From Streptomyces mirabilis (GTDB lineage: Bacteria > Actinomycetota > Actinomycetes > Streptomycetales > Streptomycetaceae), in assembly GCF_018310535.1 (NCBI RefSeq), contig NZ_CP074102.1, positions 1,178,001-1,242,000 on the forward strand: a stretch of DNA of 64,000 nt. Direction: 5' to 3'. This document shows, in pieces, positions 1 to 64,000 of the stretch; the first letter of the stretch is position 1, and each line of letters begins with the position of its first letter. The translations under genes and the position numbers were made by a program. The notes under the pieces were generated by a model that did not search any database, had not been told where the DNA came from, and saw only the letters and a program-made list of their open reading frames with translations.

Positions 1-155
1 ATCAAGCTGGGTGTACGGCACCGCGGGCCACCGAGTAATCCCCCGCAAGCCCTGACACACCCGCAGCCGCCACGACCCCGACCCACCACGCACCCGCAGC
101 CGCAGCCGCACCGCACGCTCACCCACGCACCCTCACCCGCAGCCGCAGCCCACGC
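1..155. other. Low-complexity intergenic DNA at window edge
   Basis: Bases 55-155 are made of irregular short repeats of the type CCGCAGCCGC and CACGCTCACCC. No ORF with a credible start lies here. A plus-strand frame ending in TGA at 52-54 could be the last codons of a gene lying to the left, but it is too short to identify. Confidence 0.4.
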
Positions 156-1385
156 TCACCCACCCCACGGCAGCCACGCCCGCACCAAGAAGCCCCCACC
201 TCCGTCGGACCCGTGCTCCAGACGTCCCCCGGCCAGAGTAGCCCGCTCCGTCAGTCCGATCAGCCCCTGCCCGGAACCCGGCACATGCGGCACCTCCCCC
301 GGAGGGGCCGGGTTTCGCACGGACACACTCAGACCGTCACCCGGGGCACCCGAGACATCAACCGTGACCTCGGCTCCCGGAGCATGTTTACGAGCGTTCG
401 TCAGCCCTTCCTGGGCGATGCGATACACGGTCCGCCCGACGGACGCGGGCACAGCCGCGGCATCGGTGACCCGCAGATCGAGGGCCACCTTCATCCCCGC
501 CTCACGCGACTCGGAGACCAGCGCGTCCAACGCGCCGAGCGTCGGCTGCGGCCGCCCCGCGTCGTCGGAGTCACCCGCCCGCAGCACCCCGATGATCTCC
601 CGCAGATCCTGCAGGGCCTCGTGCGCGCTCTCCCGGATCACCCCGGCGGCCCGCGCGACCTCCTCGCGAGGCGCGTCCGGCCTGAACTCCAACGCCCCCG
701 CGTGCACGCTCAACAGCGTCAGCCGGTGCGCGAGCACATCGTGCATCTCGCGCGCGATCGCCTCGCGCGCCAGCCGCTGCGCCTGCTCGGCCCGTAGCGC
801 CGCCTCCGTCTCGGCCCGCCGCGCCCGGTCCCGCAGACTCAGCATGAGCTGCCGCTTGGACCGTACGAACATGCCCCAGCCGACGACCGCCAGCGTCAGC
901 AGCGCGGAGACGGCGATGGCGGCGGCGTAGGGCAGATCGGGATCGGGGCGCAGCCAGAAGTAGACCGGAAGCAGGGCGAGCTGGAGACCGGCGACCCAGC
1001 CCACGTACTTGAGGGGCCGGTGCACGGCGAGCGTGAAGAGGGCGACCAGGCCTGCGCCGCCCGCGGTGTTGGAGAGCAGTCCGACGGGGATCATCGCCAC
1101 GGCCAGCCCCAGCGGCCACCGGCGACGCGACCACACCGCGAGACAAGCGAGTCCGCCGATCCACTGGTCGACGACGGCGAGGGCGTGCGGGGTGTCCGGG
1201 TCGCGGGTCAGCGTGTGCGCGGCCATCACCCCGATGACGACGGCCAGCAGAAAGCAGCCGAAGTCGACCACCCAGTCACGCGCGGTACGCCGTGGCCGTC
1301 CGCCCTGCCCCGTCCGCTCGGGGCCGAGCTCCGCGACCACGGCCGACGGCAGCAGCCAGCGCCGCCCGGGCAGAACGGGTGCCAT
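156..1385 (-). CDS. Two-component sensor histidine kinase, NarL/DesK type
   Basis: A 409-aa membrane sensor kinase. About five hydrophobic segments lie between residues 40 and 175. They are followed by a linker helix and the HisKA_3 dimerisation box REMHDVLAHR, with the phospho-acceptor His at about residue 215. The HATPase domain carries an N-box-like stretch (EGLTNARKHA) and a glycine-rich GSGQGLIGL loop near the C-terminus. I take the ATG at 1385; the frame stays open upstream to 1472, but that 29-residue extension is Gly/Arg-rich and unlike the family. The cognate response regulator is not visible and probably lies left of the window. The signal sensed cannot be read from the sequence. 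Confidence 0.9.
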   Translation of the reverse strand: MAPVLPGRRWLLPSAVVAELGPERTGQGGRPRRTARDWVVDFGCFLLAVVIGVMAAHTLTRDPDTPHALAVVDQWIGGLACLAVWSRRRWPLGLAVAMIPVGLLSNTAGGAGLVALFTLAVHRPLKYVGWVAGLQLALLPVYFWLRPDPDLPYAAAIAVSALLTLAVVGWGMFVRSKRQLMLSLRDRARRAETEAALRAEQAQRLAREAIAREMHDVLAHRLTLLSVHAGALEFRPDAPREEVARAAGVIRESAHEALQDLREIIGVLRAGDSDDAGRPQPTLGALDALVSESREAGMKVALDLRVTDAAAVPASVGRTVYRIAQEGLTNARKHAPGAEVTVDVSGAPGDGLSVSVRNPAPPGEVPHVPGSGQGLIGLTERATLAGGRLEHGSDGGGGFLVRAWLPWGG

Positions 1386-1505
1386 CGGCACCGGATTGTC
1401 ACCACTCACGGTCGACAAATCTATGAGGCCCACCCCGCGGGCACCTCCCCCGCGGCGGCGATCGTCGACCAAAGTAGCGGCGCCTCATACTTTCGTCCGG
1501 ACGTA

Positions 1506-1550
1506 CCTCGCCCCGCGGCCCATGAACGTGGGGGGAACCGCGGGGCGAGG
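1506..1550. terminator. Strong hairpin after the ribonuclease gene
   Basis: The 13-bp arm CCTCGCCCCGCGG (1506-1518) is repeated as its perfect reverse complement at 1538-1550 around a 19-base loop. It lies about 80 bp downstream of the leftward ribonuclease gene and upstream of the kinase gene, so it probably ends the ribonuclease transcript. There is no clear T-tract, as is common in this group. Confidence 0.6.
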
Positions 1551-1631
1551 AGCTTCCGCAAGGCGATCAAAACAGTCAAAGCAGATGAAGCAGATGAAGC
1601 GGTCAAACCAGACGTACGCGCAGCCCTCGGC

Positions 1632-2024
1632 TCAGCAGCCGAAGTTGATCAGCTTGAACGTGACGTAGTGGTCCGAGGTGTAGTAGTCCTCCTGCGTCTT
1701 CTTACCGGTCACGATGCGCTTGGCGCCGCGCGTCGAGGATCCCGGCGTGATGACGGTGTACTCGTGGTAGTACCCGGTGGACTGAGAGGGCAGGACACCC
1801 TCCCGGTTCTGGAAGACGACCCCGTCCTGCGAGTACGGGAAGGGACCGCCCGACGCGATCAGGTCCAGCGTGTCGTACGCCTGCGACGGCAGGTTGCTGT
1901 AGCAGATGCTGCCCACGGCGGTGGCCGCCGCGTTGGCGGGGACCACGGTGGTGCCGCCGATGAGCAGCGCGGACATGAAGGCGACCAGGGCGCCGATACG
2001 AGTGATTCGTGGGGGGAATCTCAT
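1632..2024 (-). CDS. Secreted guanyl-specific ribonuclease (RNase Sa/N1 family)
   Basis: A 130-aa precursor. Residues 1-33 form a Sec signal peptide (basic start, hydrophobic core, PANA cleavage site). The mature part matches Streptomyces RNase Sa closely: DTLDLIASGGPFPYSQDG, then the active-site segment VFQNREGVLP with the catalytic Glu, the Arg of the ITPGSSTRG segment, and the catalytic His in DYYTSDHYVTF. Two Cys, one near the mature N-terminus and one as the last residue, would form the family disulfide. It cleaves RNA after guanosine outside the cell. No barstar-like inhibitor gene lies next to it, as is usual for this secreted subgroup. Confidence 0.95.
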   Translation of the reverse strand: MRFPPRITRIGALVAFMSALLIGGTTVVPANAAATAVGSICYSNLPSQAYDTLDLIASGGPFPYSQDGVVFQNREGVLPSQSTGYYHEYTVITPGSSTRGAKRIVTGKKTQEDYYTSDHYVTFKLINFGC

Positions 2025-2222
2025 GACTCTAGGATGACGCGCGTAGACCCTGGCATGTCAATGTCAAGGCAGAGGATTTCTCCCGCCAAGTCCGATGAAT
2101 TTTCCGGGAGTTAACGAAGCCCGACACGACGCCGGGCGCGGTCAGCTGCTCGCGGGACCTTCGGCGGTAGTGTGCCGAGGGACGGTGCAGTGTGCACACG
2201 ACGCCATCCACGGTGAGGGGCG

Positions 2223-3230
2223 ATGATCGTTTCGGTGGTGTCGATGCCGGAGGGCGTCGTCGTTCGCACCGGTCTGGCACAGGCCCGGGAGCGCCTCGCG
2301 GCGACCTCCGGCTTCGTGATCGTGGACATCGACCTGGGAGACGAACCCCCACTCGACGACGAGCCGCTCTCGCGTCGGCTCGGACTGGACGACGCGGCCG
2401 GGGAGTGGCTCGGCAGAGCGGACGAGCACGTCCGGGCCGAGTACCACGGCGGCACTGCCATCGGCGTCGTTCCGGTGGTCTGCGGAAACGAGGTCTCCCA
2501 TGTCCATGTCCTTGCCGACGAGCGCCGCTTCATCACGGTGCATCACGGGCCCGTCGAACTGATCGGGGCCTTCATCGACCGGTTGCGACAGGATCTGCCC
2601 CCCGACGTGGTGACGACGCTGTTCCTGTTTCTGCAAGGGGTCCTGGAGACCTTTCGCCGGGCCGTCACGCAGGCCCATCTGGAGGTCGAGGACCTGGAGG
2701 AGGCGATGTTCGAGCGGCGGCAGCCGGAGCACGTCCACCGGCTGGCCCGGCTGCGACGGCGCGCGGCCCATCTGCATCGCGCGTTCCTGCCGTACGCCGC
2801 GGTCGCCCAGGAGATCCTGGTGCGCCGCAGGATGACGGATCACCACCTCTCGGAGGAGCGGCAGGCGATGAACCGGCTGCACGAGCACACCGTGCAGCTG
2901 GTCCTCGCGGAGATCGAGGCGCTGCGGGACGCGGCCCGGCGGGCCGCGACCAGCTACGCGTCACTCGTCGCCGATCAGCAGAACGTCGTGATCAACAGAC
3001 TCACCATCGTCTCGATGATCTTCTTGCCCCTGTCGTTCCTGACCGGCTTCTTCGGTATGAACTTCGCCTACCTCACCAACCGGTTGATGAGCGAGGACTC
3101 CTTCCTGGAGTTCGGCGTGGGTCTGCAGGTGGGTGCCGTGATCGTCGCCCTGTACTACGTGCTGTACCGCACGCACTGGCGGCAGTTGCGCGACAGCCGT
3201 GCCCGCGACGCCGCCGACGACCAGCCCTGA
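2223..3230 (+). CDS. CorA-family magnesium/divalent cation transporter
   Basis: A 335-aa protein: a long soluble, helix-rich N-terminal domain (1-265), then two C-terminal membrane segments. The first ends in the family signature GMNF (GMN at residues 278-280), and the second is rich in valine and tyrosine and is followed by a basic tail. CorA proteins form pentameric channels for Mg2+ or, in some relatives, export of other divalent cations. The ATG at 2223 follows the purine-rich GTGAGGGGCG. It is divergent from the ribonuclease gene, with about 200 bp between them. Confidence 0.9.
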   Translation: MIVSVVSMPEGVVVRTGLAQARERLAATSGFVIVDIDLGDEPPLDDEPLSRRLGLDDAAGEWLGRADEHVRAEYHGGTAIGVVPVVCGNEVSHVHVLADERRFITVHHGPVELIGAFIDRLRQDLPPDVVTTLFLFLQGVLETFRRAVTQAHLEVEDLEEAMFERRQPEHVHRLARLRRRAAHLHRAFLPYAAVAQEILVRRRMTDHHLSEERQAMNRLHEHTVQLVLAEIEALRDAARRAATSYASLVADQQNVVINRLTIVSMIFLPLSFLTGFFGMNFAYLTNRLMSEDSFLEFGVGLQVGAVIVALYYVLYRTHWRQLRDSRARDAADDQP

Positions 3231-3265
3231 TCGCGGCCCGCCGGGCCCCGCGCGGCAGCGCGGCC

Positions 3266-4381
3266 TCAGCCGCCGAGCTCCTGGTACCTGGCCGTCAGGA
3301 CCGTGGCGCCCTCCTCCGTGAGGGAGCCGAACAGACGCAGGCGGGAGATGCCTCCGTCGGGAAAGATGTCCACGCGCGCGTGGGTCCCGATCACCGGCGC
3401 GGCGAGGACGAAGCGGTGGTTGGTGTCGGGCTGGAGGCGGGTACGGGGGAGGATCTCCGTCCAGTCGCCGTCGCCGTCGTCCTTCACCGACACCGACGCC
3501 CAGCCGGCGCTGTTGCCCTTCAGGTACGCCGTGTCGATCTCCAGGGCGCGGATCTCGGACTGGGCGACCAGCTGGTAGCGGATCCAGTCGTTGCCCTGGT
3601 CGCGGCGGCGGCGGGTCTCCCAGCCGTCGTCCATCTTGCGGGAGCGCCCCGGCTGGATGGTGTTCGTGGCGGGCGAGTAGAAGAGGTTGGACGCGTCCTC
3701 GACCCTGCCGCCGTTCTCCAGGGCGAGGACGTCGAAGGTGCCGAGCGCGGAGAGCCACTCCGGGTCGGCCACGACCTCGCCGTACACACGCAGCCGGGCG
3801 ATGCCGCCGTCGGGGTGCTGGTTGACGCGAAGGTGGGTGAAGCGCTGCTCGACGGAGACGGCGAAGCCGTTGGCGGCGTGGCCGCCGACCGCCGTGCGCG
3901 GTACGAGCGTCGTCCACTTCACGTCGTCCGCGAGGAGTTCCTCCGGTGACGGGGAGCCGGCGACCGCGGCGCCCTCGACCGACACCGCCTGGGGGTAGTT
4001 CCCGCGGAAGTGGGCCGTGTCGACCACCACCCCGCGTACGACACCGGGTGCGCCGAGCCGGACGAGCGCCCAGTCGTGGTCCTCGGCCGTCGGCCACGGG
4101 TGCTCGGCCGAGGCGCCGCGGCGCCGTCGTGTCTCCCAGCCGTCCATGATCTTGCCCTTGTGCCCGAAGTGCTCGGGGTCGAACTCGGCCCGCCCGGGCA
4201 GCAGGAGGTTCTCGCGCTGGGCGAAGAACTCGTCGTTGGCGGCGATGACCCCGGCGCCGAGCTGCCGGTCGGCGAGGTTGGCGTACTGGGTGAAGGGGAA
4301 GTCGGCGGTGCGGTGGTCCGCGTACGGGTCGCCGCCTCCGTAGGGGTTCGCGTCGCCGGTGAAGTGAGGAATCGCCGTCAC
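3266..4381 (-). CDS. alc: Allantoicase
   Basis: A 371-aa enzyme that hydrolyses allantoate to ureidoglycolate and urea in purine breakdown. The sequence has the typical duplicated allantoicase repeat: KIMDGWETRRRR near residue 75 and KMDDGWETRRRR near residue 245, each followed by a jelly-roll-like half with HFRGNYPQ or YLKGNSAGW and a conserved DGGI.RLR(V/L)(Y/F)G ending. It lies 56 bp downstream of allantoinase on the same strand, so the two are probably one operon. It is convergent with corA (35 bp apart). Confidence 0.95.
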   Translation of the reverse strand: MTAIPHFTGDANPYGGGDPYADHRTADFPFTQYANLADRQLGAGVIAANDEFFAQRENLLLPGRAEFDPEHFGHKGKIMDGWETRRRRGASAEHPWPTAEDHDWALVRLGAPGVVRGVVVDTAHFRGNYPQAVSVEGAAVAGSPSPEELLADDVKWTTLVPRTAVGGHAANGFAVSVEQRFTHLRVNQHPDGGIARLRVYGEVVADPEWLSALGTFDVLALENGGRVEDASNLFYSPATNTIQPGRSRKMDDGWETRRRRDQGNDWIRYQLVAQSEIRALEIDTAYLKGNSAGWASVSVKDDGDGDWTEILPRTRLQPDTNHRFVLAAPVIGTHARVDIFPDGGISRLRLFGSLTEEGATVLTARYQELGG

Positions 4382-4437
4382 GTTGATCAGGTCTGCCTTT
4401 CGAGGTCGGCCGCTGCGGGTGCGGGTGCGTTCGAGGA

Positions 4438-5787
4438 CTACGGGGTGCGCGTCAGAAGTTCGCCGCCTGGAGCGCCGAACTCGCCGTCGGCCACGATGCG
4501 CTCGCCTCGCAGCCAGGTGGACTTCACGACCCCGCTGAGCGTTCGGCCGGCGTACGCCGTGACCCGGTTGCGGTGCTGCAGTGCGGCGGGATCCACGGTG
4601 AAGGTCTCGTCGGGGGCGAGGACGGCGAAGTCGGCGTCAAGGCCCACCGCGATGGCGCCCTTGCGGGAGTCCAGGCCGACCAGTCGGGCGGTGCGCGTGG
4701 ACATCCAGCGGACCACGTCCTCCAGGCTGTGCCCGCGCTTGCGGGCCTCCGTCCAGACCGCCGACAGACTCAGCTGGAGCCCGGAGATGCCGCCCCAGGC
4801 GGTCGCGAAGTCGTCCGTCTTCAGGTCGGCCGTGGACGGCGAGTGATCGGTGACGACGCAGTCGATCGTGCCGTCGGCCAGCGCCTGCCACAGCAGGTCC
4901 TGGTTGGCGGCCTCGCGGATGGGCGGGCAGCACTTGAACTCGCTCGCCCCGTCGGGGACTTCCTCGGCCGTCAGGGTCAGGTAGTGGGGACAGGTCTCCA
5001 CCGTGATCCGCACGCCCGCACGCTTGGCTTCGGCGATCAGGGGCAGCGCGTCGGAGGACGACAGGTGCAGCACGTGCACACGCGCGTGGAGGCGTTCGGC
5101 CTGCGCGATGAGGTTGCCGATGGCGGTGTCCTCGGCGTCGCGCGGGCGCGAGGCCAGGAAGTCGGCGTACTTCCGGCCGCCCTTCTGAGGGGCGGCGGCG
5201 AGGTGGTGCGGGTCCTCGGCGTGCACGATGAGCAGGCCGTCGAACGCGGCGATCTCGGCCAGCGACCGGGCCAGTTGCTCCTGGTCCAGCTCGGGGAACT
5301 CGTCCACCCCGGACGGCGACAGGAAGGCCTTGAAGCCGAAGACTCCTGCGTCGTGCAGCGGGCGCAGGTGCTTGACGTTGTCGGGGAGGGCACCGCCCCA
5401 GAAGCCGACGTCGATGTGCGCCTTGGGGCGGGCGACGTCCTGCTTCGTACGGAGGTGGTCGACCGTGGTCGTCGGCGGGAGGGAGTTGAGCGGCATGTCG
5501 ACCAGGGTGGTGATACCGCCGGCCGCGGCGGCGCGCGTCGCGGTCCAGAAGCCCTCCCACTCCGTGCGGCCGGGGTCGTTGACGTGCACGTGGGTGTCGA
5601 CCAGGCCCGGCAGGAGGACGTCGTCGCCGAAGTCCTCCAGGCGGGCGCCGGACGGCACCTCGGCGTCGTACGCGAGCACGGCCGTGATCCTGCCCGCGGC
5701 GACCGCGACCGTGGCGGCGCGCGTCCCTTCGGGAGTGATGACGCGCGTCGAGCGCAGCATCAGTTCGACCCATCCGACGTCGGACAC
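4438..5787 (-). CDS. allB: Allantoinase
   Basis: A 449-aa amidohydrolase that opens allantoin to allantoate. The metal-binding HVH lies at residues 66-68 in [29 protein letters not shown] supplies the usual lysine, HLSS and the Cys/Pro segment ETCPHYL follow, and the VVTDHSPS stretch carries the Asp that binds metal. It is the first gene of the allB-alc operon. The promoter is shared with the divergent IclR-type gene and contains palindromes that fit a repressor of this pathway. Confidence 0.96.
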
Positions 5788-5849
5788 CCGGACCCCTCTC
5801 TCTGCCGCTGTCGACTCCCGCTGCCGCAGTTAACTTCCGCGTAACGGAA

Positions 5850-5866
5850 TTCAACGTTCTGTTGAA
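5850..5866. promoter_or_regulatory. Palindrome in allB leader (possible regulator site)
   Basis: TTCAAC-GTTCT-GTTGAA is a perfect 6-bp-arm inverted repeat about 65 bp upstream of the allantoinase start. It may be a second binding site for the divergently encoded IclR-family regulator, or a site for another factor. Confidence 0.4.
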
Positions 5867-5942
5867 GGAGTCTTCACTCAAGCCCTCGCACCGTCAAGGG
5901 CTCACCCCTCCACCCTGCCCCCGAATGCACCCCTCTGGATGT

Positions 5943-5968
5943 TTCCACAGAATGGAATTAGAATTCCA
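5943..5968. promoter_or_regulatory. IclR/AllR-type operator between allB and the regulator
   Basis: Two overlapping palindromes: TTCCACAGAATGGAA (5943-5957) and TGGAATTAGAATTCCA (5953-5968, 7-bp perfect arms). The second resembles the TGGAAA-N-TTTCCA class of sites known for IclR and AllR of enteric bacteria. Its position 90 bp before the regulator gene and 155 bp before allB suits autoregulation and repression of the allantoin genes; binding by this regulator is inferred. Confidence 0.6.
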
Positions 5969-6058
5969 CAAGGCAGAACGTAGCTACGTACCACCAAGGA
6001 GTCAACCAACCGCCGGGTAGGCTGCATCACTGCCTGTCAGCCTTGAAAGGACCGCGCC

Positions 6059-6862
6059 GTGCCTGCGTCCAGCGCCAGCACCACCGACGACGCCAAGTCA
6101 TCCGCCCCGAGCGGTGGTGTCCAGTCCCTCGAGCGCGCCTTCGATCTGCTCGAGCGCATGGCCGACGCCGGCGGGGAGGTCGGCCTGAGCGAGCTCTCCG
6201 TGAGCAGCGGGCTGCCGCTGCCCACCATCCACCGCCTCATGCGCACGCTCGTGGCCTGTGGTTACGTACGCCAGCAGCCGAACCGCCGCTACGCGCTCGG
6301 CCCCCGTCTGATCCGCCTGGGCGAGTCCGCCTCCCGGCTGCTCGGCACCTGGGCACGCCCCTACCTCGCCCGTCTGGTCGAGGAGACCGGCGAGACCGCG
6401 AACATGGCGCTGCTCGACGGGGACGAGATCGTGTACGTGGCCCAGGTGCCCTCCAAGCACTCGATGCGCATGTTCACCGAGGTGGGACGCCGGGTGCTGC
6501 CGCACTCCACGGGCGTGGGCAAGGCCCTGCTCGCGCACACCCCGGCGGACGAGGTGCGCGCGCTGCTCGCCCGTACCGGCATGCCTGCCGCGACGGAGAA
6601 GACGATCACCACACCGGACGGCTTCCTCACCGCGCTGGAGGAGGTGCGCCGGCTCGGTTACGCGGTCGACGACAACGAGCAGGAGATCGGCGTGCGCTGC
6701 CTGGCCGTCTCGGTCCCCGACTCCCCCACGGCCGCCGCCATCTCGATCTCCGGTCCCGCGGGCCGGGTCACGGACGCGGCCACGGAGAAGATCGTGCCCG
6801 TGCTCCAGCAGGTCGCGGTGGAGCTGTCGGAGGCGCTGGCGAGCTCGGGCCCGGGGGCCTGA
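6059..6862 (+). CDS. IclR-family regulator, probable allantoin-pathway repressor (AllR-like)
   Basis: A 267-aa protein starting at GTG 6059, preceded by GAAAGGACC. Residues 20-80 form the winged HTH (SLERAFDLLE, then LPTIHRLMRTL as recognition helix). Residues 95-260 are the IclR effector domain, with the typical GVGKALLAH and the Cys-containing GVRCLAVSV segments. It is divergent from allantoinase and 3.7 kb upstream of malate synthase, which is the arrangement expected for a repressor responding to allantoin or glyoxylate. The ligand is inferred from context. Confidence 0.88.
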   Translation: MPASSASTTDDAKSSAPSGGVQSLERAFDLLERMADAGGEVGLSELSVSSGLPLPTIHRLMRTLVACGYVRQQPNRRYALGPRLIRLGESASRLLGTWARPYLARLVEETGETANMALLDGDEIVYVAQVPSKHSMRMFTEVGRRVLPHSTGVGKALLAHTPADEVRALLARTGMPAATEKTITTPDGFLTALEEVRRLGYAVDDNEQEIGVRCLAVSVPDSPTAAAISISGPAGRVTDAATEKIVPVLQQVAVELSEALASSGPGA

Positions 6863-6879
6863 CCGGCGCGCCCCGGGGG

Positions 6880-7380
6880 TCACCCGGCGGCGAGGTCGGC
6901 GAAGTCCCGCGCCATGGCCCGGCGCAGTGCTCGGCGTTCGCGCCGTGCGAAGGCCGGCGCGGGCACCGTCAGGACCGGGCAGCGGGCGTGCGCCGACACC
7001 CGGCGGCGGACCGCGGCCCGACGAGCTCCCGCGCGGGCGCCGAGGACCAGGAGGTCGTCCGGGTGCGCGGCCAGCCGGCACAGGGCCCGGTCGGGACGGG
7101 CACGGACCACCCTGCGGACGACGGTGACCTCGGGCGGCGTACCGCCGAAGGCCTCCTCGAAGGCCCGGTCGAGCCGGGCGGCGGCATCGCGGGCGCAGCG
7201 GGCGGCCCAGGCACTGTCGGGGTTGCGGACGTAGAGGACCTCGCCCTCGGGCGGCTCCCAGGCGAGCACGGCCACGAGCGCGCGGCCGCTGTCGCGGGCG
7301 GCACGGGCGGCGACCCGCAGCGCGACGAGACTGGCGAGCGAGCCGCTGACGCCGACGACCACCCGTCCGGCGGCCGCCAT
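6880..7380 (-). CDS. Universal stress protein (UspA) domain protein
   Basis: A 166-aa single-domain Usp. It begins with the beta strand RVVVGVSGSLAS and ends with the ATP-loop-like region LLVLGARAGARRAAVRRRVSAHARCPVLTVP, a variant of the G2xG9G(S/T) nucleotide motif in which several glycines are replaced by Arg/Ala, so ATP binding is doubtful. The ATG overlaps the stop of the upstream 75-aa gene (TGATG), so the two are probably co-translated. Function beyond stress association cannot be stated. Confidence 0.8.
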   Translation of the reverse strand: MAAAGRVVVGVSGSLASLVALRVAARAARDSGRALVAVLAWEPPEGEVLYVRNPDSAWAARCARDAAARLDRAFEEAFGGTPPEVTVVRRVVRARPDRALCRLAAHPDDLLVLGARAGARRAAVRRRVSAHARCPVLTVPAPAFARRERRALRRAMARDFADLAAG

Positions 7381-7607
7381 CAGGACTCACCCCGGCGCAG
7401 CCGCGGCAGCCCGAGCCCCCCACCGGCACGGGCCGTGAAGCGGCGCCCCGCGACCAGCCCGTGCACCCACTCCCGCACCGGCACCGCCGGCATCCGCTCC
7501 TCCTGGCGCCGCTGCATCTCCCGCTCCCCACGATCGGTGAGGCAGTGGTCGCTTCCCTTGACGCTGACGCTCCCCTTCTCGCAGACGTGTCCGGCGTCGA
7601 TCGACAT
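7380..7607 (-). CDS. Small conserved-looking protein coupled to usp
   Basis: A 75-aa ORF (ATG at 7607). It begins MSIDAGHVCEKGSVSVKGSD, has a charged middle (GEREMQRRQEERMP) and an Arg/Gly-rich end. No domain is recognised. I call it a gene because its TGA overlaps the ATG of the usp gene, its start is a plain ATG, and its codon use fits a coding frame better than the overlapping alternatives. It is divergent from the MocR gene. Confidence 0.55.
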   Translation of the reverse strand: MSIDAGHVCEKGSVSVKGSDHCLTDRGEREMQRRQEERMPAVPVREWVHGLVAGRRFTARAGGGLGLPRLRRGES

Positions 7608-7625
7608 CACTCCGCTCCCCTTCCC

Positions 7626-7699
7626 AGGCCAATGCGGTGGGACGATTTCCCCTGGTCCCGGAAGTCTGTACGCTGATTGGCCTGCCCTACAGGGCCAAT
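7626..7699. promoter_or_regulatory. Repeated GGCCAAT boxes, likely MocR operator
   Basis: Three copies of GGCCAAT occur: direct at 7628-7634 and 7693-7699, inverted (ATTGGCC) at 7676-7682. The last two form an inverted repeat with a 10-base spacer just before the MocR-type gene. MocR proteins often bind direct plus inverted copies near their own promoter, so this is a plausible autoregulatory site. Confidence 0.5.
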
Positions 7700-7713
7700 G
7701 CAAGGGAGTTGGC

Positions 7714-9189
7714 ATGGTGAACGGACCGGTGGTCCACGGAATGGACAGGACGATGGGAAGCCGGCAGCTCGCCGCGCTGCTGTCCGCCGTGCCCCACGCC
7801 GACGGCCGCCTCGGGTATCGCGCGCTGGCCGACGGTGTACGCAGGCTGCTCCTGGACGGCCGGATCGCGCTGCACCTCCGGCTGCCCGCCGAGCGCGAGC
7901 TGGCCTCCGCGCTCACGGTCAGCCGGGCCACGGTGACGGCGGCGTACGACCTGCTGCGGGAGGACGGGTTCGCGCGGAGCCGGCGGGGCGCGGGGACGTG
8001 GACGGAGCTGCCCGACGGCCACCGACCGGCCAATGTGGCTTCCTTCCCGGCCGACGACGGGGTGATCGACCTGGCCATCGCGGCGCCCGGCGCGCCCGAG
8101 GCGGAGCTCGCGGAGGCCTTCGCGGAGGCGGGCGTCCTGCTGGCCCGGCGCGCCTCGACACCCGGCTATCACCCCTACGGCATACCGGAGTTGAGGGCCG
8201 CCGTCGCCGAGCGGTTCACCCGGCGCGGGCTGCCTACGCTGCCGGACCAGATCCTCATCACGAACGGCGCGCAGCAGGCCCTGTCGCTGACGCTCGGGCT
8301 GCTCGGGCGGCCCGGTGACCGGATCCTGGTCGAGAACCCCTCGTATCCGAACGCGCTCGACGCGATGCGCCGCGCCGGACTGCGCACCACTCCCGTGCCC
8401 GTCTCGGCGGAGGGCTGGGACCCGGGGCTGATCGACTGCGCGCTGCGGCAGGCGGCGCCCCGGCTCGCGTATCTGATCCCCGACTTCCACAATCCGACCG
8501 GGCATCTGATGCCGCTCGAACAGCGCCTGGCCGTACTGGAGTCGGCGCGCGCGACCGGCACCTGGCTGGTGATCGACGAGACGATGACGGACATCGCGCT
8601 GGATGTGCCCGGAGCCGCGCCGTTCGCCTCGCTCGCGCCGCGCGGGACGGGCGAACAGGTCGTGACGGTGGGGTCGTTGAGCAAGACGCACTGGGGCGGG
8701 CTGCGCCTCGGCTGGGTGCGGGCGGGATCCCGGCTGATCACGGAGCTGGCGACCGCACGGGTGCCCGCGGACATGGGCGGTTCGGTTCTGGACCAGCTGG
8801 TCGCGCTCGGACTGCTGGCGCGCACGGACGAGGTGCTGCGCGAGCGGCTGCCTCGGCTGCGCGCCCAGCGGGACGCGCTCGCCGACTCACTGGCCCGCCA
8901 TCTCCCGGACTGGCGCTGGCAGTTGCCGCCCGGCGGACTGACCTTGTGGATCGACCTGGGCCGCCCGATCGCCTCGTCGCTGGCCCGCGCGGCCCTGGCC
9001 CAGGGCCTGCGCATCGAGGGCGGTTCCCGCTTCGGCGCCGACCCGGGCACCCATGAGCACCGGCTGCGCTTCCCCTACACCCTGCCGTCCGACGTGCTCG
9101 ACGAGGCCGTACGCCGGCTCACGACCGCCCTGGACAGCGGGCTCACCGCGGCCGGGGCGGAGGCGGGCCGCCCGCACTGGGTGGCGTGA
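7714..9189 (+). CDS. MocR-type (GntR/aminotransferase) PLP-dependent regulator
   Basis: A 491-aa protein. Residues about 25-95 are a GntR winged HTH (LPAERELASALTVSRATVTAAYDLL). Residues 130-480 are a fold-type I aminotransferase domain with the PLP-stacking segment NGAQQALSL, the N-binding Asn/Pro motif DFHNPTG, the Asp of VIDETMTD, and the PLP Schiff-base lysine in GSLSKTHWGG. Such proteins are regulators that sense PLP or amino compounds. No obvious target is adjacent; GGCCAAT boxes upstream suggest autoregulation. ATG at 7714 is chosen because the operator-like boxes end just before it. Confidence 0.88.
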   Translation: MVNGPVVHGMDRTMGSRQLAALLSAVPHADGRLGYRALADGVRRLLLDGRIALHLRLPAERELASALTVSRATVTAAYDLLREDGFARSRRGAGTWTELPDGHRPANVASFPADDGVIDLAIAAPGAPEAELAEAFAEAGVLLARRASTPGYHPYGIPELRAAVAERFTRRGLPTLPDQILITNGAQQALSLTLGLLGRPGDRILVENPSYPNALDAMRRAGLRTTPVPVSAEGWDPGLIDCALRQAAPRLAYLIPDFHNPTGHLMPLEQRLAVLESARATGTWLVIDETMTDIALDVPGAAPFASLAPRGTGEQVVTVGSLSKTHWGGLRLGWVRAGSRLITELATARVPADMGGSVLDQLVALGLLARTDEVLRERLPRLRAQRDALADSLARHLPDWRWQLPPGGLTLWIDLGRPIASSLARAALAQGLRIEGGSRFGADPGTHEHRLRFPYTLPSDVLDEAVRRLTTALDSGLTAAGAEAGRPHWVA

Positions 9190-9220
9190 GCGGTACTCCG
9201 AAACGGCACCCGGACAAGGA

Positions 9221-9246
9221 CCCCGGCCCCCTCAAGGGCGCCGGGG
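9221..9246. terminator. Hairpin between convergent genes
   Basis: CCCCGGC (9221-9227) pairs with GCCGGGG (9240-9246). It lies between the MocR gene and the convergent small protein gene and overlaps the end of the latter. It could serve both transcripts. Confidence 0.35.
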
Positions 9247-9522
9247 CGGTTCCCCGAACAGCTCCACCGCGCTGCGTACGCCCGCGAGGCCGGTCGCCAG
9301 CGCGCTGACCGAGCCGATCGCGCCCGCGATCAGCAGTAAGGAGCGGCGCAGCCGGGGTATCTCGGGCATACCGCTGAGGGCCATCGCGGCGAGCGCCGCG
9401 AGCTCGTCCTCGGCGATGCCCCGGTCGGGGAACTCGGCCGGGTGCGTGGCGAGTTCACGGCGCAGCCGGGAGACGGCGGTCCGCAGTTCCGCCACCCTCG
9501 GATCCTCGTCGCTGCCGGTCAC
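9232..9522 (-). CDS. DUF5955-like small protein
   Basis: A 96-aa protein read from GTG at 9522. It begins VTGSDEDPRVAELRTAVSRL, has an acidic/alanine helix (EDELAALAAMALSG) and one hydrophobic stretch near residues 65-85 (SLLLIAGAIGSVSALATGLA). I associate it with the uncharacterised DUF5955 family of Streptomyces, from memory of the pattern. Function unknown. It is convergent with the MocR gene and divergent from the nucleotidyltransferase. Confidence 0.65.
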   Translation of the reverse strand: MTGSDEDPRVAELRTAVSRLRRELATHPAEFPDRGIAEDELAALAAMALSGMPEIPRLRRSLLLIAGAIGSVSALATGLAGVRSAVELFGEPPRRP

Positions 9523-9736
9523 TGGCCTCTGTCCCAAGCTCCGCAACAACAGCTCGCCCCCTCGCACGTCCTTGTGCGCACGCCCTTCGCCTGCCTGTCC
9601 CGCACCCCATGGCGATGGTCGGGCGTCGGGGGACGCGGGCCAGTAAACGCCACCCGATGCGGCGGCGCCACCGCGCGGACCGAAATTCAGCCCCGCGAGA
9701 CCGTGCCCCCGGCGCCGGGTCAGGTATGCAGGAGGT

Positions 9737-9763
9737 ATGACGCACAGGGAAGACGGCGTATGA
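9737..9763 (+). CDS. 8-codon leader ORF duplicating the next gene's start
   Basis: GGAGGT at 9731-9736 directly precedes an ATG at 9737. This reads MTHREDGV and stops at TGA 9761-9763, overlapping the ATG (9760) of the nucleotidyltransferase, which itself begins MTHREDEV. The two starts are an imperfect 23-bp tandem duplication. The only strong ribosome site belongs to the leader ORF, so the main gene may rely on re-initiation. Confidence 0.55.
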   Translation: MTHREDGV

Positions 9764-10359
9764 CACACAGAGAAGACGAGGTGACCGGGCTGCTCCTCGC
9801 GGCGGGCGGGGGGCGACGGCTCGGCGGGCGGCCCAAGGCGCTGCTCGAACACCGGGGGCGCCCCCTCGTGGAGTACGCGGTGGGGGTGCTGCGCGCGGCC
9901 GGGTGCACGCGCGTCCACGTGGTGCTGGGGGCGCGGGCCGACGCCGTACGGGAGCGGGCGCGGCTCGACGGGTGTGTGCTCGTGGACAACCCGGAGTGGG
10001 AGCACGGCATGGGTTCGTCACTACGGGCCGGGCTCGGCTCGCTCGCCGGCACGGGCGCGCGGGCGGCACTGGTCTCGCTGGTCGACCAGCCCGGCATCGG
10101 GCCGCGAGCGGTCGCGCGGGTGCTCGCCGCCTACCAGAACGACACCTCGCTGGTTTCCGCGGCGTACGACGGAGTGCGCGGCCATCCCGTCCTCTTCGGC
10201 GCCGCCCACTGGGCCGGTGTCGCGGCGAGTGCCACCGGTGACCGGGGGGCACGCGCCTATCTGAAGGAGCACGAGGCGGCGATCACGCTCGTCGAGTGCG
10301 GTGACGTGGCGGAGCCGTACGACATCGACACGGAGGACGATCTAGGACACCTTGAGTGA
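9760..10359 (+). CDS. MobA/MocA-like nucleotidyltransferase
   Basis: A 199-aa NTP-transferase. The N-terminal signature GLLLAAGGGRRLGGRPKALL (residues 9-28) is the nucleotide-binding loop with its lysine. SLVDQPGIGP gives the metal-binding Asp, and GVRGHPVLFGAAHW is the typical later motif of molybdenum cofactor cytidylyl/guanylyltransferases. It probably transfers CMP or GMP to molybdopterin, which fits the purine-degradation setting because xanthine dehydrogenase needs such a cofactor; that link is inference. Translation is likely coupled to the 8-codon leader ORF. Confidence 0.75.
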   Translation: MTHREDEVTGLLLAAGGGRRLGGRPKALLEHRGRPLVEYAVGVLRAAGCTRVHVVLGARADAVRERARLDGCVLVDNPEWEHGMGSSLRAGLGSLAGTGARAALVSLVDQPGIGPRAVARVLAAYQNDTSLVSAAYDGVRGHPVLFGAAHWAGVAASATGDRGARAYLKEHEAAITLVECGDVAEPYDIDTEDDLGHLE

Positions 10360-10425
10360 ACGGCGTGGCACTGAGCGCCACGTTGCCTCGACCTGGAGAA
10401 TCTCGACATCAACAAACCATTGAAC

Positions 10426-10440
10426 TTCCACCATGAGGAA
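10426..10440. promoter_or_regulatory. AllR-type half-palindrome before malate synthase
   Basis: TTCCACCATGAGGAA resembles TTCCACAGAATGGAA found upstream of allB: same length, same TTCCAC arm and GGAA end. It lies about 105 bp before the malate synthase start, in the spacer after the nucleotidyltransferase gene. A common regulator for allantoin and glyoxylate use is likely. Confidence 0.5.
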
Positions 10441-10546
10441 ACTATTATCCACTGTTCAGAAGCGCCGGGCTGCTCTCCAGGCGCTGATCTCCCTACCCGG
10501 GTCGCCTGACACCCGGTGCCACGCTCGCTGAAGGAAGTGACAGCTC

Positions 10547-12181
10547 ATGTCCGCACCAGCGCCGTCCCCGCTGGCCATCGTCGACGCCGAGCCCCTGCCC
10601 CGGCAGGAAGAGGTCCTCACGGACGCGGCCCTCGCCTTCGTGGCCGAGCTGCACCGGCTGTTCACGCCCCGGCGTGACGAGCTCCTCGCCCGCCGTGCGG
10701 AGCGTCGCGCCGAGATCGCCCGCACCTCCACGCTCGACTTCCTCCCCGAGACCGCCGCCGTCCGCGCGGACGACTCCTGGAAGGTGGCCCCCGCCCCGGC
10801 CGCCCTGAACGACCGCCGTGTCGAGATCACCGGCCCCACCGACCGCAAGATGACCATCAACGCCCTCAACTCGGGCGCGAAGGTGTGGCTCGCGGACTTC
10901 GAGGACGCCTCGGCGCCCACCTGGGAGAACGTGGTCACCGGTCAGCTCAACCTGATCGACGCGTACACCCGCAGCATCGACTTCACGGACCCGAAGTCCG
11001 GGAAGTCGTACGCCCTGAAGGCGAACGACGAGCTCGCGACGGTCGTCATGCGGCCGCGCGGCTGGCACCTGAACGAGCGTCACCTCGTGGACGCGGACGG
11101 CACACCCGTCCCGGGCGCGCTCGTCGACTTCGGCATCTACTTCTTCCACAACGCGCAGCGCCTGCTCGACCTCGGCAAGGGCCCCTACTTCTACCTCCCG
11201 AAGACGGAGTCGCACCTCGAGGCCCGCCTCTGGAACGACGTCTTCGTCTTCGCGCAGGACTACGTCGGCATCCCGCAGGGCACCGTCCGCGCGACCGTCC
11301 TGATCGAGACGATCACGGCGGCGTACGAGATGGAGGAGATCCTCTACGAACTCCGCGACCACGCCTCCGGGTTGAACGCGGGCCGCTGGGACTACCTCTT
11401 CTCCATCGTCAAGAACTTCCGTGACGGCGGACAGAAGTTCGTGCTGCCGGACCGCAACGCGGTGACGATGACGGCCCCGTTCATGCGCGCCTACACCGAA
11501 CTCCTCGTCCGCACCTGCCACAAGCGCGGCGCGCACGCGATCGGCGGCATGGCGGCGTTCATCCCCTCCCGGCGCGACGAGGAGGTCAACAAGGTCGCCT
11601 TCGAGAAGGTCAAGGCCGACAAGGACCGCGAGGCGGGCGACGGTTTCGACGGCTCCTGGGTGGCCCATCCCGACCTGGTCCCGATCGCGATGGCCTCCTT
11701 CGACGCCGTCCTCGGCGAGAGGCCGAACCAGAAGGACCGGCTGCGCGAGGACGTGTCGGTCGCCGCCGGGGACCTGATCGCCGTCGACTCCCTCGACGCC
11801 AGGCCGACGTACGACGGTCTGGTCAACGCCGTCCAGGTCGGCATCCGTTACATCGAGGCCTGGCTGCGCGGGCTCGGCGCGGTCGCCATCTTCAACCTCA
11901 TGGAGGACGCGGCCACCGCCGAGATCTCCCGCTCGCAGATCTGGCAGTGGATCAACGCGGGCGTCGAGTTCGAGCACGCGGGCAACATCGTGAAGGCCAC
12001 CCCGGAGCTGGCCCGCGAGGTCGCCGCCCGGGAGCTGGCGAACATCCGCGCCGAGATCGGCGAGGAGGCCTTCGCCGCCGGTCACTGGCGGCAGGCCCAC
12101 GACCTGCTCCTGGAGGTCGCGCTCGACGAGAACTACGCCGACTTCCTGACGCTGCCGGCCTACGAGCAGCTCAGGGGCTGA
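10547..12181 (+). CDS. aceB: Malate synthase (isoform A type)
   Basis: A 544-aa enzyme condensing glyoxylate and acetyl-CoA to malate. Visible family features: TLDFLPETAAVR near residue 60, DRKMTINALNSGAKVWLADFED (metal/substrate region, residues 102-123), the malate synthase signature around HAIGGMAAFIPSR, and the C-terminal catalytic Asp segment DENYADFLTLPAYEQL. GAAGGAAG lies 8 bp before the ATG. Glyoxylate made from allantoin via ureidoglycolate would feed it. Likely regulated by the IclR-type protein at 6059. Confidence 0.97.
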   Translation: MSAPAPSPLAIVDAEPLPRQEEVLTDAALAFVAELHRLFTPRRDELLARRAERRAEIARTSTLDFLPETAAVRADDSWKVAPAPAALNDRRVEITGPTDRKMTINALNSGAKVWLADFEDASAPTWENVVTGQLNLIDAYTRSIDFTDPKSGKSYALKANDELATVVMRPRGWHLNERHLVDADGTPVPGALVDFGIYFFHNAQRLLDLGKGPYFYLPKTESHLEARLWNDVFVFAQDYVGIPQGTVRATVLIETITAAYEMEEILYELRDHASGLNAGRWDYLFSIVKNFRDGGQKFVLPDRNAVTMTAPFMRAYTELLVRTCHKRGAHAIGGMAAFIPSRRDEEVNKVAFEKVKADKDREAGDGFDGSWVAHPDLVPIAMASFDAVLGERPNQKDRLREDVSVAAGDLIAVDSLDARPTYDGLVNAVQVGIRYIEAWLRGLGAVAIFNLMEDAATAEISRSQIWQWINAGVEFEHAGNIVKATPELAREVAARELANIRAEIGEEAFAAGHWRQAHDLLLEVALDENYADFLTLPAYEQLRG

Positions 12182-12194
12182 CCTCCGAGGCGGC

Positions 12195-12470
12195 TCACTT
12201 GTCCGAGTGGCCCAGGGACCTTCCCGGGGCCACTCGGTCGCGTACGAGCTTCTTCACGGCCGTCGGTTCCGGGAAACCCTGCTCGCGCCGGTCCCAGACC
12301 ACCTCGTCGTTCACGCGGACGACGAACACGCCGCCGGTGCCGGGCTTCAGGGACAGCTCGGTGAGTTCCGTCTCGAAGGTGGTGAGCAGCTCCTGGGCCA
12401 GCCAGGCAGCGCGGGGCAGCCAGCGGCACTGGGTGCAGTATTCGATCTGGACGCGCTGGACGTCTGTCAT
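12195..12470 (-). CDS. SelT/SelW/SelH-like (Rdx) thioredoxin-fold protein
   Basis: A 91-aa protein from ATG 12470, beginning MTDVQRVQIEYCTQCRWLPR. CTQC at residues 12-15 is the redox CxxC (Cys in place of selenocysteine). The rest (FETELTELSLKPGTGGVFVVRVNDEVVW, GFPEPTAVKKLVRD) fits the Rdx family. The ATG overlaps the stop of the upstream HipA-like gene (ATGA), which decides this start over one six codons upstream. Confidence 0.85.
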   Translation of the reverse strand: MTDVQRVQIEYCTQCRWLPRAAWLAQELLTTFETELTELSLKPGTGGVFVVRVNDEVVWDRREQGFPEPTAVKKLVRDRVAPGRSLGHSDK

Positions 12471-13381
12471 CCGAGGTGCACCGACCAATCCTGTTCAGCC
12501 GCCGGTTTGCCGTGCAGGTCGGGGACCCGCTTGAGCCAGTTCGGGCGGCCCTGCTGGGTTTTCGCCGCGCGGTCCGCGTCCTCTGCGGCGAGCTGTTCGC
12601 GGCTCGGGAAGTCCGTGGGGAGCCAGTCCGCGGAGGCCTTCACGCGGGCGAGGAGATAGCGGACGTAGGCCTCGCGTGCCTCGTCCGGGGTCGCGAAACC
12701 GGGTTCTTCCGCGAGCCAGGCGTCCGGCACCTCGGCGGTGACCTCGCGCAGCAGCTCCTCCGTCACCTTGGGCGCCAGTTCCGCGTCGGCGGCGCGGGTG
12801 TCCGGGGCGTAGCCGCCGAGGGCGTGGCTGCGGAAGTCGTACGCCTTCTCCGGGGCCGAGGCGTCCCAGCGGTGGTGGAAGACGAGGGCGGCGCCGTGGT
12901 CGATCAACCACAGCCGCGGGGGCGCGATGCCGAACGTCGGCCAGACCATCAGGTTCGAGCTGTGCATCGTACGGTCCACGTTGACCGTGAGGGCGTCCAG
13001 CCAGATGACCTTGCCCGCCTCCAGCGGGTCGACGGGGAACGTCTTGGCGATCTCCGGGGTGAAGTCCTTCGCGCCCGGCAGATAGTCCATGCCGAGGTTG
13101 AGGCCGGCGCTGGCGCGCAGCAGGTCCTGGACCTCCTGGTGCGGCTCGTGCTCGGCGACGGCCGGGTCGAAGTGGACGAGGACCAGCTCGGGGAAGCGCA
13201 GCCCGAGGGCGCGCGCCAGCTCACCGACGATCACCTCGGCGACCAGCGCCTTGCGGCCCTGCGCGGAGGCCGTGAACTTCACGACATATGTCCCGAGGTC
13301 GTCGGCCTCGACGACTCCGGGCACGGAACCACCGGCCCGCAAGGGTGCGATGTAGCGGGTTGCAGTGACCTCTCTCAGCAT
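12467..13381 (-). CDS. HipA-like kinase family protein
   Basis: A 304-aa protein of the HipA-related family common in actinobacteria. The lysine in TYVVKFTASAQGRKALVAEV could be the ATP-binding one. WLDALTVNVDRTMHSSNLMV carries the catalytic NxDRxxxNxx pattern, and LWLIDHGAALVFHH holds the metal-binding Asp. No HipB-type antitoxin gene is adjacent, so a toxin role is doubtful. Translationally coupled to the Rdx protein downstream (overlapping ATGA). It is the last chromosomal-looking gene before the integrase remnant. Confidence 0.8.
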   Translation of the reverse strand: MLREVTATRYIAPLRAGGSVPGVVEADDLGTYVVKFTASAQGRKALVAEVIVGELARALGLRFPELVLVHFDPAVAEHEPHQEVQDLLRASAGLNLGMDYLPGAKDFTPEIAKTFPVDPLEAGKVIWLDALTVNVDRTMHSSNLMVWPTFGIAPPRLWLIDHGAALVFHHRWDASAPEKAYDFRSHALGGYAPDTRAADAELAPKVTEELLREVTAEVPDAWLAEEPGFATPDEAREAYVRYLLARVKASADWLPTDFPSREQLAAEDADRAAKTQQGRPNWLKRVPDLHGKPAAEQDWSVHLG

Positions 13382-13460
13382 TTTCTCAGGCCATTCGTCT
13401 CTTTAGCCTTACAATCCACGCCCAACCTCAGGCGTGCGCAACAGCGAGAAGTATCCATCA

Positions 13461-14069
13461 TCAGCCCTGGGGAGAATCTGGGGAGTTTCCACTGGCATGC
13501 AGATCCCCCTGCCTCCCCAGCAGTCCGTCAATGGCCGTCCGGCCCTTGCTTCCGGCCTCCGGCATGAAGTGAGCATAGTAACCGAGGGTGATCGCCGGCG
13601 AGGAGTGCCCGAGCCACCGCGCCACGGTCACTACGGACTCTCCCGCCTCCGGCATGATGGAGGCGTAGGTATGCCGCAGCACGTGGAAGCCGCCCTTCGG
13701 CGCCGCCTCCCACTGCCAGTTCTTCGCCCCCTCTGCGCGCGGCGGGATGATTCCTGCCTTGGCCGACGCGGGCTTCCAGGTGTAGGTGTTCCACGTGTTC
13801 ACCGCAATGGCGTTGCCGAATCGTGTAGTGAGCAGCAGAGCGAACTTCTTTCGCTGCCCCTCCGCCTCCGGCCTTCCCCACGGGAGCTCTACCTTCACCC
13901 GCGGAAACGCCTCGACATGGCGCTTCAACTCCTCGGCCACCGAGGAGGGCATGTCGACGACACGGGTCTTCTTCCCCTTCGGCAGGGCGAAGTACAGCCT
14001 CCCCTTGATCGCCTGGACTTGGCGGCGGACATGAATCACTCCTCTCGCGTAGTCGACGTCCTCGCCCCC
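13461..14069 (-). pseudogene. Tyrosine recombinase (integrase), C-terminal remnant
   Basis: About 200 codons of the catalytic half of a phage-type integrase. Homology starts near GEDVDYARGVIHVRRQVQAI. HVLRHTYAS provides the HxxR, and the nucleophile Tyr is in TLGYYAHFMPEAG. The first catalytic Arg and the whole N-terminal DNA-binding part are missing; upstream DNA is unrelated. No tRNA gene or obvious att repeat is beside it. It marks the left edge of the accessory region. Confidence 0.85.
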
Positions 14070-14134
14070 TCCAGCGGGCGTTCTTCCTGTCGAGCCAGGT
14101 TGCGTGCTTGACCGTGGGGACGTGGGAGAACGAG

Positions 14135-14251
14135 ATGTACCTGCGCAAGTACAAGGGCTACACGCACGACAGGGGCCGCCACAAGAAGGCCGTGATCGCT
14201 GTCGCTCGTCAGCGGGTCTCCATCCTGTGGGCCATGCTCCGGGACGGCCGG
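14135..14251 (+). pseudogene. IS110-family transposase, C-terminal scrap
   Basis: About 39 codons read RKYKGYTHDRGRHKKAVIAV and then ARQRVSILWAMLRDGR, which match the usual end of IS110 transposases (ARRRxNVLWALxRD). The reading frame continues beyond without family resemblance. It abuts the response-regulator scrap at about 14252. Confidence 0.6.
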
Positions 14252-14256
14252 GTCAG

Positions 14257-14489
14257 CGGGCTCAGGACGAGTTGTTCGGCGATCTCCGTGTTGGACTTGC
14301 AGTACGCGGCCAGGGCCGTGACCTCGCGTTCGAGGTCGGTCAGGGCTCTGACGGCTTCGGGGAGAGCGAGGAAGCCGTCGGTGTCCGGGGCGGCCAGGAA
14401 GCGGGTGATGAGGGCCCGGGTGGCGGTGGGCGAGAGAAGGGAGTCGCCGGCCGCGACGGTGCGGATGCTCGACAGCAGGTCCTCGGGCA
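14257..14489 (-). pseudogene. NarL/LuxR response regulator, internal scrap
   Basis: Reading leftward: LPEDLLSSIRTVAAGDSLLS, then TRALITRFLAAPD and LTDLEREVTALAAYCKSNTE..IAEQLVLSPLT. This is the linker and start of the LuxR HTH of a NarL-type regulator. The receiver domain is absent and the HTH is cut at about 14257. The right-hand break coincides with the terminal repeat of the ISAs1 element. Confidence 0.7.
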
Positions 14490-15807
14490 AGGCTTCGGCG
14501 TAGTCGGACGGCGTCCGATTTGTGGCTAAGCGAGGTCGACTTCGGCAAGATCGAAAACCTTCGCATCGCGCCACGCCGCGGGAGGGGGTGGCGGCATCCC
14601 GCCATGGTGCGAAATCACCTTCTGACCAACTCCGCGAGCGTCCCGGGGCCGTACCCGGGGAGATCCCGGGCCTGCTGGAGCGTCTGGCCGAGGTGCCCGA
14701 CCCTCGCGATCCGCGCGGCGTACGGCACGCTCTGGTCGTCATGCTTGCGCTGACCGCGTGCGCGGTTCTGGCCGGAGCGACCTCCCTGCTGGCGGTGGGT
14801 GAGTGGATCACCGACGCCCCGCCGTCCGTCCTGGAGCGTCTCGGCGTACGGCCCGATCCACTGTCCCCGAAGCGGTGCCTGCCGGCGGAGGCGATGGTGC
14901 GTCGGTTGCTGGGTCGCATCGACGGCGACGCGTTGGACCGGGCAGTGGGCCGCTGGCTGGCCGACCGGCGCGCTGGGGCCGACGGCCGGCTGCACGCAGT
15001 GGCGGTCGACGGCAAGACCCTGCACGGAGCGGCCAGGGCCCACGGGGCGCACGATTCATCTGCTCGCCGCCTGCGACCACCTCTCCGGCCTGGTCCTGGC
15101 CCAACTCGACGTTGGCGAGAAGACCGACGAGATCACCTGCTTCCCCCTCTGCTGGAGACCCTCGCCGATCTGGCGGGCGTGGTCGTGACCAGCGACGCCA
15201 TGCACACCCGGCGCGAGCACGCCAGCTACCTGCTCGGCCGAGGCGCGCAGTACATCGTGATCGCGAAAGGGAACCAGAAGAAGCTCCATAAGCAGCTCAA
15301 ATCCCTTCCCTGGAAGCAGATCCCGCTGTAGGGCCGCACCCACGACACCGGCCACGGCCGCGGTGAGATCCGCCGCATCAAGGTGTGCACGGCGAACAAC
15401 CTGCTCTTTCCCGCCGCCCGCCAGGCCATCCAGCTCAGACGCCGCCGAATGGACCGCAAGACCGGCAAGGTCAGCATCAAGACCGTCTACGCGGTCACCA
15501 GCCTCACTGCGGAACAGGCCACACCCGTCGAGCTCGCTCGGCTGATCCGCAGCCACTGGAAGATCGAAGCCCTGCACCACGTCCGAGACGTGACGTTCGC
15601 CGAGGACGCCTCTCAGCTGCGAACCGGCTCCGCACCCCGCGCCATGGCGACCTGGCGCAACCTCGCCATCGGCGCCCTTCGCCTCGCCGGGAAGAGCAGC
15701 ATCGCCTCCGGCCTCCGGCCCAACGCCCGCGATGCCAGCCGACCTCTCGCCCTCCTCGAACTCACATGATCACGAAACGGACGTCACGCGACTACGCCGA
15801 AGCCCTG
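14488..15807 (+). mobile_element. ISAs1-family insertion sequence, decayed
   Basis: A 1,320-bp element bounded by near-perfect terminal inverted repeats: CAAGGCTTCGGCGTAGTCG at 14488-14506 and the reverse complement of CAGGGCTTCGGCGTAGTCG at 15789-15807 (18 of 19 match). The inside is almost filled by one broken ISAs1 transposase gene. The flanking 8 bp do not form a direct repeat, so either side has been rearranged since insertion. Confidence 0.8.
14522..15769 (+). pseudogene. ISAs1 transposase, two frameshifts and one amber stop
   Basis: The product reads well as an ISAs1 transposase: [111 protein letters not shown]. The frame is lost near 15045, continues in another frame to about 15145, returns to the first frame, then meets TAG at 15329 where relatives have Gln. 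The remaining 145 codons stay open in the same frame. It cannot make active transposase. Confidence 0.85.
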
Positions 15808-15990
15808 GGCGCGGACCTGGGACGGTCAGCCACGCCGCGGTCGCCGAACGTTCCGGTGACGGCCAGGCCACGGTCTAGCCACGGGCCGCGGCAGCGTCTC
15901 CTTCCCGGCCACAGTCCGACCGGCTCCGACGGGCAGCTGGCGGGGCGTCGACACATTCGCCATGGCGAAGCCCGGGACCGTCTTCCCGCT

Positions 15991-16683
15991 CTAGAGATTC
16001 GTGCCCGTGTCGCCCTCGTCATTCAATGAGTCCCGCCGCTTCCTCTCGCCCGGAGCAGAGAGGCCCTCTTGCTCGTCGAGCAGCTCCAGGAGCGCGGCGT
16101 CCGCCTTCTGCCTGTCCTCTTTCGTCAGTTCAAGAGGTGCGTTGCTGTAGACGGTGTACCGGTCGGGATCAATGATGTTGGCGGCCCTCAAGGTGAACGT
16201 CAGAAGGGAGCGCCACCCTTTGCGGTGGCCGACCCTCACCTGAAGCTGGACCTTGTAATCGCGGGGCTCCGGAAGGAATCCGGAAAACGGTGCCTCGAAC
16301 TCGATGAGGAGCTGCTTCGCTTCTCTGCCGGCCACGGCGAATCCGGCTGGCAACTTCGGCTCGTCCTCCGGCCCGGGTTGGAGACGGGACGGTGAAGACA
16401 TCCACAGGAGTGGCAGATGGGAGGCAGGCTCATCGGGGAAGGTCAACCTGAGATCCTGCACCACTATCGGCTTGGCACCGGTGTTGTGAAGGACGAGCGG
16501 AAGCCGCAGGCGAGCCATGGAGCAGTGGACGATCGCGGCAAAGGAATGAGGCTCCCAGGACTTCAGGTGCCCTTGCCTGGCGTTGATCCACCAGAAGGAC
16601 GCGACGGTAAAGATCAACGCGCAAACCGACACAACGCCAGCACCAGGAATCGATGGAAACGCATCCTGAACTGCAGCGGCCAT
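15991..16683 (-). CDS. Membrane-anchored protein of unknown function
   Basis: A 230-aa ORF from ATG 16683 (GTG 16695 is an alternative; neither has a clear ribosome site). One membrane segment lies at about residues 12-32 (GVVSVCALIFTVASFWWI), followed by a beta-rich domain (LRLPLVLHNTGAKPIVVQDL, DYKVQLQVRVGHRKGWRSLL) that looks like an Ig-type sandwich, then a charged tail (ELTKEDRQKADAALLELLDE). No family recognised. It lies 112 bp downstream of the SsgA-like gene on the same strand and may form an operon with it. Confidence 0.65.
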   Translation of the reverse strand: MAAAVQDAFPSIPGAGVVSVCALIFTVASFWWINARQGHLKSWEPHSFAAIVHCSMARLRLPLVLHNTGAKPIVVQDLRLTFPDEPASHLPLLWMSSPSRLQPGPEDEPKLPAGFAVAGREAKQLLIEFEAPFSGFLPEPRDYKVQLQVRVGHRKGWRSLLTFTLRAANIIDPDRYTVYSNAPLELTKEDRQKADAALLELLDEQEGLSAPGERKRRDSLNDEGDTGTNL

Positions 16684-16795
16684 CAGCGGAAGCACAAATT
16701 CAGTGTGCCAGCCCCAGGGTGCGCACGCGAACAGAACTCGGCGCCGCGGGCCCCTGGGACGGCCCAGCCTCTCGGTACAGAGCAGCTGGTTTCCT

Positions 16796-17221
16796 TCATC
16801 CTTCGGCGACGATGAGGTGCGCCAGCAAAGCGTCCAAGTCGATGCGCCCGGGCTCGGCCCTCCTGGGCACCACTGCCTCCGTTTCCTGCAGGAAAGTCTT
16901 GATTTCCCGCGCCGGGGCTTTGAGCAAGGCCGTGCCATCGGGCGGACTGAGAAGGATGTACAAGTCGCTGACCTCGCGTTCCTCGGCGGGCCATACGCAT
17001 ATATCCCCCTGTCCGGCGGGGCCCTCCAGGCCATCGGCCAGAAGATCTCTCCCAATGATCCATTCCACCGTTTCGTCGCTGCCGACAACGGCGAATGCGG
17101 CGCGGACAGCATAGGGATCGCTGGGCTCGTACTGCAGTCTCATGCTCATGGACAAGGACATCTCATGCGAGACGACGAGCTGCCCAGGTAGCCCCCGAAT
17201 CACGGTTTTCAACGACTTCAT
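16796..17221 (-). CDS. SsgA-like sporulation/cell-division protein (SALP)
   Basis: A 141-aa protein with the SsgA-family order: MSMRLQYEPSDPYAVRAAFA, WIIGRDLLADGL, GDICVWPAE, LYILLSPPDGTALLKAPARE, FLQETEAVVP, and LDALLAHLIVAEG. Family members control septum and spore-wall events in Streptomyces. ATG 17221 is preferred over GTG 17230 because GGAG lies 8 bp before it. CATACG-type operators occur 130-180 bp upstream, so TetR control is possible. Paralogue number cannot be assigned. Confidence 0.85.
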   Translation of the reverse strand: MKSLKTVIRGLPGQLVVSHEMSLSMSMRLQYEPSDPYAVRAAFAVVGSDETVEWIIGRDLLADGLEGPAGQGDICVWPAEEREVSDLYILLSPPDGTALLKAPAREIKTFLQETEAVVPRRAEPGRIDLDALLAHLIVAEG

Positions 17222-17350
17222 TGCTCTCACTCCATGCGCTTCGCGAGGTCACTCGCAGGTTGCATCAGCGCGGGGCGCTCCTGCCCGACGGTCGGCTCCG
17301 TATTGCGCCACCGGACGCGAGAGAGGTGCCGATGCGTTGACACTCCGAGG

Positions 17351-17402
17351 TTCCATACGCCGTACGGAACTCCTCCTCGGCGATAACATACGCCGTACGG
17401 AA
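17351..17402. promoter_or_regulatory. Two CATACG-family operators
   Basis: TTCCATACGCCGTACGGAA (17351-17369) and CATACGCCGTACGGAA (17387-17402) match the operator seen before the two tetR genes, the NiCoT permease and the P450 gene. GATAAC precedes the second copy as in the tetR gene at 50380, but the ATG found there is ACG here (17397-17399). It may control the leftward SsgA-like gene or be a relic. Confidence 0.65.
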
Positions 17403-17855
17403 AGTCGAAGGGTGTTATCAGCAGGGGAGAGACTCACCCGTCACTCGTAATGACGGCGACGTTGCGCCGGAACCCGGGCCTCGTGCCGGGCGACACTCCG
17501 CATGGCGAACTGGATCGCTCGAACGAGACCCGCGCGTTGCCCGAGGACGGCCGTTAGGAAATACCCCGGCCCATCACGTGGTCAACGGCAGGTCGAGAAC
17601 TTGTCCCTTGCGAACATTGCTCCTGGGCGACCTTCACCCATCTGCTCAACCTGTGGCTGAAGCTGTCGCTGCCGCTGGGAGCTCCAACTGAGAGACCGCG
17701 AGAGCCCACGACTTGCCGAGTACGGCTTCCGGATTCGCATCGACCGCTGTCGCCGGGGACGCGTCTTCCTCCTCGGTGACGCGGCCCGTCTGCCTGGTCA
17801 CGCGCCGCATCGCGGTGACGACACGGTGGGGCCATGACCCGATGGCCATCGGCCG
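17403..17855. other. Intergenic DNA without recognisable gene
   Basis: About 450 bp between the operators and GTP cyclohydrolase II. Short frames exist on both strands, but none has a ribosome site, a family match or clean codon bias. Probably decayed DNA. Confidence 0.5.
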
Positions 17856-18536
17856 TCAGCCCGCTGTCAGTTCCGTCGGCGGCAGTGTGTGCTGGGTGCG
17901 GATCACCTTGGTACGGAGGTAACGGACGTTGTGGGCGGTGGTGAAGACGCCCGTGGGAACATGGTGGGCCACCGTCAGGCCCAAGGTGCGCAGCTGGGCC
18001 GCCTTGTCCGGGTTGTTGGACAGCAGGTCCAGCTCAAAGATGCCGAGGGCGGCGAGCATCTGAGCGGCGGCGGTGTAGTCGCGGGCGTCCTCGGGGAGGC
18101 CGAGGGCCGCGTTGGCCTCGTAGGTGTCGAGGCCCTGGTCCTGGAGGGCGTAGGCGTCGAGCTTGTTGTAGAGGCCGATGCCGCGTCCCTCCTGGCGGAG
18201 GTAGAGCAGGACGCCTCCGCGGTCGGCGATGCGTTCGACCGCCTCGCACAGTTGGGGGCCGCAGTCGCAGCGGGCCGATCCGAAGACGTCGCCGGTCAGG
18301 CACTCGGAGTGCAGGCGCACCAGCGGGGGCCGGCCAGTGGCGGGTTCGCCGAGGATGACGGCCACGTGTTCCTGCCCGTCGGCGAGGTGGTGGAAGGTGG
18401 CGAGGTCGGCGGTCACCGTACAGTCGTCGCCGAAGTGGAGCGGGACCGTCACGCGGGTGCGCACCGTGGCTGCCGACAGGCCCGTCGGATTGCTGCTGCT
18501 GTCGCTGGATGCGGTGGCGTTGCGTGAGTCGCGCAT
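17856..18536 (-). CDS. ribA: GTP cyclohydrolase II
   Basis: A 226-aa stand-alone GTP cyclohydrolase II (no DHBP synthase domain). Zinc ligands are in CLTGDVFGSARCDCG. LVRLHSE, LRQEGRGIGL (substrate/catalytic region), YEANAALGLPEDARDY and LLSNNPDKAAQL are all typical. It opens GTP to the first pyrimidine intermediate of flavin or deazaflavin synthesis. A Ser/Thr-rich 25-residue N-terminal tail is extra. As the last gene of the DyP/DUF4331/TPR/Adh group it may supply flavin or a GTP-derived cofactor to that system; this is inference. Confidence 0.95.
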   Translation of the reverse strand: MRDSRNATASSDSSSNPTGLSAATVRTRVTVPLHFGDDCTVTADLATFHHLADGQEHVAVILGEPATGRPPLVRLHSECLTGDVFGSARCDCGPQLCEAVERIADRGGVLLYLRQEGRGIGLYNKLDAYALQDQGLDTYEANAALGLPEDARDYTAAAQMLAALGIFELDLLSNNPDKAAQLRTLGLTVAHHVPTGVFTTAHNVRYLRTKVIRTQHTLPPTELTAG

Positions 18537-18630
18537 GTCGGTCTGCTTCTCCGGGGCGGCGGTTGGGGGTGTTGGTCGCGCGATGGGCCGACTCCGTCGC
18601 CGGGGCGGCCCATCGCGCTCGGTCGACTCG

Positions 18631-19677
18631 TCAGGGAACGAGGATGAGGCGGATCGGATCGCCGATCTTGTTCTCCAGGCGGTGGATCGCCTCGGGGGCG
18701 TCGGCCAGGGAGATGTGGTCGGTGATGGACGGGGCCAGGTCGAGACGGCCGCCGCCGGCCAACCGGATCAGCTCGTAGACGTGATCGAACGAGGATCCGT
18801 AGTGTCCGAACACCTTCTTGTTCTTCAGGTTGAAGGTCATCTTCTCCGAGATCTTCAGCGGCTCGGTCGTGATACCTACCAGGACGAGCGCACCGTGGTT
18901 ACCGAGGAGAGGCGACGCCTGCTCCCGGACCCGGGGAACGCCTGCGAAGTCGAAGGCGTAGTCCAGGCCCAGGCCGTCGGTGGCCCGCAGCACGGATTCT
19001 TCGAAACCGGGGTCGGACGGGTCGAGCGCGATATCGGCGCCGAACGCGAGGGCTCGCTCACGCGCATTGGGCAGCGGGTCGACGGCGATGATCGGCGTGG
19101 CACCCATCATGCGGGCCAGCCGGACAGCATGGGCGCCCACCCCGCCGACTCCCCAGATACCCACGGCCTGGGCGGAACGCACCTGCACGGTGTCGACCAG
19201 GGCCGCGTACGAGGTGGAAACGGCGTCGGGGATGATCGCCGCCTGGTCGAAGGGAAGTGTGTCGGGGATGGGGACGACGGTGTCCTCACGGGCGATCGTG
19301 TACTGGGACCAGCCACCGTCGTAGTCGACGCCGCGGCCGCGGAACGATACGCACGTGCCGCCGCTGACACAGCGGGCGCACTCGCCGCAGGGCTGTCCCG
19401 CCTGCAGGGCGACCCGTGTGCCGACGGCCAGGTTGCGCTTGAGGCCGGGTCCCAGGGAATGGATGACGCCGGAGAGCTCGTGCCCGAGGGTGAGCACGTT
19501 GGAGTTCAGGTGCAGCGGCGTGATGCTTCCGTCGATGAGGTGGAGGTCGGAGAGGCACACGCCCGCCGCCTTCACCTCGATCAGTACTTCGCCCGGCCCG
19601 GGTACGGGGACCGGGATCTCCTCCATGACGAACTTCTTCGTGTCCAGGTGGACGCGTCCTGCCAGCATGGTGTCCAT
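18631..19677 (-). CDS. Zinc-dependent alcohol dehydrogenase (MDR family)
   Basis: A 348-aa enzyme from ATG 19677 with GAGAAGG upstream. Catalytic-zinc Cys is in KAAGVCLSDLHLI and GHE in LTLGHELSGVI. The four structural-zinc Cys are in GQPCGECARCVSGGTC. The NAD(P) fold is GIWGVGGVGAHAVRLARMMG followed by IIAVDPL. It is about two-thirds identical by eye to the enzyme at 41553, and a third copy is a fragment at 38.5 kb. It sits between the TPR gene and ribA; the spacer to the TPR gene is 221 bp. Confidence 0.92.
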   Translation of the reverse strand: MDTMLAGRVHLDTKKFVMEEIPVPVPGPGEVLIEVKAAGVCLSDLHLIDGSITPLHLNSNVLTLGHELSGVIHSLGPGLKRNLAVGTRVALQAGQPCGECARCVSGGTCVSFRGRGVDYDGGWSQYTIAREDTVVPIPDTLPFDQAAIIPDAVSTSYAALVDTVQVRSAQAVGIWGVGGVGAHAVRLARMMGATPIIAVDPLPNARERALAFGADIALDPSDPGFEESVLRATDGLGLDYAFDFAGVPRVREQASPLLGNHGALVLVGITTEPLKISEKMTFNLKNKKVFGHYGSSFDHVYELIRLAGGGRLDLAPSITDHISLADAPEAIHRLENKIGDPIRLILVP

Positions 19678-19898
19678 CGTTTTGGGCCTTCTCGGTAGTG
19701 GTTGCTGATTTGGAGTGCTGCAGCGGTCCGTGGGACCACAGAGGGGTGCGCCGAGAGGGGCCAAGCGATGGGGGCATCAGCCGATATGCGGGGCCACGTT
19801 TGCCCCTGGCGGGCTGGTGCAGGGTCGGCCGAACAGCGTGCCTGTCCGTCCGGCCGCCCCCGTCGGTGCTCCATATCGCCGGCATCGCCGCTCGGCGG

Positions 19899-20972
19899 CT
19901 ACGGGGCAGCTTGTGCAACCCGGTTCTGCGCGAGGACAGCGCGCTGGAACAGGGCATGGGCTCGGGACGTCTGGCGGAATGCGAGGTTCTGCAGCGCCAG
20001 TTGGAGCCCCCGCTCGGCATCGGCCCCCGCGGTGAGCCAGAAGTCGGCCGCGTGGTCGGCGTAAGCCTCCGGGTGACGCAGCACAAGTTCCTCGTAACGC
20101 GCCGCCGCGCGCTCGCGCCACTGGTTCGCCTCCTGAACCCTGTCGCACGCGTGCAACGCGGCCGCGAGGTGGCCGGCGTACTCGGGGTCGTCGCTGGCCC
20201 GGGTGAGGGGTCGCAGGAGGGCGACGGCACCGTGAGGCTCTCCGCGCAGCAGCTCGACCTCGGCCAAGTGGCCCAGTGCCGGCGCGTAGTCGGGCACGCG
20301 GCGCCGGGCGGCCTCGTAGCACGAGCGGGCCGCATCGAGATCGCCCTCACGGTGCCACATCACACCGCGCCGGAAGTCCAGCTGAGCGAGTGGAAACGGT
20401 GAGGTCCCCTGATAGTGGCGCCGCGCCTCACTGAACAGCTGCTCCGCCTCGGTGACCTCCCCGCGCTCGGCCTGGAGTACGGCGAGCGAGCCGAGCGTCG
20501 TGAAGTCGCTCTGCCGCTCCGCCGCTTTGTGGATCAGGGCTGTGGCATCCGTGTAGCAGCCGAGGGCCTGCAGGACGACGGCTCGTTCCGCGTCCAGTGT
20601 GGCCTCGTCCGCACCGCTCCGGCCCGCCGCGCCGAGGTCGGCAACTGCCTCGGCGAAGCGGTGCAGGGTCGCCCGCGTCCTGGCGCGGGCGAGCAGGGCC
20701 GTGCCGTCCTCCGGTGCGACGTGCACAAGCTGTTCGGCGAGTTCCGCGGCCTGCTCGTAGTCGGCGACGCGGCCCAGGATGTGGCCTCGGAGGTTGAGGA
20801 GGTCGATCAGGGCCGCCCCTTGCGCCACCGCCAACGGAGCCCATGGCGTCTCCCCGGTACCCGCACGGCTGAGCCGTACGGCCAGGCCATCGATCTGCCC
20901 GTGCAGATTCGTTACGGCGATGGTGCCGTTCGTCGTGACCGGCTCCCTCTCCTGGGGAGACGCCCCGGTCAT
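19899..20972 (-). CDS. TPR-repeat protein
   Basis: A 357-aa soluble protein built of about seven TPR-like helix pairs from residue 60 on (for example ADYEQAAELAEQLVHVAPED, GDLDAARSCYEAARRRVPDY, PEYAGHLAAALHACDRVQEA). The first 45 residues are Thr/Gly-rich. No catalytic domain. Its ATG overlaps the stop of the DUF4331 gene (ATGA), so the two proteins are made together, and the TPR protein probably scaffolds or escorts a partner of the cluster. Confidence 0.8.
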   Translation of the reverse strand: MTGASPQEREPVTTNGTIAVTNLHGQIDGLAVRLSRAGTGETPWAPLAVAQGAALIDLLNLRGHILGRVADYEQAAELAEQLVHVAPEDGTALLARARTRATLHRFAEAVADLGAAGRSGADEATLDAERAVVLQALGCYTDATALIHKAAERQSDFTTLGSLAVLQAERGEVTEAEQLFSEARRHYQGTSPFPLAQLDFRRGVMWHREGDLDAARSCYEAARRRVPDYAPALGHLAEVELLRGEPHGAVALLRPLTRASDDPEYAGHLAAALHACDRVQEANQWRERAAARYEELVLRHPEAYADHAADFWLTAGADAERGLQLALQNLAFRQTSRAHALFQRAVLAQNRVAQAAP

Positions 20973-22141
20973 GCCGCTTCCTCGCGGGGAGGCATCTGCG
21001 CGGCCAGGCGGGCACCCAGGTCCGGCGGGGTCGTGTTGGGAGCGTTCAGGTAGGGGAATGTGTCGGTGGCCAGCTGAGTGGGCTCGTCGACGCCGTCACT
21101 GATGCGCTCGCCGTCGATGCCGCCGACCACCAGCGTGTAGAGGGTGTCCACGATGTCGTCGTTGAGCGACCGGCCACCGCAGGTCGTGTGCGGGCGGCCG
21201 GCGAGCAGGGCGGTCTCGATCTCGAAACAGCCGTCCTCGGAGAAGGGCTTGGACAGGTCGACGACGAGGAAGTCCGCCAGCAGCAGTTCGGTCAGCGGGT
21301 GAGCACCCTGCTCGTCCAGTGGCCAGTCGGTCTTGCCGTCCAGGCCGTCGTAGAAGGCCAGGTTGGCGTTGAGCCGTGCGCGGTAGGTGCTCGCATAGTC
21401 GGGCCGCAGGCTGAAGGCGTCCTCCTCGTTGAAGAGGTCGCGGATCTCCAGATCGCTGTTGACGGTGTCGAACTTCTTGGGCGACATGATCACGTTCTTG
21501 ATCTCCGGCCGGCCCATGCGCTCCAGCCGGACCGGGCGTCCACCACCGGAAGTCAGGGTCTCGCCGACGACCGCCACCAGCGAGCCGGCGGCCGGGCCGA
21601 GCACCGCGGCGTCGATTTCGAGCACGATGCTCAGCGCGTTCAGGCCCTCCAGAACGTTGCTGGCATCAGACCTGAAGGACAGCTTCCCCGTCGCCTCGGT
21701 GGCTATCACGCCCACGAAGTCGATGAAGAACGGGTCGAGCCGCGACCCGGCGAAGATCTTCAGTCCCTCGGCCTCGGTGGGCACCTCGTTGCCGACCTGG
21801 AAGGAGACCTTCCGGCCGCCGGGCGCCTGGCACGTGCCCGCCTGCACCAGGGTGTCCGTGCCGCCGACCTTCTGGGGGGCGTCGAAGGTGAAGTCGAAGA
21901 CGTACTCGTCCTCTTCGACATTGAACGCCGCAGCGGCGCCCTCGCTCACGGACGTGATCGGCCGGACGCGGAAACGGTGGGTGATCGCGTCGGAGAACAG
22001 GGCTGTAGGGGCCGAGGCCGGGAGCACGTTGAGGACGAGCACCAGGTTTCCCGGCCGCTCCGGGCTCGGGAAGGCGTACACGTCGCAGATGTCGGACGCG
22101 GGGTCCGCGATGGCACGCGGTCCGGAGAAGTGGTCAGCCAT
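20969..22141 (-). CDS. DUF4331 family protein
   Basis: A 390-aa protein. It starts MADHFSGPRAIADPASDICD with the DUF4331 hallmark (DH.SGPRA..DPA.DI.D.Y.F), then LVLVLNVLPASAP and YVFDFTFDAP. The later part has GRPVRLERMGRPEIKNVIMS and LLADFLVVDLSKPF. No signal peptide is evident, unlike many secreted members. AAGGAG lies 9 bp before the ATG. Function of the family is unknown; here it is coupled to a TPR protein and follows a DyP peroxidase by 36 bp. Confidence 0.85.
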   Translation of the reverse strand: MADHFSGPRAIADPASDICDVYAFPSPERPGNLVLVLNVLPASAPTALFSDAITHRFRVRPITSVSEGAAAAFNVEEDEYVFDFTFDAPQKVGGTDTLVQAGTCQAPGGRKVSFQVGNEVPTEAEGLKIFAGSRLDPFFIDFVGVIATEATGKLSFRSDASNVLEGLNALSIVLEIDAAVLGPAAGSLVAVVGETLTSGGGRPVRLERMGRPEIKNVIMSPKKFDTVNSDLEIRDLFNEEDAFSLRPDYASTYRARLNANLAFYDGLDGKTDWPLDEQGAHPLTELLLADFLVVDLSKPFSEDGCFEIETALLAGRPHTTCGGRSLNDDIVDTLYTLVVGGIDGERISDGVDEPTQLATDTFPYLNAPNTTPPDLGARLAAQMPPREEAA

Positions 22142-22177
22142 GAGGAACGCTCCTTGTCGTGTTGCTTGTGAGAGATG

Positions 22178-23506
22178 TCAGGTGTTGAGATCGGCAATCC
22201 AGCGCAGCGCCGACAGTCCGGGCATGAAGCAGTACTCGCCACCCCGGTTGACGACGAACGGCGGTAGCCCCTTGAAGCGGCGGCGGATCGGTTTGCGCGG
22301 GACGGTGAACCCGCCGTCGTCGTTCGTGCCGATCAGCGGGTCCTTTTCCGCGGGCGCCCCGATGAACTTGCCGTCGTTGACCCACTGCCGCTGGACGAAC
22401 TCGAACTGCCGGTCCAGGTTTGCTCCGACAAAGGCGAAGATGATGCCGCGGTCGGCGCCGTCGTCCTCCAGCACTCCCTTGGGCAGCGGCGGACCATAGG
22501 TCGTACCGCGCCGGATCATGCGGTGCAGGCGCACCTCACCGGTGACGACCGCATCCCGCGGGTTCATGCGCCGGGCGTGGGCGCCCACGGGGCACTTGAG
22601 GCCCTCCGGGTCGTCGCCGTACATGAACTCGTTGTTGCGCTTGGGATCGGCACCGAGTTCCGGATCGTCCTTGTCCGGCGTCAGCGCCAGCGGGGCGCCG
22701 CTGGGCCAGCGGCCGACGAGCTTGGCCGCCAGCAGCTCCTCGTCGGCGGTGTCGGTGGCGCGCTCGTGGAGGTACTTACGGAACTCGGCCACTCGTGTGT
22801 GCAGCTTACGGAAGGCCACGTACGTTCCGTTGCGCCCGAGCACCTCAGGCTGCGGAACGGGTGTGATGCCATGGGTCTCGTTCTTGTATCCGGTGATGAA
22901 CTCGCCTGCCCTGAGCGGCTCTTCGTACGGATTGGTGCCGGGGATGCCCGTGCCCTCGATCGCCGGCTGACCGATGCCGTCCCGGAAACCGAACGGTTCC
23001 TTCTCGTCCGGTCCGACGTGCACGTCCTGCTGCCAGATGGCAACGACGTCGGGCAGATCGCGCAAGGCGTCGCGGACCAGGAGGAGGACCGTCTCCAGGC
23101 GAACGGTGTCCGGGGCGAGGCCGGCCAGTATGAGGTGCACGTCCTTCGAACCGAGCGGGCTCTCCCAGTTCTCCGGCGCGTTTTCCCCGACGTCCCCGAT
23201 GTACTCCGCCCTCGCGGCCATGCCCTCGCGGAACTCCTCCGGGAAGGCGGCCAGCGACTCCTCGGGCACCCCCAAGGCCTTCAGGCCCTGGAAGCTGAGT
23301 GCCACCGCGAGCGAGACCTGACGCTCGGGGTCGAACGCGGCGACCGAGTCGAGGGCCGGGGTGAGCCGCCGCAGCAGCTCGCGCCCCTGCCGCCGGTCGT
23401 CGATGCGCAGGGCGAGGTAGGCGCCCGCGTAGGGCGTCGGCCGTGGCTCCAGAGCGGCGGCCTGGATGTCGTCGAGCTCCAGGGCGTTGCCCTTCTCGAT
23501 GCTCAT
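22178..23506 (-). CDS. DyP-type heme peroxidase
   Basis: A 442-aa dye-decolorising peroxidase. The catalytic Asp lies in GFRDG (Asp about residue 176), and the proximal heme His is probably H310 in CPVGAHARRMNPRD, which also carries the conserved Arg. It has the double ferredoxin-like build of the longer classes and no Tat signal, so it is likely cytoplasmic or encapsulated. GGAAGG precedes the ATG. It is the second gene after the TGAGACA-type promoter. Confidence 0.93.
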   Translation of the reverse strand: MSIEKGNALELDDIQAAALEPRPTPYAGAYLALRIDDRRQGRELLRRLTPALDSVAAFDPERQVSLAVALSFQGLKALGVPEESLAAFPEEFREGMAARAEYIGDVGENAPENWESPLGSKDVHLILAGLAPDTVRLETVLLLVRDALRDLPDVVAIWQQDVHVGPDEKEPFGFRDGIGQPAIEGTGIPGTNPYEEPLRAGEFITGYKNETHGITPVPQPEVLGRNGTYVAFRKLHTRVAEFRKYLHERATDTADEELLAAKLVGRWPSGAPLALTPDKDDPELGADPKRNNEFMYGDDPEGLKCPVGAHARRMNPRDAVVTGEVRLHRMIRRGTTYGPPLPKGVLEDDGADRGIIFAFVGANLDRQFEFVQRQWVNDGKFIGAPAEKDPLIGTNDDGGFTVPRKPIRRRFKGLPPFVVNRGGEYCFMPGLSALRWIADLNT

Positions 23507-23582
23507 GATGCCTTCCAGAACTGTCTTGCGCGGACGGAGTCGTCACGCGGGTCGTGGGAGGGGGGCGGGGGTGGTGCCCCTT

Positions 23583-23614
23583 CCCGGAGGGGGTGGGGGT
23601 GGGCCCCCTCCGGG
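23583..23614. terminator. Hairpin after the 209-aa gene, copy A
   Basis: CCCGGAGGGGG (23583-23593) and CCCCCTCCGGG (23604-23614) form a perfect 11-bp stem with a 10-base loop. It lies between the 209-aa gene and the DyP gene on the leftward transcript, so it could trim expression of the downstream genes. The same hairpin is at 29539-29570 in copy B. Confidence 0.6.
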
Positions 23615-23622
23615 GGTGTGGG

Positions 23623-24252
23623 TCAGCTGGCGGCCTGGGCGAGCAGTGGCTTGAGGGCCGGGTGCTGGAGGGCTTCCTCGGCGGCGGGGTTGTCCAGGAC
23701 GTCCTGGAAGGCGGCGTTGATCTGGTGGGCCTTGGCGATCTCCGGCATCGTCAGGGAGCCGACCGGGTTGAAGTAGGCGGCGGCCTGCTGCTGCCCGTCC
23801 TGCAGGATCTGCTTCATGCCGGCCATGTTCGCGAGGATGTGCTCCTCGAAGCCCTCGCGGGTCTTGTCGCCGGTGAGTGCCTCGAGGCCGCCGGACTTCT
23901 CGATCCACGGGGCGATCTTGGTGTCCCACTCGGTGGTGTGCTGCATCCAGTCCACGAAGTGCTCGAAGCCGACGGTCAGGAACGCGTCGTCGATGTAGGG
24001 GTCCCACTCGGTCTCGAAGGTGGTGGCCCACAGCAGGCGCGTGCCGTTGTCGAAGACCACGTGGCGGGAGTCACGCAGACCGGTCTTGATGGTGGCGGCG
24101 ATGTCGCCCTGCCGCAGGGCCTCGCACATCCGCTGGCAGGCCGCCGCCACCTCCTGCTCATGTCCCGGCTTGACGTGGAAGTAGGTGGCCAGCTCGGAGA
24201 CGACACCTTCGGTGCGGCCCTTGCCCGCCTTCTTCGTGATCGAAGCGGTCAT
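23623..24252 (-). CDS. DyP-cluster protein of 209 aa, copy A
   Basis: The start is fixed by GGAGGAAATC before the ATG at 24252. The N-terminal half (ELATYFHVKPGHEQEVAAAC, then HVVFDNGTRLLWATTFETEW followed by DPYIDD) has the beta-alpha-beta look of a dimeric ferredoxin-like (ABM/DyP-type) fold. The C-terminal half is helical (WDTKIAPWIEKSGG, EGFEEHILANMAGMKQILQD). No catalytic motif is certain. It is the first gene downstream of the TetR-type operator and is followed by the DyP peroxidase. An identical gene is at 29579. Confidence 0.75.
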   Translation of the reverse strand: MTASITKKAGKGRTEGVVSELATYFHVKPGHEQEVAAACQRMCEALRQGDIAATIKTGLRDSRHVVFDNGTRLLWATTFETEWDPYIDDAFLTVGFEHFVDWMQHTTEWDTKIAPWIEKSGGLEALTGDKTREGFEEHILANMAGMKQILQDGQQQAAAYFNPVGSLTMPEIAKAHQINAAFQDVLDNPAAEEALQHPALKPLLAQAAS

Positions 24253-24344
24253 GATTTCCTCCATGAGAGACCTTGTGCGCAAATGCAGTGGCATGAGCGG
24301 TATCTGCGGATAGTCGCGGGATCTGCCTTTTCGCAACCCCGATG

Positions 24345-24389
24345 TGAGACAGATTGACTCACAGAGAGTCTATGAGTCAACTTGTCTCA
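24345..24389. promoter_or_regulatory. Double TGAGACA operator, copy A
   Basis: Two 17-bp sites, TGAGACAGATTGACTCA (24345-24361) and TGAGTCAACTTGTCTCA (24373-24389), which are also reverse complements of each other apart from two bases. They lie 93-137 bp before the 209-aa gene. The same class of site stands before the tetR gene at 26391, making that protein the likely binder. Confidence 0.75.
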
Positions 24390-24540
24390 GAGAGACCTGT
24401 GTCACACCGATTCAGTCCAGGTGCGCAGTGATCGGGTCGGTGGCACCCGCCCGGACTGCGAGCCGATCGGTTGGTGCCGACAGGTTCGGCCGACTGCTGC
24501 CGAAGCCGGGAACTCGGAGGTGACAGGAACCCGCAGCTCT

Positions 24541-24735
24541 TCATGGGGCGAGACGGAGCTGGGTATAGGCGGCGAGGATCAGGCAGGTCCATCGGTCGCC
24601 TGCCTCGGTGGGGCGGATCTTCGGCGAGGTCCAGCTCAGGGTCTGTTTGAACAGGCGGAATGGGCCCGAGCAGACGCGGCCGGTGTAGCCCAGGCCGTCG
24701 CCGCAATCATCGCCGTCGCACGCTAGCTGGAGCTT
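24541..24735 (-). pseudogene. Transposase remnant
   Basis: The leftward frame reads GPFRLFKQTLSWTSPKIRPT and EAGDRWTCLILAAYTQLRLA, then stops at 24541. This resembles the middle of a common Streptomyces transposase (FKQTLGWT.PKIR.P.AADRWTWLILAAYTQLRLAR). Both ends are missing. The plus-strand DNA to the left, back to the operator, holds nothing recognisable. Confidence 0.5.
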
Positions 24736-24803
24736 GTCCGTTCGATCATGGTGGAGGCAGCCGGTCAAGGGAGCGAATGCGCTGCCACGTAAGCTCCGCG
24801 AAT

Positions 24804-25601
24804 ATGGATGACGTCACCCCGCCCTCCAGCTTGCTGCCGGTTTTGGCTGGTGGTGAGCCTGGCGAGACGGCAGCCCCGCTTCTGGACCGGTTGCGTGTTG
24901 CCGTTTCGCGGCGGCTTGCCGCAAATCTGCCTGTGCCAGGCTCGATGGTGCAGTGGGTGGATGAGGAGGTGGACGCTTTCGCCGACGACTCAGAATTGCT
25001 CGGCGTGCTCTTCGACCAGTTGCTTCATGCCCACGCACTGGACACTGCGACTGCAGGTGCGGCGGTGCTTCTCGCGGATGTGGTCATCGACAGTCGAGCC
25101 GCTGCCGCTGTACGTGCCGCACTGACGGTGACGCTGGCCGAAGCGGCGACGGCCGCGCTGCGTGAAGAGGCGCTGGATCCGCAGGGGTTCGTCAGTGCTG
25201 AGGCTGTGCTGCGGCAGCAGACCGACAGCGAGCGAGCTGTCCGGCAAGCCGTTCGAGGGGAGGCTCCCCGCCTGTTTGCGCAATGGGACGAGGAGCCTGA
25301 AGTGATGCAGTTCGCGCTTGCCGTGCTTGCGGCCGCCTGCGCCGGGACTGATGTCATCACGCGGATCGCAGGCCTGGCCACTGTGTGGCCGGAAACCCCT
25401 CGGGCGGCCACCTTGGCGTTGGCCTGTGCTCTGGCCGCTGACAATGAGGAGGCGATCGCGGAAGCTCTTGGCGAGACCGTCAGCCATCCCGATTACAACC
25501 CTGACGCCCAGGGAGATCCTGAGGCTCTCGTGCAAGGCCAGGGGCTGAGCCTCCTGATCGACCTCGCACAGCGTGAGATCGGCCCCCTGGTCTTCCACTG
25601 A
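24804..25601 (+). CDS. Hypothetical helical protein
   Basis: A 265-aa ORF from ATG 24804, starting MDDVTPPSSLLPVLAGGEPG. Almost all alpha-helical and rich in Ala/Leu/Glu (VQWVDEEVDAFADDSELLGV, AAVRAALTVTLAEAATAALR, FALAVLAAACAGTDVITRIA). No signal peptide, membrane segment or known motif. No clear ribosome site. Its third-position GC looks lower than that of neighbouring genes, suggesting a separate origin. Confidence 0.6.
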   Translation: MDDVTPPSSLLPVLAGGEPGETAAPLLDRLRVAVSRRLAANLPVPGSMVQWVDEEVDAFADDSELLGVLFDQLLHAHALDTATAGAAVLLADVVIDSRAAAAVRAALTVTLAEAATAALREEALDPQGFVSAEAVLRQQTDSERAVRQAVRGEAPRLFAQWDEEPEVMQFALAVLAAACAGTDVITRIAGLATVWPETPRAATLALACALAADNEEAIAEALGETVSHPDYNPDAQGDPEALVQGQGLSLLIDLAQREIGPLVFH

Positions 25602-25640
25602 CGAACCGATCGGCTACGGGCTGCGAAGCCAGATGACGAC

Positions 25641-26395
25641 GTGGCGGGCGCGCCACGGGGCTGCGACAAAGAGCGGTACTCGGCCGGACAAGCCCTAGTC
25701 GACGGCGGCTACACCTCCCTGGTGTACCTGGAACAGGCCGGTCAGAAACACAAGGGCACGGTCACCGACCGCTTCCGGGCAACCCCGCCCGCCAGCACCC
25801 CGGGAACGAAGGCTTCGGCCAGGACGGCTTCCACATCGACTTCGACCGCCGACAGGTGAACTGTCCCCAAGGCCAGGTCAGCAGAGGCCGGCACGGCCCC
25901 TACCCAACCTCCTCGCCCACCGCGGCCGCACTGATCGTGGCGCGGTCACCAAGGGCCAGTGCCAGCCGTGTTCGGTCCGTGCCCAGTGCACCACCTCACG
26001 CGACAGCGCCCGGAACGCGGGCTTTCCCCCACGAGAACTCCGCGACCCGCAAGTCCGCTTCCGTGCCGAACAGCAGACGCCCGATGGGCAGCCCCGGTAT
26101 GCGATTCACTCCGGGGCCGAGGGGCGCCGTCAACGAGCTCGCTGACGGACACGGTATGCGCCGCTGCCGCTAACAGGGTCAGTCAAAGGCCCACCTACAA
26201 CAGGTCTTCACGCCCCTCGCCGTGAACATCGAGCGCCTCAGCGGTCCGGCGCCGACCGGCAACGCAACCCCGCCCCGGTCACCGACCGCCGTCCAGGACT
26301 TCCTGGACCAGCACGGGATCCCTCGACTGACGTCCTGGCGGGCCGTCAGCGGCCGACCTCGACGACTGCAAGATCCCCGACAGCGTCAAGCTAGG
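25641..26395 (+). pseudogene. IS1182-family transposase, decayed C-terminal part
   Basis: Recognisable pieces in successive frames: [90 protein letters not shown]. These match the last half of IS1182 transposases in order. There are several frameshifts, and TAA follows MRRCR where relatives have Tyr. The N-terminal half is gone. It ends against the tetR gene. Confidence 0.75.
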
Positions 26396-26978
26396 ACCAG
26401 CCCCGCATAGCGGCATCCACGACGGAGTCCACGGTGTCACGTCCGAGGCGGTTCCCGGCGAGAAAGCGCTCGAAGAACAGGGGGCCCGCGGTAGCCATGG
26501 CAAAGGTCTCGGGGGTGACGTCGGACCGGAGCTGGCCGCGCTCCACGGCCGCGGTGACAGCGGGGCGCAGGGCATCGGCGATCTGGTTCAGCAGCGACTC
26601 CCGGAGGCGGCGTATGCCTTCGTCATGCCGTGAGCTGCCAAGGATCGCAGCCAGGACGGCACCGGCCTGCTCGTCGTCCCACCGCTCGGCAAGCACGCCC
26701 AGACGGTGAACGAGCTCCGCTCGCGGATCGTTGCCCGAAGCGGCCCGAAGCTCCTCAGGCATCGGAGGCAAAGGCGGCATGCCGGCTTCCAGCGCGGCCA
26801 AGCGGAGGTCGAGAAGGCCGGGCCAGTGCCGATAGACGGTGGCTCTGCCTACGGCGGCACGGGCGGCAACCGACTGATGCGTCACGGCCTCCAGCCCGCC
26901 CTCCGTGAGCAACGCGGTGGCCGCCGAGACCATGGCGTCGCGGCTGCGCAACAGACGCGGATCGGTTCTGTCTTCCAC
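26391..26978 (-). CDS. TetR-family repressor (TGAGACA operator)
   Basis: A 195-aa protein. The HTH lies at residues 15-60 (AATALLTEGGLEAVTHQSVA, then RAAVGRATVYRHWPGLLDL). The C-terminal ligand domain has LRPAVTAAVERGQLRSDVTP and GPLFFERFLAGNRLGRDTVD, typical of the TetR_C_11-like group. A TGAGACA-type double operator lies directly upstream, and the same site stands before both copies of the 209-aa gene, so it probably represses itself and the DyP/DUF4331 cluster. The MFS exporter gene lies upstream on the same strand; the inducer is likely an exporter substrate. Confidence 0.88.
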   Translation of the reverse strand: MEDRTDPRLLRSRDAMVSAATALLTEGGLEAVTHQSVAARAAVGRATVYRHWPGLLDLRLAALEAGMPPLPPMPEELRAASGNDPRAELVHRLGVLAERWDDEQAGAVLAAILGSSRHDEGIRRLRESLLNQIADALRPAVTAAVERGQLRSDVTPETFAMATAGPLFFERFLAGNRLGRDTVDSVVDAAMRGWS

Positions 26979-26995
26979 CTCTCCATTCCCTTCCG

Positions 26996-27039
26996 TGAGA
27001 CAATCCGACTTACAGCTTACTATGGGACATTCTGTCTCA
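26996..27039. promoter_or_regulatory. Double TGAGACA operator before tetR
   Basis: TGAGACAATCCGACTTA (26996-27012) and TGGGACATTCTGTCTCA (27023-27039): outer half-sites TGAGACA and TGTCTCA are exact, inner ones partly degenerate. Spacing between the two sites is 27 bp against 28 bp in the 209-aa gene promoters. Autoregulation is likely. Confidence 0.7.
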
Positions 27040-27200
27040 GATGGAGGGAACGGGGCAGCTCAGAGAATCTGCGCGACTCTCCCGAGGCCGCCCCGTCAAA
27101 AGTACCCGGACACTGCCCCCTTTGATTCCTCGTGCACGGCAGCTGTCGCAGCGGGTGACTGCACGACCTGCGCCCCTTCTCAGACAGACCCGTTCGTTGA

Positions 27201-28712
27201 TCACATGTGAATGACGGGCGCGGCGTTCCCGTCCTGCCGCGGCACGCCGCGGCGGTAGAGCAGGGCGGTCACGCCCAGGCCGATGACGAAGATGGCCGCC
27301 GACCACCAGTAGGCGGTGGAGTAGCCCTCGAGGCCGGCCTGGGCCAGGACGCCGGGGTCCTTGGGGTTGCGGCCGGAGAGGTAGCCGGTGACGGCGTCCG
27401 AGGCCATCGTGCTGAGCAGGGCGACGCCGATGGACCCGCCTACCTGCTGGACGGTGTTGACGGCGGCGGACGCAGCCCCTGCATCGGCCGCGGCCACGCC
27501 GGAGGTGGCCAGGCTCATCGCGGGCGCGATGACCGTGCCCAGCCCGACGCCGACGAGCATCAGCTGCGGCAGTACCGACGTCACGTATCCGCTGTTCAGG
27601 TCCAGCGTGGTCATCCAGACCAGGCCGGCGGCCGCAATGGCCATGCCCAGCGGTACCACCGGCTTGGGGCCTATACGGGGCACCACGACGTTGTTGGCCA
27701 CGGCGGAGGCAGACGACGATGCCACGATCATGGGCAAAAAGGCGAAGCCGGTCTTCAGGGCGCTGTAACCGAGGCCCTGCTGCAGGTAGTAGGTCAGGAA
27801 CAGGAACACGCCGAACATGCCCGCGCCGCTGACGAAGAGGGCGGCGAAGGAGGCGCCGCGGTTACGGTCGAGGAGGACCCGCAGAGGCAGCAACGGATAC
27901 GCCGTCCTGCTCTGCCGCCAGACGAAGAGGGCCACCAGTACGGCACCGGCCGCCAGCATGCCCCAGGTCATCGCCGAACCCCAGCCGTGGGTCTCGGCGT
28001 TCGAGAAACCGTAAACCAGGCAGAACAGGCCGGCGGAGACCAGCAGGGTGCCGGGAATGTCGAGCTTCGAGGACCTGTCGCGCGGGGTGCGGTGCAGCAG
28101 GGCTGCGCCACCGACGAACGTCACCACTGCGAAGACCACGTTGACGTACATGGTCCAGCGCCAGTCCAGGTACTCGGTCAGCACCCCGCCGAGGATCAGG
28201 CCGATGGCTCCGCCCGCACCGGCGACCGAGCCTGCGACGGTGAAGGCTTTCGCCCGCTCGCGCGGATCGGTGAAGGTGGTCATCAGGAGCGACAGCGCGG
28301 ACGGGGCCAGCAGGGCGGCGAACCCGCCCTGGATCGCGCGCGCGATGACGAGCATGCCGAAACCGTTCGCCGCGCCTCCCAGCATGGAAGCGGCCGCGAA
28401 GCCGGTCAGACCCACCAGGAAGGTCACCTTCCGTCCGACCAGGTCTGCGACCCGGCCGCCGAGCAGCAGCAGGCTGCCGAAGGCCAGCGCGTAGGCGGTG
28501 ACCACCCACTGTCGGTCGGCGTCCGAGAAGCTCAGGTCGCGCTGGGCGGACGGCAGAGCGATGTTCACGATGGTGCCGTCGAGGACTCCCATCAGTTGGG
28601 CGAGGGAAATGACCATCAGAATCCACCAGCGGCGCTGGTGTGACGGGTCGACAGGCACATTCTCCGGTGCGGTCTCAGCGCCGCGAGCAGCGGCGACGGT
28701 GTTCTGTGACAT
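27201..28712 (-). CDS. MFS drug exporter, DHA2 (14-TMS, EmrB/QacA) type
   Basis: A 503-aa membrane protein with about 14 hydrophobic segments. Motif C-like and antiporter features: LAQLMGVLDGTIVNIALPSA in TM1, GGRVADLVGRKVTFLVGL (motif A) after TM2, and GAGGAIGLILGG (motif C) in TM5. ATG 28712 is chosen over 28766 because GGAGGG lies 10 bp before it. Probably proton-driven efflux of small hydrophobic compounds. Flanked by tetR downstream and an NDH-2 remnant upstream. Confidence 0.92.
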   Translation of the reverse strand: MSQNTVAAARGAETAPENVPVDPSHQRRWWILMVISLAQLMGVLDGTIVNIALPSAQRDLSFSDADRQWVVTAYALAFGSLLLLGGRVADLVGRKVTFLVGLTGFAAASMLGGAANGFGMLVIARAIQGGFAALLAPSALSLLMTTFTDPRERAKAFTVAGSVAGAGGAIGLILGGVLTEYLDWRWTMYVNVVFAVVTFVGGAALLHRTPRDRSSKLDIPGTLLVSAGLFCLVYGFSNAETHGWGSAMTWGMLAAGAVLVALFVWRQSRTAYPLLPLRVLLDRNRGASFAALFVSGAGMFGVFLFLTYYLQQGLGYSALKTGFAFLPMIVASSSASAVANNVVVPRIGPKPVVPLGMAIAAAGLVWMTTLDLNSGYVTSVLPQLMLVGVGLGTVIAPAMSLATSGVAAADAGAASAAVNTVQQVGGSIGVALLSTMASDAVTGYLSGRNPKDPGVLAQAGLEGYSTAYWWSAAIFVIGLGVTALLYRRGVPRQDGNAAPVIHM

Positions 28713-28781
28713 GGGGACAGCCCTCCAGGCGGCGGACGGGGGTACGGCGGAAAGAGAAAGGGACAAAAACGGGCGGCGAGA

Positions 28782-29535
28782 TCAGGCACGGCTGTGGGAC
28801 GGCGTCGCCGCTTCGGTGAACGGGCCGCGCGGGTGCTCCAGTTCGATGAGGCCGACGGATTCCCGCTTCAGGACCGAGGCCAGGATCCAGTCCACAAACA
28901 TGCGTATCGTGCGGTTCAGTGTCGGCACACGGCTGCCGCGGTAGAGGCGGTGGAACCACCACGCCGGGCGATCCTTGAGTTTGATCCTGTTGAAGAGGAT
29001 CGCGACGCCCTTGCGGAGGCCGATGCCAACCACCGCGCCCAGGTTCTTGTGCTGATACTCCTTCAGCGGACGGCCGCGCGGAGCCGCGATCACGTTGTCG
29101 GCGAGCACCGTGGCCTGGCGTACGGCGTGATGCGCGTCGGGAGGGCACCACGCGCCCTCTTCGGCGGCCAGGTTAGGGAACCTGGGAGTTGTCGCCCGCG
29201 GCCCACGCGCGGTCGAGGCCCCTGACCTGGAGCGTGGGCAGGGTGTCGACGTGGCCACGCGAGCCGAGCGGCAGGCCGAACTGGGCCAAGGTGGGGTTGA
29301 GGCAGACACTGGCCGTCCACACGATCATGGAGGCGGCTATCTCGACACCGTTCGCCAGGACCGCGTGCTGCTCGACGCAGTACTCCATGGAGGTCTCGAG
29401 GTGCACCTCGATCGTCAGCTGAGCCATGACGTGACCGCGCACGCTGACGGCCTCCTCGAGCGACTTCGCACAGATGCCGTGCTCGGCCAGGCCGGGCATG
29501 GGGAACGTGCGGGAGCCACTGCGCCTAGCGGTCAA
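28782..29535 (-). pseudogene. Type II NADH dehydrogenase (NDH-2), truncated and frameshifted
   Basis: The leftward pieces LEEAVSVRGHVMAQLTIEVH, ASMIVWTASVCLNPTLAQFG, VRGLDRAWAAGDNSQVP and, in another frame, APRGRPLKEYQHKNLGAVVG, then KGVAILFNRIKLKDRPAWWF form the C-terminal two thirds of an NDH-2/FAD oxidoreductase. A frameshift lies near 29175, where the GDNSQVP frame meets TAA. The N-terminal FAD-binding GxGxxG part is missing: homology stops at the edge of the 824-bp duplicated block (29538). Confidence 0.85.
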
Positions 29536-29578
29536 GGTCCCGGAGGGGGTGGGGGTGGGCCCCCTCCGGGGGTGGGGG

Positions 29579-30208
29579 TCAGCTGGCGGCCTGGGCGAGC
29601 AGTGGCTTGAGGGCCGGGTGCTGGAGGGCTTCCTCGGCGGCGGGGTTGTCCAGGACGTCCTGGAAGGCGGCGTTGATCTGGTGGGCCTTGGCGATCTCCG
29701 GCATCGTCAGGGAGCCGACCGGGTTGAAGTAGGCGGCGGCCTGCTGCTGCCCGTCCTGCAGGATCTGCTTCATGCCGGCCATGTTCGCGAGGATGTGCTC
29801 CTCGAAGCCCTCGCGGGTCTTGTCGCCGGTGAGTGCCTCGAGGCCGCCGGACTTCTCGATCCACGGGGCGATCTTGGTGTCCCACTCGGTGGTGTGCTGC
29901 ATCCAGTCCACGAAGTGCTCGAAGCCGACGGTCAGGAACGCGTCGTCGATGTAGGGGTCCCACTCGGTCTCGAAGGTGGTGGCCCACAGCAGGCGCGTGC
30001 CGTTGTCGAAGACCACGTGGCGGGAGTCACGCAGACCGGTCTTGATGGTGGCGGCGATGTCGCCCTGCCGCAGGGCCTCGCACATCCGCTGGCAGGCCGC
30101 CGCCACCTCCTGCTCATGTCCCGGCTTGACGTGGAAGTAGGTGGCCAGCTCGGAGACGACACCTTCGGTGCGGCCCTTGCCCGCCTTCTTCGTGATCGAA
30201 GCGGTCAT
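29579..30208 (-). CDS. DyP-cluster protein of 209 aa, copy B
   Basis: The protein is identical to that at 23623-24252, with the same ribosome site GGAGGAAATC. It is followed leftward by the NDH-2 remnant, the MFS exporter and tetR, so in this copy the operator could drive the exporter and its regulator if transcription passes the hairpin. Two intact identical genes imply a very recent duplication or ongoing gene conversion. Confidence 0.75.
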   Translation of the reverse strand: MTASITKKAGKGRTEGVVSELATYFHVKPGHEQEVAAACQRMCEALRQGDIAATIKTGLRDSRHVVFDNGTRLLWATTFETEWDPYIDDAFLTVGFEHFVDWMQHTTEWDTKIAPWIEKSGGLEALTGDKTREGFEEHILANMAGMKQILQDGQQQAAAYFNPVGSLTMPEIAKAHQINAAFQDVLDNPAAEEALQHPALKPLLAQAAS

Positions 30209-30300
30209 GATTTCCTCCATGAGAGACCTTGTGCGCAAATGCAGTGGCATGAGCGGTATCTGCGGATAGTCGCGGGATCTGCCTTTTCGCAACCCCGATG

Positions 30301-30345
30301 TGAGACAGATTGACTCACAGAGAGTCTATGAGTCAACTTGTCTCA
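30301..30345. promoter_or_regulatory. Double TGAGACA operator, copy B
   Basis: Identical to 24345-24389. It lies 93 bp before the second copy of the 209-aa gene. Confidence 0.75.
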
Positions 30346-30596
30346 GAGAGACCTGTGTCACGCCACCGCCTTCAGTTCGCATGCGGCCACGCGGGCGCAG
30401 GCGGCCCCGGCGTTCGAGAGTCGACGTCGGCACACCCGTCGATGGCGGCATCAGCAGAGAGTCCCGACGGCTGCAAGGTCATCAGTCCGCCGCAAGCCAC
30501 GCCTTGACTGTTCGACAGGCCGGCACGGGCCGCGACCAGATCCAGCGGACCGCCCGCCGTTCGACATTTGTAGACATTCCCTGATATCACTGCACT

Positions 30597-30615
30597 TCCA
30601 TACGCCGTATGGAAC
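30597..30615. promoter_or_regulatory. CATACG-family operator
   Basis: TTCCATACGCCGTATGGAA is a perfect 9-bp-arm palindrome around one base, the best copy of this operator in the window. It lies 170 bp before the rightward secreted-protein gene. The 200 bp to its left (30362-30596) contain no gene. Confidence 0.7.
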
Positions 30616-30785
30616 TTAGCGGAGTGCCACCGAACCAGCGGCTTCCGTTTCGGCTGATGGCCGTCGGCTGTGCCCTCACGAGGGGTGAACTCGCCGATGC
30701 GGCTTCGACATTGATGGGGCGCACCGCATCACCTGCATAAGTGATCGCCGGGACTGCGGATGACGCCAACGCGAAGGAGATAACC

Positions 30786-31226
30786 ATGAGGAAGCTCACG
30801 AGGCGCATTTCTCTCGCTGCCGCCTCCACCGCGGTCGCGGGTGGAGCCATTCTTTGCGCCGGGAGCACCGCCTCGGCCGCGGTTCCTGAGTCTGCGCCCG
30901 TGGAGCGCCCGGCCGTCAGCATCAAGGCCGACGACTACCGCGGGGACCGCAGCGTTGCCTACTGGCACAACTCCGAGGAGGACTACCGCCGGGACGGATA
31001 CGGCGCCCGACAGCACAGCGACCACTTCGCCGACTCGGACCGGTACGACCGCCACGGTCACTCCCACCACTGGGATGACGAGGCCAACAGCTGGAAGCGC
31101 GACAGGAACTACCGCTACGACCGGGACCGTTCCGACCGCAACTCGAACCGGTACGACCGTGACTGGGACCGGAACAACCACGACTACAACCGGTGCAACC
31201 ACGACCAAGATCGCGACAACCAGTGA
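30786..31226 (+). CDS. Secreted, His/Asp-rich repeat protein
   Basis: A 146-aa precursor; ATG 30786 follows GGAGATAACC. Residues 1-36 are a signal peptide (MRKLTRRISLAAASTAVAGG, cleavage after SASA). The mature part is extremely hydrophilic: HGHSHHWDDEAN and then a degenerate YDRD/NRYD repeat (YRYDRDRSDRNSNRYDRDWD) up to the end. No Cys except one near the C-terminus. Dense His, Asp and Asn suggest a metal-binding, disordered extracellular protein; the nickel/cobalt permease 400 bp downstream supports this but does not prove it. Confidence 0.75.
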   Translation: MRKLTRRISLAAASTAVAGGAILCAGSTASAAVPESAPVERPAVSIKADDYRGDRSVAYWHNSEEDYRRDGYGARQHSDHFADSDRYDRHGHSHHWDDEANSWKRDRNYRYDRDRSDRNSNRYDRDWDRNNHDYNRCNHDQDRDNQ

Positions 31227-31230
31227 GACG

Positions 31231-31271
31231 GGCGACGTTGGCACGGGTGGGCTCAGACCGTGCACGTCGCC
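31231..31271. terminator. Hairpin after the secreted-protein gene
   Basis: GGCGACGT-TG-GCACGG (31231-31246) pairs with CCGTGCACGTCGCC (31258-31271): a 14-bp stem with a 2-base bulge, 5 bp past the stop codon. It is a good candidate terminator. Confidence 0.6.
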
Positions 31272-31389
31272 GTGATGTCCGCTGACGGTAGGGATGCGGA
31301 CGCCGATCTCGGGGTCGACGACTCCCGACCGCGCCCAGGCAGCAGGCAGGAGGGGCTCAACGGCACCCTCCTGCCTGCACCTGTCGACA

Positions 31390-31434
31390 TTCCATACGGC
31401 GTACGGATTGGGTGATACCGTACAGCGTATGAAA
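31390..31434. promoter_or_regulatory. Two CATACG operators flanking a promoter
   Basis: TTCCATACGGCGTACGGA (31390-31407) and ACCGTACAGCGTATGAAA (31417-31434) flank GTGATACC (31412-31419), a likely -10 region. An ATG (31429) lies inside the second site, as in the leaderless tetR genes, but the frame after it (MKRPRRFRPAGRP...) shows no HTH. The nickel permease starts 180 bp downstream. The remaining spacer up to 31616 holds no other gene. Confidence 0.7.
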
Positions 31435-31616
31435 CGTCCGCGCCGATTTCGTCCGGCCGGAAGACCCCTCTGGGCGCGGGCCCCCGGGCCTGCTCGTCGG
31501 AGTCAGCGGCAACACCGAGACGAGAGCCGCGGTCGGCGACGAGGTGAGAACGGCTGCTGCCCGGCGAGAGCCGCGCACCTTGATCACGTTCTTTAAGAAG
31601 TGAGGGAAGACCGCAC

Positions 31617-32753
31617 ATGACAGCCGCGCCGACGGCCACCGGCGGCCTCCGCTCCCGATGGCGACGCATATCCGGCTCGATGAGCCGTGCCGAGTGGGGC
31701 CGCGCAGCCGGCATGGCCACCTTTATCATCGCGCTCCACGTCATCGGGTGGTTCACGCTGGTGGCGATCGTGGCCCCGGAGCACTACAGCCTGGGTACCA
31801 AGGGCTTCGGGATCGGCATCGGGGTGAGCGCCTACATCCTGGGCATGCGGCACGCGTTCGACGCCGACCACATCGCCGCGATCGACAACACCACCCGCAA
31901 GCTCATGGACGAGGACCGACGTCCCCTGTCGGTCGGCTTCTGGTTCTCCCTGGGGCACTCCAGTGTCGTGTTCGTGCTGACCCTCCTGCTCTCCCTGGGC
32001 GTCAAATCCCTTGCCGCACCGGTCCGCGAGGACAACTCCGAGCTGCACCACGTCACCGAGCTGATCGGCACGACCGTCTCCGGGACGTTCCTCTACCTCA
32101 TCGCCATCATCAACATCGTTATCCTTACGGGCATCTGGAAGGTGTTCCGGCAGATGCGGTCCGGCCACTTCGACGAGGCCGCGCTGGAGCAACAGCTCAA
32201 CAACCGCGGCCTCGTCAACCGCCTGCTGGGACGCGTGATGAAGTCGATCACCAAGCCGTGGCAGATGTATCCACTCGGCCTGCTGTTCGGCCTCGGCTTC
32301 GACACCGCCACCGAGGTCGCTCTGCTGGTGCTGGCCGGCTCCGGAGCCGCCTCCGGCCTGCCCTGGTACGCCATCCTCTGCCTGCCGGTCCTTTTCGCGG
32401 CCGGCATGAGCCTGCTGGACACCATCGACGGTTCTTTCATGAACTTCGCCTACGGCTGGGCCTTTTCCAATCCGGTACGGAAGGTCTACTACAACCTCAC
32501 CATCACCGGCCTGTCCGTCGCCGTCGCGCTGGTCATCGGCACCGCCGAGCTGTTGGGCCTGCTCGCCGACAAGGCGCGCCTGCACGGCGCGTTCTGGGAC
32601 TGGATCAGCGGCCTGAACCTGAACACCGTCGGCTTCGTCATCGTCGGCCTGTTCTTCGCCACGTGGGCTGCTGCCCTGGCCGTGTGGAAGCTCGGCCGTA
32701 TCGAGGAGAAGTGGACCGCCGGGCTGCAGCCCGTCGAGCAGCAGGCCGACTGA
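31617..32753 (+). CDS. Nickel/cobalt permease, NiCoT family
   Basis: A 378-aa membrane protein with about eight hydrophobic segments. The family signature RHAFDADHIAAIDNTTRK holds the HX4DH metal motif (H79, D84, H85). The second and third signatures GLLFGLGFDTATEVALL and GMSLLDTIDGSFMNFAYGWA are also intact. It imports Ni2+ or Co2+ for enzymes such as urease, hydrogenase, Ni-superoxide dismutase or for B12. Two CATACG operators upstream suggest TetR control rather than the usual Nur site. Confidence 0.94.
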   Translation: MTAAPTATGGLRSRWRRISGSMSRAEWGRAAGMATFIIALHVIGWFTLVAIVAPEHYSLGTKGFGIGIGVSAYILGMRHAFDADHIAAIDNTTRKLMDEDRRPLSVGFWFSLGHSSVVFVLTLLLSLGVKSLAAPVREDNSELHHVTELIGTTVSGTFLYLIAIINIVILTGIWKVFRQMRSGHFDEAALEQQLNNRGLVNRLLGRVMKSITKPWQMYPLGLLFGLGFDTATEVALLVLAGSGAASGLPWYAILCLPVLFAAGMSLLDTIDGSFMNFAYGWAFSNPVRKVYYNLTITGLSVAVALVIGTAELLGLLADKARLHGAFWDWISGLNLNTVGFVIVGLFFATWAAALAVWKLGRIEEKWTAGLQPVEQQAD

Positions 32754-32839
32754 CAGCGGGTGACGCGTGAGTTCGGCTGGAGGGCGCACGTGTGGTCACG
32801 GTGCCGATCGGCGCCCTGGTCTCGCCTCGGGCCGCTTCA

Positions 32840-33036
32840 CCTGCCGCAACGCGACCACCGCCCTGTCCGCCTTGGGCAGCACCCTGATGTCCCTCGTGGC
32901 GCTGCGGCTGGCCCGCCCCGACCTCGACGGCGACGAGGCCGCCTCCAACCTGGCAGAGATGGTCCTGCGCATGCTCGGCGTCCCTCCGGACGACGCCCGT
33001 GAGGTCACCCAGCGCCCGCTGCCCGGCCTCGACTGA
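32840..33036 (+). pseudogene. TetR-family regulator, C-terminal remnant
   Basis: About 65 codons: SALGSTLMSLVALRLARPDL, DGDEAASNLAEMVLRMLGVP, and DDAREVTQRPLPGLD. The end matches that of the TetR protein at 58207 (MFGMTRAEAQEIATRPLPSL). No HTH precedes it; the DNA between it and the permease stop is out of frame. Confidence 0.65.
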
Positions 33037-33041
33037 CAGCT

Positions 33042-33078
33042 CAGGGGCCCGGCGTCCAGAAGGGATGCCAGGCCCCTG
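33042..33078. terminator. Hairpin between convergent units
   Basis: CAGGGGCC (33042-33049) and GGCCCCTG (33071-33078), a perfect 8-bp stem with a 21-base loop, between the TetR remnant and the end of the leftward protease gene. Confidence 0.5.
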
Positions 33079-33096
33079 CGTGCTTGCGCTGGGCGC

Positions 33097-36000
33097 TTAC
33101 CTCAGCGCCGCCAGGGCTGCGTCGACGCCCGCGATGGGCGAGCCGAGACCGGTGACCGTGTCGTAACCCGGCCCGGCCGTGCACTCGGCACCGCAGGGGC
33201 CGTTGGAGCCGGAGGTGATGTCGCGCAGGGAGGTGCTGTCCAGCGCGTACACATCGGTGTGCGCGGTGTCACCCTCAGGGCCGTCGGAAGCCAGGTGCGG
33301 CTTGCCGGCGGCGGCCCGGAGCTGGTCGGCCGAGGCGATGATCGCGCCCCAGATCGGGGCGGACAGGCTGGTGCCGCCCACCTCGAACCACACGGACCTG
33401 GTGGCGTCACCGACGGTCATGGTCATGTAGACCGGTACACCGGTGGTGGGATCGGCGACGAAGCTGACGTCCGGCGTGGCCCGGAGCGGCGAGGACTGCA
33501 CGCCGTCCTGGTAGGCCGGGCGCGGCTCGAAGTAGCTCAGGCCGCCGCCGGTGGATTTCCACGCCGTCTCGTCCGTGGTGTTGCCGTCGGCGTCCAATCG
33601 GAGGTTGGTGCCTCCGATGGCCAGGGCGTAGGGGTTGGTGGCCGAGTAGCCGCTGGGGTAGCCGGAGTCCCCGGTCGACTGGACGCAGACCGAGTCGGCC
33701 AGCTTGCAGTGGCCGTCGTAGAAGGCCTCCTCGGAGAACTCGCCGGAGCCCCAGCTGTTGCTGACCGCGGCCGGGTGCAGTGCCGCGGCGACGTCATCGG
33801 CCCGGTAGAGCGCGGCCATGGTCGGGTCTGTGCCTTCGACCAGGACGATCTTGGCGTGCGGGGCCACCGAGTGCGCCCACTCGATGTCCAGCGCCGCTTC
33901 CTCGTTCCAGCCGGTGTCGACGTCGGGCTGGGTGCCGTCCGCGTAGACCTGCTGGAAGTCGAAGCAGTCCGCTCCCGCGCTCGCCGTATCGCAGGTCTGC
34001 GGCAGGTCGAAGTGCGCGGAGAAGTGGTTCAGGTCCTGCTTCGCCGTCGGATAGTGGTAGGCGTCGACGATCGCGATCGTCTGGCCGGTGCCGTCGCCCT
34101 TGAGGCCCAGGCGTGCCTGGATCTGCTGCGGGGTGTAGCCGCGGGTGACCTCACTGGTGTTGTCCCGGCCCACGCTCAGCTTCTTGGCCGCCGCGGCTTT
34201 GCTCTGGATCTCGATCGGGACCGAAGCGGTGCCGATCGGCATGTCGAGTTCCTTCAGCGGGCTCGCGCTGCGGGGGCCGTTGTCGTCGGGCTGATCGGCC
34301 CGGGCAGCGGCCGACGGGGCCGCGACCGATGTGCCGCCGCCCGGAGGGGTCGGGATCCGGGTGGGCTCGTCCTCGGAGAGCTGGTACGTGGTCAGGCCGT
34401 GCGGGAAGTAGTCGATGTCGTTGACGCTGTCGCCGATCGCCGAGGCAGAGATTCGCAGGGCGCGCCAGTCGAGCGCGAGACCGATCATGTCGTCACCCGG
34501 CCCGTCGCCCAGCTCGGCTGTCTGGACCTGGCTCGCACCCAGGGCGGAGTCCACGGCGCTCTCGCGGAGGAACCCGTCGTTGTCCGCGAAGGGTGTGTCG
34601 TAGGACCACAGAGCCTGGTAGGCGCCGACGAACGCCTCGGTTCCGCCGACGGACTTGGCGAACACCCCGGAGTGGAAGCCGAAGAAGGTGGGCACGTCGT
34701 AGGGCTCGCTGCCGTCCGCCGGGTAGACCATGTCGTTGAACTCGCGCATCTCGACCAGGCCGGTCTTCTTGGACGCGACGAAGCCCTGTGACATCCCGGG
34801 GCTGTCGTAGGTCTTGAGCACCGCGCCCGTGCGGGAATCGAGGATCTGGACCAGGTGGTGGTAGGTCGTGAAATCGCCGGTGTACGCGAAGGCGACACCA
34901 TGCCCGTCCGCGCCCGGGATGTTCGGATCGGCCAGGGCCGGGTTGGTCGGCACGATCGCGACGGCGCCCGAACCGGTCGGGGTCTCGGTCCAGACCGGGG
35001 TGCCGGTGGCGGCGTCCAGGCTGACCGCCGTCGGCGCCGGATCGGTGACCTCCCTGGGCAAGCCCCCCTTGTGCGTGCCGCCGTACTCGAAGAACAGGTG
35101 TCCGGCGTCGTCCGTGGTGACGCTGGAGAAGAACAGGCTCTTGCCCTCCGTGCCCTTCGGCCGGTACGTCCAGAGCGTCTTGCCCTGCGCGGTGTACGCG
35201 GTCAGGCTGCTGCCCGGGACGACGATCTCGGAGCCGTTGTGGCCGTTGCCCACGACCGTGAGTGAGGCGACGTAGCCGCCGGTGTGAACGTGCGCCCGCA
35301 CGTCACCAGTGTGCGTGCTCACAACGGCGAAGCCCTGATCGGTCGCGGCCACCACGGAGTCACCGGCCGTGTCCTTGCCGGGGTTCGGCAGGAGACACAG
35401 GGCGTGCACCGAGCTGTCGACCGTGGCCCTCCACAGGACGGTCGGCGTCGCCTTCTTCAGGGTTTTGCCGTCGAGGGCGAAGACGCCGCGGCTCTGACCA
35501 CCGGTGATCAGGTCCTTGGTCCCGTCGCCGTTCACGTCCGTGGCGACGGCCGTGTAGAGGTCGCCGGCCAGGGGCAGGGTCTGCGCCTTGCCGCTGCGGG
35601 GGTTGACCGTGTAGGCGGTGTCGTCATAGCCGACGGTGAGGAGTCCGCCTTGGTAGCGGGTGAGCGTGTCGCCGGAGACGGCACCCTCCTGCCGCCAGTC
35701 GAGGTGACCGCTCGCGGCATTGAGTCCGAGGAGCTGGGTGTGCTCGGGACCCGCGGGGGTGGCGGCGGTGTCTTTCGTCGGGTCCGAGAGCGAGGCGAAC
35801 ACCTCGCTGCCCTTCGCGTCGGACGACAACTCCATGGTCGGGGCGTTGGGCCCGCCGACCGTGGAGGCGGTGGCGTAGGACCAGAGGGTGTGGCCCTGAC
35901 CGTCCCAGCCGGAGATGGTGTTCTGACCGTCCGACAGGTCGGCGTCGACACCGAGCTCGGCTACCGCGAACCGGGGCTGACCGCCGTGGGCGTTCGGCAG

Positions 36001-37254
36001 GACCTGAAACGCCTCCGGCACGGTGCCCTCACGAGAGGCGAGCACCCTACGGTCGCCGCTGTGCGCGTCGATCGCGGTCAGGTCCCAGCGCACCTTGTCG
36101 AACGGGTCGTTCTGCTCGATCACCAGGACGCGGTCCGCACCAGGGTCCTTGAACAGCATGCGCGGGTAGCCGGGCGTCTTGGCGTGCGACGCGACCGTGC
36201 CATCGGAGGCATTGAGCACCAGCACGTTGCCGGCGGCCGGGCGCGGGTTGCCCAGGCCCATGGGGGTGTCGGACCAGGACGCGGCGATCCGGCCGGCGCC
36301 CAGCGACGTCAGATCGCCCCAGCGGGCCCAGGGCGCGTGCGTCGAGTAGGTCCAGTCCGCGGTCCCGGCGAGCTTGCCGTGAGCGGCGCGGAAGCTGTAG
36401 GCGGTCAGGTTGCTGCGGCTGTCGCCCTGTTCGGCGACCGGATTAGCGCCCCAGTCCGGGCCGGTGGAGTCGGCGACGATCAACTTGCCGTCCTGGACCA
36501 GCATGGTGCCGACGGAGCCGGGAACCAGCTTGTGCCACACCGCCTTACCGGTACGGCCGTCCAGGACGGTGACGAAGGTGCCGTAGTGGAGCTGTGAACC
36601 GGGCGACGAGAACGGCCGGCCCGGCCAGTCGCCCACCACGTAGGCCACGGCGACGTCGTCGACACCGTCGCCGTTGAAGTCGCTCGTCACGTACGGGTGT
36701 TTGCCGCTGGCCGACATCTGGTACGGGTTGTAGCCCACATAGAGGTTCGGCAGATAGCCGTACGGCTGGAACCAGTTGTCAGGGGTCACCTGCCAGTCCT
36801 TGTACAAGGAGGTGGCTCCGCGGCCCCACACTTGCTTGCCCTGGGCGTCGTAACGGGCGACGGTGCCGCCACTGAAGACGCCCACCCAGTCCTTGGTCCC
36901 GCCGAGCGCCACACCCTCGCCGAAGCCCCGCGCGGTCTCCCACTGGCCCGTCCGCTTGAGGCCCGGAGCGGTGGGCGTGGCGTCCGTCCGGTTCTCCGAG
37001 CCTGCCTTCAGGCTCGGCGCCGTGCCCCGCGGGGCCGGGGCGGCAGCGGCGGGGCCCTGCTGGGCGGCCACCTGTCCGGGCGTGCCGTCTATCCGTGTCT
37101 GGTACCGCTTGCTGAGCTTCTCGATCGCGGCGGCGGTTAGCCGAATGCCCCTCGCGTCCGGCGGGGCGTCCGCCCGAGCGGGCGGCGTGACCAGCAGGGC
37201 CGCGGTAAGCCCGAGCACGGTGGTGACCATGCCGGCGCGTATTCGGATTCTCAA
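33097..37254 (-). CDS. Secreted beta-propeller/sedolisin (S53) fusion protease
   Basis: About 1,385 aa if started at TTG 37254 (MRIRIRAGMVTTVLGLTAAL, signal peptide ending PARA), with GAGAGG upstream; ATG 37230 would cut the basic part of the signal. Residues about 80-1000 are PQQ/FG-GAP-like propeller blades (SDFNGDGVDDVAVAYVVGDW, TDVNGDGTKDLITGGQ). The last about 350 residues are an S53 peptidase: Glu1119 and Asp1123 in NEEAALDIEWAH, oxyanion Asp1196 in STGDSGYPSG, and nucleophile Ser1296 in GGTSLSAPIWG, ending with the calcium-site region DTVTGLGSPIAG. The usual Pro-kumamolisin propeptide is not recognisable. The frame is open upstream to 37563 but lacks signal-peptide sense. Confidence 0.85.
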   Translation of the reverse strand: MRIRIRAGMVTTVLGLTAALLVTPPARADAPPDARGIRLTAAAIEKLSKRYQTRIDGTPGQVAAQQGPAAAAPAPRGTAPSLKAGSENRTDATPTAPGLKRTGQWETARGFGEGVALGGTKDWVGVFSGGTVARYDAQGKQVWGRGATSLYKDWQVTPDNWFQPYGYLPNLYVGYNPYQMSASGKHPYVTSDFNGDGVDDVAVAYVVGDWPGRPFSSPGSQLHYGTFVTVLDGRTGKAVWHKLVPGSVGTMLVQDGKLIVADSTGPDWGANPVAEQGDSRSNLTAYSFRAAHGKLAGTADWTYSTHAPWARWGDLTSLGAGRIAASWSDTPMGLGNPRPAAGNVLVLNASDGTVASHAKTPGYPRMLFKDPGADRVLVIEQNDPFDKVRWDLTAIDAHSGDRRVLASREGTVPEAFQVLPNAHGGQPRFAVAELGVDADLSDGQNTISGWDGQGHTLWSYATASTVGGPNAPTMELSSDAKGSEVFASLSDPTKDTAATPAGPEHTQLLGLNAASGHLDWRQEGAVSGDTLTRYQGGLLTVGYDDTAYTVNPRSGKAQTLPLAGDLYTAVATDVNGDGTKDLITGGQSRGVFALDGKTLKKATPTVLWRATVDSSVHALCLLPNPGKDTAGDSVVAATDQGFAVVSTHTGDVRAHVHTGGYVASLTVVGNGHNGSEIVVPGSSLTAYTAQGKTLWTYRPKGTEGKSLFFSSVTTDDAGHLFFEYGGTHKGGLPREVTDPAPTAVSLDAATGTPVWTETPTGSGAVAIVPTNPALADPNIPGADGHGVAFAYTGDFTTYHHLVQILDSRTGAVLKTYDSPGMSQGFVASKKTGLVEMREFNDMVYPADGSEPYDVPTFFGFHSGVFAKSVGGTEAFVGAYQALWSYDTPFADNDGFLRESAVDSALGASQVQTAELGDGPGDDMIGLALDWRALRISASAIGDSVNDIDYFPHGLTTYQLSEDEPTRIPTPPGGGTSVAAPSAAARADQPDDNGPRSASPLKELDMPIGTASVPIEIQSKAAAAKKLSVGRDNTSEVTRGYTPQQIQARLGLKGDGTGQTIAIVDAYHYPTAKQDLNHFSAHFDLPQTCDTASAGADCFDFQQVYADGTQPDVDTGWNEEAALDIEWAHSVAPHAKIVLVEGTDPTMAALYRADDVAAALHPAAVSNSWGSGEFSEEAFYDGHCKLADSVCVQSTGDSGYPSGYSATNPYALAIGGTNLRLDADGNTTDETAWKSTGGGLSYFEPRPAYQDGVQSSPLRATPDVSFVADPTTGVPVYMTMTVGDATRSVWFEVGGTSLSAPIWGAIIASADQLRAAAGKPHLASDGPEGDTAHTDVYALDSTSLRDITSGSNGPCGAECTAGPGYDTVTGLGSPIAGVDAALAALR

Positions 37255-37448
37255 TGGACTGTGTGCCTCTCGGGTGGGAACAGGGCGATCGCGTCGCAGG
37301 ATGCGCTGGTGAACCGCCTTTGGGGAGATGCCGGTACTGTTCCAGCGCGCCCGTCCAACCGGGTGAGGAACGGCTGGCCGATACCGGTCAGCAGCCGGTA
37401 GCGGCCACACGCTGCCTGGGCCGGTCAGTGCGAAGGAGAGGCGTACCT

Positions 37449-38423
37449 GTGCTGGAGTCCCTGGGTCTCGACGATCCGACCGAGCGCGCCTATCGCCATC
37501 TGCTGGCTTCGCCGCCACTGACGGCGACCGAACTGGCCAGGCACCAGTCCTGCGGCACGGCACAGGCCCGCCGCATGCTGGACGAACTGGTCGCCGCGGG
37601 CCTCGCGGTACCCTCGGCGGGACGGCCCACCCGCTACGCCCCGGTGGACCCGCGCATCGGCCTGGCCGCCCTGATCCGCGCGCGCCGTCTGGAGCTGGAA
37701 CGCGCGGCGGCCACGCTGGACGCCTACGGGGCCGAGTTCAACGAGCGCAAGCTGAGCTCTGATCCGAGCCGACTGGTGGAGATCGTCGAGGGGCCGACCG
37801 CGATCACCGCCTGGTTGACCGAGCTGATGGCGGGCGCCGAGCACGAGGTCCTGTGCTTCGACACCCCGCCCTATCTCACGGCCGACGCGAGTGCGTTGCA
37901 GTTCGAGGAGGACCTGCTGGCCCGTGGCGTACGGGCACGGGCGATCTACTCGAGCCAGGTGCTGGCCGTCCCGGAGCGCGCGGAACTGCTCCAGCATCTC
38001 GTGCTCCTCGGGGAACAGGCCCGGGTGCTGCCCCATGTGCCGCTGAAGCTGCTGGTCTTCGACCGCCGCGATGCCCTCGTTCCGCTCACCGCCGGCGCCG
38101 ACGGCCTGCGCAGTACCGCCGCCCTGGTCCACGGGTCACCGCTGTGCGACGCCCTCGTCGAGCTCTTCGAGGCCAGCTGGCAGCAGGCCACCCCCGTGTT
38201 CGGCAGCGAGGCCCAGGAGACGGAAGAGCAGCCCGACCTCAGCGAGGCCGACCGTGCTCTGCTCCACCTGCTCCATGCCGGGCTGAAGGACGAGACCATA
38301 GCCCGCCAACTCGGCCTCAGCGAACGCACCCTGCGCCGCCGGATCACCGACCTGACCACCCGCCTCGGGGCGACGAGCCGATTCCAGGCGGGCGCGCAGG
38401 CGGCCCGCCGCGGGTGGCTCTGA
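37449..38423 (+). CDS. TrmB-like/LuxR-type transcriptional regulator
   Basis: A 324-aa protein from GTG 37449 (AAGGAGAGG upstream). Residues 5-70 are a TrmB-type winged helix (LTATELARHQSCGTAQARRM). Residues 100-240 are a phospholipase D-like or TrmB effector region (AWLTELMAGAEHEVLCFDTP). The last 65 residues are a LuxR HTH (LHAGLKDETIARQLGLSERT, then LRRRITDLTTRLGATSRFQA). Divergent from the protease gene with 194 bp between starts, so it may control it. Confidence 0.85.
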   Translation: MLESLGLDDPTERAYRHLLASPPLTATELARHQSCGTAQARRMLDELVAAGLAVPSAGRPTRYAPVDPRIGLAALIRARRLELERAAATLDAYGAEFNERKLSSDPSRLVEIVEGPTAITAWLTELMAGAEHEVLCFDTPPYLTADASALQFEEDLLARGVRARAIYSSQVLAVPERAELLQHLVLLGEQARVLPHVPLKLLVFDRRDALVPLTAGADGLRSTAALVHGSPLCDALVELFEASWQQATPVFGSEAQETEEQPDLSEADRALLHLLHAGLKDETIARQLGLSERTLRRRITDLTTRLGATSRFQAGAQAARRGWL

Positions 38424-38514
38424 ACCCCCTGTGGTTCAGGGGGCCGCGAGCGACAGACCGTGGGCACAGGCGCGCACTCGCCCCTGCCCGAGGTGGTCTT
38501 GATGAACTTTCTGT

Positions 38515-38858
38515 TCAGTTGTCAGGGGACGAGGACGAGGCGGATCGGGTCACCGATCTTTTCTCCAGCCGGTTGACCGCGTCGGCGGCCTCGGCGAGCG
38601 GGATGTGGTCGGTGATGGAGGGTGCCAGGTCGACACGGCCTACCTCGGCCAGCCGGACCGGCTCGGTGACGGACTCGAGGCTGCCGCCGTAGTGGCCGCG
38701 CACCTGCTTGCCCCGGTAGTTGAAGGTCAGACCCTCGCTGAGGGTGATCGGCCTGGGGCTGATACCGATCAGGATGAGGACTCGGTTCAGGCCGAGCACG
38801 GCGGGCGGCCTGCTCACAGACCGTCGGCACGCAGGCGCAGTTGAAGGCGAAGCCGCGC
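38515..38858 (-). pseudogene. Alcohol dehydrogenase, C-terminal fragment
   Basis: Relative of the enzymes at 41553 and 18631: ILIGISPRPITLSEGLTFNY, RGKQVRGHYGGSLESVTEPV, SITDHIPLAEAADAVNRLEK. A T is missing from the T-run at 38558-38562 compared with 41553, breaking the last codons, and another frameshift lies near 38810. The N-terminal 240 residues are absent. Confidence 0.85.
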
Positions 38859-39025
38859 CGGACGCTTGGACGAAGCCTGTCTTGCCTTCGAGAAGATACT
38901 CACCTACGCCACCCATTTCGGCCTGTACGCCGAGGAGATCAGCCATACCGGTGAGCAATTGAACAATTTCTCCCAGGCGTTCATCCACCTCGCCCTCATC
39001 AGCGCCGCCTTCAATCTCGACCGCA
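38859..39025 (+). pseudogene. GH15 glucoamylase-like, C-terminal fragment
   Basis: Reads [54 protein letters not shown], matching the last 55 residues of the GH15 gene that ends at 49241. It has diverged at several positions and lost the natural stop. Confidence 0.85.
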
Positions 39026-39167
39026 CTGTGCTGACGGGCGGGTCCGGCGGCGTCCCTGGAGCAGTCGCCGTGCGAGCCCCCGATCCCGGCTCGTGCTGGA
39101 AGCCTACGCCGCGCTCGGCGCGCTGATCCCTCACCTCGGCACGGCACACCTGGTTGAGGACCCGCCC

Positions 39168-41042
39168 CTACCGGCAAAACGCCGTGCTACGCGGGCTGCG
39201 CCACCTGCCCGTCCAACTGTGAGGCCCGTCGTGGGTCATGGCGCCGTCAGGATCGCACCAGAGATCGCGGCACTTGATGCTGCGTGAGCGCAGCCATTCG
39301 CCGAGTGCTTTGGCCTGCGAGTCCAGCCGCAGTGTCGAGGTGGCGCCGGTCCCGAGCAGTCCTCGGACGAGGAAGTTGACCGCGCCCAGGTTGGGGAGTT
39401 CGTGGCGCGAGATCTCCAGTCCGCGTGTTTCGGGAAGAAGGCGTCGCAGTTCGTCGACGGTGAGGGTGGACCTGAGCCAGTCCCATGCCGCACCATCTCG
39501 TACCCAGACGCCGAGATTCGCGTCGCCGCCCTTGTCACCGGAGCGGGCGTGCACGATCTCACCGAGTGGGGCGACGACGAGTTCGTCTGTCCGCGGCGCA
39601 GGCACCGATGGCGCGAGCGCGGGTTCGGCCTGCCGTATTACCTCGTCACCGGCGCCGTCCGGGTTGCCGGGGGCGATGATCTCGGTCGTGCCGTCGTCGT
39701 GGTGAACCGTGCGCTGGAGCATCCGCTGGTCGAGCAGTGCGGGCCAGTAGACACCGAACGCGGACCCCGGTCGCGGAGGGCCGAGGGAGTACAGCCCGGG
39801 GTAGCTGGACAGGGCCAGCTCAACCACGCGCGACGAGAAGGCGCGCCCGGCGGCCTGCTGCGTCCCCTGCACGGTGATCCTGAGCAGCTCGGTTCCCGTG
39901 TTCTGGGTGTCGGGATCGGGCTGGGCCCGCCCGATGCGCTCGACGGCGACCGCGTCGAGCCCGTCGACGGCCTCGGCGTAGCGGTGGATGAATCGCTCCA
40001 CGAGGGCGGCCTTCGCGTCGAGGTCCGTGCCGGTGAGCGCGAGGATCGCGCTGTTCGTCCAGCCTCCCACCCCTGTGATTGCGACCTTGGTCGTCCTGGA
40101 CGGCGCCGTGCCTCGCACGCGGCTGATCCGGACGCGGTCCTCGCCGAGGTCTGTCAGCGTGGCGGTGTCCAGGTGGGCGGTCACGTCGGGGTTGAGATAC
40201 GCGGGTTCACCGATCTCGTAGAGCAGTTGGGCGGTGACTGTGTCCTGGGTGACCACGCCGCCGGTGCCCGGATTCTTGGTGATCACCGAGGAGCCGTCGG
40301 CGGCGATCTCGGCGATCGGGAACCCCGGCTCCACGAGGTCGGGGACAGCACGGAACCCGGAGAAGTTGCCGCCGGTCGCCTGAGGCCCGCACTCGATGAC
40401 GTGTCCGGCGGCGACCGCGCCGGCGAGGGCGTCGTGGTCGGTAGGCGTCCAACCCCACCACCGGGCGGCGGGACCGACGACCAGGGAGGCGTCGGTGACG
40501 CGGCCCGTGACGACGATATCGGCGCCGTCGTGGAGGGCGCGCGCGATGCCGAAGCCACCGAGGTAGGCGTTGGCCGTCAGCGACTGGTGCGTCCAGTCCG
40601 ACAGCGGCTGACCACTGGTCAGGTGCGGCAGGCAATGGCCCGCCTGTCGCAGACCGTCGAGGCTGCCGAATACGTCGTCGCCTTCGATGTGGGATACCCG
40701 CAGGTCGTGACCGTGGCGTGCGATCAGTTCGCGCGTCGCGCCGGCCGGCCCGGCGGGGTTGAGCCCCCCGGCGTTGACGACGAGCCTGATCCTGTTGGCG
40801 ACGAGGTGCTCGAGCGCCGCGTCGAGGTGCTGCAGGAAGGTGGTCGCAAAGCCCTTCGTGCTGTCCTTGGCGCGCGCCTTCCCGAGGATCAGCATCGTGA
40901 CCTCGGCAAGGTAGTCACCGGTGAGGACGTCGATGCCGCCCGCTCAGGCCATGTCGGCCATGGCCGAGGCGCGGTCGCCGTAGAAGCCGGAGCAGTTCCC
41001 GACGCGGAGGGGGCGCCGACCCCGTTCTGATGCTGACGTCAT
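39168..41042 (-). pseudogene. AtuA-like (DUF1446) protein gene with an in-frame TGA
   Basis: A 624-codon frame from ATG 41042, interrupted only by TGA at 40944-40946 (codon 33). Before it: RPLRVGNCSGFYGDRASAMA. After it: GGIDVLTGDYLAEVTMLILG, VVNAGGLNPAGPAGATRELI, VVTGRVTDASLVVGPAARWW, ARSGDKGGDANLGVWVRD. This is the acyclic-terpene-utilisation AtuA/DUF1446 family, with the C-terminal AtuA-like domain fused. Restart at ATG 40895 would drop the conserved N-terminus. The ATG overlaps the TGA of an upstream frame (ATGA). The C-terminal 25 residues look non-native (WTGRWRSPRSTAFCR). Confidence 0.8.
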
Positions 41043-41472
41043 GCCAAATCTTCCGGCGTAGAGGAGTGAAGACCGCCGGCGTTCTCTCCCTCGGCCCTGC
41101 TGACCCGTACCGTCCCTTCGAACCCCACCTCGCCGGAGGGGTGTTCCTCGGCGAGCTCAAGGGTCATGCCGTCGCCCTCGATGTGGGACAGTCCGATAGC
41201 GGCGATCACTGCGGCCGTCGACCCCGCAGAAGCGGATCGTCTCGACGACGTCGGCGAGGAGCTCAAGAAAGCAGTCGCCGTTCTCGGCCTCCGGTACGGG
41301 CTCAACCACGCCTGATCCCCCGCGTCGGCGGGCGACCCGGCTGTCGCCCTCCGGTGATGTCCAGCCGTCGCGGCAATCGCCGCCGCCCGCTGCATCCTCA
41401 TCCGCGCGGCCAACAGCCCTGTCGGCTCCGCGCTCACCAAGACCCTTGTGAACTGACCGTCCACACAAGACC
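41043..41472. other. Spacer with short unassigned frames
   Basis: A leftward frame ending at 41039 (GDGMTLELAEEHPSGEVGFE, GTVRVSRAEG) is joined to the AtuA-like ATG by an ATGA overlap, and a rightward 49-codon frame ends near 41314 (DPAEADRLDDVGEELKKAVA, VLGLRYGLNHA). Both look like ends of decayed genes, but I cannot name them. Confidence 0.4.
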
Positions 41473-41508
41473 GTGGGCGCCGGTGCTCCCTCAAGCACCG
41501 GCGCCCAC
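41473..41508. terminator. Perfect 15-bp hairpin downstream of adh
   Basis: GTGGGCGCCGGTGCT (41473-41487) and AGCACCGGCGCCCAC (41494-41508) with a 6-base loop, 45 bp past the stop of the leftward alcohol dehydrogenase. It is the strongest terminator-like structure in the window. In the truncated cassette copy (about 38460) it is degenerate. Confidence 0.75.
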
Positions 41509-41552
41509 TCACCCCTGCCCGAGGTGGTCTTGATGAACTTTCTGTTCAGTTG

Positions 41553-42599
41553 TCAGGGGACGAGGATGAGGCGGATCGGGTCACCGATCTTTTTCTCCAG
41601 CCGGTTGACCGCGTCGGCGGCCTCGGCGAGCGGGATGTGGTCCGTGATGGAGGGTGCCAGGTCAAGACGGCCTACCTCGGCAAGGCGGACCAGCTCGGTG
41701 ACGGACTCGGGGCTGCCGCCGTAGTGACCGCGCACCTGCTTGCCCAGGTAGTTGAAGGTCAGGCCCTCGGTGATGGTGAGGGGCCTGGGGCTGATGCCGA
41801 CCAGGATGAGGACTCCGCCCAGGCCGAGTGCGGCGGCGGCCTGCTCGCGGACCGCCGGCACACCGGCGCAGTCGAAGGCGAAGTCGAGGCCCCGTCCGGC
41901 GGTGGCGGCGCGTACCTGGTCGGCGAAGTCGTCGGCGGTCGGGTCGAGTGCGATGTCCGCGCCGAAGGCCAGGGCGCGTTCCCGGGCGCTGGGCAGCGGG
42001 TCGACGGCGATGATCGGTGCGGCGCCGACCAGGCGGGCGAGGCGTACGTTGTGTGCGCCGACTCCGCCCACACCCCACACGCCGACGGACTGGGCGGGGC
42101 GTACTCCGGCGGTGGCGACGACGGCGGCGTAGGGGGTCGAGACCGCATCGGGGATGATCGCGGCCTGGTCGAAGGGGAGGCTGTCGGGGATGAGGATGAG
42201 GGTGTCCTCGCGGGCGACGGTGTACTGGGCCCAGCCGCCGTCGTAGTCGATGCCGGCGGTGAGCATCTGGGTGCAGGGACGGCGGCGCACGCAGCCGGCG
42301 CACTGGCCGCAGGTCTTGCCGGCCTCCAGGGTGACGCGGGTGCCGACGGTCAGGCCGCGCTTGAGGTCGGGGCCGAGGGTGTGGATCACACCGGAGACCT
42401 CGTGGCCGACGGTGACCGTGTCGGAGGTGGCGAACAGCGGGACGAGGGAGCCGTCGATCAGGTGGACGTCCGAAAGGCAGACGCCTGCGGCCTTCACCTC
42501 GATGAGGACCTCGCCCGGGCCGGGCACGGGGACGGGGACCTCCTCCACGACGAACTTCTTGCTGTCCAGGTGGAAGCGTCCGGCGAGCATGGTGTCCAT
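41553..42599 (-). CDS. Zinc-dependent alcohol dehydrogenase
   Basis: A 348-aa MDR enzyme, paralogue of 18631. Motifs: KAAGVCLSDVHLI, VGHEVSGVI, structural zinc Cys in GKTCGQCAGCVRRRPC, GVWGVGGVGAHNVRLARLVG for NAD(P). It lies 132 bp downstream of the P450-reductase fusion on the same strand, so it is probably the next step: oxidation of the hydroxylated product to aldehyde or ketone. Start at ATG 42599 (MDTMLAGRFHLDSKK), aligned with the paralogue. Confidence 0.92.
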   Translation of the reverse strand: MDTMLAGRFHLDSKKFVVEEVPVPVPGPGEVLIEVKAAGVCLSDVHLIDGSLVPLFATSDTVTVGHEVSGVIHTLGPDLKRGLTVGTRVTLEAGKTCGQCAGCVRRRPCTQMLTAGIDYDGGWAQYTVAREDTLILIPDSLPFDQAAIIPDAVSTPYAAVVATAGVRPAQSVGVWGVGGVGAHNVRLARLVGAAPIIAVDPLPSARERALAFGADIALDPTADDFADQVRAATAGRGLDFAFDCAGVPAVREQAAAALGLGGVLILVGISPRPLTITEGLTFNYLGKQVRGHYGGSPESVTELVRLAEVGRLDLAPSITDHIPLAEAADAVNRLEKKIGDPIRLILVP

Positions 42600-42731
42600 G
42601 GTGCTCTGCTTTCTGTGAGCGGCACTCCCGGCGATTCGGGCCGACGGGTGCCGTGCGATGCCTCGTGAGTGAGTGGTGGCCGGGAGGGGTGCGGGGTGTC
42701 AGGACCGCCGCACCCTCCCGGCGTCTGAGGA

Positions 42732-45700
42732 TCAGGCGAAGACGTCCTGCTGGTAGCGCTCGTCGGCTTCGAGCTGGGCAAGCCACTGCTGGGCGGCCTC
42801 GTCGTCGCTGCCGGTGTGCTTGCGGTAGACGGCGGCGAGCGCCTCGCGCACGGCGGGTGCCATGCGGCGTCCGTCACCGCAGACGTAGATGTACGCGCCG
42901 TCCTGGATGGCCCGCCACACGGTGTCGGCGGCGCCTGCGATGGCGTCCTGGACGAACCGGGCCGGGTGTCCAGTCACCGCGGAGAAGGCGGTGTGGACCT
43001 GGGCGATGCCGGACAGCGCCCACATCTCCATCTCGTCCCGGTAGAAGTAGTCGTGCTCGGGGTGACGGCAGCCGACGAAGACCTGCGACAGGCCGACCTG
43101 CGTGCCGTTCGCGTGCTGCCAGGCCCGCTCCTCGAGGAAGCCGCGCAGCGGCGCGATGCCGGTGCCGGGACCGATGAGGATCAGCGGCGTGGCCGGGTCG
43201 ACCGGCGGGGCGAAGGTCGGGGACGGCACACGCACGTAGCCGTAGAAGACGTCTCCGGGCTCGAGGCCTGCGATGTAGGAGGAGCAGGTGCCGCGGTACC
43301 GGCCGTCACCGGACAGGGCCGGGCCTTCCAGCAGACCGACGGTCAGGCGCACGTGCCGGGGGTTGGCCAGCGGAGCGGAGGAGATGGAGTAGAACCGCGG
43401 GCGGATCGGGCCCATCATCTCCAGGAAGACCGCCAGCGGCAGCTCGACCGCGGGGAAGCGCTCCAGCAGGTTGAGCACGGAGACGCGCTTGCCCAGGACC
43501 TCGGTCTGGTAGCGCTCCTCGGCCTCGGCGGTGTCGGCCGTGTAGGCCTCCAGCTGCGGCCGGGTCCACGGGCATTCGGTGTGCCCGGCCAGCGTCTGTA
43601 TCTGAGATCGCGTGGCCACGTCCTGCAGCTCAACGAACTCGGTGAACAGCAGGCCCGCGGTGACGGGAGTGCCCACCGGGAGGTGCGTGCGGCCGCCGGC
43701 GGGCTGGTCCAGCCGCAGGACCTGGTCGCGGTCGACGCCGAGCCGCGCGAGGGCACGGTTGACGAGCGCGGGCTCGTTCTTGGCGAAGACGGCCAGGTGA
43801 TTGCCGGTGTCATAGGTGACACCGTCGGGGAGTTCGATGGTGATGGACTTCGCGGCCGGGCGAGGCGGCTCGATGCTGAAGTCCCACAGCCCGGTCGCGT
43901 CGCTGACCAGCTCCTCGTTGGCGACCACGGTGAGGGGGTAGGCCTGCTCGGAGACGATCGCGGGACGCACCTCCGCCTCGGTCAGGAGCTGCACCTCGAA
44001 GCGCGGCCCGGTGGTTTCGGAGGTGTCGGCGGCGTACTCCTCTGCCAGGGTGGTCCACAGGGTGTCCATCCAGCGGGTGGCCATGCCGTCGAAGTCACCG
44101 GCGGCGTCGGCGATGCCGCGCTCGATGACGCGGGTGGCACCGGCAGCCAGCAGGCCTGCCTCGATCCGCTTGGGGAAGCCCTGGTAGGTGGCCACCCACT
44201 GGGTGTTGCCGGCGCCCAGCAGCGCGAACCGCACGTTGGACAGCGAGCCCTCGGGCAGCCCGGCGGTGAGCAGTTCGTCGAAACGCTGGGCGTTGTCGGG
44301 GGCCTTGCCGTTGTAGCTGGAGGCCACGACGACGAGCAGGCCCTCGGTGGGCAGGTTGTCACCCAGCTCGTCCAGGCCGACCAAGGTGGTGCCGAATCCG
44401 GAGCGCTCACCGCGGTCGGCGATGGTGCGCGCCAGGTCCTCGCACGAGCCAAGGCTGGAGCCGTAGGCGACGGTCAGGTTCACCCCGACACCGCTGACCG
44501 CGGCCTGCGCCTGCGTGTCGTCGGTCTGCAGGTCCACGGCGCCGAACACGGTCCGCTCGTGCTGCTGACGGGCCCGCACGTTCAGTTCGAAGCCGCCGGG
44601 CTTGCGCGTCAGCGCCTCCTTGACGTCCATCTTGTAGTCGTCGGTGTCGGCGAACTTGAACTTCTGCAGCACCAGCGCGAGGGCCAGACGTGCCTCGGTG
44701 AGCGCGAACTGCCGGCCGATGCAGGCACGCACGCCGTTGCCGAACGGCTTGTAGGCGTGCGGGTGGTGGTTGACCCGGTTCTCCGGCAGCCACCGGTTGA
44801 TGTCGAACTCCTCCGGCCGCTCCCATGCCTTGGGGTGGGTGTGCAGCGGGCCCTCGAGGATGTTGACCCTTGTTCCCTTCTTCAGCCCGTAGCAGCCGCC
44901 GATGACGGTGTCCTCCAGCGGGGACTTGCCGATCAGCGGGATGGGAGCCCACAGGCGCAGGGTCTCCTCCAGGATCCGCGGGATCACGTCCATCTGCATG
45001 ACCGTGTCGTAGTCCGGGACCGTGTCACCCGGCAGCAGCCGGTCCACCTCGGCGTAGGCCTGGGCCAGGATGTGCGGGTTGCGCATCAGCGAGTACGTGG
45101 CGAACGACAGCAGACCACTGGTGGTCTCGTGACCGGCGATCAGGAACGTCACCACCTGGTCACGGACGTTGTCGTCGTCCAGCCCCTTGCCGGTCTCCGG
45201 GTCCGTGGCCTCCAGCATCAGGCCCAGCAGGTCGTCCTCACCGGTGCCCTTCCCGTCACGGCGCTCCTTGATCACATTCTCGACCAGGTCCCGCATCAGC
45301 CGGATGTTCTCGCGGTACTTCTTGTCGTCGGCCTTGCGCATCTTGGTCATCATCGGCAGCTCCTGCGAGCGCCGCAGCGACTCAACCAGCGCCTGCAGCA
45401 GCGCGTTGAGGAAGGGGTGCAGATCCTCCTTGGCGAAGGAGTCGAACCGGTAACCGAAACCTGACAGGGCGATGGTGTCCAGGGTCAGCCGGGTGTAGTC
45501 GTCGGTGATGTTGACCGGCCGGCCCTCCTTACGCTCCCACTTGCCCACCAGGTTCTGGGCGATCTCCAGCATCTGCCCGAAGTAGCCCTTCATCGCCCGC
45601 TGGCTGAAGGCCGGGAGGAGGACTCGGTGCGCCATGCCCCACTCCTCTTCGTGCTGGTGGGCCGTGAACAGGCCGGCTCCCGCGTAGTCCCGGACATGGG

Positions 45701-45953
45701 CCAGCGGCGTCTTGTCGATCTGCTTGAAGAACCGCGTCTCGTCGCAGACCTCGGCCACCAGGTCCGGGTCCCAGACGAAGACCTGCTCGATGCCGGCGAT
45801 CTCCATGCCGTAGAGCCCCTCGGGGAACTGCTTGGTCAGCCTGCCGAAGTACTCCACCGGGTTGGTGCTGGGGATCTGCGGCGTGTGGCCGAAGAGCGGG
45901 ACCCCCCGCGGAGACCGGATGGGCCGCAGGTCGGTCTCGGGGTGTGTGGTCAT
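42732..45953 (-). CDS. Self-sufficient cytochrome P450-reductase fusion (CYP102/BM3 type)
   Basis: A 1,073-aa protein; ATG 45953 follows AAAGGAGCC. Heme domain 1-470: I-helix AGHETTSG (273-280), ExxR in EETLRLWAP, heme Cys411 in FGNGVRACIG. Flavodoxin-like FMN domain about 490-640 (TVAYGSSLGSCEDLARTIAD, ASSYNGKAPDNA). FAD/NADPH reductase from about 670: RFYSISSAP, GTCSSYIAGL, LILIGPGTGIAPLRGFLEER, and the ending ADERYQQDVFA. Such enzymes hydroxylate medium or long fatty acids near the omega end. Two CATACG operators lie 80-120 bp upstream and a tetR gene follows to the right, so it is likely induced by a fatty acid-like ligand. Confidence 0.96.
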   Translation of the reverse strand: MTTHPETDLRPIRSPRGVPLFGHTPQIPSTNPVEYFGRLTKQFPEGLYGMEIAGIEQVFVWDPDLVAEVCDETRFFKQIDKTPLAHVRDYAGAGLFTAHQHEEEWGMAHRVLLPAFSQRAMKGYFGQMLEIAQNLVGKWERKEGRPVNITDDYTRLTLDTIALSGFGYRFDSFAKEDLHPFLNALLQALVESLRRSQELPMMTKMRKADDKKYRENIRLMRDLVENVIKERRDGKGTGEDDLLGLMLEATDPETGKGLDDDNVRDQVVTFLIAGHETTSGLLSFATYSLMRNPHILAQAYAEVDRLLPGDTVPDYDTVMQMDVIPRILEETLRLWAPIPLIGKSPLEDTVIGGCYGLKKGTRVNILEGPLHTHPKAWERPEEFDINRWLPENRVNHHPHAYKPFGNGVRACIGRQFALTEARLALALVLQKFKFADTDDYKMDVKEALTRKPGGFELNVRARQQHERTVFGAVDLQTDDTQAQAAVSGVGVNLTVAYGSSLGSCEDLARTIADRGERSGFGTTLVGLDELGDNLPTEGLLVVVASSYNGKAPDNAQRFDELLTAGLPEGSLSNVRFALLGAGNTQWVATYQGFPKRIEAGLLAAGATRVIERGIADAAGDFDGMATRWMDTLWTTLAEEYAADTSETTGPRFEVQLLTEAEVRPAIVSEQAYPLTVVANEELVSDATGLWDFSIEPPRPAAKSITIELPDGVTYDTGNHLAVFAKNEPALVNRALARLGVDRDQVLRLDQPAGGRTHLPVGTPVTAGLLFTEFVELQDVATRSQIQTLAGHTECPWTRPQLEAYTADTAEAEERYQTEVLGKRVSVLNLLERFPAVELPLAVFLEMMGPIRPRFYSISSAPLANPRHVRLTVGLLEGPALSGDGRYRGTCSSYIAGLEPGDVFYGYVRVPSPTFAPPVDPATPLILIGPGTGIAPLRGFLEERAWQHANGTQVGLSQVFVGCRHPEHDYFYRDEMEMWALSGIAQVHTAFSAVTGHPARFVQDAIAGAADTVWRAIQDGAYIYVCGDGRRMAPAVREALAAVYRKHTGSDDEAAQQWLAQLEADERYQQDVFA

Positions 45954-46030
45954 GGCTGGCTCCTTTAAGGGGAAAGGCGGGCAAGGGGCGGCATTCGGTG
46001 TGGCGGGGCGCCGGTATGGCAGCACTCGAT

Positions 46031-46075
46031 TTCCATACGCTGTATGTCTTCAGTGATACCATACGATGTATGGAA
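46031..46075. promoter_or_regulatory. Two CATACG operators before the P450 gene
   Basis: TCCATACGCTGTATG (46032-46046) and CCATACGATGTATGGAA (46059-46075), with GTGATACC (46053-46060) at the same offset as in the nickel permease promoter. The second site contains a rightward ATG (46070) with no recognisable protein after it. Probably the repressor site for the P450-adh operon. Confidence 0.75.
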
Positions 46076-46253
46076 ACTCAATCGGCAGGCCTGGGGTCGA
46101 GAAACAGGATGTTTGACTCATCAGGGACGACGTCGACCACACAGCGGGATCAGATCAAGATCAGGCGCTTCCCCTGCGATCTGCTGCCGCAGGAGAGCAC
46201 GCCAGGGAAGGAGGGCGGCCGACACGTCTCGCCTGGTTCTATGCCTGCATGCG

Positions 46254-46600
46254 TTAGGTGGCAGTGCGCCGAAGCCGCTGTTCGAGCGCCTTGCCGCACT
46301 CCTCGAGCACGGCTTCCAGTCGCGCCTTTTCCTGTTCGAGGCGCGCCTTGGTGACCTCGTCGCCCACCAAGGCCACCAGTCCGGGACTGTCCACCCCCCG
46401 CCGCCAGTCGGCTCCGCCCACCAGCGTGGGGCTTCCAGTCGCGCCTTTTCCTGTTCGAGGCGCGCCTTGGTGACCTCGTCGCCCACCAAGGCCACCAGTC
46501 CGGGACTGTCCACCCCCCGCCGCCAGTCGGCTCCGCCCACCAGCGTGCGCAGCACCGCAACCAGCCCCACTTCCGCGAAGCCGGATAAACGGAGGGCTGA
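46254..46600 (-). pseudogene. Unknown gene remnant broken by a 119-bp tandem duplication
   Basis: The leftward frames read TLVGGADWRRGVDSPGLVAL, VGDEVTKARLEQEKARLEAV, LEECGKALEQRLRRTAT, ending at 46254. The stretch encoding the first part occurs twice in tandem: 46311-46429 and 46430-46547. A 119-bp unit shifts the frame, so the gene is dead. The C-terminal coiled-coil-like helix resembles ends of some transposase-associated proteins, but I do not recognise the family. The spacer 46076-46253 holds nothing clear. Confidence 0.55.
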
Positions 46601-46638
46601 AAATGGCGCCACTACCCTCGGCGCCGCCGACGCTACTA

Positions 46639-46653
46639 CCATACGCCGTATGG
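46639..46653. promoter_or_regulatory. CATACG operator overlapping a tetR start codon
   Basis: CCATACGCCGTATGG is a perfect palindrome around one base. The ATG of the tetR gene (46650) is inside it, and TACCAT (46637-46642) sits at -10 distance, so the mRNA is probably leaderless and repressed by its own product. Confidence 0.75.
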
Positions 46654-47306
46654 CTACTGAACGTAAGCCCCCTCGGGGAACGAGGAAGAGGGACGTACCG
46701 CTCACCACGGACGGCATCTACGCCATGGCGTTGCAGCTCATCGATGCCGACGGGGTCGAGGCGCTCAGCATGCGCAAACTCGCGACCACGCTCGATGCGA
46801 ACCATATGTCGCTGTACCACCACGTGCCGAACGAGGACGCCGTGCTGCGCGGCGTGGCCCACCGAGTCGGTTCGCAGTTCAGCGCGGAGGAGTGGGGAGA
46901 CATCCCCTGGCAGGACCGACTGCGTGAACTGGCCCGGGACTTCCGCGATCTGTCGCACCGTCACCCGAAACTGATGGGGTATTCCTTCACGCGCCCCGAC
47001 TACGTGCAGCCGGAGGACCCCTTCTGGCAGGCACTGATCGACATCCTGGCCGCCGCGAAACTGCCCGAGGAGGAGATTCCGCGCGCCGCCGCGACCCTGG
47101 TCGGTGTGTTCACAGGTCTGCTGCTCAGCGAACTGAACGGGGCACTGCAACGGTGGGCCACTCTGCCACCGGCACCGTCGGGCCCCGACGAGGAAGAAGC
47201 GCCCCCGCCCTCCAAGGACGTGATCGACACCATGTTCAACTCCACACTGGACGCCGCGGTCGCCGGAGTGGAGAACCATGTCGCACGAGCCCGCGAGAGG
47301 GTGTGA
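46650..47306 (+). CDS. TetR-family repressor (CATACG operator), copy 1
   Basis: A 218-aa protein starting MATERKPPRGTRKRDVPLTT. HTH at residues 25-70: ALSMRKLATTLDANHMSLYH followed by HVPNEDAVLRGVAHRVG. The C-terminal domain has HRHPKLMGYSFTRPDYVQPE. There is no ribosome site, because the start lies inside the operator. It is a paralogue of the protein at 49583-50380 and probably controls itself, the P450-adh operon and other CATACG-marked genes. Confidence 0.9.
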   Translation: MATERKPPRGTRKRDVPLTTDGIYAMALQLIDADGVEALSMRKLATTLDANHMSLYHHVPNEDAVLRGVAHRVGSQFSAEEWGDIPWQDRLRELARDFRDLSHRHPKLMGYSFTRPDYVQPEDPFWQALIDILAAAKLPEEEIPRAAATLVGVFTGLLLSELNGALQRWATLPPAPSGPDEEEAPPPSKDVIDTMFNSTLDAAVAGVENHVARARERV

Positions 47307-47428
47307 CGGAAGCGAGACGGCTCCGGTGGGGCGGTGCGCGGTCCGGCGGCGTCCCCGCCGGGCCGGCCTGGTGCCGCCGCGACGGCGAAGGGCCATAGTG
47401 GAGGCAGGAGCATAGAGAGGCCGCTGCG

Positions 47429-49241
47429 ATGTCCGGAGCGCCGACACAGCACACGTCAGCCCGGTACCTGCCGATCGCCGAGCACGGCCTGATCGGGGAT
47501 CTGCGCACGGCGGCCCTGGTGGGTACCGACGGGACCATCGACTGGTACTGCTGACCGTCCTTCGACTCCCCGAGCGTGTTCGCTGCCATCCTGGACGCGG
47601 ACCTGGGCGGGGCGTTCGAACTGTCCGCGGCCGTGCCTGCCGACACCAAGCAGTTCTACTTCCCCGACACCAACGTACTGATCACCCGGTTCTTCACCGA
47701 GGACGGGCTCGGGGAGATCCAGGACTTCATGCCCGTGACACACGCCGGCGAGTCCGACCGCCACCGGCTGATCCGGCGGGTGGTGTGCGTCCGCGGGACG
47801 ATCCCGTTCCGAGCCCGGGTGGCTCCCCGCTTCGGCTACGGCGCCCCACCGCACACCCTGCGGATGCTGGAGGGCGCCGCTCTGTTCGCTTCCGAGGCGC
47901 TGTCGCTGACGCTGACCGCGACGGTGGCGCTGGAGTCCGACGGGAAGGACGTACGGACCGAGTTCACACTGTCCAAGGGCGACACGGCGGTGTTCGCGCT
48001 CGAGCGGGTCACCGACGAGACTCCGCCGCGAGGCTGCCCGCACGCCGAGGCCGAGCGGGAGTTCACCGCCACGGTCGCCTTCTGGCGGCGCTGGCTGCAG
48101 CAGTCCCGCTACCGCGGCCGCTGGCGGGAGATGGTGCACCGCTCCGCCCTCACCCTGAAGCTGCTCACCTACGCACCCACCGGTGCGATCGTGGCGGCCC
48201 TGACCACGATCCTGCCCGAGCAGCTCGGCGGCGGCCGCAACTGGGACTGCCGCTACACGTGGATACGCGACTCCGCGTTCGCCGTCTATGCGCTGCTCAG
48301 ACTCGGCTTCGCCGAGGAGGCCGAGGTGTTCATTGGCTTCCTCACCCAGCGGCGCGACGACGGAGCATCCGGGCCGCTGCAGATCATGTACGGCATCGAC
48401 GGACGGGCCGAGCTCCCCGAACACGAGCTGCCCCACCCGGAGGGCTACCGGGGCTCGGCGCCCGTGCGGGTCGGCAACGGCGCGGCCACCCAGCAACTCA
48501 ATATCTACGGCGCTCTGATCGACTCCGTGTACCTGTACGACAAGTGGTGCCGGCCCCTGTCCAGTGGCCACTGGCGCGCGGTGTGCGCCCTGGTGGACCG
48601 GGTCTGCGACCACTGGGACCAGCCGGACGAGGGCGAGTGGGAGACCCGCGGCGGGCGGAAGAAGTTCCTCCACTCCCGGCTGATGTGCTGGGTGGCCATC
48701 GAACGCGCCATCCGCATGGCCCTGCGCCGTAGCCTGCCCGCCGAACTCGGCCGCTGGGGTCCGGTCCGGGACCGGATCTACTGGCAGATCATGGACAAGG
48801 GCTGGTCGCCCACCCGGCAGGCCTTCGTCGAGCACGAGGAGGGCGACGTACTGGACGCGGCGGTGCTGATGATGCCGCTGACCAAGTTCGTCTCTCCCAC
48901 CGATCCCGTCTGGCTGTCCACTCTCGATGCCCTCGGCAACGAACTCGTCTCCGACTCCCTGGTCTGGCGCTATGACCCGGAGGCCAGCCCCCGACGGCCT
49001 GGAAGGCGACGAAGGCACGTTCTCCATCTGCTCCTTCTGGTACGTCGAGGCCCTCACCCGCGCCGGACGACTGGACGAAGCCCGCCTGGCCTTCGAGAAG
49101 ATGCTCACCTACGCCAACCATGTCGGCCTGTACTCCGAGGAGATCAGCCACACAGGTGAGCAACTGGGCAACTTCCCCCAGGCATTCACCCACCTCGCCC
49201 TCATCAGTGCGGCCTTCAACCTTGACCGTGCCCTGGGCTGA
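47429..49241 (+). pseudogene. GH15 glucoamylase/trehalase-like gene with stop and frameshift
   Basis: A near-complete GH15 frame. N-terminus: [29 protein letters not shown], then TGA at 47552-47554 where relatives have Cys (WYCCPRFDSPS). It goes on in frame with PSFDSPSVFAAILDADLGG, NWDCRYTWIRDSAFAVYALL, PEGYRGSAPVRVGNGAATQQ, and [20 protein letters not shown]. At about 48987 one extra C in a C-run shifts the frame; the end ([40 protein letters not shown]) is in the next frame. Intact members hydrolyse alpha-glucosidic bonds of maltodextrin or trehalose. Confidence 0.88.
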
Positions 49242-49458
49242 CGACCGACCGGCGGCGTTCCTCGATGAGTCGCTGTGCGAACCTCCCGCGGCCGGTTGAA
49301 CCACAGTTCCAGGAGCGCCGGCAGGCTGCCGTTGGCCACCGTCAGGGCAATGACCCGGTCAGCCACGGTGAATTGGCCCGTGGCCATGCCCTGCCCCCCG
49401 TCCTGTCCCGTGTCACCGATGACACCCACTCAGAGAACCGGAAGGGGAACGAGTCTTC

Positions 49459-49560
49459 ATGTCCCAGTACCAGCTTCGTGTCTACACACTGCGCACCCCC
49501 GAGGCGCTCGCCGCCTACGAGACCATCTGGGCCAAGCACATCCCCGGGCTGAACAAAAAC
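49459..49560 (+). pseudogene. NIPSNAP-family protein, N-terminal fragment
   Basis: MSQYQLRVYTLRTPEALAAY, ETIWAKHIPGLNKN: the first 34 codons of a NIPSNAP/ABM-type small protein. GAAGGGGAACGAG lies upstream. After about 49560 the sequence changes abruptly to DNA that overlaps the convergent tetR tail. Whatever oxidoreductase operon followed has been deleted. Confidence 0.65.
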
Positions 49561-49582
49561 AGCATGTCTGGGCTTTTGGCCC

Positions 49583-50380
49583 TCACTGCTCTTTCGGGTC
49601 GAAACCGGCCGCCATGTCCGAGACGGGACTCCCCGGGGGCTCTCCTTCGCAGCGTGCGGCCGGTGGGCGGAGTTGACGGGGGATGCGTCCGGAGGCGCGC
49701 AGGGAGTTCTGCGGGTGCTGGCCGTCGAGCCCACCGGCGTGATCGGCTGTGAGCCGGTTTTCCAGGCCGCTGATGATCGTGTCCAGCACCAGGCGGAACA
49801 TCCGGTCCTCGCCAAAGCCCTCGTTCATCGGCCCGTCCTCGCCGGAGGCGGGTGTGGTGGGCTGGAGGTTCGACCACCGGTGGAGCGCGCCGTTGAGCTC
49901 GGCGATCATCACGCCGATGACGACGGCGCACACGAGCGCGGCGAGCTGCGGGATCTCCGACTGCGGCACCCCTGCGGCGTCCAGTACGACGGTGAGCGCG
50001 ACCCAGAAGGGATCTTCGGGCTGGATGAAGTCCGGCTGGCTGAACGAGTAGGCCATGAGGTTGGGATGGCGGTGTGCCAGCGTCCGGAAGTCCGTGGCAA
50101 GTAGGCGCATGCGCTCCTGCCAGGGAGCGTCCTCCAGTGTCACGGTGCGGAACCGGGCGCCGACCATTCTCGCCACGCCACGCAGCAATGCGTCCTTGTT
50201 CGGCACGTGGTGGTACAGCGACATGGGGTTCGCGTCCAGCGCGGCGGCGAGTTTGCGCATCGTGAGCGCCTCGACCCCGTCCGCGTCGATGAGTCGCAGG
50301 GCGGAGGTGCAGATCCCTGCCTCGGTCAGAGGCACATCCCTCTTCCGAGTACCTCTAGAGGTACGCTTCACTCTTTCCAT
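49583..50380 (-). CDS. TetR-family repressor (CATACG operator), copy 2
   Basis: A 265-aa protein starting MERVKRTSRGTRKRDVPLTE. HTH: ALTMRKLAAALDANPMSLYH followed by HVPNKDALLRGVARMVG; ligand domain HRHPNLMAYSFSQPDFIQPE. It is clearly paralogous to the protein at 46650 but about 45 residues longer: the tail after GLENRLTADH is Pro/Arg-rich and looks like read-through into rearranged DNA. The start codon lies in a CATACG operator and has no leader. Confidence 0.85.
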   Translation of the reverse strand: MERVKRTSRGTRKRDVPLTEAGICTSALRLIDADGVEALTMRKLAAALDANPMSLYHHVPNKDALLRGVARMVGARFRTVTLEDAPWQERMRLLATDFRTLAHRHPNLMAYSFSQPDFIQPEDPFWVALTVVLDAAGVPQSEIPQLAALVCAVVIGVMIAELNGALHRWSNLQPTTPASGEDGPMNEGFGEDRMFRLVLDTIISGLENRLTADHAGGLDGQHPQNSLRASGRIPRQLRPPAARCEGEPPGSPVSDMAAGFDPKEQ

Positions 50381-50393
50381 ACGGTGTACGTTA
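50375..50393. promoter_or_regulatory. CATACG operator overlapping tetR start
   Basis: TTCCATACGGTGTACGTTA; on the tetR strand it reads GATAAC-GTACACCGT-ATGG, with the ATG at 50380 and a GATAAC -10-like box 9 bases before it. This layout matches the relic at 17381-17399. Confidence 0.7.
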
Positions 50394-50909
50394 TCAAGCC
50401 GTGGGCCAGCGCGGGGGACTCGCCGCCCGTGGTGGCGGTCACTCCTGCGGAACCCATCACATCCGGGAAGGCCCTCTCCATGCGGCCGCTGCAGATACGC
50501 GGCTTGCTGCCGCTGGGCCGGGCGACCGATCCGTGGCCGACCTGATGGTGTACACCGTCGGCGGATCCACGTGCGCGCTCTCCGGGCGACAGCCCGCCCT
50601 AAAAGTTAGTGCCTGACCAGCGCATTCCGTCAGCTCCCCCAAAGACCAGATCACCGGAGAGAGCAAGGACACCGGCTCATCCCCGGACCGCCGTTACTGC
50701 CCTCGGTCCACACCATCCGGCACAGTCCCGCTGCCCGGTAGGGCGTTCACTGCGGGCCGGGCACCTCCGCTGGGGCGGGCGCAGGTCCGCGGGATCTGGA
50801 GGAACCACCTTCGGTCGGCCTGCGGGGGTCGAGTTGCCGGTTGCGGCTTTGGCCGAGGCGCGGCGCAGGAAGAGTGAGGGCAGGCTGGGAGGGGAGGGAG
50901 GCGATTGCC
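50394..50909. other. Spacer without recognisable gene
   Basis: About 515 bp between the tetR start and the SpoIIE-like gene. Short rightward frames are present, but none matches a family or has a ribosome site. The last 40 bases hold the purine-rich ribosome site of the next gene. Confidence 0.5.
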
Positions 50910-53294
50910 GTGGCAGGCGATGATCCGCTGATGGTCGTGGACGGCTCGGGCATCGTGGTGCAGTGGAGCCGCCAGGCAGAGGCATTGCTGGGGCGTGGAG
51001 CGGATGAGGTGCTCGGGCGGTCCATCACGCCTTGGCTGGCCCGCACAGCAGCTGTGGCTGACCAGCAAGCGGAACCGGGCCGAGATGAAGTGGCGCTGTA
51101 CGACGCGAGCGGCCACGTTGTCGCCAAAGACTTGCGGGTGCGGCCCCTGCCACGTCAGGACGGCTCTTTGGTCTGGGGCCTCTTCCAAGCGCCAGCTTAC
51201 GGAGCACCGGCGCCTGATGGAGGCACCGTGGTGCTTGAGGCCTTGTTCACCCGGGTACCGGTTGGCCTGTACGTTCTGGACACGGGGTTGCAAATAGCGG
51301 CGGCGAGCGTCGCCGCACAGACGATGTGCGGCGGGACCCTGGAACGGATCCTTGGGCGCCGACTCACCGACGCCTACGAGTTCTCGCCCCCCGGCGAGGT
51401 GGAGGCGATGCTCCGCGCGGTGCTGGACAGCGGGGCGCCCTCCCCCGAGCGCGTGGTGTACGTGTCTCCCAGGGGTGTTTCGGGCCGACCGCGCATCATG
51501 GACGTCTCGGCATTCCGCCTGGAGGACCGGCACGGTGCGATTCTGGGGGTGGCGGCAGTGCTGGTTGCTGCCGGCGACCGTGAGCGGGCGCTTGCCAGTC
51601 TGCGTGTCTGGGGCTTGGTGCGGGAGCGGGTGGGACAGACCCTCGACGTGTTGGCCACCTGCCGCGACTTGGTCGAAGCCCTCGTACCGGGCTTCGCAGA
51701 CGCCGCCGTGGTGGAAGTGGTGGATGCCGTGGTGCGGGGTGAGGAACCCCCGCTCGCTCCACTCGATCAAGGTGTCCCGTTGCGCCGCGTGGCCTTTCGG
51801 CACGGGGATGTCGAGCAGCAGGTGCAGGCGCATCCGGTGGATGACGTGCGCGCCCTGCCGTTCCCGACCCCCTACGCACAAACTCTGGCCGACCTCAAGC
51901 CTCGCGTTGTCCCCCTAGGTCCTGACACGCCCTGGCTGGCGGCCGACCCCCTGCGTGCCCGCGCGATCCGCGCCTCCGGGGTCCGCGCACTTCTCGTGAT
52001 GCCTCTGACGCTGTACGGCACCGTGATCGGACTGATCAGCCTGTATCGAACGGAGCACGCTGGAGTCTTCGATGAAACGGATGTCGCCCTCGCCAAGGAA
52101 GTGGCTGACTACACGGCCCTGTGCATCAATGACGCCCGGCATTACACCCGCGAGCATACGATCGCCACAACCATCCAGCGCCATCTGCTGCCGCCATGGC
52201 GGCCCTCGGACCCTACCCTCGAAACCGCCTCCTTGCTCGTGCCCGGCAGCCAGGGAGCGGGCGGCTGGGTGGACATCTTCGCTCTGCCGAACGCCCGTAC
52301 CGCGCTGGTGGTCGGCGAGGTTGCCGGACAGGGCATCCACACCGCGACCACGATGGGCCAGCTGCGGACCGCCATCCACACCCTGGCCGCACTGGACGTG
52401 GACCCCGACGAACTCCTCGCACGCCTCAACGACACCGCAACGCGCCTGGCCAGTGAACGGGCTGCGCTTCCCACCGGTGATCCCTTGCGCCATCAGCCGC
52501 TCACCGCAAGCTGTGCGTATGCGGTCTACGACCCCATTGCCCGCACCTGCACCATCGCCCGGGCCGACCATCCCCCACCGGTGATCACCCACCCGGACGG
52601 CACCACCGAGATCTTCGATCACCCCAGTGGACCTCCGCTGGGCAGTACCGAAGGACCGCCTTTTGCCGCCACCACGGTTGGCGTCGCCGAGGGCAGCGTC
52701 CTCGCCCTCTACACCGTCTCCCTCCTGCCCTCCTGCCCATCGGGCCACCCGGGCAATGTGGACTCCCTCCGGGAGGTGCTGGGGGACCGCCCTGAGCGCC
52801 CCGTGCAGGAGATATGCGATGACGCCCTGTACCGGTTGCGCGGGGATAGCCGTCCCACCGATACCATCCTCCTCCTGGCCCGGACCCGCGCCATTCCCGC
52901 TGACGAGGTCGCCGCCTGGCATCTGGACCACCATCCCTCGGCCGCCGGCACGGCGCGCGCTCGTGCCCGAGAGCAGCTGGCCACATGGGGACTGGACGAC
53001 GAGACCGCGTATGCCACCGAAGTGATCGTCAGCGAACTGGTGACCAATGCCGTCCGCTATGGCTCTCCGCCCGTGCGACTGCGCATCATCAAGCACCGCG
53101 TCCTTACCTGCGAGGTCCAAGACACCGGTGCCCTCGCACCACGCCTGCGCCATGCCCGGACGGTCGACGAAGGCGGACGGGGCCTGTTCATCTGCGCGCA
53201 GCTCGCGCAGGCCTGGGGCGTCCGCTACACCTCCGACGGCAAGACCGTCTGGACCGAACAACCTCTCCCGCTGCCGTCAGGTAGGTCGGGATAG
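50910..53294 (+). CDS. PAS-GAF-SpoIIE phosphatase-like-HATPase regulator
   Basis: A 794-aa protein from GTG 50910 with GGGAGGGAGG 9 bp upstream. Order: PAS domain about 1-100 (PLMVVDGSGIVVQWSRQAEA), second PAS about 105-225, GAF about 240-410 (LVMPLTLYGTVIGLISLYRT), SpoIIE/PP2C-like 420-650, HATPase (RsbW type) 665-790 (EVIVSELVTNAVRYGSPPVR, GRGLFICAQLAQAWG). The PP2C part reads GGWVDIFALPNARTALVVGE and VAGQG, where active members have GDWYD and GD(V/I)xGHG, so two metal-binding Asp positions are Gly and Glu. The protein may bind rather than dephosphorylate anti-anti-sigma partners. Confidence 0.88.
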   Translation: MAGDDPLMVVDGSGIVVQWSRQAEALLGRGADEVLGRSITPWLARTAAVADQQAEPGRDEVALYDASGHVVAKDLRVRPLPRQDGSLVWGLFQAPAYGAPAPDGGTVVLEALFTRVPVGLYVLDTGLQIAAASVAAQTMCGGTLERILGRRLTDAYEFSPPGEVEAMLRAVLDSGAPSPERVVYVSPRGVSGRPRIMDVSAFRLEDRHGAILGVAAVLVAAGDRERALASLRVWGLVRERVGQTLDVLATCRDLVEALVPGFADAAVVEVVDAVVRGEEPPLAPLDQGVPLRRVAFRHGDVEQQVQAHPVDDVRALPFPTPYAQTLADLKPRVVPLGPDTPWLAADPLRARAIRASGVRALLVMPLTLYGTVIGLISLYRTEHAGVFDETDVALAKEVADYTALCINDARHYTREHTIATTIQRHLLPPWRPSDPTLETASLLVPGSQGAGGWVDIFALPNARTALVVGEVAGQGIHTATTMGQLRTAIHTLAALDVDPDELLARLNDTATRLASERAALPTGDPLRHQPLTASCAYAVYDPIARTCTIARADHPPPVITHPDGTTEIFDHPSGPPLGSTEGPPFAATTVGVAEGSVLALYTVSLLPSCPSGHPGNVDSLREVLGDRPERPVQEICDDALYRLRGDSRPTDTILLLARTRAIPADEVAAWHLDHHPSAAGTARARAREQLATWGLDDETAYATEVIVSELVTNAVRYGSPPVRLRIIKHRVLTCEVQDTGALAPRLRHARTVDEGGRGLFICAQLAQAWGVRYTSDGKTVWTEQPLPLPSGRSG

Positions 53295-53894
53295 TTTCTG
53301 GGATTGGGTCGTTTGTCCGACAACCCGGCTCCGATGCCGGCGCAGTAGCGTCACTTTGCCTCACGTGCGGACCCAACCGGCCCCCCTGCCAGGCATACCG
53401 TGACGACTTGTCGCAGCGGAACCGATCAGGGCGCCGCTCTTGATTCTCATGCGCTACGAGCGCTCTTGGAGCAGGGAGACAGGCCGGACAATACTTCCCC
53501 GAGCACCCAAAGCACCCAGGCGCTGTGGGTCCTGGAGGCTTGCGTGAACGCAAGGATGAGGCCGTGCACGGTTGGGTGCTGGACAGCGAATTCCTCTTGC
53601 CGCGGCAACAGAGCGTCAGCGCCCTTGAGAGTCCGGGCCTGGTGGAGCTGGCTGACGGGAGGACCGCGCGGAACTGTCGGCCCGCGCCGCTCCCTTGCGC
53701 GGGGCGACGACCTGGCAGGTGTAGGCGCCCGACAGGCTGCCCGCGTGATGGAACACCTCGTGCGGGCATATGACGGGCTGTGGAGATGCCCGGCAGTTCA
53801 GCCGGAGGACGCGGTCGAATGACGGAAGAGCGGGACCCTCCTCCGGCACATACGCTGACAGTGTCGTCCGGTGGGTAGCGGTCAGGGAGTGGTC
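53295..53894. other. Spacer holding a small gene remnant
   Basis: Between 53525 and about 53690 the rightward frame reads LRERKDEAVHGWVLDSEFLL and PRQQSVSALESPGLVELADG, clearly related to the start of the protein at 57496 (LRERGQAAGHGWTLDTELLP). It then loses frame, so it is a truncated paralogue. The rest (53295-53520 and 53700-53894) has no recognisable gene. Confidence 0.5.
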
Positions 53895-54365
53895 ATGGGA
53901 TCTGCGGCGCACTTGCCAGACATCCGGCCGCGCCACGAGCTGGCTGTCTTCGCCCGGATGCGCGGATCTCAGGACCGGATCGCCGACGCGATCACCGCCT
54001 TCGCCGGAACCATGCAGTTCGTCTACCTGCACGCGGCCTGGTTCGCGGTCTGGATCCTGTGCAACCTGGGGTTGATCGGTCACTGGGCGGTCTGGGACCC
54101 CTATCCCTTCGGACTGCTCACCATGATCGTCAGCCTGGAGGCGATCTTCCTGTCCACCTTCGTGATGGTCAGCCAGAACCGTCAGGCAGCCCGTGAGAAC
54201 GTCCGAGCCGACCTGGACTTCGAGACCAATCTCCGTTCGGAGGTGTGGTCGGCCCAGATGGGACATGCCCTGGGTGTCGACCCCGATGAGGTCGAGCGAC
54301 AGGTGCAGCAACTGATCGCGGAAAACCGCGCCCGGATGAACGGCGCCGCGCAGTCCTCCGAATGA
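53895..54365 (+). CDS. DUF1003 membrane protein
   Basis: A 156-aa protein. After a soluble N-terminus (RMRGSQDRIADAITAFAGTM) come two membrane helices (VYLHAAWFAVWILCNLGLIG and FGLLTMIVSLEAIFLSTFVM), then the family motif SQNRQAARENVRADLDFETN and a helical tail. Function of DUF1003 is unknown. ATG 53895 is chosen because the family alignment begins near MGSAAHLPD. Confidence 0.9.
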   Translation: MGSAAHLPDIRPRHELAVFARMRGSQDRIADAITAFAGTMQFVYLHAAWFAVWILCNLGLIGHWAVWDPYPFGLLTMIVSLEAIFLSTFVMVSQNRQAARENVRADLDFETNLRSEVWSAQMGHALGVDPDEVERQVQQLIAENRARMNGAAQSSE

Positions 54366-54760
54366 GTGCCCGCATCAGTCGGTCGGCTGAAGCCGGGGTG
54401 GACGCCCGACGGCGACGATGTCCTGTGCCAGACCGCTCCGTCTCCGGGAGCAAGCGTCATGATCCACCGACAGTCCGCTCATCGTCTACCGGGACCGGCA
54501 GCAGCACGCGCCTGCCATGGCATGGACAGCTCCGTGTTGTTCTGCCCCCCGCGGAACATGGCGCCGCGCGACGGGCCCAGGAGGAGCGGGCCCGAGTCGT
54601 ACGGCTTCTCGGTAGGTATGTCCGAGGACGAGCGCAGACGCCGGCCTTCACAACCGGCGAGGGCTCGTGTGCTTTCCGGAGAGCCACGGCGAGCCCCGGG
54701 CCTCGGCCCGCCGATGAGGAGCCGACATGACCAAGGCCGGATCCGCTGGGGCAGCCGGCT
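54366..54760. other. Spacer with a 13-aa leader ORF
   Basis: Most of the 395 bp hold no recognisable gene. At the end, ATG 54727 (GAGGAG upstream) opens a 13-residue frame, MTKAGSAGAAGCE, stopping at 54768. It overlaps the GTG start (54761) of the large membrane protein, which has no ribosome site of its own, so re-initiation is plausible. Confidence 0.45.
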
Positions 54761-57274
54761 GTGAGTGAGCGCCCTGGCATCAACCTGCCCTCCGTCGCCG
54801 CTGGGGGTGCGCAGGCCGCGGCGGCGCCGTTGATCGATGCTCCGCCGCCGCGCGACGTGCGCCGGGCCGCCGATCTGTCGCGACTGCTGGTGTCCAGCGC
54901 ACTTCTGGTGGTGACGGTGCTGCCCGCCGTCGCGACGCGCGCGTCCACCCGGAGGATGCAGCAGGGGCTGCTCGACGCGGCGACCGCGCTAGCGCCCGGC
55001 CTGCGGGACGGTCTCGTCGGGACGGTGCAAGTGGTCGCCGTGGTCGCGCCGGTACTGGCCCTCGGGGTACTGGTCGCCCGGCGGCGGGGCGACGCGATCC
55101 TGCGGGTGGTGCCCGCGGCGGCGCTTGGCGCGCTGGTCGCGTGGTCGGTCACCCACCTGGCCCTGATGCGCGGCAGACCGGACCTGTGGCCCCAGGTGCT
55201 GGTGGGGCGGGGCGGGCTGGTGCACGCCGGCTGGCCATCGGCGGTGTACCTGGCCGCCTGCGCGGCGGCGGTCGTCGCGGCGGGCCCTTGGCTGGACACG
55301 CGTCTGCGGCGGACGTGGTGGACGCTGACCGTCGTGTGCGCCGGGCTGAGCGTCGCGGCCGCCGCCGTCGTGCCACTGGAGGCGGCCGCCGCGCTCGCCG
55401 TGGGAGGCGTGGCCGGATCGGCCGTGCTGCTGCTGGCCGGAGGCCCGGCGGAGCGGCCGGCCCCGCAGGTGGTCGCCGACGCAGTCGTCGCGTGCGGGAT
55501 CCCGCTCGCCGCGCTGCGTGAGACGCCGTCACCCGATCGGCGCCCCGGGGAAGGGGTCCGCTACGCCGCCGAGACCACCACCGGTGCGCGGCTCGCGGTA
55601 CAGGTGCTCGGCCCCGAGGACCGCAACCGCGATCTCTTCCACCGGCTCGCCCGGCTCACGATGCTGCGCCACCCCGCCGACACGGCCGCGCTCTCCCCGC
55701 TCGCCGCGGTCGAGCACGAACTCCTCATGCTCGTGTTCGCAGGCCGTACAGGCGCCCGGGTGGCTGAGCCGGTGATCGCGTACCCGGTGCCCGGGGGCGG
55801 CGCACTTCTGGTGACGGTCGAGCGCGCTGCCCGTCCGCTGTCCGCGTTCCCGGGCGAGGAGATGACCGACCAGGTGCTCACCGGGGTGTGGACGTCCGTG
55901 GCCCGCCTCCAGGAGCACCGACTGGCGCACCGGGCATTGCGCCCGGAGCACATCCTCGTCGAGCCGGACGATGCGTCCCGGCTCACCGCGTTCGCACGCG
56001 CCCAGCTGGGCGCCAGGCCCGACGCGCTCGGCAGCGACATCGCCGAGTTGCTGGCCACCACCTCGACACACGTCGGGGCGCACCGCGCCACCCAGTGTGC
56101 GCTGGCCGGCCTCGGCCCGCGGCTGCTGGCGACAGCCCTGCCCTATCTGCAGCCGCTCGCGCTGCTCGGCCCCGCACGGCGCGAGGTCGCACGGTACGAC
56201 CAGGCCCGCGCGCGGGCGGCGGGGACGGGCGCCAAGCGGCGCACGGTGCGCCCCGGCGGCCGGCCGAGCCTGCTGCGCGACCTCTCCGCCGAGGTCGTGG
56301 GGGCGACCGGTGCCGAGCCGGCTCCACTCGCGCACCTCGCGCGCTTCACCTGGAAGAGCGTCTTCGGCCTGGTCGGCGCGTTCCTTGTCCTCCACCTGGC
56401 GCTTCCGCAGTTCGCGAACGCCCCGGCGGTGCTCACCGCGTTGCGCGACGCCAACTGGTGGTGGGTGCTCGCCGTACTGCCCGTCACCTTCGTCTCCCAG
56501 GCGTTCTCAACCTCCCTGCAAATGGGCACCATTCCGGCCAGGCTGCCGTTCGGCCCCACGTACGAGGTGCAGTTCGCCAGCTCGTTCCTGAACCGGATCA
56601 CCCCGAGCAACGTCGGCGGCATGGCGCTCAACCTGCGCTATCTGCAGAAGACGGGGATCGAGACCGGGGCCGCCACGGCCTCCGTCGGGCTGCAGAGCCT
56701 GGCCGGCGCCGTGTCCAACGCCGTGGTCGCCGCCGGGTTCTTCGCCTGGACCGGACGGCACCACGCCGGAGTGCACCTGCACTTGCCCGCAGGCCGGTAT
56801 GTGCTGCCGGCCGTCGCGCTGACCCTCGCGGCCGGGTGTCTGCTCGGTGTCACCCCACCCGGCCGGCGCTTCCTGCGCGAGAAGGTGTGGCCGTTCCTGC
56901 ACGCGGCGACGTCGACCGTGACCGGGATCGCGTCCGACCCCGCCAAGCTGGCCCTCCTCGTCGCCGGCGCGCTCGGTCTGCCCCTCATCCAGGTCGTCGG
57001 ACTCGCGCTGAGCGTGCACGCGTTCGGCGGCGATCTCCCCTTCGCCCAGGTTGGCGCCGTCTACATGGCGGCACGCCTCGTAGCCAACGCGGCTCCCGTC
57101 CCCGGCGGACTGGGTGCCCTCGAAGCCGGCCTCATCGCAGGTCTGACCGCGCTCGGCTTGGCGGCCGGCGCAGCCACCTCGGCGGTCCTCGTCTACCGGC
57201 TGCTCACGTTCTGGCTGAACGTGCCGCTGGGCGCCCTGGCCCTGGGCTTCGTGCAGCGCAAGGGCTACGTCTGA
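54761..57274 (+). CDS. LPG synthase-like (UPF0104) membrane protein with kinase-like middle domain
   Basis: An 837-aa protein from GTG. Residues 35-215 hold about six membrane segments. Residues 230-480 are a soluble region that reads like a degenerate protein-kinase fold (LAVQVLGPEDRNRDLFHRLA, RLAHRALRPEHILVEPDDAS) without an intact DFG. Residues 525-830 are the lysylphosphatidylglycerol synthase TM region (FASSFLNRITPSNVGGMALN, NAAPVPGGLGALEAGLIAGL). It may move or modify lipids; no aminoacyl-transfer (DUF2156) domain is present. Confidence 0.88.
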   Translation: MSERPGINLPSVAAGGAQAAAAPLIDAPPPRDVRRAADLSRLLVSSALLVVTVLPAVATRASTRRMQQGLLDAATALAPGLRDGLVGTVQVVAVVAPVLALGVLVARRRGDAILRVVPAAALGALVAWSVTHLALMRGRPDLWPQVLVGRGGLVHAGWPSAVYLAACAAAVVAAGPWLDTRLRRTWWTLTVVCAGLSVAAAAVVPLEAAAALAVGGVAGSAVLLLAGGPAERPAPQVVADAVVACGIPLAALRETPSPDRRPGEGVRYAAETTTGARLAVQVLGPEDRNRDLFHRLARLTMLRHPADTAALSPLAAVEHELLMLVFAGRTGARVAEPVIAYPVPGGGALLVTVERAARPLSAFPGEEMTDQVLTGVWTSVARLQEHRLAHRALRPEHILVEPDDASRLTAFARAQLGARPDALGSDIAELLATTSTHVGAHRATQCALAGLGPRLLATALPYLQPLALLGPARREVARYDQARARAAGTGAKRRTVRPGGRPSLLRDLSAEVVGATGAEPAPLAHLARFTWKSVFGLVGAFLVLHLALPQFANAPAVLTALRDANWWWVLAVLPVTFVSQAFSTSLQMGTIPARLPFGPTYEVQFASSFLNRITPSNVGGMALNLRYLQKTGIETGAATASVGLQSLAGAVSNAVVAAGFFAWTGRHHAGVHLHLPAGRYVLPAVALTLAAGCLLGVTPPGRRFLREKVWPFLHAATSTVTGIASDPAKLALLVAGALGLPLIQVVGLALSVHAFGGDLPFAQVGAVYMAARLVANAAPVPGGLGALEAGLIAGLTALGLAAGAATSAVLVYRLLTFWLNVPLGALALGFVQRKGYV

Positions 57275-57495
57275 CGCCGCTGCCGTTCGGTCATTCCGGC
57301 CTGCTCGCGGATCTCGAGGGCGGACAGCCTCGGACGATGCGGTAACCGGTGAGTGGGCCACCGTCGCCGGGCATAGCCCACACTCCAAGCAGCTCTCGAC
57401 GTCAACGGTTCCAGAGGGTCCGTCCGGCGGACCAGGCACCCGCAGCATGAGGCCTGGCGCCCTCCGTCGTTCGTCGGCGGCGTCAGCCGAGCGGG
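57275..57495. other. Spacer without recognisable gene
   Basis: About 220 bp between the membrane protein and the next small gene. No family match, hairpin or operator was seen. Confidence 0.4.
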
Positions 57496-57981
57496 TTGGC
57501 CGTGTCGGTGCTGGAGGCGCTGCGCGAGCGCGGGCAGGCGGCCGGGCACGGCTGGACGCTGGACACTGAGCTCCTCCCACCGCACCAGCAGCAGGTGAAC
57601 GCCCTGGAGAACCAGGGTCTGTCGGAGCTTGCCTGCCTGGAGGACCGCGCGGAGCTGTCAGCTCTGGAAGGGCGGCCCGTACGGTGGGCGGCCCGCCTGA
57701 CGCCGTACGGCCACGACACCCTTCCCTACGGCCAGTCCCGCCCCCGGGCCGAGCCCTCGCCCGGTGAGGCGGGCGCGGACCGGCATCTGGTGGAACTGAT
57801 TCCCTCGCAGATGACGGCCCCGCGGGTGATTGTCGGCCTCACCCACCAGCTCCGGGTGCCGGAAGCGCCCGACGTGCAGTGGCAGATCGACATGCTGCTC
57901 GGCTTCCCCGTCGGGGAGATCCTCGAGAGCCCCGACAAGGACGATTACAGCAGTACGCACTCGCTGCTGCCGTCGGTGTGA
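57496..57981 (+). CDS. Uncharacterised Streptomyces-type protein
   Basis: A 161-aa frame; start uncertain (TTG 57496, GTG 57502 or 57508; an in-frame stop at 57448 excludes longer forms). It has two parts. Residues 1-60 carry HGWTLDTELLPPHQQQVNAL, also found as a fragment at 53525. Residues 95-160 carry IVGLTHQLRVPEAPDVQWQI and DMLLGFPVGEILESPDKDD, which look like an independent beta/alpha module. No known motif. Confidence 0.6.
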   Translation: MAVSVLEALRERGQAAGHGWTLDTELLPPHQQQVNALENQGLSELACLEDRAELSALEGRPVRWAARLTPYGHDTLPYGQSRPRAEPSPGEAGADRHLVELIPSQMTAPRVIVGLTHQLRVPEAPDVQWQIDMLLGFPVGEILESPDKDDYSSTHSLLPSV

Positions 57982-58206
57982 GCCGCGCTCGGGCCCACAC
58001 CCACCGGTCGGGCGCGAGTCAGCCGGCGAGGTCGGCTTTGCCGAACAGCACGGCGGTGGTGGTTGGTTCCTCGAAACCCCGGCGTGTGCGGCCAGCATGT
58101 CTTCTCGTGTGCTGCCCCATCGGCGCGCGTTGTGGTTGGTGGGCAGCTTCAGGGCTTTAGCGCCGGCGTATAGGCCGCGCCTACTGACATCTGCCTTTCG
58201 CTCATG

Positions 58207-58881
58207 TCAGGTCGCGGGCAGCGAGGGCAGGGGCCGGGTGGCGATCTCCTGTGCTTCGGCGCGCGTCATGCCGAACATGCACAGGAGACGGAAGGCCAGT
58301 TGGTCGGTGACGCGCTCGGCATCGAGGTCGGGGCTGGTCTCCAAGAGGTGGAGCACGCCGAGCAGGGCGCCGCCGGCCATGGCGACCGCGGTGCGTGCGT
58401 CGTCGATGTCCAGCCGTCCGTTGTCGGCGGCCGCCTGCAGGTCCCGCATCGCTTGCGGGGCCAGGCCGCTGTCGGAGGTCAGGTAGGGCATGCCGGTGCG
58501 CACGAGGATTCTGGCGATTTGCGGGTGGGTGCGCTGCAGGCGGCCGGTCAGACGGACGCTGGCGGCGAAGATCTCCGCCGGGTCCTTCAGGCCTCCCACG
58601 ACGGAGTCCAGAAGTGTGCCGTGTTGCTCCAGAGTGAGGGCGACGGCGGCTTCGAACAGCTCGTCCTTGCTGGTGAAGTGGTTGTAGAAGGAACCGAAGC
58701 CGACGTCCGCCGCCTCGGTGATCTCCTGGATGCTCACGTCGGCCCGCCCCTGCTCGGCGAGAAACCGCTGCGCGGCGGCGACTAGCGCGGCTCGCGTGCG
58801 CGCCTTGCGCCGATCCAGGCGATTTGGCGCGTGGTTGGGCGTCCGGCTGTCGGCCCCGCCCCGTCGGTCGATACTCATCAC
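58207..58881 (-). CDS. TetR-family repressor of the catabolic genes
   Basis: A 224-aa protein (GTG 58881 or ATG 58878). HTH at residues 25-72: AAAQRFLAEQGRADVSIQEI, then TEAADVGFGSFYNHFTSKDE. Ligand domain to LPSLPAT. Divergent from the FAH-family gene, with tandem ATCAGTACTGAT-type sites in the 150-bp spacer. A C-terminal relic of a relative lies at 32840. The 225 bp to its right end (57982-58206) hold no clear gene. Confidence 0.9.
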   Translation of the reverse strand: MMSIDRRGGADSRTPNHAPNRLDRRKARTRAALVAAAQRFLAEQGRADVSIQEITEAADVGFGSFYNHFTSKDELFEAAVALTLEQHGTLLDSVVGGLKDPAEIFAASVRLTGRLQRTHPQIARILVRTGMPYLTSDSGLAPQAMRDLQAAADNGRLDIDDARTAVAMAGGALLGVLHLLETSPDLDAERVTDQLAFRLLCMFGMTRAEAQEIATRPLPSLPAT

Positions 58882-58897
58882 TCCACCTAACCAGTAG

Positions 58898-58927
58898 ATC
58901 AGTACTGATTATTACATCAGCACCGAT
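58898..58927. promoter_or_regulatory. Tandem operator of the TetR/catabolic promoter
   Basis: ATCAGTACTGAT (58898-58909, perfect palindrome) and ATCAGCACCGAT (58916-58927), centres 18 bp apart, directly upstream of the leftward tetR gene. A weaker CTGAT element lies near 58955. Likely binding site of the divergent TetR protein. Confidence 0.65.
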
Positions 58928-59033
58928 AGCCATTGACGAGGATGCCATCTGGACTGATTCTTCCATCACTAGTGACCGGAGACTGCTCGCGGGAGCAGTC
59001 CGGTCGACGCCTGTCCAGGACTCAGGAGAGCCG

Positions 59034-59987
59034 ATGAGTATCCAGGTCGTCCGCACCACAGACGGCTGGTGGGTGGAGAGCGGCAGAGGACGGCTGCACC
59101 GCGTGGACACCGATGCGGACACCACCGGCGGCCTGCTCGCCGACCGCTTGGCCGTGCAGGAGGCGGCCGGCCGCGCTGCGGCCGACCCCGACGCGGGGCT
59201 TTCCGCTGGAGAAGCCGAGCTGCTGTCGCCCGTCACCACCCCCTGCCGGGTGGTGGCGCAGATGGTCAACTACCGTTCCCACGCGGTGGACTCCGGATTC
59301 GACCCGGACACCGTCCCGCCCGCCTTCTTCCGCAAGGCCTCCGGGTCCGTCAGCGGGCCCTACGAGGACATCGTGCGTCCACAGCACGTGCGCTTCCTGG
59401 ACTACGAGGTGGAGCTCGGGCTGGTGATGGGCGCAAACCTGCCGGTCGGCACCGAGGTCACCGACTCCACCCTCGCGGAGTATGTCGCCGCGCTGGTCGT
59501 CGCCGACGACGTCAGCGCCCGCGACGTGCAGCTGCCCAAGACGCAGTTCTACGAGTCCAAGTCGTATCCGACCTTCACCCCGCTGGGCCCCCGGCTGCTC
59601 CTGGTCGACGCCGACGACCTGGCCCGCCTGCCGGACCTGCGGCTCACGCTGAAGGTCAACGGGGCCACCCGGCAGGACCGCACCACCACGGACATGATCG
59701 TCCGGCCCGCGAAGGCGCTCACCCTGCTGGCCCGCTTCCAGACCCTGCAGCCCGGTGACGTCCTGCTCACCGGAACACCTGGCGGCACCGCGCTGAAGTC
59801 ACCGGGGAAGCTCCTGGCCACGCTCGCCGCCCTGCTGCCCCCGCACAAGCGCTGGCAGAAGTTCTTCGCCCGCCAGCAGGCGAACCCCGACTACCTCAAG
59901 GACGGCGACGTCGTCACGGCCCGCATTGCGACCGACGACGGCGTACTCGACCTCGGCGAGCAGCGCACGGTGGTGCGCGCCCGCTGA
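59034..59987 (+). CDS. Fumarylacetoacetate hydrolase (FAH) family protein
   Basis: A 317-aa protein from ATG 59034 (AGGAG upstream). N-terminal cap 1-75, then the FAH core: VAQMVNYRSHAVDSGF, PAFFRKASGSVSGPYEDIVR, YEVELGLVMG (metal-binding Glu pair), VADDVSARDVQ, and LLTGTPGGTALKSPGK. Members cleave or decarboxylate 2-oxo or acylpyruvate intermediates of aromatic degradation. First gene of the rightward catabolic set. Confidence 0.92.
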   Translation: MSIQVVRTTDGWWVESGRGRLHRVDTDADTTGGLLADRLAVQEAAGRAAADPDAGLSAGEAELLSPVTTPCRVVAQMVNYRSHAVDSGFDPDTVPPAFFRKASGSVSGPYEDIVRPQHVRFLDYEVELGLVMGANLPVGTEVTDSTLAEYVAALVVADDVSARDVQLPKTQFYESKSYPTFTPLGPRLLLVDADDLARLPDLRLTLKVNGATRQDRTTTDMIVRPAKALTLLARFQTLQPGDVLLTGTPGGTALKSPGKLLATLAALLPPHKRWQKFFARQQANPDYLKDGDVVTARIATDDGVLDLGEQRTVVRAR

Positions 59988-60083
59988 AGACTCCCGGGAC
60001 CCCCCGCCCGGGACCGACCGGCCCGGCATCCCCGTACCGGGCCGGCCACTTGACCCCATTCCTCACCCTGCAAAGGCGCACCG

Positions 60084-62006
60084 GTGACATCCACACCCAC
60101 CGACCTGCTGTGGCCCTCCTGCGACAGCCCCGCGGACCTGACCGCCATCGAGGCCGTCCCGCTGCATGAACGCGGTCTGCCCGCCACCACCTACGATGCC
60201 CTGCTCCGCGCCGCCCGCCTGTGGCCCGACCGTCCGGCCATGGCGGTGCTCCCGGATGCCGCGCGCTTCCTGCGCCCCGCCTCCGTGACCTTCGCGCAAC
60301 TGCACGACCAGGTGCATCGCACCGCCAACCTGCTGCGCTCGCTCGGCGTCACCCGCCGCGCCGCCGTGGGCCTGCTCGCGCCGAACACCGCGGAACTCCC
60401 CGCCGCCCTGCTGGCCGCGCAAGCCGCGGGCATCGCCGCCCCGGTGAATCCAAGCCTGGCGTCCGAGCACGTCGAGCAGCTGTTGCGGCGCGGCGGCGTG
60501 CGCGTGCTCGTGGCCGCAGGTCCGCAACTGGACGCGCAGGTGTGGGCCACGGCCCGGCAGGTCGCCGCCTCGCTGCGCCTGGACGCGCTGCTGGCCCTGG
60601 CCCCCACCACGGTCGACGGCCCCGCTCCCGCTCTGGAACCCGTCGAGGACACACGCGTGGGCTACCTCGCGGAGCTGGCCGCCTCCCATCCCGCCGACAA
60701 GCTGGTGGACATCGAGCCTCCGGCCGCCGACGACCTGGCCGCCTACTTCCACACCGGCGGCACTACCGGGACTCCCAAGCTGGCCGCGCACACGCACACC
60801 AATGAGGTTGTCGACGCCTGGTCGGTGGCCGCCAGCATCCCTCTCGACGAGGACTCGGTGATGTTCGCGGCGCTGCCGTTGTTCCACGTCAACGCCCTGA
60901 TCGTCACCCTGCTCGGCCCGTTGCTGCGGGGTCAGCAGGTGGTGTGGGCCGGGCCGCTGGGCTACCGCGATCCCGAGCTGTACGGAGTGTTCTGGAAGCT
61001 GGTGGAGCACTACCGCATCGCCGCCATGTCCGGCGTGCCCACTGTGTACTCCGTCCTCGCCCGCGTCCCCGTCGACACGGACATCTCCAGCATGCGGTTC
61101 GCCGCCGTCGGCGCCTCCCCGCTGCCGGCCGCCGTACGGGCGTCCTTCGAGGAGCACACCGGCATCCCGCTGTGCGAGGGCTACGGGCTGACCGAGGCGA
61201 CCTGCGCCTCCGCCCTCGGCCAGCCCGGTCACACCCGGCCCGGCACCGTCGGCCGGCGCCTGCCCTACCAGCAGGTCAAGACCGTGCGGATCGACCCGGG
61301 CACCGGCGAGTGGCACGACCTGCCGCCAGGCGTCACCGGGGTCCTCGCCATCAGCGGCCCCGTGGTCTTCGCCGGCTACGTCGCCGAGCACACCGCCCAC
61401 GGGCCGCGCCTGGAGATCGCCGAGAAGATCCGCGACGGCTGGCTGGACACGGGCGACCTGGCCCGCATCGACGCCGACGGCTTCATCCATCTCGCCGGCC
61501 GCGCCAAGGACCTGATCATCCGCGGGGGCCACAACATCGACCCCGCCACGATCGAGGACGCCCTCCTGGCCCACCCCGAGGTCACCGCCGCCGCGGCGGT
61601 GGGCCGCCCCGACCCGCACGCCGGCGAGGTGCCCGTCGCCTACGTCACCCTCACCCCCGGCGCCCGCGTGGACCCGGCCGAACTGCTCACCTGGGCCACC
61701 GAAAAGGCCCCGGAGCGCGCCGCCGCCCCGCGGGAGGTGATCGTGATCGACGCCATCCCGCTCACCGCCGTCGGCAAGCCCTACAAGCTCGGCCTTCGCC
61801 TGGACGCCACCCGCCGCGCGGTCCTGGCCGAACTCGCCGCCCAGGGCGCGCACTGCGACCCGGAACGGATCCTGTGCCGCCCGCACGACGGAGGAGTCCG
61901 CGTCACGGTGCCCGCCCCTGCCGACGAGGCGGAACGGCGCAAGGTCACCGCAGCCCTCGACCAGTACGTCCTCGACTGGCAGTACGCCCCCCAGCCCGTC
62001 ATCTGA
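60084..62006 (+). CDS. AMP-dependent acyl-CoA synthetase
   Basis: A 640-aa ANL-family enzyme from GTG 60084. Motifs: YFHTGGTTGTPKLAAHTHTN (P-loop-like A3), LCEGYGLTEATCA (A5), DGWLDTGDLARIDADGFIHL (A7), AKDLIIRGGHNIDP (A8), and the catalytic lysine in LTAVGKPYKLGLR (A10). It activates a carboxylic acid as the CoA thioester. Its place between the FAH-type hydrolase and FAD monooxygenase suggests an aromatic or cyclic acid. The C-terminal about 60 residues are an extension beyond A10. Confidence 0.93.
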   Translation: MTSTPTDLLWPSCDSPADLTAIEAVPLHERGLPATTYDALLRAARLWPDRPAMAVLPDAARFLRPASVTFAQLHDQVHRTANLLRSLGVTRRAAVGLLAPNTAELPAALLAAQAAGIAAPVNPSLASEHVEQLLRRGGVRVLVAAGPQLDAQVWATARQVAASLRLDALLALAPTTVDGPAPALEPVEDTRVGYLAELAASHPADKLVDIEPPAADDLAAYFHTGGTTGTPKLAAHTHTNEVVDAWSVAASIPLDEDSVMFAALPLFHVNALIVTLLGPLLRGQQVVWAGPLGYRDPELYGVFWKLVEHYRIAAMSGVPTVYSVLARVPVDTDISSMRFAAVGASPLPAAVRASFEEHTGIPLCEGYGLTEATCASALGQPGHTRPGTVGRRLPYQQVKTVRIDPGTGEWHDLPPGVTGVLAISGPVVFAGYVAEHTAHGPRLEIAEKIRDGWLDTGDLARIDADGFIHLAGRAKDLIIRGGHNIDPATIEDALLAHPEVTAAAAVGRPDPHAGEVPVAYVTLTPGARVDPAELLTWATEKAPERAAAPREVIVIDAIPLTAVGKPYKLGLRLDATRRAVLAELAAQGAHCDPERILCRPHDGGVRVTVPAPADEAERRKVTAALDQYVLDWQYAPQPVI

Positions 62007-62086
62007 CCCGGGCCGCAGCGACCCGCTTTCGGACGGCCCCGAGCCATTCCCTGCCATTCCCTTCCGCCCGCACGGAGAGCACCTCA

Positions 62087-62437
62087 ATGAGTACCCCCAC
62101 CATCGTCCTGGCCGTCCTCCTCGCAGCGATCTTCCTCCTGCTGGGAGCCGCCAAGCTCGCGGCAGTGCCCGCGATGCGCCAGGCCGCAGCGCATGTCGGC
62201 ATGACCACCACCCACTACCGCCTGCTGGGCGCCTTGGAGGTGGCGGCGGCAGCCGGGCTGCTGGCCGACCTGCGGATCACCGCGCTGGGTGCCGCCGCCG
62301 CAGCGGGCCTGATCCTGCTCATGGCCGGAGCCGTCGTCATACACCTGCGCAGCGGCGACCCGGCCGCCCGCTGCCTGCCGGCCGCCGTCGTGGGCGCTCT
62401 CGCCGCAGCCCATCTCGTCCTGTTGGCCGGCGGCTAG
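62087..62437 (+). CDS. DoxX-family small membrane protein
   Basis: A 116-aa protein with four hydrophobic helices (IVLAVLLAAIFLLLGAAKLA, LLGALEVAAAAGLLADLRIT, LGAAAAAGLILLMAGAVVIH, LPAAVVGALAAAHLVLLAGG), typical of DoxX-like proteins with GAAKL and LGALE. GGAGAGC precedes the ATG. Role in this operon unknown; DoxX proteins often accompany oxidoreductases. Confidence 0.82.
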   Translation: MSTPTIVLAVLLAAIFLLLGAAKLAAVPAMRQAAAHVGMTTTHYRLLGALEVAAAAGLLADLRITALGAAAAAGLILLMAGAVVIHLRSGDPAARCLPAAVVGALAAAHLVLLAGG

Positions 62438-62528
62438 CGGGCCCACACCCCCGTGGCCGCGCCGTCAGCACGCGCGGCCGTGACCGCCCGGCCGCCAGGA
62501 CCGGCTGGGCACCGGGAGGAACACCACC

Positions 62529-63274
62529 ATGAGACGCATCGATGTCCACCAGCATGTGCTGCCCCCCGGCCTACACGTGCTCGCTGAAGTCGAAGGGCAG
62601 CCACGCTCCCGGCCGCCGCGAACTGCCACAGCGGAGCCCCGAGCACGCCATCGCCCTGATGGACACCTACGCCGTCGAAACCGCAGTGCTGTCCCTGACC
62701 ACCCCCGGCACCTGGCTGGGTGCCGGAGTCGAGGCGGCTGCCATGGCCGGCAGGTCAACGAGTGCGGCGCGGACCTCGTCGAGGACCGCCCCGACCGGTT
62801 CGGGTACTTCGTCACTTCCCGCACCGTCCGTGCCAGGGCTGCCGCTGTTCGCCGCGGATTTCCTTCTCGACACCACCCCGCGCGGCGGCCAACCTGCTCC
62901 TGCACGGCGTCGCGCGCCGCTACCCCAACCGAAGATCATCCTGTCCCACGCGGGCGATCTCCTCCCTTATGTCGCTCACCGGATCACCGCGGCCCTGGTC
63001 ACCGAGACCGGCCGCGGCTACGAGGAGATCCTCGAGGACCTGCGCAGCTTCTGGTTCGACACCGCCCTGTCTGGCAGACCCTCAGCATCGCCCAGCCTGC
63101 TGGCCTTCGCCCGCCCCGACCGGATGGTCTTCGGAACCGACTGGCCCTTCGCACCCGAGATTCGCCGTCGTTTTATTCACCGGCGACTACGACCGCTGTC
63201 CCGGCCTCGACACCGGCAGCCACCACGCCATCGACCGGAACAACGCCCATGCGCTGTTCCCCCGCCTCTCCTGA
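62529..63274 (+). pseudogene. Amidohydrolase (ACMSD-like), multiply frameshifted
   Basis: The N-terminus MRRIDVHQHVLPPG holds the metal-binding HxH. Further pieces lie in other frames: SPEHAIALMDTYAVETAVLS, LTTPGTWLGAGVEAAAMAG, NECGADLVEDRPDRFGYF, LFAADFLLDTT, IILSHAGDLLPYVAHRITAA, RPDRMVFGTDWPFAPE, SHHAIDRNNAHALFPRLS. At least five frame changes and a missing segment of about 40 residues in the middle make it inactive. The ribosome site GGGAGGAACACCACC is intact. Confidence 0.85.
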
Positions 63275-63322
63275 GCCGTCCCCCTGCCCCTGGCCCCGAG
63301 CCGCGACACCCACGGAGTACCC

Positions 63323-64000
63323 ATGAACGACATCGACGTCCCTGTCCTCATCGTCGGCGGCGGCGGTGCGGGACTCACCGCCTCCATGCTGCTCAGCCGC
63401 ATCGGCGTCGAGTCCCTGCTGGTCACCGCCTGGCCGAGCACCTCCGTCCTGCCCAAGGCCCATGTCCTCAACCAGCGCGCCATGGAAGTCATGCGCGACG
63501 TCGACACGGCCGACACCATCTACGCCGCCTCCACCCCGGCCGAGCAGATGTCCCACACCGCCTGGTACGTCGGCCTGGCCGGCGACCACGAGGAGTACGG
63601 GCGCCGCGTCGCCATGATGGAGGCCTGGGGAGCCGGCGGGAACTCTCCGGAGTGGCTCGCGGCCAGCCCCGAGCGACAGGCCAACCTGCCCCAGATCCGC
63701 CTGGAGCCGGTTCTGCGCGCCCGCGCCGAAGAACTCGCGCCCGGCCGGGTCCGCTTCCACCACGAACTGACCGAACTCAGCCAGGACGACGAGGGCGTCA
63801 CCGCCACCATCACCGACCACGACACCGGCGAGACCTACCAGGTCCGGGCCCGCTACCTGCTGGGCTGCGACGGCGGCCGCACCGTCGGACCCGCCGTGGG
63901 CATCGTCCAGGAGGGCGTGCGCGACCTCGCCCGCGTCGTCTCCTTCCACATCTCCGCCGACCTGTCCCAGGTGGCGACCGACCCCGACGTGCTGATCCGC
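63323..64000 (+). CDS. FAD-dependent aromatic monooxygenase, N-terminal part (cut by window)
   Basis: ATG 63323 follows GGAGTACCC; the frame stays open for 226 codons to the window end. The FAD-binding Rossmann motif VLIVGGGGAGLTASMLLSRI is at residues 8-27, then SVLPKAHVLNQRAMEVMRD, QIRLEPVLRARAEELAPG and YLLGCDGGRTVGPAVGI (the DG motif). This is the phenol/2,4-dichlorophenol hydroxylase-like class A flavoprotein group. It probably hydroxylates an aromatic substrate in the TetR-controlled catabolic set. Confidence 0.9.
   Translation, partial: MNDIDVPVLIVGGGGAGLTASMLLSRIGVESLLVTAWPSTSVLPKAHVLNQRAMEVMRDVDTADTIYAASTPAEQMSHTAWYVGLAGDHEEYGRRVAMMEAWGAGGNSPEWLAASPERQANLPQIRLEPVLRARAEELAPGRVRFHHELTELSQDDEGVTATITDHDTGETYQVRARYLLGCDGGRTVGPAVGIVQEGVRDLARVVSFHISADLSQVATDPDVLIR

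Follow-up and report, generated by a model that had tools for sequence, protein, structure and literature searches.

Both the Tat-exported DyP-type peroxidases, such as EfeB and DtpA, and those loaded into encapsulins have the DyP fold and heme chemistry in common with the peroxidase analysed here. Two class V DyPs of the genus Streptomyces, SaDyP1 and SaDyP2 of Streptomyces avermitilis, are likened to it by description and not by sequence; the available part of their report gives the physiological role of these two enzymes, and the physiological substrates of bacterial class V DyPs, as unknown, and never mentions the words neighbor, upstream, operon or gene cluster (PMC8395514). The closest solved relative by sequence is DrDyP of Deinococcus radiodurans (DR_A0145, PDB 8RE2/8RE3; 439 bits, 48% identical). 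According to the accessible portion of its description, DrDyP is almost inactive by itself above pH 4, its heme is low-spin at pH 7.5, its authors raised the matter of partner proteins, and encapsulin was suggested in connection with it (PMC10820274).

The locus described below lies in a window of 64,000 nucleotides from Streptomyces mirabilis (contig NZ_CP074102.1, positions 1,178,001 to 1,242,000), whose coordinates are used throughout. It is best read as a real, TetR-controlled gene set having at its core a heme peroxidase and a small partner protein of 209 aa from an unnamed family, here called U209. A U209 relative is located directly upstream of DrDyP, as in the window: in D. radiodurans the U209 gene stops one base ahead of the DyP gene, which encodes the 8RE2/8RE3 protein. 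The DrDyP locus differs in having no adjoining DUF4331, TPR, alcohol dehydrogenase (ADH) or GTP cyclohydrolase II (RibA) gene, and in having a catalase-family gene after DyP. No description of a U209-DyP two-component system was found in the literature searched.

Gene content of the locus

As the first-pass annotation had stated, six genes run leftward on the minus strand: U209 copy 1 (23626-24252), a class V-like DyP-type heme peroxidase (22178-23506), a DUF4331 protein of a divergent subfamily (20969-22141), a TPR protein (19899-20972), a zinc-type ADH (18631-19677; ADH_N and ADH_zinc_N) and a RibA paralogue (17856-18536; GTP_cyclohydro2). The successive gaps are 119, 36, -4, 221 and 94 bp, the TPR start overlapping the DUF4331 stop by 4 bp. 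Upstream, family models bear out the tetR gene (26391-26978, minus strand) and the DHA2-type MFS exporter (27201-28766, minus strand) that had been placed there; the exporter passes the DHA2 efflux model and scores far under the cut-offs of antibiotic-exporter models. Promoter and terminator predictions at the locus gave no signal (no sigma-70-like promoter against 0.8 expected, and two terminator-like sites against 4.5 expected, which is not above chance), so that co-transcription of the six genes is suggested by their spacing alone; the 221-bp gap between TPR and ADH could accommodate a separate promoter. Anti-phage defence models (PADLOC) gave no match for seven proteins.

The DyP is predicted to be a heme peroxidase from its family model (TIGR01413, 103.8 bits, above the cut-off of 100.5) and from its active-site residues, and it scores under the cut-off for Pfam DyP_N (24 bits against 27.5). 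It keeps the GFRDG motif, the catalytic (distal) Asp, the proximal His and the distal Arg, and its GFRDG Asp, GAHARR and RRG align with the published residues of DrDyP (numbered 3 higher in PMC10820274 than in this analysis), which has Met in place of the Gly of GXXDG. Unlike the Tat-exported DyPs, of which EfeB is a weak match, it shows no signal peptide by eye. A role as encapsulin cargo was rejected: there is no targeting peptide, the protein ending in ALRWIADLNT with nothing C-terminal past the conserved end, and no encapsulin model was found among the 10 window proteins scanned.

U209 has no match over the cut-off in Pfam, none in NCBIfam, and no credible match among PDB sequences (none with E <0.07). 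Its fold is tentatively predicted to be ABM-like and ferredoxin-like with a helical C-terminal part, the latter setting it apart from the ABM, NIPSNAP and MhuD proteins; the predicted fold shared with these proteins shows no function. U209 is present twice in the window, being carried by an exact 786-bp direct repeat (23620-24405 and 29576-30361) that also contains the operator and whose second copy the first-pass annotation had overlooked; U209 copy 2 (29582-30208, minus strand) is the same as copy 1 at 627 of 627 bases.

Distribution of the U209-DyP pair and its neighbours

Among the matches listed for 295 Streptomyces genomes there are 53 U209 places, of which 51 have a DyP on the same strand within 3 kb, and U209 lies before DyP at 47 U209 places; the two places without DyP are second copies, one in the window's genome and one in strain G658. 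Conversely, a U209-like sequence adjoins all 47 strong DyP places (E<=1e-100) among the matches listed for 256 of these genomes, at the 47th as two weaker frames, and none of eight weaker DyP-family matches. These searches considered at most the best 6-12 candidates per genome, so weak copies can be missed, and they cover a single genus of shared ancestry. In addition, DyP accompanies U209 in 38 of the 39 loci taken from named genomes, in six of six further Actinobacteriota genomes (within 1.3 kb), and in all 17 inspected records of a plasmid collection (hand-picked from 47 with a match), where DyP was identified by sequence, as a neighbour in 15 and fused in two. The pair is also found in Chloroflexota, Pseudomonadota and Deinococcus, fusions of the two exist as well, and by this comparison its adjacency spans four phyla. 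The U209 family thus stands beside essentially every checked DyP of the clade, and we regard U209-DyP, from these sequence comparisons, as the invariant core of the system.

The window DUF4331 protein, for which no signal peptide was seen, is a divergent member of its family (PF14224, 101.3 bits against a cut-off of 27; canonical members reach about 548 bits). Its subfamily (membership at >=377 bits) lies within 2 kb of U209 in all eight Streptomyces genomes that hold it, among the matches listed, and beside U209-DyP in three of three Chloroflexota genomes that hold it, out of 281 genomes of the phylum of Anaerolineales. U209, DyP, DUF4331 and TPR form a recurrent combination, found in Streptomyces, Flexivirga and Chloroflexota and on one Bradyrhizobium plasmid, the last with two U209 genes, so these genes are not neighbours in this strain only, the finding that would have told against the original proposal. 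DUF4331-TPR is best read as an accessory module to the U209-DyP core, and in six relatives it is followed by a FAD pyridine-nucleotide-disulphide oxidoreductase. No paper on DUF4331 was found in the literature searched, and the association provides this family with its first functional context.

The 3' end of the gene set is more variable. Five Streptomyces strains have both ADH and RibA after the module, in two cases on linear plasmids: the window's strain, G658, and NBC_01549 (G680), NBC_01340 and NBC_01562, the clusters of the last three being near-identical. Strain Ag109_O5-1 (G683) has ADH after the module and RibA not near, which brings ADH to six strains; a cut ADH remnant is found at locus L005, and a RibA remnant, split across two frames, at L007. 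The first-pass picture of one six-gene set under a TetR operator therefore holds for a conserved set near a conserved operator, and not for the six genes as one unit. The window RibA is an extra paralogue, one of four RibA matches in the genome, the nearest other copy being 80% identical. It scores 194.1 bits with PF00925, is above the cut-off of NF001591 and slightly under that of TIGR00505 (195.1 against 205.85), and by eye it contains the motifs HSEC, CDC and DAYALQDQ, which we take to be the zinc Cys and Tyr residues of the E. coli enzyme.

Operator and regulator

The operator consists of two TGAGWCANNNTGWCTCA palindromes with a spacing of 27-28 bp. A 45-bp double palindrome, TGAGACAGATTGACTCA-N11-TGAGTCAACTTGTCTCA, is located 5' of U209 copy 1 (24345-24389), in agreement with the double TGAGACA operator first placed ahead of the leftward genes, and an exact second copy lies upstream of U209 copy 2 (30301-30345). 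A double operator also precedes tetR (26996-27039), as had been proposed, although the copy there is degenerate and not the same; tetR is likely to be autoregulated through this predicted site. The heptamer TGAGACA by itself occurs at chance level (6 found against 5.1 expected), whereas the spaced pair TGAGACA-N24..36-TGTCTCA has only four sites in the whole 9.6 Mb genome, three of them at the U209-DyP locus, and a reversed control pattern has none. With at most two mismatches allowed per palindrome, the paired palindromes are kept in 15 further Streptomyces loci, located 5' of U209 or, where DUF4331 and U209 are divergent, between these two genes. TetR homologues (67-99% identical) lie close to the operator in relatives, and the operator was found in 7 of 8 TetR-bearing loci against 3 of 31 TetR-free loci (Fisher p 6e-5, for loci that are related to each other).

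Proposed function and alternative readings

The locus would encode, with a probability that we place a little above even, a cytoplasmic two-component DyP system under TetR control, equipped with a DUF4331-TPR accessory module and with efflux. Its comparative basis is the adjacency and fusions of U209 and DyP, the conserved operator, the DyP active-site residues and the predicted U209 fold. The putatively ABM-like U209 would work with the class V-like DyP, most likely by binding it in a physical complex, and this binding may activate the peroxidase by shaping its active state or may present its substrate; the chemistry of U209, the substrate and the electron donor enter the model as suppositions. 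The TPR protein and the cytoplasmic DUF4331 protein may dock on this pair, and an NAD(P)H/FAD disulphide reductase would complete their module in several relatives, its position after the module suggesting electron supply. TetR presumably binds the paired palindromes 5' of U209-DyP, tetR and U209-MFS, and would be released by a toxic or oxidised compound that is small and probably hydrophobic; this compound would then be oxidised and exported together. ADH (aldehyde or alcohol clearance) and the spare RibA (extra flavin precursor) may have been added at the 3' end in a few Streptomyces. Oxidative chemistry on a small molecule, the idea originally put forward, remains likely; of the cofactor role then suggested for RibA, the flavin link is circumstantial, resting on the FAD oxidoreductase of the six relatives, and the GTP-derived cofactor is unsupported.

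A TetR regulator paired with an MFS pump indicates a specific compound over peroxide, which argues against a general oxidative-stress defence in which DyP removes H2O2 or organic hydroperoxides, U209 is a stabilising subunit, DUF4331-TPR a scaffold, and MFS, ADH and RibA are unrelated passengers of the regulon. Such a defence, which we consider rather unlikely, would agree with the 9 of 15 annotated plasmid-collection loci in which a relative of a Deinococcus/Acinetobacter catalase-family protein adjoins U209-DyP, with a gene annotated as catalase in two more, and with DR_A0145 and DR_A0146, both higher after UVC/vacuum in D. radiodurans according to the available part of the report (PMC5731708); the near inactivity of DrDyP around neutral pH, as given in the accessible text on that enzyme, speaks against it (PMC10820274).

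The same plasmid-collection loci (in which gene names other than U209, DyP, DUF4331, TPR and catalase relatives are those of the annotators) bear on a metabolism of fatty acids or lipid hydroperoxides, in which U209-DyP with a catalase-family protein or a P450 would convert oxidised fatty acids, TetR would sense acyl compounds and ADH would take the resulting aldehydes. Oleate hydratase, 3-hydroxyacyl-CoA dehydrogenase, acyl-CoA thioesterase or patatin is annotated near 4 of the 15 loci, a P450-U209-DyP fusion exists, and one locus has P450, ferredoxin, FAD oxidoreductase, catalase, U209 and DyP in a row; fatty-acid genes are nevertheless absent from the window operon and from the other 11 loci, and we judge this reading improbable. 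Least credible, and in our view very improbable, is a biosynthetic or tailoring cluster in which DyP, ADH and RibA would produce or tailor a secondary metabolite, derived from GTP or flavin, for export by the MFS protein. The RibA paralogue presumably retains the residues of the normal enzyme and the exporter fits the DHA2 efflux model, but RibA is found at the module in five Streptomyces strains only, the operon is without a scaffold-building enzyme, and in the majority of the examined loci the core is not accompanied by ADH and RibA.

Extending the two-component DyP reading, we tentatively suggest, at less than even chances, that a whole clade of bacterial class V-like DyPs is obligately two-component. 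At neutral pH the U209 partner would switch on or steer the peroxidase, and the inactivity of DrDyP alone would be explained in this way; DUF4331-TPR would form a further layer, through which a flavin reductase is coupled to the pair. Such a coupling role, if true, would be the first proposed for DUF4331 in the literature searched. The pairing makes both the substrate puzzle of class V and the inactivity of DrDyP testable by the addition of one small protein, and the compact regulon with its predicted operator offers a route to finding the inducer. The fourth spaced-pair site of the genome adjoins a different tetR-MFS pair.

Organization of the operon and of its operator

The window (G000:C1:1178001-1242000, in a genome of 9.6 Mb) had been annotated at first pass as having a leftward gene set under a double operator, and six minus-strand genes do start from a 45-bp double palindrome (24345-24389): a 209-aa protein of a family without name (U209; 23626-24252), a DyP-type peroxidase (DyP; 22178-23506), a DUF4331 protein (20969-22141), a TPR protein (19899-20972), an alcohol dehydrogenase (ADH; 18631-19677) and RibA (17856-18536). 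Located 5' of the operon are a plus-strand ORF having no family match, the minus-strand genes tetR (26391-26978) and a DHA2-type MFS gene (27201-28766), gene remnants, and a second minus-strand copy of U209 (29582-30208) with its own operator (30301-30345), which also provides the MFS gene with the same operator upstream. The decayed remnants (28782-29535), by eye resembling an NADH dehydrogenase-type flavoprotein gene, adjoin this second copy.

Each U209 copy lies with its operator in an exact 786-bp direct repeat (23620-24405 and 29576-30361). Paired copies within a genome are 99.7-100% identical (the window's genome, Streptomyces sp. NBC_01549 and genome G658), versus 92% between G658 and the others, a pattern that suggests gene conversion or repeated duplication.

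The operator is composed of two TGAGWCANNNTGWCTCA palindromes with a spacing of 28 bp, or 27 bp in L098 and 5' of tetR (26996-27039, degenerate). Single TGAGACA motifs occur at chance level; the spaced pair TGAGACA...TGTCTCA was found at four sites genome-wide, three of them in the window, and a control pattern at none. The fourth match (L088, 6163-6200) lies where a different tetR-MFS pair begins. Tolerating up to two mismatches per palindrome, paired palindromes were found 5' of U209, or in the region separating U209 from a divergent DUF4331 gene, at 15 further Streptomyces loci (L004 of NBC_01549, L005, L011, L013, L014, L016, L022, L025, L028, L034, L097, L098, L125, L133 and L135); when eight operator sequences, including that of the window, were aligned, the palindromes were kept while the flanks diverged. 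Among 39 U209 loci of named genomes, which are related to one another, the operator is present in 7 of the 8 with TetR versus 3 of the 31 without it. TetR is not universal, a LuxR-type regulator being found upstream in L008, L009, L099 and L100.

Pairing of U209 with DyP

U209 and DyP are recurrent neighbours: U209 is carried by 37 of 295 Streptomyces genomes at 53 places in total, and a same-strand DyP gene lies less than 3 kb away at 51 of these, the other two being the solo copies of the window's genome and G658. DyP matches of at least 480 bits in these 37 genomes were all paired with U209 (50/50), and weaker ones never (0/8). Because these genomes had been picked for U209, the DyP search was redone without such selection on 256 genomes of the same sample. 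It returned 47 places, 46 of them previously counted and the 47th (G573) adjoined by two weaker U209-like frames; U209-like sequence is thus found beside DyP at all 47.

Among named genomes, where NBC_01549 has the best U209 match, DyP is adjoining or near U209 in 38 of 39 loci; in L007, the exception, the cluster is degraded and comprises a U209 fragment, an MFS gene and a RibA split over frames. Seven of 396 Actinobacteriota genomes carry U209, and all six besides the window's have DyP at most 1.3 kb away. The pair also occurs in Chloroflexota (L008, L009, L122 and L123). A plasmid collection holds 47 records with U209 relatives, and DyP was found by sequence in all 17 that were examined, as a neighbouring gene in 15 and as a fusion in two, from Rhizobium (974 aa, order U209-DyP) and Sulfitobacter (1620 aa, order P450-U209-DyP).

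Deinococcus radiodurans has a U209 relative that ends one base ahead of a DyP gene; the product of the latter, DrDyP, matches the 8RE2 and 8RE3 chains full-length. According to the report on this enzyme (PMC10820274), it is inactive at physiological pH and has a six-coordinate low-spin heme, and the authors speculate about interacting proteins; another study lists DR_A0145, the same enzyme, and DR_A0146 as elevated under UVC/vacuum (PMC5731708).

Five distant Streptomyces loci (L105-L107, L111 and L132) have two tandem U209-like domains before DyP, separated in L105 and L106 by a hydrophobic, TM-like stretch (by eye); a catalase-family relative is also present in L105-L107 and L111.

The DUF4331-TPR module, ADH and RibA

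The DUF4331 protein belongs to a divergent subfamily and, judged by eye, is without the export signal apparently present in the genome's canonical DUF4331. Matches of at least 377 bits were found in 8 of 295 Streptomyces genomes, each within 2 kb of U209 and with DyP and TPR matches; that all eight fall among the 37 U209 genomes has a chance probability of 3e-8, kinship ignored. Three of 281 genomes from the same phylum as an Anaerolineales genome also have such matches, always adjoining U209 and DyP, and Bradyrhizobium sp. CB82 has a row of two U209 genes, DyP, DUF4331 (35% identical to the window's; Pfam 81 bits) and TPR. Since the gene order varies (U209-DyP-DUF4331-TPR, U209-DUF4331-TPR-DyP, or divergent), the link survives rearrangement. 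The module is present in only 10 of the 39 named-genome loci, broken in two (L013 and L022); TPR was not found in L075, where the contig ends, or in L123.

The complete six-gene set is found in the window's genome, G658 and three NBC strains, NBC_01549, NBC_01340 and NBC_01562, whose clusters are nearly alike. The cluster may be transferable from strain to strain, since in Streptomyces sp. NBC_01340 and NBC_01562 (L133, L134 and L135) it is carried by linear plasmids (1.7 and 1.0 Mb, respectively) that plasmid typing classes as mobilizable. Downstream of the operon, integrase-like and transposase-like remnants (13461-15769; ORFs judged by eye) hint at a mobile region. Elsewhere the set is incomplete: G683 has ADH and no RibA nearby, ADH is cut in L005, RibA is in pieces in L007, and L104 has a 67% identical ADH approximately 4 kb from a broken module. 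A second minus-strand ADH in the window (41556-42599) is 70% identical to that of the operon.

With four RibA matches in the genome, the operon copy is spare. An FAD pyridine-nucleotide-disulphide oxidoreductase is located 3' of the module in L006, L008, L009, L099, L100 and L123, and is absent beside the window operon; because relatives carry a flavoenzyme in that slot, it is plausible that the operon RibA raises flavin supply.

Putative role of U209 and of the peroxidase

U209 has no Pfam match above cut-off and no NCBIfam match. At least 7012 relatives are present among 7998 scored candidates of the protein collection, and those bearing names among the 120 matches listed are, all but one, hypothetical or uncharacterised. 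In the AlphaFold model (pLDDT 85.5) the N-terminal part is ferredoxin-like, resembling ABM, NIPSNAP and MhuD proteins, with additional helices; as the structural matches are middling, an ABM-like fold is likely, not proven. Residues R63, D84, Y86 and D89, around the motif WDPYIDD, are invariant in 64 aligned rows.

We favour a cytoplasmic peroxidase that would depend on its partner and whose inducer would be a small hydrophobic compound. Less likely alternatives are a general defence against peroxides and the metabolism of lipid hydroperoxides. Among the 15 annotated plasmid-collection loci, a catalase-family relative was found by sequence in nine and by name in two more, fatty-acid genes by annotation in four, and P450, ferredoxin and reductase in one; since these contexts differ, the substrate may differ by lineage. 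Our literature search, which covered few subscription papers, found no paper on DUF4331 or on the DyP gene neighborhood, and for a DyP-type peroxidase with a catalase family protein only unrelated work. DyPs themselves are familiar enzymes; within the papers searched, we met no description of a partner family that is near-universal and has an operator-defined regulon.
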